Below, piece after piece: positions 1 through 64,000 of a DNA stretch of 64,000 nucleotides; positions within the stretch are counted from its first letter, which is position 1, and each line of letters opens with the position of its first letter. Both the position numbers and the translations under genes were made by a program. Source of the DNA: Skeletonema tropicum (Eukaryota; Bacillariophyta; Thalassiosirophyceae; Thalassiosirales; Thalassiosiraceae). The notes under the pieces are model-generated. The model was not told the origin of the DNA and did not search any database. It worked only from the letters and a program-made list of their open reading frames with translations. The DNA is taken from positions 3,931,354 to 3,995,353 of the forward strand of contig CM074133.1 in assembly GCA_037178625.1 (NCBI GenBank). Direction: 5' to 3'.

Positions 1-379
1 TTCGAAACTGATAACAGAAGATCCATCACTCGATGTATGTATATGTATTGCTCGTCATTCTCAGCTCAGGAGAGGACTGACTACACAGAAACAGTTTCAC
101 TATGATGTGATGTGTGAACGGATTCGAATTCGAATCGAGCTGGGGCCAATCTGGTCTCAGCAGATTGAACTCTTCCTGGGAAGCATTGCACTCGGCACTC
201 GGCTCAGCAGCGCAAATAGCTATATTTATGTAACAGAAATTTTAAAGTACGTCTGGTGAGCCCTCAAGAGGCGACATTATCTATGCTAAGTGATAACGAA
301 CATGTGCTGCAGTAGCTATATTTCCCAGATCGCACCCAAATAGCTAGTCTAGTGGACCAGTAGACGCGTTTGGGAGGTT

Positions 380-426
380 ATATCGTAGATATTTGTTAAG
401 TTATTATCATCTTCGATCTACGATAT
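380..426. repeat. Inverted repeat, 11-bp arms
   Basis: The arms atatcgtagat (380-390) and atctacgatat (416-426) are exact reverse complements around a 25-nt loop. The same structure recurs in the duplicates at about 4167-4213 and 30290-30336, and after the gap near 8975-9022. It could be a hairpin in a transcript or the remnant of a small element. Confidence 0.7.
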
Positions 427-827
427 ATCAGGAGTAGGGGGAAACGCTTCTCATGAAGATGGAGCCAAAGCAGGATCAGCAGGTTGAACTCTTGACATCT
501 TTCGTATACGTTTGGATGACTGAAGGTAAAGACTTTAGTAAAGATAGACGGACGATGAATGAGACGCACAATACCAATACAACGCAGCCGCTTCTTCATC
601 GCGACTTCTCTCAAGTGAAGCGAAATTCGCTCATCAAGGAAGGCCGAGCAAAAGAAAGGGCGAAGGCGGGTATTGTAGTAAGTGCATTGCATTATTTGTA
701 TCGTACCTATTGTAGGCAGGTATATAGGGGCCAAAATGAAAGGCAAAAGTAGCAAAAGAACACTCCAGGGATTCCAACGTGGTCCCCTACCGTAGGTAGT
801 ACCAACCTGGCCCGTCTTATGTAACTT

Positions 828-965
828 CACCCTACATAGGATCTTCTGTCATAAATGGGAGTCCTCTTCAGAGGGACTCTGCATTTATGCACGCAGAGAT
901 AGATAGAGCAGAGCTGAGTCCTCCCCAGTGACTCAGACAGGTGTCTGAAGATCCTATGTAGGGTG
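828..965. repeat. MITE-like hairpin element with 19-bp perfect terminal inverted repeats
   Basis: The arm caccctacataggatcttc at 828-846 is perfectly reverse-complemented at 947-965. Inside is a second stem: cataaatg plus a gagtcc-type arm at 850-864 pairs with 873-889. The right arm and part of the interior are repeated once more, ending at 1051. There is no coding capacity, and I could not fix a target-site duplication. The structure fits a non-autonomous DNA element, but a structured transcript region is also possible. Confidence 0.6.
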
Positions 966-1417
966 TGTCTTCTGTCATAAATGGGAGTCCTCTTACGTGC
1001 TGAGACCTCCCAAGTGACTCAGACAGGTGTCTGAAGATCCTATGTAGGGTGTGTAACTTCTCTGAGCAGAAGGGAAGCGGTGCTGCCCACTGGTATGCTA
1101 CTTATGGTCACATCGGGGCCATACAGCGATACTTGGTATGCTGCTGTCTGAGTCAAAGTAAGTACTGAAGTACTGTGACTTAAGGCGGCATCAAATTGAT
1201 AGATAGATTATTTAATACTCCCTAGGCACTAGTGCCAGTAGAGAAAGGTGAACTTAAACCAGGAGGAGCTCGGGCTGGTCCCGAAGACGCCTGGTCCCGA
1301 AGACGCTTGTGGTGCCTGCTGGGCAGGAATGGGTCGACGGATGTGGAACGCGAAGGCTTTGGTGCAAGCAAGGCCAAACTGCTGGAGGAAGTGAATTTTG
1401 GGGGTGGGCGGATGGTT

Positions 1418-1525
1418 GTGTGAAAGCACAAGAATAGACACTCACATTGAACATTGATCTATCTTTTGGTAATGAACGAAGGAAGCCCCACAGAACTGGC
1501 TGCAGTGCTTGGAGAGATATGAGGA
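1418..1525. repeat. Dispersed module of about 108 bp (family member 1)
   Basis: This module begins gtgtgaaagcacaagaatag and ends gagatatgagga. It recurs at 5196-5303, 9998-10104 and 31320-31427 within the same duplicated block. More diverged copies occur in other contexts at 15194-15302, 36545-36653 and 29475-29583. Its presence in at least three unrelated surroundings marks it as a dispersed repeat older than the segmental duplication. Reading frames through it differ between copies, so it is unlikely to be coding. Confidence 0.7.
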
Positions 1526-1996
1526 AGTCGAAGTATGTACTTATACACTTAAGGCAGGCATCAAATTGATCATCAAAGTTCTAAGTACTTATTCATCATC
1601 ATGGCACGGCCATTCTCTTCTCTTCATTGCTTGACACAACATGACCACTACTGCCACACCGATTTCACATCGCGCATCCCGTGTTAAATTTTTTTACTTG
1701 TAAACTAATGTACAGTCACATAACATACCGTCTTACGTACAAAAATAACAAGCAGCACCACGACTTTTTTTTAATTTGCGCTGCAATAGCATCGAGGAAG
1801 TTACCATCATAACCACCAATAACAACGGCATCATTCGGTAGACCGTTGCGAAAACTTACGAATCCAATCTATACCATATATTCAACTTACTGTTAAATTT
1901 TCGCAACGACGCATTGAACAGTCAAGACAGCACAGTACGGTCATAAACACAACTACCCTGCACACCTCGCCATCTTTTTTCAACACAACGAGCGCA

Positions 1997-2803
1997 ATGG
2001 AGACAATCAACGTCAAAGATTGTCCACGAGAAAAACCCGAATTATTATTAGCGGGTATGCTATTGTATATATGCAAGTACTCAATGATTTCCCATTGGTA
2101 CCGCATCTGGGATCGTGATGAGGACAACCCTCCACCGGAAGTACGTCAAATCATGGACGCCGACAAGTTGGGAAATATTTTACAATTGAACAAATTATCA
2201 TTACAAAAATTCGCTGGAATAGACGATGACCTCTGGATATGGGTATTAGAACAATGTAAGTTGGTGAAAGTAAATGCAGCTGATAAAGTCATCTGTGCAG
2301 GCGCTGATAAATGGAAAGCATTTTTTGAGGAACACACGATTGATGCAGAGGTCGTCTCCGCCGCACCATTGAAATCAAGTACGCGGTGGTACATTCGTCT
2401 AGGACGAAAAACAGATAAGTGGGAAAAATGTTACCCCAGTGTATTAAAACAGGCGAATGACGGAAAGCTGTATCCGCCTCGTTGCCCAGGGATGGAAGTG
2501 ATCGGTCGGAGAGTAAATGCAGAATTGCGTGTTTGGTATGAGGAACAAAACTACCCCGAGGAAGATGACTGGGTCTGTGACGACACCTGCGAAAAAGACA
2601 ACAATGATAATGTCGGCGACAATTTCAACAGCAACAAATGCGCTGACAGCGAAGCTGCCAATCCACATGCAACTGCAACAGAACGGCCTTCGGTGGGCAA
2701 CACAAAGTTTCCACTTCTAGAAAAATATGGGTTGGCAGATCTTGATTTGTCGGACAACGCAAGCAACGGGCCGCCCATTGAAGGATATCATGAAGAAAGC
2801 TGA
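1997..2803 (+). CDS. Hypothetical protein, 268 aa, N-terminal part of a frame-shifted gene?
   Basis: I do not recognise the family. The protein is soluble-looking, with no signal peptide or membrane segment. Its first 190 residues are Trp-rich (ISHWYRIWD, DLWIWVLEQ, SSTRWYIRLG), and its C-terminal 70 residues are acidic and Asn-rich with a VCDDTC pair of cysteines. The start ATG at 1997 is the first Met in the open frame. It overlaps the next ORF (to 3317) by 77 bases in the +1 frame. That ORF resumes with a helical, charged sequence just where this one ends. Together they may be one gene with a single-base frameshift near 2770-2785, or a recoded gene. It occurs only once in the window, inside a possible TIR element. 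Confidence 0.55.
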   Translation: METINVKDCPREKPELLLAGMLLYICKYSMISHWYRIWDRDEDNPPPEVRQIMDADKLGNILQLNKLSLQKFAGIDDDLWIWVLEQCKLVKVNAADKVICAGADKWKAFFEEHTIDAEVVSAAPLKSSTRWYIRLGRKTDKWEKCYPSVLKQANDGKLYPPRCPGMEVIGRRVNAELRVWYEEQNYPEEDDWVCDDTCEKDNNDNVGDNFNSNKCADSEAANPHATATERPSVGNTKFPLLEKYGLADLDLSDNASNGPPIEGYHEES

Positions 2804-3317
2804 AGATATTTTCACCGAGGCAAAGGCAATGCTCCGTGAGTTCAAAGACGACAGCGTTGCTAATATTGATGACCAAATTGACAAGACCTGTGACGAAATG
2901 ATCTCTCTCTTACGCAGTTGGGGTAAAGTGTTCAAAGTGTTCTACACGGAGAAACCATCAGCTGCAGACAAGGTAAACTTCAAAAATGACATGGACGATG
3001 CAGTTGAAAAGCACCGCGCACTAAGGGCACAAGTTGACGACAATGATGATACACCAAAGCTTCATTATGCAGCAGATCATGGACTTGAAACTCTTGAGAC
3101 ACACCCTGACTTGTTTCTGATGATTGAGGAATGGGTAGAACAGTTCCATCAAACGGAAAGGAAGAGAGTGGAGGAGAGATGCAGGTTTGTCAAAGACGCA
3201 GATAAACATGCAGAAGCCGTTGGGAAGAAGAGAGCGAGTCAGAACAATGAAGATATCATGGCAAAAACTAGAGATACGAAGAGGCCACGAGGAAAGTACA
3301 AACAAAATAACGAATAA
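2727..3317 (+). CDS. Hypothetical helical protein, likely C-terminal part of the 1997 gene
   Basis: This open frame reads 196 codons. Its first 15 or so residues lie antisense-like across the end of the previous ORF and are probably not real. From about residue 18 (KDIMKKAEDIFTEAKAM) it becomes a convincing charged helical protein with probable coiled coils. It ends in a basic tail (KRPRGKYKQ) resembling a nuclear localisation signal. The transition matches the last in-frame residues of the upstream ORF, which suggests one protein of about 450 aa with a +1 shift. I recognise no catalytic motif, and a spliced alternative is not obvious from GT/AG sites in the overlap. Confidence 0.5.
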   Translation: MGWQILICRTTQATGRPLKDIMKKAEDIFTEAKAMLREFKDDSVANIDDQIDKTCDEMISLLRSWGKVFKVFYTEKPSAADKVNFKNDMDDAVEKHRALRAQVDDNDDTPKLHYAADHGLETLETHPDLFLMIEEWVEQFHQTERKRVEERCRFVKDADKHAEAVGKKRASQNNEDIMAKTRDTKRPRGKYKQNNE

Positions 3318-3680
3318 TTGGTTGACATCGAGATTATACGAAGCGCTGAAAATTTAGGCATTAATAGAGCATGGCATCCGGCACCTGTTTTGGGTATCAA
3401 TTTCGATCGATGTCATGGATTGGATGTTGTATGGGACGTCGTATTGAGCTAGCGGGTGGCATGTTCATGGTGGAATCGGATCGGTTAGCTGTGAGAAAAA
3501 GGGGGCACTTAGGGGGGATAAAACCTAAACACGTAATATCTAGTAAGATTATCTATGTGACCCCCGAAAAGGGGGATGGTAGGAAATTTTTTTTTAACTA
3601 GTGGCGAAATTGGTGTGGCTCAGCCACACAAACCACCATGACCATGACCATGACATATCAAAGATTCGTCCGAGACACCA

Positions 3681-4046
3681 TTGCTGCTTGCAGAGGCAGC
3701 ATTAGACGCAATCAAGAAACTCCGTGAGAATGAGAATGCGGGTTCAGAGGAGGACGACGAGAATGACGACGAGGATGATGATGCAGATGCACGGTACAAT
3801 ATCTTCTTCAATTCATTTGGTCATCTACGCTCTCGTAACGTCGAATTGATTATGGTCTTAAACAGCAAATCTGATGAATTGGTGAAAGATTATGTGATGT
3901 GTGAACGGATTCGAATTCGAATCGAGCTGGGGCCAATCTGGTCTCAGCAGATTGAACTCTTCCTGGGAAGCATTGCACTCGGCACTCGGCTCAGCAGCGC
4001 AAATAGCTATATTTATGTAACAGAAATTTTAAAGTACGTCTGGTGA
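3681..4046 (+). CDS. Acidic ORF running across a duplication breakpoint
   Basis: The first 70 codons (to about 3891) are specific to this locus. They encode a helix followed by a Glu/Asp run (EEDDENDDEDDDAD) and a segment LRSRNVELIMVLNSKSDELV, which looks protein-like. From 3892 the frame runs into duplicated block A and its remaining 50 residues are shared with 29911-30169, where the upstream part differs. The ORF is therefore a chimera made by the rearrangement, probably the remnant of a gene lost on its 3' side. No family recognised. Confidence 0.3.
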   Translation: MLLAEAALDAIKKLRENENAGSEEDDENDDEDDDADARYNIFFNSFGHLRSRNVELIMVLNSKSDELVKDYVMCERIRIRIELGPIWSQQIELFLGSIALGTRLSSANSYIYVTEILKYVW

Positions 4047-4605
4047 GCCCTCAAGAGGCGACATTATCTATGCTAAGTGATAACGAACATGTGCTGCAGT
4101 AGCTATATTTCCCAGATCGCACCCAAATAGCTAGTCTAGTGGACCAGTAGACGCGTTTGGGAGGTTATATCGTAGATATTTGTTAAGTTATTATCATCTT
4201 CGATCTACGATATATCAGGAGTAGGGGGAAACGCTTCTCATGAAGATGGAGCCAAAGCAGGATCAGCAGGTTGAACTCTTGACATCTTTCGTATACGTTT
4301 GGATGACTGAAGGTAAAGATAGACGGACGATGAATGAGACGCACAATACCAATACAACGCAGCCGCTTCTTCATCGCGACTTCTCTCAAGTGAAGCGAAA
4401 TTCGCTCATCAAGGAAGGCCGAGCAAAAGAAAGGGCGAAGGCGGGTATTGTAGTAAGTGCATTGCATTATTTGTATCGTACCTATTGTAGGCAGGTATAT
4501 AGGGGCCAAAATGAAAGGCAAAAGTAGCAAAAGAACACTCCAGGGATTCCAACGTGGTCCCCTACCGTAGGTAGTACCAACCTGGCCCACAGTCTTATGA
4601 ACTTC

Positions 4606-4743
4606 CACCCTACATAGGATCTTCTGTCATAAATGGGAGTCCTCTTCAGAGGGACTCTGCATTTATGCACGCAGAGATAGATAGAGCAGAGCTGAGTCCT
4701 CCCCAGTGACTCAGACAGGTGTCTGAAGATCCTATGTAGGGTG
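4606..4743. repeat. MITE-like hairpin, copy in U1
   Basis: Left arm at 4606-4624 and right arm at 4725-4743, both identical to the arms of the element at 828-965. Confidence 0.6.
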
Positions 4744-5376
4744 TGTCTTCTGTCATAAATGGGAGTCCTCTTACGTGCTGAGACCTCCCAAGTGACTCAG
4801 ACAGGTGTCTGAAGATCCTATGTAGGGTGTGTAACTTCTCTGAGCAGAAGGGAAGCGGTGCTGCCCACTGGTATGCTACTTATGGTCACATCGGGGCCAT
4901 ACAGCGATACTTGGTATGCTGCTGTCTGAGTCAAAGTAAGTACTGAAGTACTGTGACTTAAGGCGGCATCAAATTGATAGATAGATTATTTAATACTCCC
5001 TAGGCACTAGTGCCAGTAGAGAAAGGTGAACTTAAACCAGGAGGAGCTCGGGCTGGTCCCGAAGACGCCTGGTCCCGAAGACGCTTGTGGTGCCTGCTGG
5101 GCAGGAATGGGTCGACGGATGTGGAACGCGAAGGCTTTGGTGCAAGCAAGGCCAAACTGCTGGAGGAAGTGAATTTTGGGGGTGGGCGGATGGTTGTGTG
5201 AAAGCACAAGAATAGACACTCACATTGAACATTGATCTATCTTTTGGTAATGAACGAAGGAAGCCCCACAGAACTGGCTGCAGTGCTTGGAGAGATATGA
5301 GGAAGTCGAAGTATGTACTTATACACTTAAGGCAGGCATCAAATTGATCATCAAAGTTCTAAGTACTTATTCATCA

Positions 5377-5601
5377 TCATGGCACGGCCATTCTCTTCTC
5401 TTCATTGCTTGACACAACATGACCACTACTGGTACTAGTAGCACTCCCTCCCCCATCTGTCTGAAACAATTGGTTCAAAACAATCCCTAGATTCATCAAA
5501 TCTACCCGCTTCTTCTCATCAAATGTCTGTTCTTCACAACATATCACTGCATCCGACAAATCAATGAATGTCGCCAAATACTCCCCCTCAAATGGCGTCA
5601 A
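5377..5601 (-). CDS. Possible exon or gene fragment (minus strand), copy 1
   Basis: The minus-strand frame contains a protein-like stretch (TPFEGEYLATFIDLSDAVICC, then EEQTFDEKKRVDLMNLG). It reads more like a folded domain than the random frames around it. It is preceded on the minus strand by a candidate GT-AG intron, with a GTAAG donor about 75 nt upstream of LTLKNIVLTP. It is present unchanged at 10178-10402 and 31501-31725. The 3' part runs into block A, and in copy A1 the sequence is cut at 1653. No family recognised; it may be a gene relic carried in the duplication. Confidence 0.3.
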   Translation of the reverse strand: MTPFEGEYLATFIDLSDAVICCEEQTFDEKKRVDLMNLGIVLNQLFQTDGGGSATSTSSGHVVSSNEEKRMAVP

Positions 5602-6491
5602 GACAATATTTTTCAGCGTTAATCCTTGTCATCATCATCATGTCAGATACCTTCTTCTCCTTCTTTACGTCGGTACTGCAATCCATCTGCAATCTTACCG
5701 CCAAGCTTCAAAGCCTACACGATATGAGTCAGCAATAATGGGCGACGACGGTAATTCCTACGAAGATAATGAGAGTAGCTCCGTCAACAGACGTTATCAT
5801 AGACTTAGTAGGTACATCCACCCTTGCCTAACTCGCAATAAACTCGAAGTTCCAAACGAGTTGACCCCTGCCCCTGGTTCGTTGCTCCCCTCTAGAGTGT
5901 TGTTCTAAATTGTCTTCCGAGGATAAATAATCAATTGAAGTGTGACGCTTTGACTGTGAACTAAGTAATCTAAGTAACGCAGCACCCCTCTTACGACAAA
6001 ATGCGTCCAAAGCATATGCTGGCCAAGGCCCCTACTAGAGCGCTACGTGGATTGTGTCGATTGAAATAAAAATCACGTCTGCCGTCTTGCAATAATGAAT
6101 GAGCAGAACGGTAACCCTGACCGATAACAACCCCGTCCGCTCGCATAATTGCATATTGCTGTATTGCTGTATTGTCGATATGATTGATTGGTGAGTAGCA
6201 CTGTAGAGGAGCACAGAGCCAGAGTCCATGGAGATGTTGCCGTATAATCATGTTGTGTCGAATGTGCGGAAAGTTCGTTATTTTCACCAGCGAACCGAGA
6301 CCGAGGCACCATAGGCGCCAGGTAAGTTATCCCTCCTTCATCATTTCGACTCGGAAGGGTTCTTGGCGGCGCTTGCTGTATAATATGTTGGTAGATCCAT
6401 CGGCGGAAGAGATAATAGCATTCATAAGAAGTAGAAGAGTGGCAAGTGGCATCGGTAGGGCATATGAGTACGTCTGTGATCCGCTAAAGTT

Positions 6492-6501
6492 GTGACGTCA
6501 C
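6492..6501. promoter_or_regulatory. CRE-like palindrome gtgacgtcac
   Basis: This perfect 10-bp palindrome contains TGACGTCA, the binding core of CREB/ATF-type bZIP factors. TGACGT elements are known CO2/cAMP-responsive promoter elements in the diatom Phaeodactylum. It lies about 230 bp upstream of the IQ-protein start and is conserved in the other two copies (11295-11304 and 32616-32625). A role in regulating that gene is inferred. Confidence 0.45.
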
Positions 6502-6591
6502 GGAACCGGTACTCAGACACTCAAACTTCAACTGACGAAATGTCCGCTCAAAAAGCAAAAAGCACAAATTTTATGTACATGACATGCCGCT

Positions 6592-6607
6592 GGCCGGCCG
6601 CGGCCGC
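6592..6607. other. Fused 8-bp GC palindromes upstream of the IQ gene
   Basis: ggccggcc is followed directly by gcggccgc, and then comes a catgatt-g-aatcatg palindrome at 6607-6621. All three genomic copies have it, which argues against vector contamination. It may be part of a promoter or 5' UTR structure. Confidence 0.5.
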
Positions 6608-6732
6608 ATGATTGAATCATGGCTCACTGATCGACATTCATTTACACTTGCCGCTGGTAAAGAGCTCATTCATTCTCCAGTTTGTTTGCTCTTTAGTCAT
6701 TATCAAACACAGCAACTCATACAAAAGACAAC

Positions 6733-8079
6733 ATGGCGTCTCAAGCCGAGAACACTCACCCAAACACAATCATCCGAGGACATTACCATACCAGTGTCCC
6801 TATCAACAATGATCAAAAGCGCCGCAAGGTCGAGGCAAACTCTAATAACATCACCGCCTACCCGTCTGCTGCCATTCATGCCACCAAGGTGAGCAAGAGG
6901 ACCAAGAGGAGGACAAATAAAAGATCAAATCAACGTAGGGAAGCAAACGTGTTTGCACCTCAAATCTTCAACCATCGTCCGGCGATTCTGCCGACAAGTA
7001 CAAAGAAGGCATCAAAGAAGAGGCGCCTCGAATCCGACCCGCCTTCTCAAGAGAAGAAGATGAGGCAGGAGCTACCCAACAACTTTACTTCCAACCAATC
7101 GGCTGTGCCAGCCCAAAAGAAGAAGAGGGCTCAGAAGAATTCACGCAACAACGACGCCCCAATCTTCCGCTACAAACATCACGGTGAAGTTGCAACACCA
7201 ACAATTGCTCCACCCACGGCCACTGCTAGCAAGGCGAAGGTCTCGAAGAAGAGGCGCTCAGATGCCCACGAATCCCCCCCGCCTGCTCAAAAGAAGAAGA
7301 TGACTGCTCCTGCCCAAAAGTTGAACACGATTGATCGCGGTCAAGTTCCATCTGCCTACCAATTTACTACCAATACTACCAACAAAGCCGCTGTTCCAGT
7401 GCAAGAGAAGAATGTGCTTCAGAATCAGCCATTCGTCAACAACGTTTCATCTATCTCTGTTCTCCATCACCGCGATGAAGTTGCCAACGGAGCCACTTCT
7501 GATTTGGAGTTTGCCTATTCCGATTCGGATTCCGATTCCGAGGAAGAACATCTTGTTGTAGGGATGACCTTGCTCCCGGATGCTGATGACGCTGCCACTG
7601 TGATCCAGGCCTTCTTCAGAGGTGCCAGCGCTCGCACGATGAAGCCAAGGGCCAGGCCACAAGCGGAGCTTAAGGTTGATTCCAATCATGGCCAAGAATG
7701 GGATGGTAATTCTGATGATGATGCAGCTCCTGACGACGACTCGGTCGAGGAAGTAGAAGTCTTCCTCGTGGTGGAAGCTGAAGAGGGTGATGAAAAAGCG
7801 GAGGAAGTTGACTTTGTCGACGCAGCAGAAGCTGTTGACGAGGGTGATGAAATAGAGGAGGAAGCTGTTGTGGACAATGATAAGCCGGCTGCAAAAATTC
7901 AGACAGCCTTCAAGCGTTATCTCGCTCGGAAAAGTGCTATCAAAGCAACGGAGCGAAGGCGAAGGGCCCAGCCACAAGCAGAGTTTGATGCTAGAGCAGT
8001 GGAAGAGGAGGTGGTGGAAGAGGAAGAGGGGAAGATATCTACTCTGCCAGAAGGAATCTTCGGAGACGGAGGATGGTGA
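6733..8079 (+). CDS. IQ-motif (calmodulin-binding) protein, copy 1, altered C-terminus
   Basis: This copy encodes 448 aa. Residues 1-200 are basic and disordered, with several Lys/Arg clusters (KRTKRR, KKASKKRR, SKKRR) resembling nuclear localisation signals. A Ser/Asp run follows near 262-272. Two IQ motifs follow: VIQAFFRGASAR near 290-301 and KIQTAFKRYLARK near 388-400, with an acidic linker between them. IQ motifs bind calmodulin or EF-hand proteins, so Ca2+-dependent regulation of a nuclear protein is inferred. A 2-nt gg insertion at about 8030 shifts the frame. The last 24 or so residues of the intact copy (Arg-rich) are replaced by a short different tail. The ATG at 6733 follows a short A-rich leader and is the same in all copies. 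Confidence 0.75.
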   Translation: MASQAENTHPNTIIRGHYHTSVPINNDQKRRKVEANSNNITAYPSAAIHATKVSKRTKRRTNKRSNQRREANVFAPQIFNHRPAILPTSTKKASKKRRLESDPPSQEKKMRQELPNNFTSNQSAVPAQKKKRAQKNSRNNDAPIFRYKHHGEVATPTIAPPTATASKAKVSKKRRSDAHESPPPAQKKKMTAPAQKLNTIDRGQVPSAYQFTTNTTNKAAVPVQEKNVLQNQPFVNNVSSISVLHHRDEVANGATSDLEFAYSDSDSDSEEEHLVVGMTLLPDADDAATVIQAFFRGASARTMKPRARPQAELKVDSNHGQEWDGNSDDDAAPDDDSVEEVEVFLVVEAEEGDEKAEEVDFVDAAEAVDEGDEIEEEAVVDNDKPAAKIQTAFKRYLARKSAIKATERRRRAQPQAEFDARAVEEEVVEEEEGKISTLPEGIFGDGGW

Positions 8080-8362
8080 AGGAGCTACAGTGCACTTTGG
8101 ACGGCTGGTACTGGACTCGAAGAACACAAAGAAGGAAGATAAGGAGAGATTGAAAAGAGAAGGTGTACGGTACAGCACCTTGTGAGATTGATGATTTGAA
8201 GCGAACATCATTTGTACGTGAGAAGGATTGCGTCAGAGACCTTTGTGGAGGAGGCTTTGGTTTGAAGGTAAATGCAGCAAGAGGTCAAATGATCAGTGGA
8301 GATGGCTTTGCGGGGCAATGAGTCGGTGTGTCTTGTTTCGTTTCGGCGAGTTGCTACATTTC

Positions 8363-8862
8363 NNNNNNNNNNNNNNNNNNNNNNNNNNNNNNNNNNNNNN
8401 NNNNNNNNNNNNNNNNNNNNNNNNNNNNNNNNNNNNNNNNNNNNNNNNNNNNNNNNNNNNNNNNNNNNNNNNNNNNNNNNNNNNNNNNNNNNNNNNNNNN
8501 NNNNNNNNNNNNNNNNNNNNNNNNNNNNNNNNNNNNNNNNNNNNNNNNNNNNNNNNNNNNNNNNNNNNNNNNNNNNNNNNNNNNNNNNNNNNNNNNNNNN
8601 NNNNNNNNNNNNNNNNNNNNNNNNNNNNNNNNNNNNNNNNNNNNNNNNNNNNNNNNNNNNNNNNNNNNNNNNNNNNNNNNNNNNNNNNNNNNNNNNNNNN
8701 NNNNNNNNNNNNNNNNNNNNNNNNNNNNNNNNNNNNNNNNNNNNNNNNNNNNNNNNNNNNNNNNNNNNNNNNNNNNNNNNNNNNNNNNNNNNNNNNNNNN
8801 NNNNNNNNNNNNNNNNNNNNNNNNNNNNNNNNNNNNNNNNNNNNNNNNNNNNNNNNNNNNNN
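8363..8862. other. Assembly gap (500 N)
   Basis: Exactly 500 N, so the size is a placeholder. The left flank ends inside the 3' block of U1, and the right flank starts inside block A of U2. The gap therefore hides a junction between near-identical tandem copies, a place where assemblers commonly fail. Confidence 0.98.
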
Positions 8863-9407
8863 CGACATTATCTATGCTAAGTGATAACGAACATGTGCTG
8901 CAGTAGCTATATTTCCCAGATCGCACCCAAATAGCTAGTCTAGTGGACTCAGTAGACGCGTTTGGGAGGTTATATCGTAGATATTTGTTAAGTTTATTAT
9001 CATCTTCGATCTACGATATATCAGGAGTAGGGGGAAACGCTTCTCATGAAGATGGAGCCAAAGCAGGATCAGCAGGTTGAACTCTTGACATCTTTCGTAT
9101 ATGTTTGATGACTGAAGGTAAAGATAGACGGACGATGATGAGACGCACAATACCAATACAACGCAGCCGCTTCTCGTGCGACTTCTCTCAAGTGAAGCGA
9201 AATTCGCTCATCAAGGAAGGCCGAGCAAAAGAAAGGGCGAAGGCGGGTATTGTAGTAAAAAGTGCATTGCATTATTTGTATCGTACCTATTGTAGGCAGG
9301 TATATAGGGGCCAAATGAAAGGCAAAAGTAGCAAAAGAACACTCCAGGGATTCCAACGTGGTCCCCTACCGTAGGTAGTACCAACCTGGCCCGTCTTATG
9401 TAACTTC

Positions 9408-9545
9408 CACCCTACATAGGATCTTCTGTCATAAATGGGAGTCCTCTTCAGAGGGACTCTGCATTTATGCACGCAGAGATAGATAGAGCAGAGCTGAGTC
9501 CTCCCCAGTGACTCAGACAGGTGTCTGAAGATCCTATGTAGGGTG
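9408..9545. repeat. MITE-like hairpin, copy in U2
   Basis: Arms at 9408-9426 and 9527-9545 are identical to those at 828-965. Confidence 0.6.
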
Positions 9546-10177
9546 TGTCTTCTGTCATAAATGGGAGTCCTCTTACGTGCTGAGACCTCCCAAGTGACTC
9601 AGACAGGTGTCTGAAGATCCTATGTAGGGTGTGTAACTTCTCTGAGCAGAAGGGAAGCGGTGCTGCCCACTGGTATGCTACTTATGGTCACATCGGGGCC
9701 ATACAGCGATACTTGGTATGCTGCTGTCTGAGTCAAAGTAAGTACTGAAGTACTGTGACTTAAGGCGGCATCAAATTGATAGATAGATTATTTAATACTC
9801 CCTAGGCACTAGTGCCAGTAGAGAAAGGTGAACTTAAACCAGGAGGAGCTCGGGCTGGTCCCGAAGACGCCTGGTCCCGAAGACGCTTGTGGTGCCTGCT
9901 GGGCAGGAATGGGTCGACGGATGTGGAACGCGAAGGCTTTGGTGCAAGCAAGGCCAAACTGCTGGAGGAAGTGAATTTTGGGGGTGGGCGGATGGTTGTG
10001 TGAAAGCACAAGAATAGACACTCACATTGAACATTGATCTATCTTTTGGTAATGAACGAAGGAAGCCCACAGAACTGGCTGCAGTGCTTGGAGAGATATG
10101 AGGAAGTCGAAGTATGTACTTATACACTTAAGGCAGGCATCAAATTGATCATCAAAGTTCTAAGTACTTATTCATCA

Positions 10178-10402
10178 TCATGGCACGGCCATTCTCTTCT
10201 CTTCATTGCTTGACACAACATGACCACTACTGGTACTAGTAGCACTCCCTCCCCCATCTGTCTGAAACAATTGGTTCAAAACAATCCCTAGATTCATCAA
10301 ATCTACCCGCTTCTTCTCATCAAATGTCTGTTCTTCACAACATATCACTGCATCCGACAAATCAATGAATGTCGCCAAATACTCCCCCTCAAATGGCGTC
10401 AA
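10178..10402 (-). CDS. Possible exon or gene fragment (minus strand), copy 2
   Basis: Same 74-codon frame as at 5377-5601, with no change at the protein level. Confidence 0.3.
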   Translation of the reverse strand: MTPFEGEYLATFIDLSDAVICCEEQTFDEKKRVDLMNLGIVLNQLFQTDGGGSATSTSSGHVVSSNEEKRMAVP

Positions 10403-11294
10403 GACAATATTTTTCAGCGTTAATCCTTGTCATCATCATCATGTCAGATACCTTCTTCTCCTTCTTTACGTCGGTACTGCAATCCATCTGCAATCTTACC
10501 GCCAAGCTTCAAAGCCTACACGATATGAGTCAGCAATAATGGGCGACGACGGTAATTCCTACGAAGATAATGAGAGTAGCTCCGTCAACAGACGTTATCA
10601 TAGACTTAGTAGGTACATCCACCCTTGCCTAACTCGCAATAAACTCGAAGTTCCAAACGAGTTGACCCCTGCCCCTGGTTCGTTGCTCCCCTCTAGAGTG
10701 TTGTTCTAAATTGTCTTCCGAGGATAAATAATCAATTGAAGTGTGACGCTTTGACTGTGAACTAAGTAATCTAAGTAACGCAGCACCCCTCTTACGACAA
10801 AATGCGTCCAAAGCATATGCTGGCCAAGGCCCCTACTAGAGCGCTACGTGGATTGTGTCGATTGAAATAAAAATCACGTCTGCCGTCTTGCAATAATGAA
10901 TGAGCAGAACGGTAACCCTGACCGATAACAACCCCGTCCGCTCGCATAATTGCATATTGCTGTATTGCTGTATTGTCGATATGATTGATTGGTGAGTAGC
11001 ACTGTAGAGGAGCACAGAGCCAGAGTCCATGGAGATGTTGCCGTATAATCATGTTGTGTCGAATGTGCGGAAAGTTCGTTATTTTCACCAGCGAACCGAG
11101 ACCGAGGCACCATAGGCGCCAGGTAAGTTATCCCTCCTTCATCATTTCGACTCGGAAGGGTTCTTGGCGGCGCTTGCTGTATAATATGTTGGTAGATCCA
11201 TCGGCGGAAGAGATAATAGCATTCATAAGAAGTAGAAGAGTGGCAAGTGGCATCGGTAGGGCATATATGAGTACGTCTGTGATCCGCTAAAGTT

Positions 11295-11304
11295 GTGACG
11301 TCAC
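11295..11304. promoter_or_regulatory. CRE-like palindrome, copy 2
   Basis: gtgacgtcac, about 230 bp upstream of the second IQ gene. The downstream flank differs by one base from the other copies (cgtaacc instead of cggaacc). Confidence 0.4.
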
Positions 11305-11535
11305 GTAACCGGTACTCAGACACTCAAACTTCAACTGACGAAATGTCCGCTCAAAAAGCAAAAAGCACAAATTTTATGTACATGACATGCCGCTGGCCGG
11401 CCGCGGCCGCATGATTGAATCATGGCTCACTGATCGACATTCATTTACACTTGCCGCTGGTAAAGAGCTCATTCATTCTCCAGTTTGTTTGCTCTTTAGT
11501 CATTATCAAACACAGCAACTCATACAAAAGACAAC

Positions 11536-12955
11536 ATGGCGTCTCAAGCCGAGAACACTCACCCAAACACAATCATCCGAGGACATTACCATACCAGTGT
11601 CCCTATCAACAATGATCAAAAGCGCCGCAAGGTCGAGGCAAACTCTAATAACATCACCGCCTACCCGTCTGCTGCCATTCATGCCACCAAGGTGAGCAAG
11701 AGGACCAAGAGGAGGACAAATAAAAGATCAAATCAACGTAGGGAAGCAAACGTGTTTGCACCTCAAATCTTCAACCATCGTCCGGCGATTCTGCCGACAA
11801 GTACAAAGAAGGCATCAAAGAAGAGGCGCCTCGAATCCGACCCGCCTTCTCAAGAGAAGAAGATGAGGCAGGAGCTACCCAACAACTTTACTTCCAACCA
11901 ATCGGCTGTGCCAGCCCAAAAGAAGAAGAGGGCTCAGAAGAATTCACGCAACAACGACGCCCCAATCTTCCGCTACAAACATCACGGTGAAGTTGCAACA
12001 CCAACAATTGCTCCACCCACGGCCACTGCTAGCAAGGCGAAGGTCTCGAAGAAGAGGCGCTCAGATGCCCACGAATCCCCCCCCGCCTGCTCAAAAGAAG
12101 AAGATGACTGCTCCTGCCCAAAAGTTGAACACGATTGATCGCGGTCAAGTTCCATCTGCCTACCAATTTACTACCAATACTACCAACAAAGCCGCTGTTC
12201 CAGTGCAAGAGAAGAATGTGCTTCAGAATCAGCCATTCGTCAACAACGTTTCATCTATCTCTGTTCTCCATCACCGCGATGAAGTTGCCAACGGAGCCAC
12301 TTCTGATTTGGAGTTTGCCTATTCCGATTCGGATTCCGATTCCGAGGAAGAACATCTTGTTGTAGGGATGACCTTGCTCCCGGATGCTGATGACGCTGCC
12401 ACTGTGATCCAGGCCTTCTTCAGAGGTGCCAGCGCTCGCACGATGAAGCCAAGGGCCAGGCCACAAGCGGAGCTTAAGGTTGATACCAATCATGGCCAAG
12501 AATGGGATGGTAATTCTGATGATGATGCAGCTCCTGACGACGACTCGGTCGAGGAAGTAGAAGTCTTCCTCGTGGTGGAAGCTGAAGAGGGTGATGAAAA
12601 AGCGGAGGAAGTTGACTTTGTCGACGCAGCAGAAGCTGTTGACGAGGGTGATGAAATAGAGGAGGAAGCTGTTGTGGACAATGATAAGCCGGCTGCAAAA
12701 ATTCAGACAGCCTTCAAGCGTTATCTCGCTCGGAAAAGTGCTATCAAAGCAACGGAGCGAAGGCGAAGGGCCCAGCCACAAGCAGAGTTTGATGCTAGAG
12801 CAGTGGAAGAGGAGGTGGTGGAAGAGGAAGAGGAAGATATCTACTCTGCCAGAAGGAATATTCGGAGACGGAGGATGGTGAAGGAGCTACAGTGCACTTT
12901 GGACGGCTGGTACTGGACTCGAAGAACACAAAGAAGGAAGATAAGGAGAGATTGA
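11536..12955 (+). pseudogene. IQ-motif protein gene, copy 2, broken by a poly-C expansion
   Basis: The reading frame starts as in the other copies but stops at 12138. A run of seven C in the intact gene has become eight at about 12077-12084, so residues after about 180 are shifted. The original frame reopens downstream and runs to 12955 with both IQ motifs and the Arg-rich C-terminus intact. A homopolymer error in sequencing would give the same picture. A Ser-to-Thr change near residue 317 is the only obvious substitution in the region I compared. Confidence 0.8.
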
Positions 12956-13213
12956 AAAGAGAAGGTGTACGGTACAGCACCTTGTGAGATTGATGATTTG
13001 AAGCGAACATCATTTGTACGTGAGAAGGATTGCGTCAGAGACCTTTGTGGAGGAGGCTTTGGTTTGAAGGTAAATGCAGCAAGAGGTCAAATGATCAGTG
13101 GAGATGGCTTTGCGGGGCAATGAGTCGGTGTGTCTTGTTTCGTTTCGGCGAGTTGCTACATTTCAGAGGGGGTCGTTGGTGTGTTCGGCAGTGTGTGTGT
13201 TGTGTGTGTGTGT

Positions 13214-13365
13214 CTTCTTCAGTTGGGCCTTCAGTTGGTGTTGGTGTTGGTGTTGGTAGTTGGAGGATGCTTTCTGCTGGATCCTTATCCTTTTCTTCAG
13301 TTGGGCCTTCAGTTGGTGTTGGTGTTGGTGTTGGTAGTTGGGTGCTTTGCTGGATCCTTATCCTT
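13214..13365. repeat. Minisatellite with ggtgtt hexamers, copy in U2
   Basis: Two imperfect repeats of about 75-80 bp, each containing cttcagttgggccttcag, a short ggtgtt run and a ctggatccttatcc end. On the minus strand this reads as Thr-Pro repeats. However, the hexamer number and frame differ from U3, so translation is doubtful. Confidence 0.75.
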
Positions 13366-13629
13366 TCTTTTTGGACATTGTCGGATCTGTAGCGGAGAGT
13401 CAAAAAGTTTAATCCCCCATTCATTCTAATGTTTGGGGTGTGGGTTCTGGTTTCCCATGTCAGCTTTTGGCTGGACATTCTCTTCTTCGAAAGTGGAATG
13501 TAGAACGTATCCCTTTGACTCTCTGACTGATTTTCAGTTGTCCTACCCTTTCCCCCCTGTTGGAGTCGGTCGACCGCGGAGATGATTGATTGGTTGATGT
13601 TCGTGTTGGGGATGGCGATCTTGTCGGAT

Positions 13630-13649
13630 ACACACACACACACACACAC
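13630..13649. repeat. (AC)10 microsatellite
   Basis: Twenty bases of AC. The same locus in U3 has 46 bases. Confidence 0.95.
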
Positions 13650-15118
13650 TTTCGAGCGGCTTGTTGTTCCCAGTTGGATGAAGTACAGTGCTGGAGGCGA
13701 GGAAAGACATTTCAGACTTGAGCCGGTGTTATGGTTCCGGGTATCATGGTGACCTGCTGCTTTACTTGTCAAAGGCCTGAGTTGATATGAGGTCGATGAC
13801 GCTTGATTTCTTGTGTCGGTTTGATGGGGTCTTCGATCGGATTTCAAACTCGGTTTGTTGAGTTGTACCAGGATACGAACGTCTCTCTCGTGATTGCTTC
13901 TAAGTTGCTCATCGGTTCTTCAATCTTGCCATTGCCATGTGTCAAGCTCATTTATTCACATCCACCCATCTACATCTAAGTCAAAGCCCTGGGAACGTGC
14001 TCTCTCAGCTGCTCAGCATCCAATTGAAATAAGAAAAGAATATCAAGTAAATCAATCTAATCAAATAAAGAAAAATCAACAATTATCCCTTAGTCCTCAG
14101 TGACAATGCTGAACTCCACCATTACTTTCGGCTGCGAGGAGACCCATTGTTGAAATCTGCAGGAGGAGCAGCATCCTCTGGAGCTTAGATTACTTGATTT
14201 GAGGTGATATAAAATTTGTAATCAACAGCACCGGGAGAAAAGTCTCAATTGCACAAGACGTTGAGAGGGAGACAATATGTGAGGTTCAACCAAGCCTGCT
14301 AATTGTGACGGCTTCAGCTTCGTAGCTTGATTACGATCTCTGCGGGCTAAAAATATGAACACATTCTGCATTGGGAACAAATCTTTTTGATCAGTGAGAT
14401 ACTGGCACGAATTCATGAAAATGAAAGTCATTATGTTCTCCAGCTTCTGGTGATTCGAAAAGATGCTGCGCTTCAATCAGCCTCCGTTCGAGTTTGATCG
14501 TCCTCGTCCTCGTCCTCGTCAGCACACGTCTACCGGCTTGTTGGCCTTCTTCGTCTCACCTCGAATCTTGTCGCTGATGAGGTGAACGTGATTACCCTGG
14601 AGACTGTTCTTGTCCCTCTCTAATATGTAGTGTTGCTTGTTCATGAAGTGTTGCATGGTCTGGAAGCTGGAATATAGCTCCCTCCAATGAGGACTCCATT
14701 CCCTAATAATTGACCTACTCCTACTCATGTACCTACGCGCAGGCCCATCGAGTTCGCCATTTTAGCATTGCATTGTTCATTCACGCACTTCATCTTCAGT
14801 TTGCAACTCAATTACTTGACGTTGATGAATATATCGTTGAATCTATCCCACGGCCACGATATCATAAGGCATAGCTTAAGGCTCTGTAGGGTCAGGTCAG
14901 CGAGCAAACATGCCCCCACTGCAGTAACTCACTCCTCTCCAATAGCCTCTCTGTGGAGTGGTTCACTAAGATGGACGTAGACCGATGCCACCGCTATATA
15001 CATTGTACCAAAGTAAGTGAATGAGCTGTGCTGATCTCTAGATGAATACTTGCAAACACAAATTGCAATTGAACCTCTGGCAACATTTTCATCCTATTCA
15101 TCTCAAGCTCTCCTCGTG

Positions 15119-15120
15119 CA

Positions 15121-15151
<31 letters not shown>

Positions 15152-15154
15152 CAG
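15119..15154. repeat. CAG/CAA microsatellite, copy in U2
   Basis: Eight CAG followed by CAACAACAACAG; U3 has ten CAG. In the forward frame it reads poly-Gln flanked by SSYSSQALL and HTVVTTVVV. These are similar to SSYSSQAQALL and HTVATTATT in the 592-bp array protein, which points to common ancestry. Confidence 0.85.
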
Positions 15155-15193
15155 CATAACCATGATGTTCACACGGTTGTGACAACTGTGGTT

Positions 15194-15302
15194 GTGTGAA
15201 AGCACAAGAATAGACACTCGTGTTGATCTCTCTTTTGCTTTTGGTAATGAACGAAGGAAGCCACCACACAAGTGGCCGCAGTGCTTGGAAAGATACGAGG
15301 AC
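15194..15302. repeat. Dispersed module of about 108 bp (diverged member)
   Basis: Related to 1418-1525 but with cgtgttgatctctcttttgc and a different 3' end. Its U3 partner is at 36545-36653. Confidence 0.6.
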
Positions 15303-15712
15303 CTCTCACAATACAGCATCACGTTGTGGGTTCTTCTCCCTCCGCCTCCGGTCGGCTCGCTTCTCCATCATCATTCTTACACGTTCAAACCATGCCTTCC
15401 CTGTCATACCCGCATCACATTTCCCCTATCGAATTATCGCCGCTGCTCTGCAAAGCAGTCGTACTAAAATAATACCATCAAGAAAGAGAGAGAGAGAGAG
15501 AAGAACAAAAGGTGAGTAATTGGAATGATCTTTCGTCCGCCTCCTCTAACAAATAATACTGCAACAAGAAGGAACTCACCTCGACAACAATTTCATCATC
15601 ATCGCCTATCCAAAACACGATCAATTGTTCCTTCACTCACTGGACTTCCAGCAGCTCCTACCTCCAAGAGCTTATCCTTCTTTCTTCACACGATGCTAAA
15701 GCACCATCCACA

Positions 15713-15886
15713 CTAAAACCACCCAAGAGCCGTAGCAACCGCAATCACTGCTTCCAAACTATCCTCCCGCACCTTCCCAAAGTTCACTCTTGCATCCTCA
15801 CAAGCCTCCTTCGATACCTGCTGTGTAATATATCCCCGATCTTCCATTGCTTGAACTGTATTGATGTAATTGACGTTGAATCCAGT
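15713..15886 (-). pseudogene. Glutamine amidotransferase-like gene, 3' fragment
   Basis: Only the last 57 or so codons remain (NVNYINTVQAMEDRGYITQQ through ATALGWF and the stop at 15713-15715). They are identical to the end of the gene at 37064-38453. The fragment is cut at 15886, about 12 bases short of the codon for the catalytic Glu of the HPE motif. It therefore lacks all active-site residues and cannot encode an enzyme. The break is the junction with the retrotransposon. Confidence 0.75.
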
Positions 15887-15981
15887 ACAATCTCAAGCAG
15901 GTTGTCTGGAAAAGATATGAAAAAATGACATAAATACCTACGTAGGAATTAGTACATCGTCTACAGCGATCGACATGAACC

Positions 15982-16875
15982 ATGGCAGCCGACACCGCTA
16001 CCAACTGCACCCTGGGAACAGGGTACGACAACACTATAATGTATAATAACCATATGAATGGCTCCTTAAAAACGAGACTTACTACGGCAAAAAAGTACGC
16101 ATCAATTGACACTACACTCATATTGTTTGGGAAGGGCGGCGGCAGGGCCATGTGGCCGGCCGGTTGCAACATCAAACAGGAATGGTGTTTTGGAGATATC
16201 GGAGGAATGAGGGACGGATTACGGGATGGACGACTCTGCCGGTCAATGGACACAACGCAGGGATGGACGACTTTTAATCTCATGGATGGAGAGGAGGGAA
16301 ACTGGAACAACAATTGGGTTGTGACACAATCGGTTGAGAAACAAGGCTTGAAGATGAGGAGGGAGGAAGCAGTCCAACAACTTACTGCCAACAATCTACT
16401 ACATCAAAAAGGTGCAATCCCAGCCCCCCCACCTAAACCACCTTGGCCCCCACCTTGGCATGATGAAGAACCTATATCGGAGCAAATTTGCATGGAAGAC
16501 GCGGCACTTGTACGCCACAAATATAATTGGAGATGTACACAACAAAGTAGACCCTTTGTCGCTCTTTCACATAACAACAACACTTCTGGCTATTGTCCTT
16601 TTAGCGTTGTGAATTGGATGACGTCTACAGTCGAAGTTGTGCTACAAAATCATAACAACAGTGACAATATTTTGGAAAATGGCAATACGTATTGCGGTGA
16701 AGATTCGGATGTGTGTAGCATCTACACCAAATTTATTCTACACAATCGCGGTAGTGAATCATTCCTTGTTAGATTGGTATCTAATGACTGCGTCGACGTC
16801 TCGGTCTCACAAGCCGAGGCAGCTCTCTCCCAGGCCCCTCCAGCTGATATAGGTGTTGTGGGGCCCATGGTGTAA
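15982..16875 (+). CDS. Retrotransposon ORF1 protein, 297 aa
   Basis: ORF1 proteins of non-LTR elements usually bind the element RNA. I cannot recognise a zinc knuckle, RRM or coiled coil here, so the assignment rests on position. The protein has a Gly-rich N-terminal half, a proline-rich stretch near residues 145-160 (APPPKPPWPPPW), and an Asn/Ser-rich C-terminal half with several scattered cysteines. Its stop codon TAA shares its last base with the ORF2 start, giving TAATG. That is a known coupling arrangement for ORF1/ORF2 of some non-LTR elements. The start ATG at 15982 is the first in frame, 95 bp into the element-specific sequence. Confidence 0.5.
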   Translation: MAADTATNCTLGTGYDNTIMYNNHMNGSLKTRLTTAKKYASIDTTLILFGKGGGRAMWPAGCNIKQEWCFGDIGGMRDGLRDGRLCRSMDTTQGWTTFNLMDGEEGNWNNNWVVTQSVEKQGLKMRREEAVQQLTANNLLHQKGAIPAPPPKPPWPPPWHDEEPISEQICMEDAALVRHKYNWRCTQQSRPFVALSHNNNTSGYCPFSVVNWMTSTVEVVLQNHNNSDNILENGNTYCGEDSDVCSIYTKFILHNRGSESFLVRLVSNDCVDVSVSQAEAALSQAPPADIGVVGPMV

Positions 16876-16877
16876 TG
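16873..16877 (+). promoter_or_regulatory. TAATG stop/start overlap between ORF1 and ORF2
   Basis: The ORF1 stop TAA and the ORF2 start ATG overlap by one base. In the insect telomeric element SART1, UAAUG drives ORF2 translation by termination-reinitiation. The same mechanism is inferred here. Confidence 0.6.
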
Positions 16878-19664
16878 GATAATGGGCAGCCTCTACGGTA
16901 TTTTGCCCGATACCCCGAGGTGAGCCAATCCATTCAAGAGAGGCAACGTAAGCAACAACCTCGCCGCAGTACCTCCAATCAGAAGAAATCGGCCCGGCGT
17001 GCACAACAGTACCGACTCTCGAATACACGCAACCACGTCAAATTTAGAGGGAGGTACAGCAGCGAAAAGAATAATACAAGTGATAAGTTAGATGCAGATA
17101 CGATGAGGCAGCTCATAGCAAATAGGCAGCGTTGGTGCGATGATCCGTCAGCAAAGGACCTCAATGAACTGCTTGATGATTATAGGCACAAAGAGAGGGA
17201 GAAACAAGATAGAACCTCCTCGACGAAAGAACTCCGTCCACTTGGCCAGACAGTGGAGAATACGATTGTGCCTATTTACGGGAACTTGAGGGTGGAGGAG
17301 AAGGGCAGTGATGTAGTTCGAATAATGTCGTTGAATATCAACGGGCTCAGTCTGTGGAAGCACAACAACCACAAGGTAGATAGACTCAAGCACGTCCTGC
17401 GGACGTATGGTGTGGATGTTCTGGGGCTCCAGGAGACCAACACCAACTTCCACCATCTAAAATCATCAGTGACGGTAGCCTCGATGCTAAGACATGGAGA
17501 TGACAGAATCAAATCAGTACATTCTCAGAACACTCGGGAACTTCAGAACATTGGTAATGTTCAAGCGGGGGGGACAGCAGTTGTGATTAGAGACGAGTTG
17601 TCGGGCTTACCCATGACCTGCGGTAAAGATTCCACTGAGCTGGGAATGTTCAGCTGGTATAGGACGGAGCCGGTCAATGGCGTGAGAACAGTCTTCTTAA
17701 GTGCCTACGCGCCCTGTAAATCAGAAGGGGTTGGTACATACTATCAACATATTGAGAGATACATCCAATCGCACCAGCTGAAGACCAACCCCAAGGATCT
17801 GTTCCGGAGACACATTGTCGATGCCATCAAACGGTGGCGCAGCAAAGGCGACAGGGTTGTTCTGATGATGGATGCTAATGAGAATGTGTTGGACGGAGTC
17901 CTCAGTAAACGACTTGCAGAGGATGATATCCGCATGAGGGAAGCAGTGCACCGTATGGTCCCCGGCAGAAGAGGTCCTGCTACACATTTTCGAGGCAACA
18001 GCCAAAAGAATGGGGCCATAGACGGTATTTGGATCTCGGATGACGTTGAACTAACTGGAGCCAGCTACTTACCGTTCGACGGTGATTTGGGAGATCACCG
18101 GCCAGTGGTTGTCGACCTACAGATGCGGTCGGTTATTGGCACTTCTATCTGTCGTATTGTGCCACCGAAGGCTAGAAAGCTTAACTCCAAGGTGCCGCGG
18201 ATTAGAGTGAAGTACCTTGCACAATTAAAAAAAGGCTTCACAGATAGACGCATCCCCCAGAAGCTCAAAGAAGTAAATAGGATAGCCTCATTCCCGCCCT
18301 CGGCTGAAGTGGTGTCCAAGATGGAAATCCTGGACAACATGATTGAAGAGGAGATGCTACACGCAGAGGCGAAATGCAGAGTGATTTACCCGGCGCATTA
18401 TGAGTTCTCTCCAGCAATACAATCGTGGATGGATAAATGCCACCTCCTGAAATGGATACTACGACATCACCGAGGAAAAAAGGTCAATTGGGGCAATTTG
18501 AGAAGATTCGCCAGGCGCAAAGGAATGGAGGACTGTCTTCGGTACCCTGTCGATGAAGTGGTTCAGCTGTACAAGGAGACCAAAAAACGCACACGAGAAC
18601 TCATGGCTGAATCACCTTACCTCAGAAAGCATTTTTTACACGAGAAGTTGACCGATGCTGTGATAAATGAACGTGTTGATGAAGCCAAGCGGGTGGAGCT
18701 GATCCTCAAAGGGGAGGCTCAGAGAAAACAGTGGCAGGGTATTAAACGAGCAACAAAGCAGCAAGGAGTGATGAATGTTACAAGAGTGGAAGTTACACAA
18801 GCAGACGGGAAAGTGGTCGAGCACGCAACAAAAGAATCGATTGAAGAGGCACTGAAGTCAGAACTCCGCACAAGGTTTGGAAGGGCTACTTCTGCCCCAG
18901 TTTGCCAAGGGGTACTATTCGACCTCCTGGGAGTCTACGCCGACACGAATGCAGCGGTAGAAATACTTGAAGGATCCTTCGCCCCTCCCCCAGACACAGA
19001 TCAACGCACAATACTGATACTGGACGAAATAGCAGCCATCTGGAAAAAGATTGGCGATGGTGAGATTTCCGTTGTCGTTTCACAGGAGGACTACCAATAT
19101 TACTGGAGGAAAGTGAAAGAAAGAACGTCATCCTCGATATCGGGACTGCATTTTGGTCACTATAAGTCGATAGCTTTCGATGACGACCTGTCCAGGTTGC
19201 TAGCAAAGAAGTTCTCTCTTATGATCCAAACAGGAACCGGCCCAGAACGTTGGGCTCGGGGTCTGTCGGTAATGCTCGAGAAGATTGCAGGTGCACTGTC
19301 GATGCTCCGCCCCTTGCATAATATGGAGTTTTTCCTAAGAACTGGTTTTGGCCAATCTTCTTCATATTTTGGTGGGAAAGAGGACGGGAAACACGGTCTC
19401 GCTCAAGGGAACGGTGCAGCTCCACCGACATGGCAACAGATCAGCACGGTCATGATTAATACCCACAAAACTAATGGGCATGGAGTGGAAGTGAAGTGTC
19501 CAATCTCACATAAAAAGATTAATCAGGTGGGAATTCTGTATGTTGATGATACCAATTTGTGGGAAGGTCTTAGACTGACGATGACATTATCTCGACAAGT
19601 GCTAGAGGGCAAGAGTCAATCTCGGATTGGGCAGGTGCCTTGGGGGAAACGGGTGGCGCTTTGA
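16875..19664 (+). CDS. Retrotransposon ORF2: APE-type endonuclease plus reverse transcriptase, defective
   Basis: The 929 readable residues start with a basic, Gln/Arg-rich leader. An endonuclease/exonuclease/phosphatase domain spans about 148-415, with its expected catalytic set: LNINGL (Asn154), LGLQETN (Glu187), MDANEN (Asp333, Asn335), AIDGIW (Asp383) and GDHRP (Asp407, His408). The endonuclease would nick target DNA for target-primed reverse transcription. The RT domain begins near 740; SGLHFGHYKS (about 757) and the YVDD catalytic core (889-892) are present. Between LEKIAG and MEFFLRTGFGQ (about 803-825) the sequence is far too short. The block carrying motif A with the first catalytic Asp, normally over 100 residues, is missing although the frame stays open. 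After NLWEGL the frame shifts near 19615-19622. The RT is therefore very probably inactive. Confidence 0.8.
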   Translation: MDNGQPLRYFARYPEVSQSIQERQRKQQPRRSTSNQKKSARRAQQYRLSNTRNHVKFRGRYSSEKNNTSDKLDADTMRQLIANRQRWCDDPSAKDLNELLDDYRHKEREKQDRTSSTKELRPLGQTVENTIVPIYGNLRVEEKGSDVVRIMSLNINGLSLWKHNNHKVDRLKHVLRTYGVDVLGLQETNTNFHHLKSSVTVASMLRHGDDRIKSVHSQNTRELQNIGNVQAGGTAVVIRDELSGLPMTCGKDSTELGMFSWYRTEPVNGVRTVFLSAYAPCKSEGVGTYYQHIERYIQSHQLKTNPKDLFRRHIVDAIKRWRSKGDRVVLMMDANENVLDGVLSKRLAEDDIRMREAVHRMVPGRRGPATHFRGNSQKNGAIDGIWISDDVELTGASYLPFDGDLGDHRPVVVDLQMRSVIGTSICRIVPPKARKLNSKVPRIRVKYLAQLKKGFTDRRIPQKLKEVNRIASFPPSAEVVSKMEILDNMIEEEMLHAEAKCRVIYPAHYEFSPAIQSWMDKCHLLKWILRHHRGKKVNWGNLRRFARRKGMEDCLRYPVDEVVQLYKETKKRTRELMAESPYLRKHFLHEKLTDAVINERVDEAKRVELILKGEAQRKQWQGIKRATKQQGVMNVTRVEVTQADGKVVEHATKESIEEALKSELRTRFGRATSAPVCQGVLFDLLGVYADTNAAVEILEGSFAPPPDTDQRTILILDEIAAIWKKIGDGEISVVVSQEDYQYYWRKVKERTSSSISGLHFGHYKSIAFDDDLSRLLAKKFSLMIQTGTGPERWARGLSVMLEKIAGALSMLRPLHNMEFFLRTGFGQSSSYFGGKEDGKHGLAQGNGAAPPTWQQISTVMINTHKTNGHGVEVKCPISHKKINQVGILYVDDTNLWEGLRLTMTLSRQVLEGKSQSRIGQVPWGKRVAL

Positions 19665-20263
19665 AACCAGACAAATGTGGAGTTACAATACACGATCAAA
19701 CACCCGATGGAAAGGGCGGCTGGTGTTACACGGATCAAAAAGCGATGCCCTCAGACGGCGAAGAGGTTGACATGAGTGAACTGGATGACTTGATTTTCCA
19801 CGTCCCCACTACTGACGGGGGCTCTGCGCAAATAGATAGGTTGCCATCGAATAAAGCTGACAACAACTTAGGTCTCTACGCTAGACCGGATGGGAAACCA
19901 GACCAGCACTTCGAGCAGATGAGAGAAAAAATGACAACGTGGACGGCTCAGATTAAGAGCGGGCAAATACCAACTCGTTCGGTGTGGATGAGCTACACCA
20001 ATCAGCTATGGTCTGGACTCAGGTACGGTCTGGGGGCCTGTTCGGCGTCAATCCCTGAGCTCAAAAAAGGATTGATGTCAGCAGATTTCTATATGTTAAG
20101 CAACCTAGGTGTCAACCGATCAATTACCAAGGAATGGAGATACCTGCCGGCCACGTTTGGTGGAATCGGTCTCTACGACTTGACGGTGGAAACTGCGGCT
20201 GTGGATATATCAAGTGCCACTTTAAAAGTACCAATAACGCTAGAAGAATCTTTATCAATGTGA
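19622..20263 (+). pseudogene. ORF2 C-terminal part, out of frame with the RT core
   Basis: This frame continues the reverse transcriptase protein with the thumb-type block SDWAGALGETGGALKPDKCG. It then has a C-terminal region including WSGLRYGLGACSASI and LPATFGGIGLYDL, patterns typical of this RT group. A single-base change around 19615-19622 separates it from the YVDD-containing frame. No RNase H domain or zinc finger is evident, and it ends at a TGA at 20263. Confidence 0.7.
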
Positions 20264-20343
20264 AAAGAAATGTCTTGAATGCAATAAGCCACGAAGTCCT
20301 TATTACAAGTTAGGTTAGGAGTTTTTCCAGATGATGGTAGTAA

Positions 20344-20424
20344 GCAATATAACCGAACTCTTTATGATTCATTAATTACGAGTTTCGGTGGAGCTTAGCC
20401 ACCTTCATCAGCGGTTCTAATTGC
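20344..20424 (-). ncRNA. Hammerhead-type ribozyme fold (type I topology)
   Basis: Read on the minus strand, the order is as follows. Stem I 5' strand: gcaat, a small internal loop, aaccg (20424-20412). Core CTGATGA (20411-20405), then one extra A (20404). Stem II: ggtgg/ccacc with loop ctaagct. Core GAAA (20386-20383). Stem III: actc/gagt with a 19-nt AT-rich loop. Then a T as nucleotide 17, and the stem I 3' strand cggtt, loop, attgc (20355-20344). Every core element and all three stems fall in the correct order, and stem I has the internal loop common in natural type I ribozymes. Predicted cleavage is between 20356 and 20355. The extra A between CTGATGA and stem II deviates from consensus, and GUU is a less usual cleavage triplet, so activity is uncertain. 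It is antisense to the retrotransposon ORFs. Confidence 0.6.
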
Positions 20425-20580
20425 GTGGAGCAGGGCACATAAAAGAATGCGTGGAGACAGGCCACAAAAAATTTGAATCAATAAGTCTCAAGAATGAGAA
20501 AAGGCGTGGCATCTGTCATTTCTGACAGTCATAAGTTTTGTTGGCATATCGTGGGCGTGGGCCAGCGTACAAGGCATATC

Positions 20581-20642
20581 TTTTCCATCGGGGAGATCCA
20601 AAGTAGCGTAGCTACCTACTTTGGATCCTCCCGATGGAAAAG
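20581..20642. repeat. Long hairpin, 26-bp arms with 2 mismatches
   Basis: ttttccatcgggg-agatccaaagtag on the left pairs with ctactttggatcctcccgatggaaaa on the right around a 9-nt loop. The loop itself contains the palindrome gtagctac. The element is non-coding. It may be a MITE relic or a 3' structure of the upstream element. Confidence 0.8.
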
Positions 20643-21384
20643 AAGGGGAGGATGGTTTGGCTACCTCTCGGGGGGTAGAAATGATGATACCTTCCTCCCC
20701 TTAAACTTGTCTAACTTACGGTACGATAGGAGATTCCCAAGGTTAAGGTGGCGGCTGTAGCAAACTGTCATCTTGTCCGTGGGGAAAGTGGCTTTCTCAC
20801 ATCGGATACTCGTGGGGTGATTTGCCCATCGGTTGTACCATGTGTTTTTGCCACAATTCTTGCCAATGTTTCGCACGGGGGTCCTACTGGTGGTAAGGAA
20901 TATGAAAGTAGATCGAGTCTCTCTTTCCTTTGACGGTAGGCTTGGACTTGGAAGCTGTCGTGGAGTAGTTGGCAATTTATACTTCAGCATTAGTAATGGC
21001 TTTGTCGAAGAGAGGCAGGAGGTTGGCTGGTTGGTGACCTCTGCTGATGTGTCAATGGTAGAAGTTGAAGATATGGCCATCGGCGTCGTCTCTGTCGGAG
21101 CAAAGCTAAATGGATACGAAGAACGCCTCCCATAATAAGGCCTTTCTCCAGCTTCTGGTAATGATTGCACTGCATCTGGATCGGAGCATCGGATTGCCGT
21201 TTACCAACAACTTAACAGAACCAAGCCTGACATTGCTTTGTGCAGTGGAAGTTGTCCATTTCATCAGAAGAGTGTCATCATTGGACAGCTTCGGCTTTGG
21301 CTTGACGAGCGCAGACTGGGCTAGACTGGGGCTTCTGACAATAGATAGCGCTCCCTACTCCCTGCTCCCTACTCGCTATGGACT
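20643..21384. other. No gene recognised; transition to a diverged paralogue of the 3' block
   Basis: Open frames of 60-170 codons occur on both strands but none shows a recognisable domain. From about 21130 the sequence begins to resemble 14440-14760: ctccagcttctggt, then tccattccct, then the gcaggcccatcgagttcgcc motif. It marks the left edge of the paralogous locus that contains the tandem array. Confidence 0.6.
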
Positions 21385-21525
21385 CCATTCCCTGGCAATC
21401 GACCTACTCATATACCTACACGCAGGCCCATCGAGTTCGCCATTTTAGCATTGCATTGTGCATTGTTCATTCACTGCGCTGATCTCTAGATAAACCCTTC
21501 TTGTCAACACGCACAAATTATTGCA

Positions 21526-21951
21526 ATGCATCCGCCGACAACATGTTCGTCCTACTCATCTCAGGCTAAGGCTCTTCTCGATCACACGGTTGCGACAACT
21601 GCAACAACCAAAAGCCCGCACCCGCAGCGAAATGATAAAAGTGATATGGATATGGCCGGCAGTTCTCCAAATAATGTCTCGCGCTCCTCTCCACAACTAC
21701 ACAGCGTTGATGTGAAACCAAATAATTATCAAACGAGTCAACAGCAGCAGCAGCAACAACAACAACAACATCTGACGAATAACAATCATCATTATATATC
21801 ACGCAATGCTACAAAAATCATCAAGGGTGAAATTCATAACGTTTGTCTCACCATGCAATCTGATCCTCGCTATTATATAAGTAGAAGTACTTCGAACAAC
21901 TCCTCTTCCGATGGAGGTGATACAGCAGCAATGATGAGAAGAAGTCGATAG
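21526..21951 (+). CDS. Array protein unit 1, poly-Gln/Asn-Ser-rich, 141 aa
   Basis: I do not recognise the family. Residues 1-60 are Ser/Thr-rich (SSYSSQA, TVATTATTKS). They are followed by VDVKPNNY, a pure Gln run of eight to nine near 74-82, and an Asn/His cluster. The C-terminal half is short and basic to neutral (ISRNATKIIKGEIHNVCLT, then SSSDGGDTAAMMRRSR). There is no membrane segment, and the whole looks intrinsically disordered. Differences among the units inside the ORF are mostly multiples of three, which is compatible with coding, but about six of 14 units are broken. Upstream of the ATG every unit carries the same sequence of about 140 bp, possibly a promoter. This unit reads QAKALL instead of QAQALL. 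Confidence 0.45.
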   Translation: MHPPTTCSSYSSQAKALLDHTVATTATTKSPHPQRNDKSDMDMAGSSPNNVSRSSPQLHSVDVKPNNYQTSQQQQQQQQQQHLTNNNHHYISRNATKIIKGEIHNVCLTMQSDPRYYISRSTSNNSSSDGGDTAAMMRRSR

Positions 21952-22112
21952 ATTCGAATATGAAGATTGTCACCCTCCATTCCCTGGCAATCGACCTACT
22001 CATATACCTACACGCAGGCCCATCGAGTTCGCCATTTTAGCATTGCATTGTGCATTGTTCATTCACTGCGCTGATCTCTAGATAAACCCTTCTTGTCAAC
22101 ACGCACAAATTA

Positions 22113-22541
22113 TTGCAATGCATCCGCCGACAACATGTTCGTCCTACTCATCTCAGGCTCAGGCTCTTCTCGATCACACGGTTGCGACAACTGCAACAAT
22201 CAAAAGCCCCGCAGCGAAATGATAAAAGTGATATGGATATGGCCGGCAGTTCTCCAAATGATGTCTCGCGCTCCTCTCCACAACTACACAGCGTTGATGT
22301 GAAACCAAATAATTATAATTATCAAACGAGTCAACAGCAGCAGCAACAACAACAACAACATCTGACGAATAACAATCATCATTATATATCACGCAATGCT
22401 ACAAAAATCATCAAGGGTGAAATTCATAACGTTTGTCTCACCATGCAATCTGATCCTCGCTATTATATAAGTAGAAGTACTTCGAACAACTCCTCTTCCG
22501 ATGGAGGTGATACAGCAGCAATGATGAGAAGAAGTCGATAG
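22113..22541 (+). pseudogene. Array protein unit 2, frame-shifted
   Basis: An extra C in agccccgcagcg shifts the frame. An upstream ATG at 22113 in another frame reads through into the normal middle and C-terminal parts, giving 142 codons with an unrelated N-terminus. Confidence 0.45.
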
Positions 22542-22707
22542 ATTCGAATATGAAGATTGTCACCCTCCATTCCCTGGCAATCGACCTACTCATATACCTA
22601 CACGCAGGCCCATCGAGTTCGCCATTTTAGCATTGCATTGTGCATTGTTCATTCACTGCGCTGATCTCTAGATAAACCCTTCTTGTCAACACGCACAAAT
22701 TATTGCA

Positions 22708-23133
22708 ATGCATCCGCCGACAACATGTTCGTCCTACTCATCTCAGGCTCAGGCTCTTCTCGATCACACGGTTGCGACAACTGCAACAACCAAAAGCCCG
22801 CACCCGCAGCGAAATGATAAAAGTGATATGGATATGGCCGGCAGTTCTCCAAATAATGTCTCGCGCTCCTCTCCACAACTACACAGCGTTGATGTGAAAC
22901 CAAATAATTATCAAACGAGTCAACAGCAGCAGCAACAACAACAACAACAACATCTGACGAATAACAATCATCATTATATATCACGCAATGCTACAAAAAT
23001 CATCAAGGGTGAAATTCATAACGTTTGTCTCACCATGCGATCTGATCCTCGCTATTATATAAGTAGAAGTACTTCGAACAACTCCTCTTCCGATGGAGGT
23101 GATACAGCAGCAATGATGAGAAGAAGTCGATAG
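22708..23133 (+). CDS. Array protein unit 3, 141 aa
   Basis: Intact. Short NNYQTS form with nine Gln, and MRSDP instead of MQSDP. Confidence 0.45.
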   Translation: MHPPTTCSSYSSQAQALLDHTVATTATTKSPHPQRNDKSDMDMAGSSPNNVSRSSPQLHSVDVKPNNYQTSQQQQQQQQQQHLTNNNHHYISRNATKIIKGEIHNVCLTMRSDPRYYISRSTSNNSSSDGGDTAAMMRRSR

Positions 23134-23299
23134 ATTCGAATATGAAGATTGTCACCCTCCATTCCCTGGCAATCGACCTACTCATATACCTACACGCAGG
23201 CCCATCGAGTTCGCCATTTTAGCATTGCATTGTGCATTGTTCATTCACTGCGCTGATCTCTAGATAAACCCTTCTTGTCAACACGCACAAATTATTGCA

Positions 23300-23728
23300 A
23301 TGCATCCGCCGACAACATGTTCGTCCTACTCATCTCAGGCTCAGGCTCTTCTCGATCACACGGTTGCGACAACTGCAACAACCAAAAGCCCGCACCCGCA
23401 GCGAAATGATAAAAGTGATATGGATATGGCCGGCAGTTCTCCAAATAATGTCTCGCGCTCCTCTCCACAACTACACAGCGTTGATGTGAAACCAAATAAT
23501 TATAATTATCAAACGAGTCAACAGCAGCAGCAACAACAACAACAACATCTGACGAATAACAATCATCATTATATATCACGCAATGCTACAAAAATCATCA
23601 AGGGTGAAATTCATAACGTTTGTCTCACCATGCGATCTGATCCTCGCTATTATATAAGTAGAAGTACTTCGAACAACTCCTCTTCCGATGGAGGTGATAC
23701 AGCAGCAATGATGAGAAGAAGTCGATAG
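23300..23728 (+). CDS. Array protein unit 4, 142 aa
   Basis: Intact. Long NNYNYQTS form and MRSDP. Confidence 0.45.
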   Translation: MHPPTTCSSYSSQAQALLDHTVATTATTKSPHPQRNDKSDMDMAGSSPNNVSRSSPQLHSVDVKPNNYNYQTSQQQQQQQQQHLTNNNHHYISRNATKIIKGEIHNVCLTMRSDPRYYISRSTSNNSSSDGGDTAAMMRRSR

Positions 23729-23894
23729 ATTCGAATATGAAGATTGTCACCCTCCATTCCCTGGCAATCGACCTACTCATATACCTACACGCAGGCCCAT
23801 CGAGTTCGCCATTTTAGCATTGCATTGTGCATTGTTCATTCACTGCGCTGATCTCTAGATAAACCCTTCTTGTCAACACGCACAAATTATTGCA

Positions 23895-24248
23895 ATGCAT
23901 CCGCCGACAACATGTTCGTCCTACTCATCTCAGGCTCAGGCTCTTCTCGATCACACGGTTGCGACAACTGCAACAATCAAAAGCCCGCAGCGAAATGATA
24001 AAAGTGATATGGATATGGCCGGCAGTTCTCCAAATAATGTCTCGCGCTCCTCTCCACAACTACACAGCGTTGATGTGAAACCAAATAATTATAATTATCA
24101 AACGAGTCAACAGCAGCAGCAACAACAACAACAACATCTGACGAATAACAATCATCATTATATATCACGCAATGCTACAAAAATCATCAAGGGTGAAATT
24201 CATAACGTTTGTCTCACCATGCGATCTGATCCTCGCTATTATATATAA
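23895..24248 (+). pseudogene. Array protein unit 5, truncated at 117 aa
   Basis: Short-linker type (SPQRND). A TA insertion in the tattatataag stretch brings a stop after DPRYYI and removes the last 23 or so residues. Confidence 0.45.
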
Positions 24249-24485
24249 GTAGAAGTACTTCGAACAACTCCTCTTCCGATGGAGGTGATACAGCAGCAAT
24301 GATGAGAAGAAGTCGATAGATTCGAATATGAAGATTGTCACCCTCCATTCCCTGGCAATCGACCTACTCATATACCTACACGCAGGCCCATCGAGTTCGC
24401 CATTTTAGCATTGCATTGTGCATTGTTCATTCACTGCGCTGATCTCTAGATAAACCCTTCTTGTCAACACGCACAAATTATTGCA

Positions 24486-24827
24486 ATGCATCCGCCGACA
24501 ACATGTTCGTCCTACTCATCTCAGGCTCAGGCTCTTCTCGATCACACGGTTGCGACAACTGCAACAACCAAAAGCCCGCACCCGCAGCGAAATGATAAAA
24601 GTGATATGGATATGGCCGGCAGTTCTCCAAATAATGTCTCGCGCTCCTCTCCACAACTACACAGCGTTGATGTGAAACCAAATAATTATAATTATCAAAC
24701 GAGTCAACAGCAGCAGCAACAACAACAACAACATCTGACGAATAACAATCATCATTATATATCACGCAATGCTACAAAAATCATCAAGGGTGAAATTCAT
24801 AACGTTTGTCTCACCATGCGAATCTGA
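24486..24827 (+). pseudogene. Array protein unit 6, truncated at 113 aa
   Basis: One extra A (atgcgaatctg) shifts the frame right after CLTMR. Confidence 0.45.
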
Positions 24828-25081
24828 TCCTCGCTATTATATAAGTAGAAGTACTTCGAACAACTCCTCTTCCGATGGAGGTGATACAGCAGCAATGATG
24901 AGAAGAAGTCGATAGATTCGAATATGAAGATTGTCACCCTCCATTCCCTGGCAATCGACCTACTCATATACCTACACGCAGGCCCATCGAGTTCGCCATT
25001 TTAGCATTGCATTGTGCATTGTTCATTCACTGCGCTGATCTCTAGATAAACCCTTCTTGTCAACACGCACAAATTATTGCA

Positions 25082-25206
25082 ATGCATCCGCCGACAACAT
25101 GTTCGTCCTACTCATCTCAGGCTCCGGCTCTTCTCGATCACACGGTTGCGACAACTGCAACAACCAAAAGCCCGCACCCGCAGCGAAATGATAAAAGTGA
25201 TATGAT
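25082..25206 (+). pseudogene. Array protein unit 7, deletion remnant
   Basis: Only the first 40 or so codons remain. The sequence jumps from gtgatatg to the atatacctacacgcagg region of the next unit, the mark of an unequal exchange or deletion at the short shared atat tract. Confidence 0.6.
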
Positions 25207-25320
25207 ATACCTACACGCAGGCCCATCGAGTTCGCCATTTTAGCATTGCATTGTGCATTGTTCATTCACTGCGCTGATCTCTAGATAAACCCTTCTTGTC
25301 AACACGCACAAATTATTGCA

Positions 25321-25677
25321 ATGCATCCGCCGACAACATGTTCGTCCTACTCATCTCAGGCTCAGGCTCTTCTCGATCACACGGTTGCGACAACTGCAAC
25401 AACCAAAAGCCCGCACCCGCAGCGAAATGATAAAAGTGATATGGATATGGCCGGCAGTTCTCCAAATAATGTCTCGCGCTCCTCTCCACAACTACACAGC
25501 GTTGATGTGAAACCAAATAATTATCAAACGAGTCAACAGCAGCAGCAACAACAACAACAACATCTGACGAATAACAATCATCATTATATATCACGCAATG
25601 CTACAAAAATCATCAAGGGTGAAATTCATAACGTTTGTCTCACCATGCGATCTGATCCTCGCTATATATATAAGTAG
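25321..25677 (+). pseudogene. Array protein unit 8, truncated at 118 aa
   Basis: The tattatataag tract reads tatatatataag here, which leads to an early stop after DPRY. Confidence 0.45.
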
Positions 25678-25910
25678 AAGTACTTCGAACAACTCCTCTT
25701 CCGATGGAGGTGATACAGCAGCAATGATGAGAAGAAGTCGATAGATTCGAATATGAAGATTGTCACCCTCCATTCCCTGGCAATCGACCTACTCATATAC
25801 CTACACGCAGGCCCATCGAGTTCGCCATTTTAGCATTGCATTGTGCATTGTTCATTCACTGCGCTGATCTCTAGATAAACCCTTCTTGTCAACACGCACA
25901 AATTATTGCA

Positions 25911-26339
25911 ATGCATCCGCCGACAACATGTTCGTCCTACTCATCTCAGGCTCAGGCTCTTCTCGATCACACGGTTGCGACAACTGCAACAACCAAAAGC
26001 CCGCACCCGCAGCGAAATGATAAAAGTGATATGGATATGGCCGGCAGTTCTCCAAATAATGTCTCGCGCTCCTCTCCACAACTACACAGCGTTGATGTGA
26101 AACCAAATAATTATAATTATCAAACGAGTCAACAGCAGCAGCAACAACAACAACAACATCTGACGAATAACAATCATCATTATATATCACGCAATGCTAC
26201 AAAAATCATCAAGGGTGAAATTCATAACGTTTGTCTCACCATGCAATCTGATCCTCGCTATTATATAAGTAGAAGTACTTCGAACAACTCCTCTTCCGAT
26301 GGAGGTGATACAGCAGCAATGATGAGAAGAAGTCGATAG
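25911..26339 (+). CDS. Array protein unit 9, 142 aa
   Basis: Intact. Long NNYNYQTS form and MQSDP. Confidence 0.45.
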   Translation: MHPPTTCSSYSSQAQALLDHTVATTATTKSPHPQRNDKSDMDMAGSSPNNVSRSSPQLHSVDVKPNNYNYQTSQQQQQQQQQHLTNNNHHYISRNATKIIKGEIHNVCLTMQSDPRYYISRSTSNNSSSDGGDTAAMMRRSR

Positions 26340-26505
26340 ATTCGAATATGAAGATTGTCACCCTCCATTCCCTGGCAATCGACCTACTCATATACCTACA
26401 CGCAGGCCCATCGAGTTCGCCATTTTAGCATTGCATTGTGCATTGTTCATTCACTGCGCTGATCTCTAGATAAACCCTTCTTGTCAACACGCACAAATTA
26501 TTGCA

Positions 26506-26928
26506 ATGCATCCGCCGACAACATGTTCGTCCTACTCATCTCAGGCTCAGGCTCTTCTCGATCACACGGTTGCGACAACTGCAACAATCAAAAGCCCGCA
26601 GCGAAATGATAAAAGTGATATGGATATGGCCGGCAGTTCTCCAAATGATGTCTCGCGCTCCTCTCCACAACTACACAGCGTTGATGTGAAACCAAATAAT
26701 TATAATTATCAAACGAGTCAACAGCAGCAGCAACAACAACAACAACATCTGACGAATAACAATCATCATTATATATCACGCAATGCTACAAAAATCATCA
26801 AGGGTGAAATTCATAACGTTTGTCTCACCATGCAATCTGATCCTCGCTATTATATAAGTAGAAGTACTTCGAACAACTCCTCTTCCGATGGAGGTGATAC
26901 AGCAGCAATGATGAGAAGAAGTCGATAG
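26506..26928 (+). CDS. Array protein unit 10, 140 aa
   Basis: Intact short-linker type with SPNDVS instead of SPNNVS, a variant shared with unit 2. Confidence 0.45.
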   Translation: MHPPTTCSSYSSQAQALLDHTVATTATIKSPQRNDKSDMDMAGSSPNDVSRSSPQLHSVDVKPNNYNYQTSQQQQQQQQQHLTNNNHHYISRNATKIIKGEIHNVCLTMQSDPRYYISRSTSNNSSSDGGDTAAMMRRSR

Positions 26929-27094
26929 ATTCGAATATGAAGATTGTCACCCTCCATTCCCTGGCAATCGACCTACTCATATACCTACACGCAGGCCCAT
27001 CGAGTTCGCCATTTTAGCATTGCATTGTGCATTGTTCATTCACTGCGCTGATCTCTAGATAAACCCTTCTTGTCAACACGCACAAATTATTGCA

Positions 27095-27523
27095 ATGCAT
27101 CCGCCGACAACATGTTCGTCCTACTCATCTCAGGCTCAGGCTCTTCTCGATCACACGGTTGCGACAACTGCAACAACCAAAAGCCCGCACCCGCAGCGAA
27201 ATGATAAAAGTGATATGGATATGGCCGGCAGTTCTCCAAATAATGTCTCGCGCTCCTCTCCACAACTACACAGCGTTGATGTGAAACCAAATAATTATAA
27301 TTATCAAACGAGTCAACAGCAGCAGCAACAACAACAACAACATCTGACGAATAACAATCATCATTATATATCACGCAATGCTACAAAAATCATCAAGGGT
27401 GAAATTCATAACGTTTGTCTCACCATGCGATCTGATCCTCGCTATTATATAAGTAGAAGTACTTCGAACAACTCCTCTTCCGATGGAGGTGATACAGCAG
27501 CAATGATGAGAAGAAGTCGATAG
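27095..27523 (+). CDS. Array protein unit 11, 142 aa
   Basis: Intact; same predicted protein as unit 4. Confidence 0.45.
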   Translation: MHPPTTCSSYSSQAQALLDHTVATTATTKSPHPQRNDKSDMDMAGSSPNNVSRSSPQLHSVDVKPNNYNYQTSQQQQQQQQQHLTNNNHHYISRNATKIIKGEIHNVCLTMRSDPRYYISRSTSNNSSSDGGDTAAMMRRSR

Positions 27524-27689
27524 ATTCGAATATGAAGATTGTCACCCTCCATTCCCTGGCAATCGACCTACTCATATACCTACACGCAGGCCCATCGAGT
27601 TCGCCATTTTAGCATTGCATTGTGCATTGTTCATTCACTGCGCTGATCTCTAGATAAACCCTTCTTGTCAACACGCACAAATTATTGCA

Positions 27690-28112
27690 ATGCATCCGCC
27701 GACAACATGTTCGTCCTACTCATCTCAGGCTCAGGCTCTTCTCGATCACACGGTTGCGACAACTGCAACAATCAAAAGCCCGCAGCGAAATGATAAAAGT
27801 GATATGGATATGGCCGGCAGTTCTCCAAATAATGTCTCGCGCTCCTCTCCACAACTACACAGCGTTGATGTGAAACCAAATAATTATAATTATCAAACGA
27901 GTCAACAGCAGCAGCAACAACAACAACAACATCTGACGAATAACAATCATCATTATATATCACGCAATGCTACAAAAATCATCAAGGGTGAAATTCATAA
28001 CGTTTGTCTCACCATGCGATCTGATCCTCGCTATTATATAAGTAGAAGTACTTCGAACAACTCCTCTTCCGATGGAGGTGATACAGCAGCAATGATGAGA
28101 AGAAGTCGATAG
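27690..28112 (+). CDS. Array protein unit 12, 140 aa
   Basis: Intact short-linker type with SPNNVS and MRSDP. Confidence 0.45.
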   Translation: MHPPTTCSSYSSQAQALLDHTVATTATIKSPQRNDKSDMDMAGSSPNNVSRSSPQLHSVDVKPNNYNYQTSQQQQQQQQQHLTNNNHHYISRNATKIIKGEIHNVCLTMRSDPRYYISRSTSNNSSSDGGDTAAMMRRSR

Positions 28113-28278
28113 ATTCGAATATGAAGATTGTCACCCTCCATTCCCTGGCAATCGACCTACTCATATACCTACACGCAGGCCCATCGAGTTCGCCATTTTA
28201 GCATTGCATTGTGCATTGTTCATTCACTGCGCTGATCTCTAGATAAACCCTTCTTGTCAACACGCACAAATTATTGCA

Positions 28279-28710
28279 ATGCATCCGCCGACAACATGTT
28301 CGTCCTACTCATCTCAGGCTCAGGCTCTTCTCGATCACACGGTTGCGACAACTGCAACAACCAAAAGCCCGCACCCGCAGCGAAATGATAAAAGTGATAT
28401 GGATATGGCCGGCAGTTCTCCAAATAATGTCTCGCGCTCCTCTCCACAACTACACAGCGTTGATGTGAAACCAAATAATTATAATTATCAAACGAGTCAA
28501 CAGCAGCAGCAACAACAACAACAACAACATCTGACGAATAACAATCATCATTATATATCACGCAATGCTACAAAAATCATCAAGGGTGAAATTCATAACG
28601 TTTGTCTCACCATGCAATCTGATCCTCGCTATTATATAAGTAGAAGTACTTCGAACAACTCCTCTTCCGATGGAGGTGATACAGCAGCAATGATGAGAAG
28701 AAGTCGATAG
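28279..28710 (+). CDS. Array protein unit 13, 143 aa
   Basis: Intact and the longest version, with one more Gln than most. Confidence 0.45.
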   Translation: MHPPTTCSSYSSQAQALLDHTVATTATTKSPHPQRNDKSDMDMAGSSPNNVSRSSPQLHSVDVKPNNYNYQTSQQQQQQQQQQHLTNNNHHYISRNATKIIKGEIHNVCLTMQSDPRYYISRSTSNNSSSDGGDTAAMMRRSR

Positions 28711-28877
28711 ATTCGAATATGAAGATTGTCACCCTCCATTCCCTGGCAATCGACCTACTCATATACCTACACGCAGGCCCATCGAGTTCGCCATTTTAGC
28801 ATTGCATTGTGCATTGTTCATTCACTGCGCTGATCTCTAGATAAACCCTTCTTGTCAACTACGCACAAATTATTGCA

Positions 28878-29159
28878 ATGCATCCGCCGACAACATGTTC
28901 GTCCTACTCATCTCAGGCTCAGGCTCTTCTCGATCACACGGTTGCGACAACTGCAACAACCAAAAGCCCGCACCCGCAGCGAAATGATAAAAGTGATATG
29001 GATATGGCCGGCAGTTCTCCAAATAATGTCTCGCGCTCCTCTCCACAACTACACAGCGTTGATGTGAAACCAAATAATTATAATTATCAAACGAGTCAAC
29101 AGCAGCAGCAACAACAACAACAACAACATCTGATGAATAACAATCAACATTGTACCTAA
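28878..29159 (+). pseudogene. Array protein unit 14, C-terminus replaced
   Basis: The frame is normal through the Gln run (HLMNNNQH) and then meets unrelated sequence and a stop at 29159. Sequence matching the normal unit end resumes at about 29219, with two substitutions. Confidence 0.5.
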
Positions 29160-29335
29160 GCAGGTCCAGATTATACTCGTGTAGATATCTAATCTGATTA
29201 ATTTTGTATTTATTTATCGATCTGATCCTCGCTATTATATAAGTAGAAGTACTCCGAACAACCCCTCTTCCGATGGAGGTGATACAGCAGCAATGATGAG
29301 AAGAAGTCGATAGATTCGAATATGAAGATTGTCAC

Positions 29336-29910
29336 CTGTATATTAGTGAGATTACGAAATTTACATGATTCGTTTAGTGTTATGGAAGTGGATGGCATCT
29401 TTTCCTTGTCGAGCAATACTGCTGTTCTTCAGGATCATCTCAATTTTTTGTCTTCCAAGCTCCACGCCGCTCTTGTGTGAAAGCACAAGAATAGACACTC
29501 ACGTTGATCTCTCTTTTGGTAATGAACGAAGGAATTCACCACACAACTGGCCGCTGGCCGCAGTGCTTGGAAAGATATGAGGACATCTCTCAATAACAAC
29601 ATCATCGTTTGGATTCTTCTCCGTTGTCTTCTTCTTATTCCTTTGAAGATATCAAACCAAATGGGCAATCTCTGCTTTGCTCGACGAAACTCTACTTCTT
29701 TAACTCAAGCTCAAGACGAAGCTTGACACGAGGTCAGCCGTGGGGCAAGTCACTCAAGTGATGTGATGGCTTAACTTACTATTTCGGCAGACCTGGCGCA
29801 ATCTTAACTTACCTTGATATAGAAGCTCAACATTGCCCCAGAGAGCTAGCTGAATTGATTGTGTTTGGCACAATAATTCTTGTGTGAGCTGTGCCACAAT
29901 TCTTGAGCAA
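29336..29910. other. No gene recognised; right edge of array locus
   Basis: It contains a diverged copy of the dispersed module at 29475-29583 with an inserted ggccgct repeat. After that comes single-copy sequence with no convincing frame. The module's position mirrors that of 15194-15302 in the segmental duplication, which supports paralogy of the two loci. Confidence 0.6.
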
Positions 29911-30729
29911 TTCGAAACTGATAACAGAAGATCCATCACTCGATGTATGTATATGTATTGCTCGTCATTCTCAGCTCAGGAGAGGACTGACTACACAGAA
30001 ACAGTTTCACTATGATGTGATGTGTGAACGGATTCGAATTCGAATCGAGCTGGGGCCAATCTGGTCTCAGCAGATTGAACTCTTCCTGGGAAGCATTGCA
30101 CTCGGCACTCGGCTCAGCAGCGCAAATAGCTATATTTATGTAACAGAAATTTTAAAGTACGTCTGGTGAGCCCTCAAGAGGCGACATTATCTATGCTAAG
30201 TGATAACGAACATGTGCTGCAGTAGCTATATTTCCCAGATCGCACCCAAATAGCTAGTCTAGTGGACCAGTAGACGCGTTTGGGAGGTTATATCGTAGAT
30301 ATTTGTTAAGTTATTATCATCTTCGATCTACGATATATCAGGAGTAGGGGGAAACGCTTCTCATGAAGATGGAGCCAAAGCAGGATCAGCAGGTTGAACT
30401 CTTGACATCTTTCGTATACGTTTGGATGACTGAAGGTAAAGATAGACGGACGATGAATGAGACGCACAATACCAATACAACGCAGCCGCTTCTTCATCGC
30501 GACTTCTCTCAAGTGAAGCGAAATTCGCTCATCAAGGAAGGCCGAGCAAAAGAAAGGGCGAAGGCGGGTATTGTAGTAAGTGCATTGCATTATTTGTATC
30601 GTACCTATTGTAGGCAGGTATATAGGGGCCAAAATGAAAGGCAAAAGTAGCAAAAGAACACTCCAGGGATTCCAACGTGGTCCCCTACCGTAGGTAGTAC
30701 CAACCTGGCCCACAGTCTTATGTAACTTC

Positions 30730-30867
30730 CACCCTACATAGGATCTTCTGTCATAAATGGGAGTCCTCTTCAGAGGGACTCTGCATTTATGCACGCAGAG
30801 ATAGATAGAGCAGAGCTGAGTCCTCCCCAGTGACTCAGACAGGTGTCTGAAGATCCTATGTAGGGTG
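30730..30867. repeat. MITE-like hairpin, copy in U3
   Basis: Arms at 30730-30748 and 30849-30867 are identical to the element at 828-965. Confidence 0.6.
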
Positions 30868-31500
30868 TGTCTTCTGTCATAAATGGGAGTCCTCTTACGT
30901 GCTGAGACCTCCCAAGTGACTCAGACAGGTGTCTGAAGATCCTATGTAGGGTGTGTAACTTCTCTGAGCAGAAGGGAAGCGGTGCTGCCCACTGGTATGC
31001 TACTTATGGTCACATCGGGGCCATACAGCGATACTTGGTATGCTGCTGTCTGAGTCAAAGTAAGTACTGAAGTACTGTGACTTAAGGCGGCATCAAATTG
31101 ATAGATAGATTATTTAATACTCCCTAGGCACTAGTGCCAGTAGAGAAAGGTGAACTTAAACCAGGAGGAGCTCGGGCTGGTCCCGAAGACGCCTGGTCCC
31201 GAAGACGCTTGTGGTGCCTGCTGGGCAGGAATGGGTCGACGGATGTGGAACGCGAAGGCTTTGGTGCAAGCAAGGCCAAACTGCTGGAGGAAGTGAATTT
31301 TGGGGGTGGGCGGATGGTTGTGTGAAAGCACAAGAATAGACACTCACATTGAACATTGATCTATCTTTTGGTAATGAACGAAGGAAGCCCCACAGAACTG
31401 GCTGCAGTGCTTGGAGAGATATGAGGAAGTCGAAGTATGTACTTATACACTTAAGGCAGGCATCAAATTGATCATCAAAGTTCTAAGTACTTATTCATCA

Positions 31501-31725
31501 TCATGGCACGGCCATTCTCTTCTCTTCATTGCTTGACACAACATGACCACTACTGGTACTAGTAGCACTCCCTCCCCCATCTGTCTGAAACAATTGGTTC
31601 AAAACAATCCCTAGATTCATCAAATCTACCCGCTTCTTCTCATCAAATGTCTGTTCTTCACAACATATCACTGCATCCGACAAATCAATGAATGTCGCCA
31701 AATACTCCCCCTCAAATGGCGTCAA
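31501..31725 (-). CDS. Possible exon or gene fragment (minus strand), copy 3
   Basis: Third unchanged copy of the frame described at 5377-5601. Confidence 0.3.
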   Translation of the reverse strand: MTPFEGEYLATFIDLSDAVICCEEQTFDEKKRVDLMNLGIVLNQLFQTDGGGSATSTSSGHVVSSNEEKRMAVP

Positions 31726-32615
31726 GACAATATTTTTCAGCGTTAATCCTTGTCATCATCATCATGTCAGATACCTTCTTCTCCTTCTTTACGTCGGTAC
31801 TGCAATCCATCTGCAATCTTACCGCCAAGCTTCAAAGCCTACACGATATGAGTCAGCAATAATGGGCGACGACGGTAATTCCTACGAAGATAATGAGAGT
31901 AGCTCCGTCAACAGACGTTATCATAGACTTAGTAGGTACATCCACCCTTGCCTAACTCGCAATAAACTCGAAGTTCCAAACGAGTTGACCCCTGCCCCTG
32001 GTTCGTTGCTCCCCTCTAGAGTGTTGTTCTAAATTGTCTTCCGAGGATAAATAATCAATTGAAGTGTGACGCTTTGACTGTGAACTAAGTAATCTAAGTA
32101 ACGCAGCACCCCTCTTACGACAAAATGCGTCCAAAGCATATGCTGGCCAAGGCCCCTACTAGAGCGCTACGTGGATTGTGTCGATTGAAATAAAAATCAC
32201 GTCTGCCGTCTTGCAATAATGAATGAGCAGAACGGTAACCCTGACCGATAACAACCCCGTCCGCTCGCATAATTGCATATTGCTGTATTGCTGTATTGTC
32301 GATATGATTGATTGGTGAGTAGCACTGTAGAGGAGCACAGAGCCAGAGTCCATGGAGATGTTGCCGTATAATCATGTTGTGTCGAATGTGCGGAAAGTTC
32401 GTTATTTTCACCAGCGAACCGAGACCGAGGCACCATAGGCGCCAGGTAAGTTATCCCTCCTTCATCATTTCGACTCGGAAGGGTTCTTGGCGGCGCTTGC
32501 TGTATAATATGTTGGTAGATCCATCGGCGGAAGAGATAATAGCATTCATAAGAAGTAGAAGAGTGGCAAGTGGCATCGGTAGGGCATATGAGTACGTCTG
32601 TGATCCGCTAAAGTT

Positions 32616-32625
32616 GTGACGTCAC
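32616..32625. promoter_or_regulatory. CRE-like palindrome, copy 3
   Basis: gtgacgtcac, about 230 bp upstream of the intact IQ gene. Confidence 0.45.
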
Positions 32626-32856
32626 GGAACCGGTACTCAGACACTCAAACTTCAACTGACGAAATGTCCGCTCAAAAAGCAAAAAGCACAAATTTTATGT
32701 ACATGACATGCCGCTGGCCGGCCGCGGCCGCATGATTGAATCATGGCTCACTGATCGACATTCATTTACACTTGCCGCTGGTAAAGAGCTCATTCATTCT
32801 CCAGTTTGTTTGCTCTTTAGTCATTATCAAACACAGCAACTCATACAAAAGACAAC

Positions 32857-34275
32857 ATGGCGTCTCAAGCCGAGAACACTCACCCAAACACAATCATCCG
32901 AGGACATTACCATACCAGTGTCCCTATCAACAATGATCAAAAGCGCCGCAAGGTCGAGGCAAACTCTAATAACATCACCGCCTACCCGTCTGCTGCCATT
33001 CATGCCACCAAGGTGAGCAAGAGGACCAAGAGGAGGACAAATAAAAGATCAAATCAACGTAGGGAAGCAAACGTGTTTGCACCTCAAATCTTCAACCATC
33101 GTCCGGCGATTCTGCCGACAAGTACAAAAAAGGCATCAAAGAAGAGGCGCCTCGAATCCGACCCGCCTTCTCAAGAGAAGAAGATGAGGCAGGAGCTACC
33201 CAACAACTTTACTTCCAACCAATCGGCTGTGCCAGCCCAAAAGAAGAAGAGGGCTCAGAAGAATTCACGCAACAACGACGCCCCAATCTTCCGCTACAAA
33301 CATCACGGTGAAGTTGCAACACCAACAATTGCTCCACCCACGGCCACTGCTAGCAAGGCGAAGGTCTCGAAGAAGAGGCGCTCAGATGCCCACGAATCCC
33401 CCCCGCCTGCTCAAAAGAAGAAGATGACTGCTCCTGCCCAAAAGTTGAACACGATTGATCGCGGTCAAGTTCCATCTGCCTACCAATTTACTACCAATAC
33501 TACCAACAAAGCCGCTGTTCCAGTGCAAGAGAAGAATGTGCTTCAGAATCAGCCATTCGTCAACAACGTTTCATCTATCTCTGTTCTCCATCACCGCGAT
33601 GAAGTTGCCAACGGAGCCACTTCTGATTTGGAGTTTGCCTATTCCGATTCGGATTCCGATTCCGAGGAAGAACATCTTGTTGTAGGGATGACCTTGCTCC
33701 CGGATGCTGATGACGCTGCCACTGTGATCCAGGCCTTCTTCAGAGGTGCCAGCGCTCGCACGATGAAGCCAAGGGCCAGGCCACAAGCGGAGCTTAAGGT
33801 TGATTCCAATCATGGCCAAGAATGGGATGGTAATTCTGATGATGATGCAGCTCCTGACGACGACTCGGTCGAGGAAGTAGAAGTCTTCCTCGTGGTGGAA
33901 GCTGAAGAGGGTGATGAAAAAGCGGAGGAAGTTGACTTTGTCGACGCAGCAGAAGCTGTTGACGAGGGTGATGAAATAGAGGAGGAAGCTGTTGTGGACA
34001 ATGATAAGCCGGCTGCAAAAATTCAGACAGCCTTCAAGCGTTATCTCGCTCGGAAAAGTGCTATCAAAGCAACGGAGCGAAGGCGAAGGGCCCAGCCACA
34101 AGCAGAGTTTGATGCTAGAGCAGTGGAAGAGGAGATGGTGGAAGAGGAAGAGGAAGATATCTACTCTGCCAGAAGGAATCTTCGGAGACGGAGGATGGTG
34201 AAGGAGCTACAGTGCACTTTGGACGGCTGGTACTGGACTCGAAGAACACAAAGAAGGAAGATAAGGAGAGATTGA
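32857..34275 (+). CDS. IQ-motif (calmodulin-binding) protein, intact copy, 472 aa
   Basis: This is the only full-length copy. Basic clusters at about 29-32, 55-69, 91-98, 109-134 and 170-175 suggest a nuclear or nucleic-acid-binding protein. A Ser-Asp repeat lies near 262-272. IQ motif 1 is centred on Ile291-Gln292 (Arg296, Gly297, Arg301) and IQ motif 2 on Ile389-Gln390 (Arg395, Arg399). A Glu/Asp-rich linker separates them. The C-terminus is Arg-rich (RRNLRRRRMVKEL) and ends TQRRKIRRD. IQ motifs bind calmodulin. The target process is unknown and no enzyme domain is seen. Compared with the other copies it has a Val-to-Met change near 427. No intron is needed. Confidence 0.8.
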   Translation: MASQAENTHPNTIIRGHYHTSVPINNDQKRRKVEANSNNITAYPSAAIHATKVSKRTKRRTNKRSNQRREANVFAPQIFNHRPAILPTSTKKASKKRRLESDPPSQEKKMRQELPNNFTSNQSAVPAQKKKRAQKNSRNNDAPIFRYKHHGEVATPTIAPPTATASKAKVSKKRRSDAHESPPPAQKKKMTAPAQKLNTIDRGQVPSAYQFTTNTTNKAAVPVQEKNVLQNQPFVNNVSSISVLHHRDEVANGATSDLEFAYSDSDSDSEEEHLVVGMTLLPDADDAATVIQAFFRGASARTMKPRARPQAELKVDSNHGQEWDGNSDDDAAPDDDSVEEVEVFLVVEAEEGDEKAEEVDFVDAAEAVDEGDEIEEEAVVDNDKPAAKIQTAFKRYLARKSAIKATERRRRAQPQAEFDARAVEEEMVEEEEEDIYSARRNLRRRRMVKELQCTLDGWYWTRRTQRRKIRRD

Positions 34276-34533
34276 AAAGAGAAGGTGTACGGTACAGCAC
34301 CTTGTGAGATTGATGATTTGAAGCGAACATCATTTGTACGTGAGAAGGATTGCGTCAGAGACCTTTGTGGAGGAGGCTTTGGTTTGAAGGTAAATGCAGC
34401 AAGAGGTCAAATGATCAGTGGAGATGGCTTTGCGGGGCAATGAGTCGGTGTGTCTTGTTTCGTTTCGGCGAGTTGCTACATTTCAGAGGGGGTCGTTGGT
34501 GTGTTCGGCAGTGTGTGTGTTGTGTGTGTGTGT

Positions 34534-34691
34534 CTTCTTCAGTTGGGCCTTCAGTTGGTGTTGGTGTTGGTGTTGGTGTTGGTAGTTGGAGGATGCTTTC
34601 TGCTGGATCCTTATCCTTTTCTTCAGTTGGGCCTTCAGTTGGTGTTGGTGTTGGTGTTGGTAGTTGGGTGCTTTGCTGGATCCTTATCCTT
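34534..34691. repeat. Minisatellite with ggtgtt hexamers, copy in U3
   Basis: As at 13214-13365, but with one extra hexamer in the first repeat. Confidence 0.75.
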
Positions 34692-34953
34692 TCTTTTTGG
34701 ACATTGTCGGATCTGTAGCGGAGAGTCAAAAAGTTTAATCCCCCATTCATTCTAATGTTTGGGGTGTGGGTTCTGGTTTCCCATGTCAGCTTTTGGCTGG
34801 ACATTCTCTTCTTCGAAAGTGGAATGTAGAACGTATCCCTTTGACTCTCTGACTGATTTTCAGTTGTCCTACCCTTTCCCCCCTGTTCGAGTCGGTCGAC
34901 CGCGGAGATGATTGATTGGTTGATGTTCGTGTTGGGGATGGCGATCTTGTCGG

Positions 34954-34955
<2 letters not shown>

Positions 34956-35001
<46 letters not shown>
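34956..35001. repeat. (AC)23 microsatellite
   Basis: Forty-six bases of AC, against twenty at the same place in U2. This shows fast slippage since the duplication. Confidence 0.95.
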
Positions 35002-35003
<2 letters not shown>

Positions 35004-36462
35004 TCGAGCGGCTTGTTGTTCCCAGTTGGATGAAGTACAGTGCTGGAGGCGAGGAAAGACATTTCAGACTTGAGCCGGTGTTATGGTTCCGGGTATCATG
35101 GTGACCTGCTGCTTTACTTGTCAAAGGCCTGAGTTGATATGAGGTCGATGACGCTTGATTTCTTGTGTCGGTTTGATGGGGTCTTCGATCGGATTTCAAA
35201 CTCGGTTTGTTGAGTTGTACCAGGATACGAACGTCTCTCTCGTGATTGCTTCTAAGTTGCTCATCGGTTCTTCAATCTTGCCATTGCCATGTGTCAAGCT
35301 CATTTATTCACATCCACCCATCTACATTAAGTCAAAGCCCTGGGAACGTGCTCTCTCAGCTGCTCAGCATCCAATTGAAATAAGAAAAGAATATCAAGTA
35401 AATCAATCTAATCAAATAAAGAAAAATCAACAATTATCCCTTAGTCCTCAGTGACAATGCTGAACTCCACCATTACTTTCGGCTGCGAGGAGACCCATTG
35501 TTGAAATCTGCAGGAGGAGCAGCATCCTCTGGAGCTTAGATTACTTGATTTGAGGTGATATAAAATTTGTAATCAACAGCACCGGGAGAAAAGTCTCAAT
35601 TGCACAAGACGTTGAGAGGGAGACAATATGTGAGGTTCAACCAAGCCTGCTAATTGTGACGGCTTCAGCTTCGTAGCTTGATTACGATCTCTGCGGGCTA
35701 AAAATATGAACACATTCTGCATTGGGAACAAATCTTTTTGATCAGTGAGATACTGGCACGAATTCATGAAAATGAAAGTCATTATGTTCTCCAGCTTCTG
35801 GTGATTCGAAAAGATGCTGCGCTTCAATCAGCCTCCGTTCGAGTTTGATCGTCCTCGTCCTCGTCAGCACACGTCTACCGGCTTGTTGGCCTTCTTCGTC
35901 TCACCTCGAATCTTGTCGCTGATGAGGTGAACGTGATTACCCTGGAGACTGTTCTTGTCCCTCTCTAATATGTAGTGTTGCTTGTTCATGAAGTGTTGCA
36001 TGGTCTGGAAGCTGGAATATAGCTCCCTCCAATGAGGACTCCATTCCCTAATAATTGACCTACTCCTACTCATGTACCTACGCGCAGGCCCATCGAGTTC
36101 GCCATTTTAGCATTGCATTGTTCATTCACGCACTTCATCTTCAGTTTGCAACTCAATTACTTGACGTTGATGAATATATCGTTGAATCTATCCCACGGCC
36201 ACGATATCATAAGGCATAGCTTAAGGCTCTGTAGGGTCAGGTCAGCGAGCAAACATGCCCCCACTGCAGTAACTCACTCCTCTCCAATAGCCTCTCTGTG
36301 GAGTGGTTCACTAAGATGGACGTAGACCGATGCCACCGCTATATACATTGTACCAAAGTAAGTGAATGAGCTGTGCTGATCTCTAGATGAATACTTGCAA
36401 ACACAAATTGCAATTGAACCTCTGGCAACATTTTCATCCTATTCATCTCAAGCTCTCCTCGT

Positions 36463-36463
<1 letters not shown>

Positions 36464-36502
<39 letters not shown>

Positions 36503-36505
36503 CAG
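36464..36505. repeat. CAG/CAA microsatellite, copy in U3
   Basis: Ten CAG and then CAACAACAACAG; two CAG longer than in U2. Confidence 0.85.
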
Positions 36506-37063
36506 CATAACCATGATGTTCACACGGTTGTGACAACTGTGGTTGTGTGAAAGCACAAGAATAGACACTCGTGTTGATCTCTCTTTTGCTTTTGGTAATG
36601 AACGAAGGAAGCCACCACACAAGTGGCCGCAGTGCTTGGAAAGATACGAGGACCTCTCACAATACAGCATCACGTTGTGGGTTCTTCTCCCTCCGCCTCC
36701 GGTCGGCTCGCTTCTCCATCATCATTCTTACACGTTCAAACCATGCCTTCCCTGTCATACCCGCATCACATTTCCCCTATCGAATTATCGCCGCTGCTCT
36801 GCAAAGCAGTCGTACTAAAATAATACCATCAAGAAAGAGAGAGAGAGAGAGAAGAACAAAAGGTGAGTAATTGGAATGATCTTTCGTCCGCCTCCTCTAA
36901 CAAATAATACTGCAACAAGAAGGAACTCACCTCGACAACAATTTCATCATCATCGCCTATCCAAAACACGATCAATTGTTCCTTCACTCACTGGACTTCC
37001 AGCAGCTCCTACCTTCAAGAGCTTATCCTTCTTTCTTCACACGATGCTAAAGCACCATCCACA

Positions 37064-38453
37064 CTAAAACCACCCAAGAGCCGTAGCAACCGCAATCACT
37101 GCTTCCAAACTATCCTCCCGCACCTTCCCAAAGTTCACTCTTGCATCCTCACAAGCCTCCTTCGATACCTGCTGTGTAATATATCCCCGATCTTCCATTG
37201 CTTGAACTGTATTGATGTAATTGACGTTGAATCCAGTGGGAGAGATGTATTCTGGGTGTGCTTGGAAGGTGAATGCATATGGTTGTACTGTTGTTGATCT
37301 CAAAGTTGAAGTGTCATTAGTGGTATTGTCACCATAATCATCACCATTATGATGATGTGTTGACATGGTTGTCGAATGTGTGTTGCTGAGGCTGCTTCTG
37401 AAATAGAACCTTGTCCTCCTTCGATGAGAAGTAGGCACAAGCTTCGATTGGAACATTGGCATTGCCCCCTAACGAAATGGCAAATTCTGGAAGGGATTGG
37501 ACCATGTCTCCGTGGGTATACAACAGTTCCATACTGCACTCATCACTATCACTGTTGCTGCTGGTGGTGCCATCGATAAGGAGTAATTGACGTCCCTCCT
37601 CTGTGAGTTGGCTCGATATCCTTCCTGCTTTGGACCCAGTTGGACACTTGATTGCTCGCCCACCTTCTTCTATTTCACCACCTCTACCTCCTTCTTTCCC
37701 AATATAATATGATCTTCACTACTTCCAAACGCATGAGCAAAACATTGACGGCCAAAACAAACTCCCATAGTCTTCAACCTCCTCATTCCGCATCACAGAT
37801 TGGAGTTTCTCAATCCATTCCACATATCATATCACTTAGGAAATTAGGTAAATGTTGCATTATCGCTACCTAGACATCATTGAACCAACAATTGGAGTCT
37901 TCATACGCCGAGGGCAGAACCAAACAGCGTCGCAGTCGGGACCACGGGAGAGGGTTGTCTCTCCTACCACAGCTCGTTTGAAAGCCCGGGATATATTGAC
38001 GTGGATGTCAATAAGCCTGTATACAGGCGAGATATACAACTAACAGGATTTGCACGAGAGTATAAGCATATACCCATCTCTATCCGTGGTTTTTGACCGC
38101 GTCGAAGTGCTGCCTGAGCCCGCTGGCGACGTATCAAGAATCCATTCCACACTCGTGTTGTCATACGCTGCAGATGCAGAGAGGGAGCCTGGAATTAGTA
38201 TGCCATCGTAGCTGGACCACTCGGAGGATGTGAGTGGATAGTCGTTTGATTGTGCATGATAGATTGTGATGCGTATTGTCAAGTAGTAGTTGCACTCAGC
38301 CAATAATGAATATTGCTGCTCTCTATCTCTGATCAGTACTTCTTTGAGAGAACACTTCTTTTCATATGCTTGACAGAAGAGCTCCAAAAACATCACTGCC
38401 GTGTCTTTTGATGGACCGTAGGGAGGATTTTCTTCACAGCTGATCATCATCAA
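37064..38453 (-). pseudogene. Class I glutamine amidotransferase-like gene, central part out of frame
   Basis: On the minus strand the first open part (38453-38040) has YDGILIPGSLSASAAYD, the N-terminal pattern of GATase1 proteins. After a probable intron comes WIEKLQSVMRNEE (near 37790-37830). The nucleophile elbow follows as MGVCFGRQCFAHAFG, with the Cys codon at 37757-37759. Then come LLYTHGDMVQSLP (near 37500-37526) and FQAHPEY, with His at 37257-37259 and Glu at 37251-37253. The Cys-His-Glu triad of a glutamine-hydrolysing domain is thus all present. The Cys block, however, lies one base out of frame with both flanks: one shift near 37780 and a compensating one near 37670. These are real decay, sequence errors or unrecognised splicing. 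The usual GHQ is GRQ here. The partner substrate is unknown. A truncated copy sits at 15713-15886. Confidence 0.6.
38015..38028. repeat. Perfect 14-bp palindrome gcctgtatacaggc
   Basis: It lies in the probable intron of the amidotransferase-like gene, 15 bases after another inverted pair (ttgac-gtggat-gtcaa). It could be a protein-binding site or chance. Confidence 0.5.
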
Positions 38454-39060
38454 GTTTAATGCTTTGCTTCTGCTACTGGCAGTGTAGGAACAATCGGTGC
38501 GCGTGGATGTGGATGTGGATGATGATGATGCATCGGCACCGTCCTCGGTAGCAGCGTCAGCATCAGGACATGACGTGACGTACCATTGTTTGAGAGGAGC
38601 ACCGATTTTGAAACAATGGTGCGATCATCATCTTCTCTGTTGGATAATTGCATCATCATCTACTGTCTATTACTCCTACTTATTACTGATACTGTTGAAT
38701 TGTTCCGTAGAGATGTTGCGTCTATCTGGCTCAGGCCTGATAAATAATGTCACAAGCAATTAAGGAGACCGGTATTGGTTGTGCAACTAGAGCGAGAAGA
38801 GACCACTAGGAGCACTGGATATCATGGTGACTACTAAAGCTTACAGCAGGCTTACAGCTAAAGAAGAGTAAGAGTGGGCTATTCCGAAAGGTGATGATGG
38901 CATGGAGCACCAACGTGCGACGTCATCTTGCATCTTGTGTGAGAGGATCAATCACGGGTTCTCACCGTGGTTGTTATTTGACACGTGTGAACAGGAAGGG
39001 TGCTTGTCGTAGCGGTATCAGGATACCGGAAGAGAGTCCATTCCCAGGCTTCAATGATGG
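38454..39060. other. Intergenic, no gene recognised
   Basis: It contains ggatgtggatgtggatgatgatgatg simple repeats at about 38504-38530. A forward frame of 65 codons (38891-39088) resembles no family I know. This may be the 5' side and promoter of the minus-strand amidotransferase-like gene. Confidence 0.5.
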
Positions 39061-39113
39061 CAGATATTTGATATCTGTGGCTCGGTGAATTTTTGATCCG
39101 GCGCAGCCGGATC
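39061..39113. repeat. Two adjacent perfect hairpins
   Basis: cagatat-ttg-atatctg (39061-39077) and gatccggc-gca-gccggatc (39095-39113), 17 bases apart. The second is GC-rich and could form a stable RNA stem. Confidence 0.65.
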
Positions 39114-40574
39114 AGCTGAAATGCTGCACAAAGAGAGGAAAGAAAGAAAGGGGAAAGGAGGGGGAAAGAAGAGGAGAAAGGGTAGGAGGATGTTGATGTA
39201 TGCTCTGATTTGATTTCACTAGCTTTCAAGCTAGTTATACCTGCTTTTGCTCGATTCTAATTGTTGTCATTTTTTGTTGGGCTCCATGCTGTGCCTTGCG
39301 ATGCTTTACATCATTGCCACGTGCTCATTAGAGGGTATACTACCACATCAGTTCCATCTGTACCATACACGTTACGCGTGACGCCATGACCCATACTTGC
39401 ATCCAAGCCAAATACCCCAAAGACAATGTAAACCTATTGCTCCTTTGTGTTCTTGATATCAACTAAGTTGTGGTGCTTCATTGTTTCTCTCGGCTGATGC
39501 TGGACCTTCTTGGATGCTATCAAAGTACATAATGCTTTATTGCGGCTTCTGATCCGTCGTGGCTGGGCATGCACGGGATGTGGTCAGTGTGTCAGATGTC
39601 TTGTTCTAAGCCTCCTCGAGATTATGATTGATTGTCATGCCAGTCGAACGATTGCCATACCAGTCGATTGTGGAGAAGTGATTCCTTGTCGTTTGTTTCA
39701 AATCGTTTTCTGAACCGTATCTATTGTAGGCATCTCTCCCTCTCCTCTTCTACGCTAGTGATTTTGATTGCCTCCGGCATCCGACATTAGAGTTGCATTC
39801 CATCTTAACCTTCTATCTATTATGACTAGACTGTTACTTGATTTGTTGAATGTTTCTACACTCTGGTGATTTGTACGGTCTACTCTCTGGTCTGACGTCT
39901 GACACTGTTTGTATTTATTTACCAAGACACTTAGCAGTGTTGTCATTATTGTTGTTGTATTATCAATCACTGTCATCTTTGGCGTTGCGGCTGGTGACAA
40001 TTAAATGCATCCCTGCAGGAGGTTTCGGTGGCTGCTAGAGTATGGGTCCTCTCTCTGTAGTTGCTGCATCTACGTGAACCGCAAACTACATGCATTTTTG
40101 CCTATTTTTGTATTCCGTGCAGTGTTGTCGAATAGCCTATGATCAAATTCACAAATCGAGCAGAATCTGCCAGGTAACCTGCGGCGATTATATAATGTGA
40201 GTTGCATTCATTCGGTTCCGTTCATTTCTATCTACTGACTGCCGCGCTGCTTTGTGTGTCGGCATCGGAGCGAGAGCGGAGGAAAACAAAAAACGAGCAT
40301 AAACTTTCAGAGCAATTTCCTCGCACTTCTGATTAGCTACGCTTCTCCGAAAATGATATCGAGAGTGATTGTGATTAGATGGATTGTCGGCTGTTGCATA
40401 AGTAGTAAGTTCTGGAGTCGATATTGCTTCCGCTGGAGTTGTTATGGCGAGGTCGACATCGACATGGTCCTTATCCTTTGCAAAAGATCCAGTCTGAAAT
40501 TTGGCGCGCCTCGAAAAGATCCATTTTAATGTGGCCGGGCCGATATTATTACGGGTAAAATATGCTTGCCCGTT
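39114..40574. other. No gene recognised
   Basis: A purine-rich stretch (39127-39190) opens the region. The remainder has no frame with recognisable features. The minus-strand frame 40188-40724 is explained by the inverted repeats at 40575-40712. Confidence 0.5.
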
Positions 40575-40712
40575 GTCGCCATTACTTTTGTGTGCGGCAA
40601 AGTTAGTGTCGCCATTAAAAGTAATGGCGACACCCGCTTTGAGTAAAAAGGGTTTTATTAGTGAGTTAGCTAGAAAGAGGCGGGTGAAATTGCTGTCGCC
40701 ATTACTTTTTTT
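40575..40712. repeat. Inverted-repeat cluster built on gtcgccattactttt
   Basis: gtcgccattactttt occurs at 40575-40589 and 40695-40709, and its reverse complement at 40617-40631. In the middle, gtgtcgccatta (40606-40617) and taatggcgacac (40622-40633) form a perfect 12-bp stem with a 4-nt loop. The pair cacccgc/gcgggtg extends a second, larger stem. The elements look like nested MITE ends. Confidence 0.75.
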
Positions 40713-41351
40713 AGCCACCGCCATTCACCATCTGCCTCAATGATGGCTCCCAACTCCCACCTCCCGCCGAGCCACATCACACGGAGCGAGCTCCAAAACA
40801 AGTGTAAATATTCACTTCGAGTAAAATTACAAAAATACTCGTCTTCTTTAGCTCCTACAACCAAACCACTCTCTAGAGAAGTACATCTGACACTTTAGAT
40901 TGGCAAGAACAAGATAAGTGTCCTCAGGGATATCAGTTGATCAAAGTTAGGGGGGAGCAAGCCCAGAATGATGAATTTTCAAATAGGTTTTATACCAAAT
41001 ACTATTGCATACATGAATTCATATATATCCAATGTAGATATATCCAAAGTTTCGTGCTATTTGTTCCATTTCTTCATACCCATTTTGGCACTACATAGGA
41101 GCACATTTTTGGCCATTGAGTCATGAATTGAAAGTGATGGATGGCGCCAAATTTCGCTCCCGCAATTTATTCTATGTAGGAATTGGTACTCAAGGTTGCG
41201 CACTCCATCTCCACCTCCTCTTTTAATCTCTATTAGGCTCTGCAAGCTACGTGTATCGAACTACTGGATTAATTATCACTTAGTAGAACTTGAGTTACAC
41301 ACTTCTTTCTACTACGAATACATTACTCCCCCCCTACTTTAACATTGGTAC
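40713..41351. other. Intergenic with a direct repeat of about 41 bp
   Basis: ttggtactcaaggttgcgca followed by ctccatctccacctcctctt occurs at 41183-41224 and again at 41345-41387. The second copy overlaps the 3' end of the minus-strand ORF at 41352-41681, so a piece of that gene's end has been duplicated outside it. Nothing else is recognised. Confidence 0.6.
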
Positions 41352-41681
41352 TCAAGGTTGCGCACGCTCCATCTCCACCTCCTCTTTAGCTAATCTCCAT
41401 CCGCCTTGCTTAGCCTTGATCCAAAAGCTTGGCAGCAGCTTAACTTCTTGCAAACGAGGTTCGTCATCATCTACAACATCTTCATCGTATAGCATTTCGA
41501 AAGTTTTCTTTCTTCTCTTTATCCCAACCACCTTCCCACTATGCCACATTAGCTGCTCACCACGCGTCAAACAGATTTCAATGCGACGATCAATCAAGCT
41601 TTCATCCAATGCAGGGTGGAGTCTAGGTTGCATTTCACCGTATCTGTCTCCAACTCCGTCCAACTCCCGCTCGTCACGCAT
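41352..41681 (-). CDS. Small-domain (Tudor/chromo-like?) protein or last exon of the coiled-coil gene
   Basis: The frame encodes about 109 aa: an N-terminal charged segment, then SLIDRRIEICLTRGEQLMWHSGKVVGI followed by an acidic stretch and LLPSFWIKAKQGGWRLA. The alternation of beta-strand-like segments with W-H-S-G-K-V-V suggests a small SH3/Tudor-like barrel. This is inference from pattern only. A second intron with GT at 41758 and AG just before 41697 would join it in frame to the coiled-coil exons upstream. Alternatively it is a separate gene. Confidence 0.45.
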   Translation of the reverse strand: MRDERELDGVGDRYGEMQPRLHPALDESLIDRRIEICLTRGEQLMWHSGKVVGIKRRKKTFEMLYDEDVVDDDEPRLQEVKLLPSFWIKAKQGGWRLAKEEVEMERAQP

Positions 41682-41697
41682 TTCGGTTGCCTTGTCC

Positions 41698-42461
41698 CTA
41701 ATTTCTTGCTCTTTTTCGCATTATTTTAAGGAATGCCAGCAGTATCTTGCTAAACGCTGTTGGAGAGCCTCCGGCAACCTATTGTGTAATAATAATAATG
41801 CAGCAGTGTTTTGATTAGTTGAATCAAGTACATAATAATAATAAACATTTTGAACAACACATACCAAATACTCCATGATGAGTTGGACAATCTTTTCCGA
41901 CCATCTCTTAAATCCTGTTCCCTTCATAGATTCTTTCTTGATAACTATTCGTCCTGCTGCAAGTTGTTCCTGCAACATTGCCTCCATCCTCGCCAACTTT
42001 GCTTCCATATCCTCTAGTGAATTCTCCACTTCTTTCCGCGCTGCTATTTCCTTTGCTTCCCTCGCCTCTGCTTCCTTGACAGCCTTCTGTGATGCCCTCA
42101 ATTTCTCCTTCAGTTCACGTATCATCTCATCTTTTGCCGCTATCAACTCATCTTTTGCTGCTAACTGTTTGTTTGACTTGTTTGCAACTGCTAATTTATT
42201 GTTATTGATTTGCTTCCTCTCCTTTGTTGCGATAGTCTTCTCTTTTGAAGCCTCCTTCTTCATCTCTTTTGCGTCAGTAGCTGCTTTTGCTGCGGCGGCC
42301 ATTTTGACATTAGCTGTAGTCGTCACCTCTGCTGCACGCTTCATCTTCTTTTCAGCCCTCTCGTGCACTTTCTCTGCCCCCTTCTCAATGGCGTTCACTT
42401 TCATTGCAGTCTCACGTTCAACCGATTGAATTTCTCTTGCGGTAGTCTCGACTTTCCTTTT
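41698..42461 (-). CDS. Coiled-coil protein gene with one intron, 5' part lost in gap
   Basis: From the gap edge (42461) down to about 41990 the minus strand encodes a long, uninterrupted coiled coil rich in Lys, Glu and Ala (KVETTAREIQSVERE, AAAAKAATDAKEMKKEA, LIAAKDEMIRELKEKLRAS). It ends in a small domain with KRWSEKIVQLIMEYL. A canonical intron (GTATGTG to CACAATAG, 41780-41864, 85 nt) then joins in frame to VAGGSPTAFSKILLAF and a stop at 41698-41700. The joined VAGGSPTAF pattern resembles the VNGTPPSAV block of a repeated diatom protein family, which supports the splice. No start can be given because the N-terminal part lies in the gap. Function unknown. Confidence 0.6.
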
Positions 42462-42961
42462 NNNNNNNNNNNNNNNNNNNNNNNNNNNNNNNNNNNNNNN
42501 NNNNNNNNNNNNNNNNNNNNNNNNNNNNNNNNNNNNNNNNNNNNNNNNNNNNNNNNNNNNNNNNNNNNNNNNNNNNNNNNNNNNNNNNNNNNNNNNNNNN
42601 NNNNNNNNNNNNNNNNNNNNNNNNNNNNNNNNNNNNNNNNNNNNNNNNNNNNNNNNNNNNNNNNNNNNNNNNNNNNNNNNNNNNNNNNNNNNNNNNNNNN
42701 NNNNNNNNNNNNNNNNNNNNNNNNNNNNNNNNNNNNNNNNNNNNNNNNNNNNNNNNNNNNNNNNNNNNNNNNNNNNNNNNNNNNNNNNNNNNNNNNNNNN
42801 NNNNNNNNNNNNNNNNNNNNNNNNNNNNNNNNNNNNNNNNNNNNNNNNNNNNNNNNNNNNNNNNNNNNNNNNNNNNNNNNNNNNNNNNNNNNNNNNNNNN
42901 NNNNNNNNNNNNNNNNNNNNNNNNNNNNNNNNNNNNNNNNNNNNNNNNNNNNNNNNNNNNN
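42462..42961. other. Assembly gap (500 N)
   Basis: Exactly 500 N, so the true size is unknown. It cuts the coiled-coil gene. The sequence after it (42962-43166) shows no continuation I can recognise. Confidence 0.98.
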
Positions 42962-43831
42962 TATCTCCCGTCCCACTTGTGTATAATAAGATATATACAA
43001 GCATGATAAATAATAAACTACCACGGTATCGTCGTTGTTTTTTTGCCTCGAAACATTTTATAGTCATGATGGATCTTTTCACTAACGTGAAGCAATAGAG
43101 TCTACAGACTGCAGACACAAGTAAGATTTTCTCCAATCCATGACTCTCCCCCCAAGAAATCTCCAAACATTTGTCTCCCTCTAGAGAGTTATCACACGTT
43201 GGATGAAACTCTCAAATCGTTTGAAGAATCTTTTATTGATCGGTGCAGTGGCGTTACCTCATTCTTGGATGATAACTGCTGCTGCTTCAATATTAGTTTT
43301 GATCCGCCCCTCCCGGGTTAAGTCATTATTTACGTCACATCAAATTATCTTCCAAATAACGGTTGGCGAAACATCCCAACCGCACCCATTCTTTTCTATG
43401 ACCATAATAACGCTTTCTAAGACGGGATTGGAGCCTTGAGACAAGTACCAGTGCCCGATATGCACTATATTGTCATGAAGACGAAGTATGTATTTTTGAC
43501 CCACGGTCATTTCAGAGTGTACTGAGAGTCATTGGCGACTCCGCCAAGCCCAAAATTCATCTCAGAGCATGGCAAGGGAGTGGATAGGACGGGGCGCAGT
43601 GATTTATTGGCATGGACCCATGCGTATTACTGTGAGGGAGGTCAAAGAGGCGACGAATGAACATGTTGCGGTTGTGAAATGGAAATGAAAAGATACCCTG
43701 AATTTTTGGATTGAATTAGATCTCAGATATCGCTAACATCTGCATTTTATCACGTAAAAAGATGAATATTAGCGATAAAGGAACAGACTGATTCGGGGTC
43801 TAAAAGCGTCCAAATCAATCAATATTACATT
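42962..43831. other. No gene recognised
   Basis: A forward frame of 78 codons at 43203-43439 and short minus frames have no recognisable features. An aaagataccctgaa motif near 43689 is repeated near 43970, bracketing about 280 bp next to the Helitron gene. Confidence 0.5.
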
Positions 43832-43973
43832 CTTTGAGTGCTTCGATCTCAGTCAATACCCGACCAATCATAGTGATAATTGGACGTACACGAATGAGCA
43901 TTACCTCAGCCGCAGTCAGCTTCAATGGGCGGCTTAATCGGCTGGAAAATGACCGAGATCGAAGAGTGCAAAG
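43832..43973. repeat. Short element with imperfect 25-bp inverted ends
   Basis: ctttgagtgcttcgatctca (43832-) is reverse-complemented with a few mismatches at 43949-43973 (tgaccgagatcgaagagtgc). On the minus strand the interior encodes KLTAAEVMLIRVRPIITM. That is similar in style to N-terminal regions of Helitron replicases, so it may be a deleted Helitron fragment. Confidence 0.4.
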
Positions 43974-44003
43974 ATACCCTGAAACTTAAGGAACAAACTA
44001 GTT

Positions 44004-47000
44004 TTAGACTGGTACCTTCTTTCCATCCCAATTTTTCCACCTCCTCTCCCGCCCATCCTTTCTAAGTTTGATTTTCAAGCACTTGCAAAGAGTCCCGTTG
44101 CCTCGCCCTTGGTCAAGATCCTCATTCGTTATGCACATATGGTGGGATCCGGGGTAGATGCGTAGGGCAGGCTCGATTTTAGCTCCTTTTGCTGCAAACT
44201 CGGTTGACCTTATGTCATCATCTCCCAGCTGCGTGATGACAGTGTCATGGAAATGCGCGGAAACTTTTCTACGCTGCCTTCGTTTCCTCTTCTTGCTGTT
44301 GCCGCTTTCATTCTCAGTCGTTTTGGATATAGATACTGATGCCTCAATTATGAGAGTGTGATCAGGAGGTGGGCTATCGTCATCAATGGTAGGATGCGAT
44401 TCATCGATGTGCATTTTGAATGATGCTGCCGTGACGCCATTTCGTTCTTTGTTGGTAGAGCATGCAAAACATGCGTCAGGTGCGTGTTCGGGCAATGTTA
44501 GCGTGGAAGTGGAGCTAGTACTAGTGCTGACGACGCGCTTGTTTATTAGCTCTCTATCTTCACGTGTATCCTCCCCCATTCTCATTCTAGCGAGTATTTC
44601 CCCAAACTCGGGGTCGTCTTTGAATCTGTGGCTATTATCAAGAAAGATGGCACAGTTGATAGTATTCTCCCAAATTGAAGCTGCATCGGAGTCTGAGTAG
44701 AGGACATCATCTTCTGCACAGATTGGCTTCAGTTGGTGGAAGTCTCCAGAGAAGACTATTGAAACCCCCCCATAAACCATGTCATATCGGCCTGTCAGCT
44801 TTTTCAGCTGTTTGTCAAGTTTTACGACATCGTTTGCCTTGAAAAAAGATATTTCATCAATAATGAGGATTCGCACATCATCGCGCCAAATAGCCCTCAT
44901 CTCATCATTGATCCTACTTTTGTTCAAGTGGGCTGCGCTGTGGATTGTTGTTCCTCCAAAGAGAGCTGCAGCTGAACCAGTCGTTGCAGTGAAGTAGAAG
45001 GTATAATCATTGAAGGCGGCTGCGATAGCAGTGCAAAATCTGTGACAGTAGTATTGGGCTGCTTCCATAGTTGTACTCTTGCCACAACCAGCGGGACCTG
45101 TGATGAACATAACGAGGTGCTCCTTTCCTCCCTTTGCTTTGAGATCCCGGACTAGACTGTCTTTTGTATGTTGCACGCTTTCCGCCAAGGGACCGAGCGT
45201 TGCTCCTAGCAATTCTCCAAGCTTGGTATCATAGTGATTTCCCTCCATGACGAGCTGGAGCAGAAATGTACAACACACTATTTGATAGGCAATAAATTGT
45301 TTGTTGTCGAGGTTGTACTTACTGCTCTTGCCCCTTGCAATCTCGTACATGGTGGGAATCTGTTTGAGACATTGCTGCCTTAACTTTAACGATGAAGGTT
45401 CTTCTCCATCTTCATCTCCATCTTCATCTCCATCATCCATGTCTCTATCAAAGGTACCTTCATCACTGCTACTAACAAGCAAAGATCCTTGAATGAAAGT
45501 GAGGATGTCCTCATATCGGACACGAACATTGTAGGATGCGGACTGCTGCTGTTGATGATTGTTGGCGTCAGCGTTGTTTTGAGTGTGCTCTGAATTTGTG
45601 GTTGATGTCGATGGCTTGTTTGCAGTTGCAAGTACGGACACATTGTCATCAACGTGAGTTTTGATAGCGCTACATGCACGAACATTTGCTCTTTTCATTA
45701 TCTTGGCATGAGACCTGAGGTCGGCGTCAGCAAGTGGCCGTGATTCTAAGGCTTGGAATTGCTTTAAACCCTCGTCATTCATATTATCAAAGAAGTCACT
45801 TATGTCAATATCATATCCATCATCGTTGTCCACGTTTTCTCTCTTTCGTTTCCCAGTACTCTTTGGAGTGTCCGTCAAGTATGTGATCTTGCTTTTGGGT
45901 CGTTTCATTTCCTTTTCGGCCATGCGCCTCGTTTCGATGTTTTCCAGAATCATCCTACCGCGGTTCCAAAATTGTTTTGACAATGGATTCAAACCAAGTG
46001 TGTCGTCGATGATCGCTTCACTATACTCTTTCGTCCCTCCTACATCAACAAACTTTTGCCAGTAGGTCCCATTCTTCACCAAATCTTCTGCTTTGCTGAA
46101 TGGATAGAATAGCAGCATTGCTGTTTTTGCGTACCTTTCTCTGTGCTGCACAGTTCCACTATTGGGGATATCCTCAAGCACATCTAATGACTTCACGTCG
46201 CAAAGGTCTGTGGCCATGTATATGATGGGAATGACTGGATGTGTTCGTCTCGTAAGGTAGCAATATTTTTGACCTTGGTGGAGGTCGGCAAACTTGTAGG
46301 ATGTGGTAGTAGTGCTTTTGCTCCTGGCGTTCAATTGCTTGAAGCTCTTGTATTCCTTTTTGTACCACATTGTGTACTCGTAAAGGCACAAGTTGTTGAG
46401 CTCGGTTGGCCTGTGAATGTAGTCGTAAGTCGAGCAATCAGCCCATGCAATTGTTTCCTTTGTGTCGTCGTTCCAATTCCTCCGCAAACGGAAATGCATG
46501 CCTTCCTTCTCTTCTAGTACATTCTCCATGTTTTGAAGTGAAATGTGATCGAAATCATGTGAGTAAGTGAACCTTTCTCCCCCTTGGAAGATCAGTAAGT
46601 GGGCCATAGTGGAGCTTACAACGTCTCTGGAAAGAAATGCGTTCACCCCGGTAATTATTCTCCCGAGTCCTTCAACAAAGCAGGCATGTTCCTCTTCGCC
46701 GTCATCTTTGTCTGTGGTTGTGCTGCCTTTTGCTAGAGCTGTGGCTGTGACATCTTCTGCTGGCTGGTTCTGCATTCTCTCCTCCTCCTTCTCCTCATTT
46801 TCATGTCGATCTCTATGTTGCTGGTGTTCATGTGCTCTATACAGCCTCCTGGCCATTGAGGCATGGACTCGACGGTATGCCATCTTGTCTTCGGATTGTG
46901 TGTCTTTGGACTTGTACAGCGTGGTGTAATAGGAGTGGCTCCAATCACCCAGTGTTACATTGGTATTGCTTCCAATAACATCTGAAATCGCCAAGCTGTG

Positions 47001-50000
47001 TTGGTTGAGAAACTGACTGCCATTCTGTCTTTTCGGTAAGATTGCATACTGAGATTTTTCTTCTACCTCACCATTCAGATGGTGATGAAGGATGACCTTG
47101 ACCCCATTGGCGTCGCTTGTGTTACGATGATCATCGTCTCTCAGGCCTTCTTTCACGCCAGCTATTGCTTCATTGTCGAAAATGATGGAATCTTCACTTG
47201 CCATCTCTGGCAAATGCCCTCTGCATTCTGCTTTCCCACCCTTGAAACATGTTCCCCGATGTGTATAATCATGCTCGTCAAAAACAAGATGCAGGAGGTC
47301 CCTGCGTAGGTTTCTATCATGTAGCCATTCATGAGTTACTTGTTCTTGTTCGTTGGCTCCATCTCCGTCTCCGTCCGCATCCATTATGATGTGTTGTTGT
47401 TTCAGCGCTTCAGTAGGACTTCCTTCCTCTTCAAAATCAAAAGGGTAGCGAATCGCTGCTTGATCGAGCCATTCCTTTTTCATGTTTGTTGAAGAGTCTG
47501 GTGCGTCTTCTTTACTGCTATCTGCATGATCTTGAAGTGTTTGTTGACGTAAGTGACTAATACCCATGTTAATACACTCTGATGGCGAAAATGTTTTCCC
47601 ACACTGTTTGCATTCCAATACTTTGCCCTTAACATCAAGGCAATGATCCTGGTGATGTGCTTTGCGAAGGATATTCTTATCTTCTACCTCCTGGAGTATT
47701 TCGTGCATAGGCATCGTAACAGGGCTATCTTCATCACAATTGTGAGTCACAACAAAATCAGTCCCATAGCTGGCACAGACAACTTTGTCAATGTATGATA
47801 TGAGAGCATCCCTTGCGGCTTTCTTTTTTCTGTCATCACTATGAAATAGAGCATCTCTAATTTTGTTGAAGTCTTTTACCCATATTTGCCAGTGACTATG
47901 AAGTGTCTTCCTGCCTTGCTCTTCGTCAGTTCTTGAGTACGCTATTGGTACTCCGAACACGCCTAGTCGCCCTGTTTGTTTCTTTGGGTCCCAACCTATC
48001 AAACATTCTGTAATAATCTGCATCAAATGCTGGTAAACAAGAGAACATGCCCCTGGATACAGACGTCTGGTCTCCTTTCTCAGCTCAAAGTTGAATCTAC
48101 ATTCTTTCAAGTGGTCTTCGTCATCCCAGACACCAAGATTTGGCAGCACCACCTCCTTGCCAGCGTTGGCGAAGACTTGGACCCTGATGGTGCATTCATC
48201 ACATGGAGTCGTAGTTAAGAAAATGGAATGGCCTCCGAAGTAGTTATCCATTGCGAAATGCTTGCGGCGATTTTGTTTGGCACTCAAAGCAGTGTACCCG
48301 ACTGGTTTGCACGCTGCCTCCACTGCCCTGATGTATTCTCCAGCCGTTCCATTTACCCTTTGGCGGGTTTGTTTTTGAAACAATGCCTGATCGAGGTCTT
48401 TCATTTTGAGTTTTGACATCTTCTCCGCAAGTGACTGGCCGAATAAACTGGATTTGCAAGTGACCACGGCTGTCTCGTAACTGCGCTGCCGATTGAACAT
48501 GTGGTTCAGCAAGAGGAGAAAGTCCCCCCTCATGAATTGAGGAAGCGAGAGTCGGCAGTAGTAACGATAGCATTCCACCGGAGATATGTGAGTCCTCCGC
48601 TTTGCCTTTGGCCCCCCTTGACCAAAAGGAAATTGCAGTGGCGCAATATTCTCGAGAAGAAGTTCTCTAAGATCTGCATACTTGCTACCATTGACCAGAA
48701 GTGTTGGCATTGTACGATCAATCATAGCTTTGGTAAACTTCTGGTTGGATTCGTAAACCCCTGTATCATCTTGCGGCTCATGGATGCTGGTGAAGTGGAA
48801 CGAAGCTCCAGCAAACTTTGCTTCTAGATCTGGATCATGTTCTTGATCAGTATTGTTGGGTGTTTCTTCGTCGACGATAATGTTGGGCTGAGGGCACTGT
48901 GATGGTGCGGTAACTCCTTCATATCCTGGGTGGCCAGACTCATTAACGAACCATTCTAATATTTCCATCATTTTCTCTGTGTCAAGCCTTGCTCTTTTTT
49001 TCACTATTTCCTTCTGTTTCGGAGTCATTCGTCCACATAACACGACATAAACAAGCGGGTTTGCACCTGTTGTCAAGAAGTGATTCATTACAGAACCAGT
49101 ATGGGTAAGATCAACCTCGAAAAAGCTAAAGTGACCACGGATAGCTTTGTGAGCACCAGCTGTATACGCGAATATGTAGGCAAAAGGGCGGACAGGAGCT
49201 AATAGCGAACACATCTGCTCTGTGATTTCCTCATTGGCAATGATATCCGTGGGGATGTGGCCGATGGCAAAGCCGTTACTGATGGCATACTTGGGCGGTG
49301 AATCGCTATCATTGTGCCACGCACTGTAACATTGGCTGCATGCCTCAAATGCTACACATCCGTTCTTGTTCTTGGTCTTCTTGGCTCTTGGTGATAGCAG
49401 AAGGCCTTCGAGCTCTTGGCCTTTGATTTCATACTGTGAAATAAGCTCATCTTTCAGCGTGACATGGTGGTAGTCCTCATAGGATTTGACGCTTATCCTA
49501 TTTTTCTGAAAACGAAGCGAATCAACTGTTATCTTGTGGATAGCCTCACACCCAATTATTAGCCTATCGCATAGTACACAGACAGCAGTGCGAAATGCAT
49601 TTGGATTGCTATCGACTCTCATTATTTTCTTTTGGTCATGATTGCGTGCCTGTTGGACTGGATGTGTTCTGTCAACAACGATCTCGTAATCACAACTCTT
49701 TCCAATGCTCTCCTCTGCGCTCATCGCATTCGTTCGTTGACGGTAAAGCCTTGCCGCAGCGGTCTTTTTTGCCTTCTGAGCTGCCCTCTCCTCTGCGCTC
49801 ATCGACTCAATCTTGCGTTGACGGCAAAGCCTTGCCGCAGCGGTCTTTTTTGCCTTCTGAGCTGCCCTCTCCTCTGCGCTCATCGACTCAATCTTGCGTT
49901 GACGGCAAAGCCTTACCGCAGCGGTTTTTTTTGCCTTCTGAGCTGCCCTCTCCTCTGCGCTCATCGAGGCATTCTTGCGTTGACGATAGATCTTGTCTGC

Positions 50001-50213
50001 AGCGGCCTTCTTTGCCTTCTGAGCTGCCCTCTCCTCTGCGCTCATCGAGGCATGCTTGCGTTGACGGTAAAGCTTTACTCTAGCGGCGGCCTTAGCCCTT
50101 TGAGCTGCCCTCTCCTCTGGGCTGATAGAGGCATTCTTGCGTTGCCGTACAAGCTCTGCAGTATGACCGGCTCCATTAGTCTCCTCTGGATAGCTTGTCG
50201 ACATCAGGTACAT
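44004..50213 (-). CDS. Helitron replicase/helicase (RepHel), C-terminally truncated, 2069 aa
   Basis: Helitrons transpose by rolling-circle replication using a HUH nuclease fused to a Pif1-family helicase. Residues 20-170 are five to six tandem 27-aa basic repeats (RQRKNASMSAEERAAQKAKK). Cys pairs follow at 212/215, 292/295 and 671/674. The Rep region has LHSHWQIW (His772, His774) and a downstream candidate tyrosine in SYIDKVV (Tyr807). The usual second tyrosine is not evident. Another Cys pair (ECKQCG) and long acidic spacers come next. The helicase has Walker A GPAGCGKST near 1704, Walker B LIIDEIS near 1781 and SGDFHQL shortly after. It ends after NGTLCKCLKIKL and WKNWDGKKV, where Pif1 helicases normally continue into the last motifs, so the end is missing. 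The ATG at 50213 precedes the repeats directly. Confidence 0.85.
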   Translation of the reverse strand: MYLMSTSYPEETNGAGHTAELVRQRKNASISPEERAAQRAKAAARVKLYRQRKHASMSAEERAAQKAKKAAADKIYRQRKNASMSAEERAAQKAKKTAAVRLCRQRKIESMSAEERAAQKAKKTAAARLCRQRKIESMSAEERAAQKAKKTAAARLYRQRTNAMSAEESIGKSCDYEIVVDRTHPVQQARNHDQKKIMRVDSNPNAFRTAVCVLCDRLIIGCEAIHKITVDSLRFQKNRISVKSYEDYHHVTLKDELISQYEIKGQELEGLLLSPRAKKTKNKNGCVAFEACSQCYSAWHNDSDSPPKYAISNGFAIGHIPTDIIANEEITEQMCSLLAPVRPFAYIFAYTAGAHKAIRGHFSFFEVDLTHTGSVMNHFLTTGANPLVYVVLCGRMTPKQKEIVKKRARLDTEKMMEILEWFVNESGHPGYEGVTAPSQCPQPNIIVDEETPNNTDQEHDPDLEAKFAGASFHFTSIHEPQDDTGVYESNQKFTKAMIDRTMPTLLVNGSKYADLRELLLENIAPLQFPFGQGGPKAKRRTHISPVECYRYYCRLSLPQFMRGDFLLLLNHMFNRQRSYETAVVTCKSSLFGQSLAEKMSKLKMKDLDQALFQKQTRQRVNGTAGEYIRAVEAACKPVGYTALSAKQNRRKHFAMDNYFGGHSIFLTTTPCDECTIRVQVFANAGKEVVLPNLGVWDDEDHLKECRFNFELRKETRRLYPGACSLVYQHLMQIITECLIGWDPKKQTGRLGVFGVPIAYSRTDEEQGRKTLHSHWQIWVKDFNKIRDALFHSDDRKKKAARDALISYIDKVVCASYGTDFVVTHNCDEDSPVTMPMHEILQEVEDKNILRKAHHQDHCLDVKGKVLECKQCGKTFSPSECINMGISHLRQQTLQDHADSSKEDAPDSSTNMKKEWLDQAAIRYPFDFEEEGSPTEALKQQHIIMDADGDGDGANEQEQVTHEWLHDRNLRRDLLHLVFDEHDYTHRGTCFKGGKAECRGHLPEMASEDSIIFDNEAIAGVKEGLRDDDHRNTSDANGVKVILHHHLNGEVEEKSQYAILPKRQNGSQFLNQHSLAISDVIGSNTNVTLGDWSHSYYTTLYKSKDTQSEDKMAYRRVHASMARRLYRAHEHQQHRDRHENEEKEEERMQNQPAEDVTATALAKGSTTTDKDDGEEEHACFVEGLGRIITGVNAFLSRDVVSSTMAHLLIFQGGERFTYSHDFDHISLQNMENVLEEKEGMHFRLRRNWNDDTKETIAWADCSTYDYIHRPTELNNLCLYEYTMWYKKEYKSFKQLNARSKSTTTTSYKFADLHQGQKYCYLTRRTHPVIPIIYMATDLCDVKSLDVLEDIPNSGTVQHRERYAKTAMLLFYPFSKAEDLVKNGTYWQKFVDVGGTKEYSEAIIDDTLGLNPLSKQFWNRGRMILENIETRRMAEKEMKRPKSKITYLTDTPKSTGKRKRENVDNDDGYDIDISDFFDNMNDEGLKQFQALESRPLADADLRSHAKIMKRANVRACSAIKTHVDDNVSVLATANKPSTSTTNSEHTQNNADANNHQQQQSASYNVRVRYEDILTFIQGSLLVSSSDEGTFDRDMDDGDEDGDEDGEEPSSLKLRQQCLKQIPTMYEIARGKSSKYNLDNKQFIAYQIVCCTFLLQLVMEGNHYDTKLGELLGATLGPLAESVQHTKDSLVRDLKAKGGKEHLVMFITGPAGCGKSTTMEAAQYYCHRFCTAIAAAFNDYTFYFTATTGSAAALFGGTTIHSAAHLNKSRINDEMRAIWRDDVRILIIDEISFFKANDVVKLDKQLKKLTGRYDMVYGGVSIVFSGDFHQLKPICAEDDVLYSDSDAASIWENTINCAIFLDNSHRFKDDPEFGEILARMRMGEDTREDRELINKRVVSTSTSSTSTLTLPEHAPDACFACSTNKERNGVTAASFKMHIDESHPTIDDDSPPPDHTLIIEASVSISKTTENESGNSKKRKRRQRRKVSAHFHDTVITQLGDDDIRSTEFAAKGAKIEPALRIYPGSHHMCITNEDLDQGRGNGTLCKCLKIKLRKDGRERRWKNWDGKKVPV
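44004..50213 (-). mobile_element. Helitron body
   Basis: The element is defined by its replicase gene. The canonical 3' hairpin with a CTRR end and the 5' TC end could not be fixed, and the gene lacks its 3' part. It is flanked by a short inverted-end repeat at 43832-43973 on one side and by minisatellite and satellite DNA from 50361 on the other. Confidence 0.6.
49715..50160. repeat. Coding minisatellite of 81 bp in the Helitron gene
   Basis: Five full units and one partial unit of 81 bp encode the basic 27-aa repeat. The two units closest to the middle of the gene are almost identical at the DNA level, so amplification is recent. Confidence 0.9.
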
Positions 50214-50360
50214 ACACCAAGATTATCTTGACACACAAAGTTGACTCTCGGGTGAATTATTATTCCCTCAATGAAGAAATAGTACCCTCTAATACTTATT
50301 GAGTTCTCTATTGTATTTTTTTTTAAATTATGAAGTTGTCCAACGTAATAATTTTAGGTT

Positions 50361-50624
50361 TTCGATGGAATAGGGTGGACTATTCCTGATGGAATAGGCC
50401 ATCCTATTCCTATGTTCGATGGAATAGGGTGGACTATTCCTGATGGAATAGGCCATCCTATTCCTATGTTCGATGGAATAGGGTGGACTATTCCTGATGG
50501 AATAGGCCATCCTATTCCTATGTAATTGAAAGTCGTGAAATGAGAGAATAGGCCATCCTATTCCTATGTTCGATGGAATAGGGTGGACTATTCCTGTGAT
50601 GGAATAGGCCATCCTATTCCTATG
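50361..50624. repeat. Hairpin-forming minisatellite, 54-bp unit
   Basis: Units start at 50361, 50415, 50469 and 50569; the fourth is preceded by a 46-bp partial unit. Each holds ggaatagg-ccat-cctattcc, a perfect 8-bp stem with a 4-nt loop, and a second actattcc/ggaatag pair. Confidence 0.9.
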
Positions 50625-50629
50625 TAATT

Positions 50630-50780
50630 GAAAGTCGTGAAATGAGATTTTGCAAATACCGGTCAACATCTCTTGCGTGGGAATGAGACAGCCTACTTAT
50701 TCCTAAAGTGAAAGTCGTGAAATGAGAAAAGTCGTGAAATGAGATTTTGCAAATACCGGTCAACATCTCTTGCGTGGGAT
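50630..50780. repeat. Direct duplication of about 52 bp
   Basis: gtcgtgaaatgagattttgc followed by aaataccggtcaacatctct and tgcgtggga occurs twice, at about 50633-50682 and 50730-50779. Confidence 0.85.
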
Positions 50781-50883
50781 GGACGGGTCTGCCCACGCGT
50801 ACAATTAACACGAGTTACTTATCTATGTTGGAGCTCCTCAGATTTCCGGAATAAGCCTACGCTCGACTCAGTAGAAGCTTGGA

Positions 50884-53800
50884 TAGCACTGGGCATCGAT
50901 ATCCAGTGAGATGTCTAGCACTGGGCATCGATATCGCCAGATATCTAGCACTGGGCATCGATTTCGAGTGCGATATCTAGCACTGGACATCGATATCCAG
51001 TGAGATATCTAGCACTTGGCAACAATATCGCCAGATATCTAGCACTGGGCATCGATATCACCAGATATCTAGCACTGGGCATCGATATCCAGTGAGATAT
51101 CTAGCACTTGGCAACAATATCGCCAGATATCTAGCACTGGGCATCGATATCACCAGATATCTAGCACTGGGCATCGATATCCAGTGAGATATCTAGCACT
51201 TGGCAACAATATCACCAGATATCTAGCACTGGGCATCGATATCCAGTGAGATATCTAGCACTTGGCAACAATATCGCCAGATATCTAGCACTGGGCATCG
51301 ATATCACCAGATATCTAGCACTGGGCATCGATATCCAGTGAGATATCTAGCACTTGGCAACAATATCGCCAGATATCTAGCACTGGGCATCGATATCACC
51401 AGATATCTAGCACTGGGCATCGATATCCAGTGAGATATCTAGCACTTGGCAACAATATCGCCAGATATCTAGCACTGGGCATCGATATCACCAGATATCT
51501 AGCACTGGGCATGATATTAAGTGCAGATATCTAGCACTGGGCATCGATATCCAGTGAGATATCTAGCACTGGGCATCAATATCGCCAGATATCTAGTACT
51601 GGGCATCGATATCACCAGATATCTAGCACTGGGCATCGATATCCAGTGAGATATCTAGCACTTGGCAACAATATCGCCAGATATCTAGCACTGGGCATCG
51701 ATATCACCAGATATCTAGCACTGGGCATCGATATCCAGTGAGATATCTAGCACTTGGCAACAATATCGCCAGATATCTAGCACTGGGCATCGATATCCAG
51801 TGAGATATCTAGCACTTGGCATCGATATCGCCAGATGTCTAGAACTGGGCATCGATATCCAGTGAGATATCTAGCACTGGGCATCGATATCGCCAGATAT
51901 CTAGCACTGGGCATCGATTTCGAGTGCGATATCTAGCACTGGGCATCGATATCCAGTGAGATATCTAGCACTTGGCAACAATATCGCCAGATATCTAGCA
52001 CTGGGCATCGATATCACCAGATATCTAGCACTGGGCATTGATATTAAGTGCGATATCTAGCACTGGGCATCGATATCCAGTGAGATATCTAGCACTGGGC
52101 ATCAATATCGCCAGATATCTATTACTGGGCATCGATATCCAGTGCGATATCTAGCACTGGGCATCGATATCCAGTGAGATATCTAGCACTTGGCAACAAT
52201 ATCGCCAGATATCTAGCACTGGGCATCGATATCACCAGATATCTAGCACTGGGCATCAACATCGCCAGATATCTAGCACTGGGCATCGATATCACCAGAT
52301 ATCGCCAGATATCTAGCCCTGGGCATCGATATCCAGTGAGATATCTAGCACAGGGCATCGATATCGCCAGATACAGATATCTAGCACTGGGCATCGATAT
52401 CCAGTGAGATGTCTAGCACTGGGCATCGATATCCATTGAGATATCTAGCACTTGGCAACAATATCGCCAGATATCTAGCACTGGGCATCGATATCACCAG
52501 ATATCTAGCACTGGGCATCGATATCCAGTGAGATATCTAGCACTTGGCAACAATATCGCCAGATATCTAGCACTGGGCATCGATATCACCAGATATCTAG
52601 CACTGGGCATCGATATCCAGTGAGATATCTAGCACTTGGCAACAATATCGCCAGATATCTAGCACTGGGCATCGATATCACCAGATATCTAGCACTGGGC
52701 ATCGATATCCAGTGAGATATCTAGCACTTGTTAACAATATCGCCAGATATCTAGCACTGGGCATCGATATCACCAGATATCTAGCACTGGGCATCGATAT
52801 CCAGTGAGATATCTAGCACTTGGCAACAATATCGCCAGATATCTAGCACTGGGCATCGATATCACCAGATATCTAGCACTGGGCATCGATATCCAGTGAG
52901 ATATCTAGCACTTGGCAACAATATCGCCAGATATCTAGCACTGGGCATCGATATCACCAGATATCTAGCACTGGGCATCGATATCCAGTGAGATATCTAG
53001 CACTTGGCAACAATATCGCCAGATATCTAGCACTGGGCATCGATATCACCAGATATCTAGCACTGGGCATCGATATCCAGTGAGATATCTAGCACTTGGC
53101 AACAATATCGCCAGATATCTAGCACTGGGCATCGATATCACCAGATATCTAGCACTGGGCATCGATATCCAGTGAGATATCTAGCACTTGGCAACAATAT
53201 CGCCAGATATCTAGCACTGGGCATCGATATCACCAGATATCTAGCACTGGGCATCGATATCCAGTGAGATATCTAGCACTTGGCAACAATATCGCCAGAT
53301 ATCTAGCACTGGGCATCGATATCACCAGATATCTAGCACTGGGCATCGATATCCAGTGAGATATCTAGCACTTGGCAACAATATCGCCAGATATCTAGCA
53401 CTGGGCATCGATATCACCAGATATCTAGCACTGGGCATCGATATCCAGTGAGATATCTAGCACTTGGCATCGATATCGCCAGATGTCTAGAACTGGGCAT
53501 CGATATCCAGTGAGATATCTAGCACTGGGCATCGATATCGCCAGATATCTAGCACTGGGCATCGATTTCGAGTGCGATATCTAGCACTGGGCATCGATAT
53601 CCAGTGAGATATCTAGCACTTGGCAACAATATCGCCAGATATCTAGCACTGGGCATCGATATCACCAGATATCTAGCACTGGGCATTGATATTAAGTGCG
53701 ATATCTAGCACTGGGCATCGATATCCAGTGAGATATCTAGCACTGGGCATCGATATCGCCAGATATCTATTACTGGGCATCGATATCCAGTGCGATATCT

Positions 53801-56800
53801 AGCACTGGGCATCGATATCCAGTGAGATATCTAGCACTTGGCAACAATATCGCCAGATATCTAGCACTGGGCATCGATATCACCAGATATCTAGCACTGG
53901 GCATCAACATCGCCAGATATCTAGCACTGGGCATCGATATCCAGGATATCTAGCACTGGGCATCGATATCCAGTGAGATATCTAGCACTGGGCATCGATA
54001 TCGCCAGATATCTAGCACTGGGCATCGATATCACCAGATATCTAGCACTGGGCATCGATATCCAGTGAGATATCTAGCACTTGGCAACAATATCGCCAGA
54101 TATCTAGCACTGGGCATCGATATCACCAGATATCTAGCACTGGGCATCGATATCCAGTGAGATATCTAGCACTTGGCAACAATATCGCCAGATATCTAGC
54201 ACTGGGCATCGATATCACCAGATATCTAGCACTGGGCATCGATATCCAGTGAGATATCTAGCACTTGGCAACAATATCGCCAGATATCTAGCACTGGGCA
54301 TCGATATCACCAGATATCTAGCACTGGGCATCGATATCCAGTGAGATATCTAGCACTTGGCAACAATATCGCCAGATATCTAGCACTGGGCATCGATATC
54401 ACCAGATATCTAGCACTGGGCATCGATATCCAGTGAGATATCTAGCACTTGGCAACAATATCGCCAGATATCTAGCACTGGGCATCGATATCACAGGAGA
54501 TATCTAGCACTGGGCATCGATATCGCCAGATATCTAGCACTGGGCATCGATATCACCAGATATCTAGCACTGGGCATCGATATCCAGTGAGATATCTAGC
54601 ACTTGGCAACAATATCGCCAGATATCTAGCACTGGGCATCGATATCACCAGATATCTAGCACTGGGCATCGATATCCAGTGAGATATCTAGCACTTGGCA
54701 ACAATATCGCCAGATATCTAGCACTGGGCATCGATATCACCAGATATCTAGCACTGGGCATCGATATCCAGTGAGATATCTAGCACTTGGCAACAATATC
54801 GCCAGATATCTAGCACTGGGCATCGATATCACCAGATATCTAGCACTGGGCATCGATATCCAGTGAGATATCTAGCACTTGGCAACAATATCGCCAGATA
54901 TCTAGCACTGGGCATCGATATCAGCCAGATATCTAGCACTGGGCATCGATATCACCAGATATCTAGCACTGGGCATCGATATCCAGTGAGATATCTAGCA
55001 CTTGGCAACAATATCGCCAGATATCTAGCACTGGGCATCGATATCACCAGATATCTAGCACTGGGCATCGATATCCAGTGAGATATCTAGCACTTGGCAA
55101 CAATATCGCCAGATATCTAGCACTGGGCATCGATATCACCAGATATCTAGCACTGGGCATCGATATCCAGTGAGATATCTAGCACTTGGCAACAATATCG
55201 CCAGATATCTAGCACTGGGCATCGATATCACCAGATATCTAGCACTGGGCATCGATATCCAGTGAGATATCTAGCACTTGGCAACAATATCGCCAGATAT
55301 CTAGCACTGGGCATCGATATCACCAGATATCTAGCACTGGGCATCGATATCCAGTGAGATATCTAGCACTTGGCAACAATATCGCCAGATATCTAGCACT
55401 GGGCATCGATATCACCAGATATCTAGCACTGGGCATCGATATCCAGTGAGATATCTAGCACTTGGCAACAATATCGCCAGATATCTAGCACTGGGCATCG
55501 ATATCACCAGATATCTAGCACTGGGCATCGATATCCAGTGAGATATCTAGCACTTGGCAACAATATCGCCAGATATCTAGCACTGGGCATCGATATCACC
55601 AGATATCTAGCACTGGGCATCGATATCCAGTGAGATATCTAGCACTTGGCAACAATATCGCCAGATATCTAGCACTGGGCATCGATATCACCAGATATCT
55701 AGCACTGGGCATCGATATCCAGTGAGATATCTAGCACTTGGCAACAATATCGCCAGATATCTAGCACTGGGCATCGATATCACCAGATATCTAGCACTGG
55801 GCATCGATATCCAGTGAGATATCTAGCACTTGGCAACAATATCGCCAGATATCTAGCACTGGGCATCGATATCACCAGATATCTAGCACTGGGCATCGAT
55901 ATCCAGTGAGATATCTAGCACTTGGCAACAATATCGCCAGATATCTAGCACTGGGCATCGATATCACCAGATATCTAGCACTGGGCATCGATATCCAGTG
56001 AGATATCTAGCACTTGGCAACAATATCGCCAGATATCTAGCACTGGGCATCGATATCACCAGATATCTAGCACTGGGCATCGATATCCAGTGAGATATCT
56101 AGCACTTGGCAACAATATCGCCAGATATCTAGCACTGGGCATCGATATCACCAGATATCTAGCACTGGGCATCGATATCCAGTGAGATATCTAGCACTTG
56201 GCAACAATATCGCCAGATATCTAGCACTGGGCATCGATATCACCAGATATCTAGCACTGGGCATCGATATCACCAGATATCTAGCACTGGGCATCGATAT
56301 CCAGTGAGATATCTAGCACTTGGCAACAATATCGCCAGATATCTAGCACTGGGCATCGATATCACCAGATATCTAGCACTGGGCATCGATATCCAGTGAG
56401 ATATCTAGCACTTGGCAACAATATCGCCAGATATCTAGCACTGGGCATCGATATCACCAGATATCTAGCACTGGGCATCGATATCCAGTGAGATATCTAG
56501 CACTTGGCAACAATATCGCCAGATATCTAGCACTGGGCATCGATATCACCAGATATCTAGCACTGGGCATCGATATCCAGTGAGATATCTAGCACTTGGC
56601 AACAATATCGCCAGATATCTAGCACTGGGCATCGATATCACCAGATATCTAGCACTGGGCATCGATATCCAGTGAGATATCTAGCACTTGGCAACAATAT
56701 CGCCAGATATCTAGCACTGGGCATCGATATCACCAGATATCTAGCACTGGGCATCGATATCCAGTGAGATATCTAGCACTTGGCAACAATATCGCCAGAT

Positions 56801-59800
56801 ATCTAGCACTGGGCATCGATATCACCAGATATCTAGCACTGGGCATCGATATCCAGTGAGATATCTAGCACTTGGCAACAATATCGCCAGATATCTAGCA
56901 CTGGGCATCGATATCACCAGATATCTAGCACTGGGCATCGATATCCAGTGAGATATCTAGCACTTGGCAACAATATCGCCAGATATCTAGCACTGGGCAT
57001 CGATATCACCAGATATCTAGCACTGGGCATCGATATCCAGTGAGATATCTAGCACTTGGCAACAATATCGCCAGATATCTAGCACTGGGCATCGATATCA
57101 CCAGATATCTAGCACTGGGCATCGATATCCAGTGAGATATCTAGCACTTGGCAACAATATCGCCAGATATCTAGCACTGGGCATCGATATCACCAGATAT
57201 CTAGCACTGGGCATCGATATCCAGTGAGATATCTAGCACTTGGCAACAATATCGCCAGATATCTAGCACTGGGCATCGATATCACCAGATATCTAGCACT
57301 GGGCATCGATATCCAGTGAGATATCTAGCACTTGGCAACAATATCGCCAGATATCTAGCACTGGGCATCGATATCACCAGATATCTAGCACTGGGCATCG
57401 ATATCCAGTGAGATATCTAGCACTTGGCAACAATATCGCCAGATATCTAGCACTGGGCATCGATATCACCAGATATCTAGCACTGGGCATCGATATCCAG
57501 TGAGATATCTAGCACTTGGCAACAATATCGCCAGATATCTAGCACTGGGCATCGATATCACCAGATATCTAGCACTGGGCATCGATATCCAGTGAGATAT
57601 CTAGCACTTGGCAACAATATCGCCAGATATCTAGCACTGGGCATCGATATCACCAGATATCTAGCACTGGGCATCGATATCCAGTGAGATATCTAGCACT
57701 TGGCAACAATATCGCCAGATATCTAGCACTGGGCATCGATATCACCAGATATCTAGCACTGGGCATCGATATCCAGTGAGATATCTAGCACTTGGCAACA
57801 ATATCGCCAGATATCTAGCACTGGGCATCGATATCACCAGATATCTAGCACTGGGCATCGATATCCAGTGAGATATCTAGCACTTGGCAACAATATCGCC
57901 AGATATCTAGCACTGGGCATCGATATCACCAGATATCTAGCACTGGGCATCGATATCCAGTGAGATATCTAGCACTTGGCAACAATATCGCCAGATATCT
58001 AGCACTGGGCATCGATATCACCAGATATCTAGCACTGGGCATCGATATCCAGTGAGATATCTAGCACTTGGCAACAATATCGCCAGATATCTAGCACTGG
58101 GCATCGATATCACCAGATATCTAGCACTGGGCATCGATATCCAGTGAGATATCTAGCACTTGGCAACAATATCGCCAGATATCTAGCACTGGGCATCGAT
58201 ATCACCAGATATCTAGCACTGGGCATCGATATCCAGTGAGATATCTAGCACTTGGCAACAATATCGCCAGATATCTAGCACTGGGCATCGATATCACCAG
58301 ATATCTAGCACTGGGCATCGATATCCAGTGAGATATCTAGCACTTGGCAACAATATCGCCAGATATCTAGCACTGGGCATCGATATCACCAGATATCTAG
58401 CACTGGGCATCGATATCCAGTGAGATATCTAGCACTTGGCAACAATATCGCCAGATATCTAGCACTGGGCATCGATATCACCAGATATCTAGCACTGGGC
58501 ATCGATATCCAGTGAGATATCTAGCACTTGGCAACAATATCGCCAGATATCTAGCACTGGGCATCGATATCACCAGATATCTAGCACTGGGCATCGATAT
58601 CCAGTGAGATATCTAGCACTTGGCAACAATATCGCCAGATATCTAGCACTGGGCATCGATATCACCAGATATCTAGCACTGGGCATCGATATCCAGTGAG
58701 ATATCTAGCACTTGGCAACAATATCGCCAGATATCTAGCACTGGGCATCGATATCACCAGATATCTAGCACTGGGCATCGATATCCAGTGAGATATCTAG
58801 CACTTGGCAACAATATCGCCAGATATCTAGCACTGGGCATCGATATCACCAGATATCTAGCACTGGGCATCGATATCCAGTGAGATATCTAGCACTTGGC
58901 AACAATATCGCCAGATATCTAGCACTGGGCATCGATATCACCAGATATCTAGCACTGGGCATCGATATCCAGTGAGATATCTAGCACTTGGCAACAATAT
59001 CGCCAGATATCTAGCACTGGGCATCGATATCACCAGATATCTAGCACTGGGCATCGATATCCAGTGAGATATCTAGCACTTGGCAACAATATCGCCAGAT
59101 ATCTAGCACTGGGCATCGATATCACCAGATATCTAGCACTGGGCATCGATATCCAGTGAGATATCTAGCACTTGGCAACAATATCGCCAGATATCTAGCA
59201 CTGGGCATCGATATCACCAGATATCTAGCACTGGGCATCGATATCCAGTGAGATATCTAGCACTTGGCAACAATATCGCCAGATATCTAGCACTGGGCAT
59301 CGATATCACCAGATATCTAGCACTGGGCATCGATATCCAGTGAGATATCTAGCACTTGGCAACAATATCGCCAGATATCTAGCACTGGGCATCGATATCA
59401 CCAGATATCTAGCACTGGGCATCGATATCCAGTGAGATATCTAGCACTTGGCAACAATATCGCCAGATATCTAGCACTGGGCATCGATATCACCAGATAT
59501 CTAGCACTGGGCATCGATATCCAGATATCTAGCACTGGGCACGATATCCAGTGAGATATCTAGCACTTGGCAACAATATCGCCAGATATCTAGCACTGGG
59601 CATCGATATCACCAGATATCTAGCACTGGGCATCGATATCCAGTGAGATATCTAGCACTTGGCAACAATATCGCCAGATATCTAGCACTGGGCATCGATA
59701 TCACCAGATATCTAGCACTGGGCATCGATATCCAGTGAGATATCTAGCACTTGGCAACAATATCGCCAGATATCTAGCACTGGGCATCGATATCACCAGA

Positions 59801-62800
59801 TATCTAGCACTGGGCATCGATATCCAGTGAGATATCTAGCACTTGGCAACAATATCGCCAGATATCTAGCACTGGGCATCGATATCACCAGATATCTAGC
59901 ACTGGGCATCGATATCCAGTGAGATATCTAGCACTTGGCAACAATATCGCCAGATATCTAGCACTGGGCATCGATATCACCAGATATCTAGCACTGGGCA
60001 TCGATATCCAGTGAGATATCTAGCACTTGGCAAACAATATCGCCAGATATCTAGCACTGGGCATCGATATCACCAGATATCTAGCACTGGGCATCGATAT
60101 CACCAGATATCTAGCACTGGGCATCGAATATCCAGTGAGATATCTAGCACTTGGCAACAATATCGCCAGATATCTAGCACTGGGCATCGATTTTTCCAGA
60201 TATCTCGCACTGGGCATCGATATCCAGTGAGATATCTAGCACTGGGCATCAATATCACCATATATCCAGCACTGGGCATCAACATCGCCAGGATATCTAG
60301 CCCTGGACATCGATATCGCCAGATATCTAGCCCTGGGCATTTGGACCAGTGAGATATCTAGCACTTGGCAACAATATCGCCAGATATCTAGCACTGGGCA
60401 TCGATATCACCAGATATCTAGCACTGGGCATCGATATCCAGTGAGATATCTAGCACTTGGCAACAATATCGCCAGATATCTAGCACTGGGCATCGATATC
60501 ACCAGATATCTAGCACTGGGCATCGATATCCAGTGAGATATCTAGCACTTGGCAACAATATCGCCAGATATCTAGCACTGGGCATCGATATCACCAGATA
60601 TCTAGCACTGGGCATCGATATCCAGTGAGATATCTAGCACTTGGCAACAATATCGCCAGATATCTAGCACTGGGCATCGATATCACCAGATATCTAGCAC
60701 TGGGCATCGATATCCAGTGAGATATCTAGCACTTGGCAACAATATCGCCAGATATCTAGCACTGGGCATCGATATCACCAGATATCTAGCACTGGGCATC
60801 GATATCCAGTGAGATATCTAGCACTTGGCAACAATATCGCCAGATATCTAGCACTGGGCATCGATATCACCAGATATCTAGCACTGGGCATCGATATCCA
60901 GTGAGATATCTAGCACTTGGCAACAATATCGCCAGATATCTAGCACTGGGCATCGATATCACCAGATATCTAGCACTGGGCATCGATATCCAGTGAGATA
61001 TCTAGCACTTGGCAACAATATCGCCAGATATCTAGCACTGGGCATCGATATCACCAGATATCTAGCACTGGGCATCGATATCCAGTGAGATATCTAGCAC
61101 TTGGCAACAATATCGCCAGATATCTAGCACTGGGCATCGATATCACCAGATATCTAGCACTGGGCATCGATATCCAGTGAGATATCTAGCACTGGGCAAC
61201 AATATCGCCAGATATCTAGCACTGGGCATCGATATCACCAGATATCTAGCACTGGGCATCGATATCACCAGATATCTAGCACTGGGCATCGATATCCAGT
61301 GAGATATCTAGCACTTGGCAACAATATCGCCAGATATCTAGCACTGGGCATCGATTTTTCCAGATATCTCGCACTGGGCATCGATATCCAGTGAGATATC
61401 TAGCACTGGGCATCAATATCCCCATATATCCAGCACTGGGCATCAACATCGCCAGATATCTAGCCCTGGACATCGATATCCAGTGAGATATCTAGCACTT
61501 GGCAACAATATCGCCAGATATCTAGCACTGGGCATCGATATCACCAGATATCTAGCACTGGGCATCGATATCCAGTGAGATATCTAGCACTTGGCAACAA
61601 TATCGCCAGACATCTAGCACTGGGCATCGATATCACCAGATATCTAGCACTGGGCATCGATATCCAGTGAGATATCTAGCACTTGGCAACAATATCGCCA
61701 GATATCTAGCACTGGGCATCGATATCACCAGATATCTAGCACTGGGCATCGATATCACCAGATATCTAGCACTGGGCATCGATATCCAGTGAGATATCTA
61801 GCACTTGGCAACAATATCGCCAGATATCTAGCACTGGGCATCGATTTTTCCAGATATCTCGCACTGGGCATCGATATCCAGTGAGATATCTAGCACTGGG
61901 CATCAATATCCCCATATATCCAGCACTGGGCATCAACATCGCCAGATATCTAGCCCTGGACATCGATATCGCCAGATATCTAGCCCTGGGCATCGATATC
62001 CAGTGAGATATCTAGCACTTGGCAACAATATCGCCAGATATCTAGCACTGGGCATCGATATCCAGTGAGATATCTAGCACTGGGCATCAATATCGCCAGA
62101 TATCTAGCACTGGGCATCGATATCACCAGATATCTAGCACTGGGCATCGATATCCAGTGAGATATCTAGCACTTGGCAACAATATCGCCAGATATCTAGC
62201 ACTGGGCATCGATATCACCAGATATCTAGCACTGGGCATCGATATCCAGTGAGATATCTAGCACTTGGCAACAATATCGCCAGATATCTAGCACTGGGCA
62301 TCGATATCACCAGATATCTAGCACTGGGCATCGATATCCAGTGAGATATCTAGCACTTGGCAACAATATCGCCAGATATCTAGCACTGGGCATCGATATC
62401 ACCAGATATCTAGCACTGGGCATCGATATCCAGTGAGATATCTAGCACTTGGCAACAATATCGCCAGATATCTAGCACTGGGCATCGATATCACCAGATA
62501 TCTAGCACTGGGCATCGATATCCAGTGAGATATCTAGCACTTGGCAACAATATCGCCAGATATCTAGCACTGGGCATCGATATCACCAGATATCTAGCAC
62601 TGGGCATCGATATCCAGTGAGATATCTAGCACTTGGCAACAATATCGCCAGATATCTAGCACTGGGCATCGATATCACCAGATATCTAGCACTGGGCATC
62701 GATATCCAGTGAGATATCTAGCACTTGGCAACAATATCGCCAGATATCTAGCACTGGGCATCGATATCACCAGATATCTAGCACTGGGCATCGATATCCA

Positions 62801-64000
62801 GTGAGATATCTAGCACTTGGCAACAATATCGCCAGATATCTAGCACTGGGCATCGATATCACCAGATATCTAGCACTGGGCATCGATATCCAGTGAGATA
62901 TCTAGCACTTGGCAACAATATCGCCAGATATCTAGCACTGGGCATCGATATCACCAGATATCTAGCACTGGGCATCGATATCCAGTGAGATATCTAGCAC
63001 TTGGCAACAATATCGCCAGATATCTAGCACTGGGCATCGATATCACCAGATATCTAGCACTGGGCATCGATATCCAGTGAGATATCTAGCACTTGGCAAC
63101 AATATCGCCAGATATCTAGCACTGGGCATCGATATCACCAGATATCTAGCACTGGGCATCGATATCCAGTGAGATATCTAGCACTTGGCAACAATATCGC
63201 CAGATATCTAGCACTGGGCATCGATATCACCAGATATCTAGCACTGGGCATCGATATCCAGTGAGATATCTAGCACTTGGCAACAATATCGCCAGATATC
63301 TAGCACTGGGCATCGATATCACCAGATATCTAGCACTGGGCATCGATATCCAGTGAGATATCTAGCACTTGGCAACAATATCGCCAGATATCTAGCACTG
63401 GGCATCGATATCACCAGATATCTAGCACTGGGCATCGATATCCAGTGAGATATCTAGCACTTGGCAACAATATCGCCAGATATCTAGCACTGGGCATCGA
63501 TATCACCAGATATCTAGCACTGGGCATCGATATCCAGTGAGATATCTAGCACTTGGCAACAATATCGCCAGATATCTAGCACTGGGCATCGATATCACCA
63601 GATATCTAGCACTGGGCATCGATATCCAGTGAGATATCTAGCACTTGGTAACAATATCGCCAGATATCTAGCACTGGGCATCGATATCACCAGATATCTA
63701 GCACTGGGCATCGATATCCAGTGAGATATCTAGCACTTGGCAACAATATCGCCAGATATCTAGCACTGGGCATCGATATCACCAGATATCTAGCACTGGG
63801 CATCGATATCCAGTGAGATATCTAGCACTTGGCAACAATATCGCCAGATATCTAGCACTGGGCATCGATATCACCAGATATCTAGCACTGGGCATCGATA
63901 TCCAGTGAGATATCTAGCACTTGGCAACAATATCGCCAGATATCTAGCACTGGGCATCGATATCACCAGATATCTAGCACTGGGCATCGATATCCAGTGT
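50884..64000. repeat. Satellite array with 92-bp higher-order unit (30+30+32), open at window end
   Basis: Basic subunits begin gatatctagcac. Subunit A (30 bp) continues ttggcaacaatatcgcca; B (30 bp) continues tgggcatcgatatcacca; C (32 bp) continues tgggcatcgatatccagtga. The order A-B-C repeats every 92 bp about 140 times with near identity, so the array was homogenised recently. Variant-rich zones lie at 50884-52440, 53455-53960, 60010-60360 and 61190-62090. The 30-bp subunits give short periodic frames (RYLALGIDIT), but 92 is not a multiple of three and no frame persists, so it is non-coding. Every subunit has GATATC, and B and C also have ATCGAT. Confidence 0.98.

Follow-up and report, generated by a model that had tools for sequence, protein, structure and literature searches.

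We propose that a genuine hammerhead motif of the diatom Skeletonema tropicum was captured, within a small module, by a non-autonomous Helitron transposon, that the element has multiplied it as passenger cargo, and that its RNA would cleave itself when transcribed. The proposal is drawn from sequence comparison, and we put its probability at somewhat over one half (about 0.55). The motif was found in a window, meaning here the whole stretch of 64,000 nucleotides that was analyzed, which lies at the end of contig C7. The preliminary description of the window had presumed that the DNA came from an alga, and nine silicon-transporter matches in the genome (best E value, 2.7e-245) are those of a diatom.

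The hammerhead layout in the window

Direct reading of the minus strand from position 20424 to position 20344 confirmed a genuine type I hammerhead layout of 81 nt. The 5′ side of stem I (20424 to 20412) is made of GCAAT (20424 to 20420), the internal-loop segment TAG (20419 to 20417), and AACCG (20416 to 20412), and it pairs with the 3′ side (20355 to 20344), made of CGGTT (20355 to 20351), AT, and ATTGC (20348 to 20344). The core CTGATGA (20411 to 20405) is followed by an extra A (20404) between A9 and G10.1, by stem II (20403 to 20387), in which GGTGG (20403 to 20399) pairs with CCACC (20391 to 20387) across the 7-nt loop CTAAGCT, and by the core GAAA (20386 to 20383), the final A of which opens stem III. 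Stem III (20383 to 20357), read from the sequence and from the variants among its copies, pairs ACTC with GAGT around a 19-nt loop, and hammerhead geometry predicts cleavage between T20356 (position 17) and C20355. Stem I is open and is split by its internal loop into 5 plus 5 bp, stem II has 5 bp, and stem III has 4 bp; all 19 of the 19 pairs are Watson-Crick, and their order and register are those of type I. The cleavage triplet is GUU, position H17 is U, and every core letter of a hammerhead is present, with the one A added after A9. Moreover, the TAG/AT internal loop of stem I and the CTAAGCT loop of stem II sit where the tertiary contact between stems I and II belongs. The preliminary description had reported both core motifs and three stems in this order and register, and our rereading reproduced its coordinates to the base.

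The expected number of such layouts was calculated under a null model, a first-order Markov chain estimated from the window. The descriptor comprised CTGANGA, zero or one extra nucleotide, and a 5-bp stem II with a loop of 3 to 12 nt, followed by GAAA, a 4-bp stem III with a loop of 3 to 25 nt, H, and a 5-bp stem I. With the outer half of stem I (5 bp) left uncounted, the null predicted 3.3e-12 layouts per position, 5.2e-4 per 78.4-Mb genome, and 4.3e-7 per window on both strands, the last of which upholds the earlier statement that three stems around both core motifs were unlikely to arise by chance. Because the descriptor was written after the motif had been seen and because other motifs could have been noticed instead, these figures understate chance, but we doubt that an after-the-fact descriptor explains so small an expectation. 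The window contains 70 CTGANGA cores (45 and 25 on the two strands), only one of which, that of the motif described here, completes the layout.

Searches for a second, different hammerhead gave little. A looser descriptor, applied to the fetched DNA (481,891 bases with some overlap, 18 viral contigs included), found none. When IMG/VR was queried, a close pattern retrieved 0 contigs and a loose core pattern retrieved 18, with 0 of the 18 completing the layout. Across the genome, the pattern CTGATGAGN{8,20}CGAAAC occurred at 17 places versus 5 in the reversed control, and among those 17 strings stem II reached 4 bp in one (with a 2-nt loop) and 1 to 3 bp in the others. The pattern CTGATGAN{8,26}CGAAAC occurred at 174 places versus 93 in the reversed control, an excess of 81 that is smaller than the 103 known copies of the motif. 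A covariance-model search, which the preliminary description had proposed as a check, left the motif below threshold: Rfam returned no match at the gathering cut-off for the window and no hammerhead family at an E value of ≤10 for the stretch from 20344 to 20424, and genome-wide searches with Hammerhead_1 and Hammerhead_3 (RF00163 and RF00008) did not report the window motif. RF00163 returned one other place, at an E value of 2.98 and 19 bits, below the cut-off. The gathering cut-off is a curator's test and supplies no biochemical definition of a hammerhead.

Copies of the motif and the repeats that carry them

The motif recurs at other repeats, as the preliminary description had suggested looking for. 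Its 37-nt core was found at 103 places in the genome when up to three mismatches were allowed (0 in the reversed control), and the 100 of 103 places listed all had 0 mismatches. We read 100 copies, namely, 99 that were fetched and that of the window, leaving out C60:38402 and two unlisted places; long flanks were obtained for nine family B and 11 family A copies, and the remainder were read as 1-kb pieces. Each locus read held a single core. The carrier was a Helitron, here called family B, for 88 of the 100 copies and a second repeat, here called family A, for the other 12, which include the copy in the window.

Seven complete copies of family B measured 3,906 to 3,930 bp and ran from AACAGGGGCGCGCAGAATGG to GGGGGCCCCGAGGGCCGA. 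Both ends are more numerous than the motif, the 5′ end occurring at 203 genome places with up to two mismatches and the 3′ end at 337 with up to one mismatch. At least 10 of 67 Helitron_like_N matches had the family B 3′ end on the same strand, 4,247 to 4,250 bp beyond the match, and at least five of those 10 also had the 5′ end, 19.8 to 25.4 kb upstream of the 3′ end (on C3, C6 twice, C10, and C11). One of these gene-bearing Helitrons, L113, was read over its 3′ part, which matched DUF6570 (7.4e-22), Helitron_like_N (8.3e-21), and PIF1 (7.3e-17), and its last 1.6 kb was 98.8% identical to positions 2304 to 3911 of family B. The open reading frames of family B itself held nothing beyond a remnant of the helicase end. 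A 3′ hairpin, GGCCC-CGA-GGGCC, lies 2 nt short of the family B terminus. The 5′ end was visible in 70 copies; their left flanks were of 53 distinct kinds and ended in TA in 68 of the 70, and the right flank began with T in 5 of 7 copies. We identify family B as a non-autonomous Helitron that has its termini in common with Helitron_like_N elements. Elsewhere in the window, the minus strand from 44004 to 50213 encodes a 2,069-amino-acid open reading frame with DUF6570, a weak Helitron_like_N match, and a PIF1 helicase, apparently from a second and different Helitron family.

Copy comparison delimited a 377-bp module (20247 to 20623, unstranded) that is 88% identical to its counterpart in family B. 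In the window the module is held by a family A segment (20201 to 21413, unstranded) that starts abruptly at a junction with a LINE and matches positions 3767 to 4979 of another family A copy, L010. The 11 other family A copies (L009 to L019) have about 1 to 5 kb in common around the module, and a satellite of about 595 bp, which follows the module in the window, is present in 8 of those 11 as well. Six of the 12 family A copies are no more than 50 kb from the end of a contig, and the others are hundreds of kilobases away. Beside the window copy, the ~595-bp unit forms an array from 21383 to 29336. At the module edge is a near-perfect 65-bp palindrome (20579 to 20643), one half of which alone is kept in family B. 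A separate 13-kb tandem array with a period of about 30/92 bp, possibly a subtelomeric satellite, extends from 50884 to 63997, nearly to the contig end.

The preliminary description had placed the motif antisense to a LINE, and this tie did not survive the comparison of copies. A LINE-like retrotransposon does occupy the plus strand from 15982 to 20200, as judged from Pfam and homologues, with outer limits estimated from the open reading frames and from the junction with the family A repeat at 20201. Its open reading frame from 16875 to 19664 has an Exo_endo_phos domain, and about 100 reverse transcriptase residues present in a 1,589-amino-acid relative are missing, such that the window LINE is a broken copy. 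A LINE match (at least 60 nt, E ≤ 1e-5) was found in 0 of the 20 copies, other than that of the window, for which long flanks were available (11 of family A and nine of family B), and we therefore reject the LINE as owner of the motif and regard its position in the window as an accident of the locus. Apart from these repeats, the window holds three plus-strand open reading frames with IQ motifs (6733 to 8079, 11987 to 12955, and 32857 to 34275), two of which have the motif at the same residue positions and which apparently represent a duplicated gene family, and two runs of exactly 500 N (8363 to 8862 and 42462 to 42961), which are gaps or withheld stretches.

Activity, decay, or chance

In a thermodynamic model without tertiary contacts, the catalytic layout had an energy of −15.8 kcal/mol versus a minimum of −16.9 kcal/mol for a different fold, a gap of 1.1 kcal/mol. 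A fold at −16.7 kcal/mol contained all 19 pairs and one extra pair that takes up the cleavage-site U, and for that reason it is other than the catalytic form. In the ensemble, the pairs of stem II and of the inner part of stem I had probabilities of 0.17 to 0.23, those of the outer part of stem I had 0.35 to 0.53, and three stem III pairs out of four reached 0.96. The fold z-score against shuffled sequences was an unremarkable −1.34. The model suggests that the hammerhead fold is available, though not dominant, in the window RNA.

The extra A was named at the outset as the main weakness of the motif. The insertion is indeed present, but a natural hammerhead that cleaves has the same one. According to a review of chrysanthemum viroids, the plus-strand hammerhead of chrysanthemum chlorotic mottle viroid (CChMVd) contains one more A (A10), inserted between A9 and G10.1; A10 moderately lowers the rate of cleavage in trans, and both strands self-cleave (PMC3705267). 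By analogy, the extra A need not be fatal to cleavage in the window motif. Core insertions at other places can cripple hammerheads (PMC3088659).

The alternative that survives best is that the motif is a dead relic, descended from a working hammerhead of an earlier element and since deprived of cleavage, with the sameness of its copies reflecting a young Helitron burst; we consider this unlikely while giving it real weight. In its favor are the extra A, the GUU triplet, the 19-nt loop of stem III, and the silence of the Rfam models, and some hammerhead-like RNAs with altered cores are reported to be inactive (PMC3088659). The copies bear on the point in several ways. Over the 81 nt, 73 of the 100 are identical, 5 differ by T6A, in the internal loop of stem I, and 22 are of one form with a 1-nt loss that removes the fourth stem III pair and leaves the hammerhead fold 4 kcal/mol above the minimum. 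Covariation, the lack of which among genomic copies the preliminary description had named as a refutation, was not seen: the 100 copies present just three sequence forms and no compensatory stem change, and the 22-copy form breaks a stem III pair, although we attribute the lack of covariation to the copies being too alike. A burst would also account for family B, in which the sequence around the motif matches that of the reference copy at 96 to 100% identity in 86 of 88 copies.

Conservation of the motif relative to its flanks speaks on both sides of the relic question. In family A (11 copies, the window being dropped), substitutions affected 0 of 81 motif positions versus 13 of 579 positions outside, 11 of the 13 in a single copy. 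In family B (84 of 88 copies, with L033, L042, L078, and L085 set aside as partially aligned or more divergent), they affected 1 of 81 motif positions versus 19 of 579 outside. The difference was significant in neither family, as a relic would predict. Against a relic, representatives of families A and B were identical across the 81 nt, whereas the remainder of the roughly 400 nt aligned with it had 23 substitutions, several of which lie at doubtful alignment edges; and the extra A that might have condemned the motif is compatible with cleavage in the viroid (PMC3705267). The identity of the two families over the 81 nt is compatible with constraint and is not proof of it. Moreover, copies were picked by an exact core, and the invariance of the core is thus partly a product of how they were picked. 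The 5′ flank of the motif was counted at 107 places and the 3′ flank at 156, of which 38 are in a tandem array on C5 and 118 are outside it. Because the flank counts outside the array (107 and 118) exceed the 103 cores, the core must be missing or altered in some copies; the 3′ flank is present without a listed core at C5:3090359 and C7:646872.

A chance resemblance is improbable; in this reading the hammerhead layout would have arisen by accident on the strand opposite a degenerate coding or repeat sequence. In its favor are the missing covariance support and two features of the module. The first is a 60-codon plus-strand open frame that, in the Helitron copies, overlaps the module in part, but the frame matched no Pfam family above the cut-off, its best PDB match had an E value of 0.35, and no protein homologue of matching length was found among candidates of about 165 to 525 amino acids. 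The second is the C5 array (C5:311,416 to 379,432; period near 1.78 kb), 38 units of which contain the 34-nt 3′ flank of the motif, such that the module is partly a piece of another repeat and hence a mosaic. None of the 100 cores listed (of 103) and none of the 100 5′ flanks listed (of 107) falls in the array, which also has no match to an exact loose hammerhead pattern, for which the listing on C5 is complete. Against chance of either origin stands the genome-wide expectation of 5.2e-4, in which the outer stem does not figure.

Least probable of all is the form of the capture reading in which the hammerhead itself serves the RNA life of the Helitron by processing antisense or read-through transcripts. 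The position of the core speaks for it: in all 70 family B copies whose 5′ end is visible, which have 53 distinct left flanks, the core starts 387 to 407 bp from that end. Passive cargo, however, predicts a fixed position as well, the motif runs antisense to the genes of the Helitron, and of the 100 cores listed (103 were counted) none lies inside five coordinate-delimited gene-bearing Helitron spans.

We return to a hammerhead carried as passive cargo. A module of a few hundred base pairs containing the hammerhead would have been picked up by the Helitron, presumably in that direction, and the Helitron would multiply it with no role for the hammerhead in transposition. The module would likewise have come to reside in the second, satellite-linked repeat, the site of the window copy, which a broken LINE happens to abut. 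A minus-strand transcript, antisense to the Helitron genes, would fold into the three stems if it were made, and the RNA would cleave between U20356 and C20355 to leave a 2′,3′-cyclic phosphate and a 5′-OH. The extra A and the GUU triplet would probably make cleavage slower than that of a consensus hammerhead.

Relation to known hammerheads and Helitrons

The hammerhead motif class itself is known. In the literature consulted, genomic hammerheads are described on retroelements, satellites, phages, and viroid-like RNAs or in gene introns and untranslated ends. The closest likeness is to metazoan non-LTR retrozymes and Penelope-like elements, which also combine an open stem I, a CUGAUGA...GAAA core, and a many-copy repeat as carrier (PMC7229834 and PMC6155905) and likewise place a stem I internal loop and a stem II loop at the sites of tertiary contact. 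Unlike those elements, the main carrier here is a Helitron, a DNA transposon, with one motif per element; in the motif, stem III has 4 bp and a loop of 19 nt, the core has an extra nucleotide, and the triplet is GUU. Plant LTR retrozymes resemble family B in that the hammerhead rides on non-autonomous mobile DNA, whereas in those retrozymes each LTR has a hammerhead and a circular RNA serves as intermediate (PMC4918198). An LTR retrozyme was rejected as the carrier, there being no direct repeat of at least 60 bp in the Helitron copy L021 or in the family A stretch L010 1 to 4979 and one core per locus read. With the CChMVd plus-strand hammerhead the motif has in common the A inserted between A9 and G10.1 (PMC3705267), the one being in viroid RNA and the other in genomic repeat DNA.

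Non-autonomous Helitrons that carry captured sequence form a recognized class, and family B resembles its members in that its termini are common to gene-bearing elements and its 3′ 1.6 kb to L113; it differs in that the cargo includes a hammerhead motif. A word search of open-licence literature, mostly of titles and the beginnings of abstracts, found no report of a hammerhead in a Helitron, and a word search of the same literature found none in a diatom. We know of no earlier ribozyme-bearing Helitron or diatom hammerhead.

The fullest version of the case is that a Helitron with a working hammerhead, its A10 inserted, processes transcripts antisense to the transposon at about ninety loci of this diatom; judged from sequence, that version as a whole is doubtful. 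If it is true, it would give the first ribozyme-bearing Helitron and the first diatom hammerhead known to us, and the motif would provide a hammerhead of natural, cellular origin whose core has one nucleotide inserted. DNA transposition would then be another route by which self-cleaving RNAs spread, in this genome to about ninety places.
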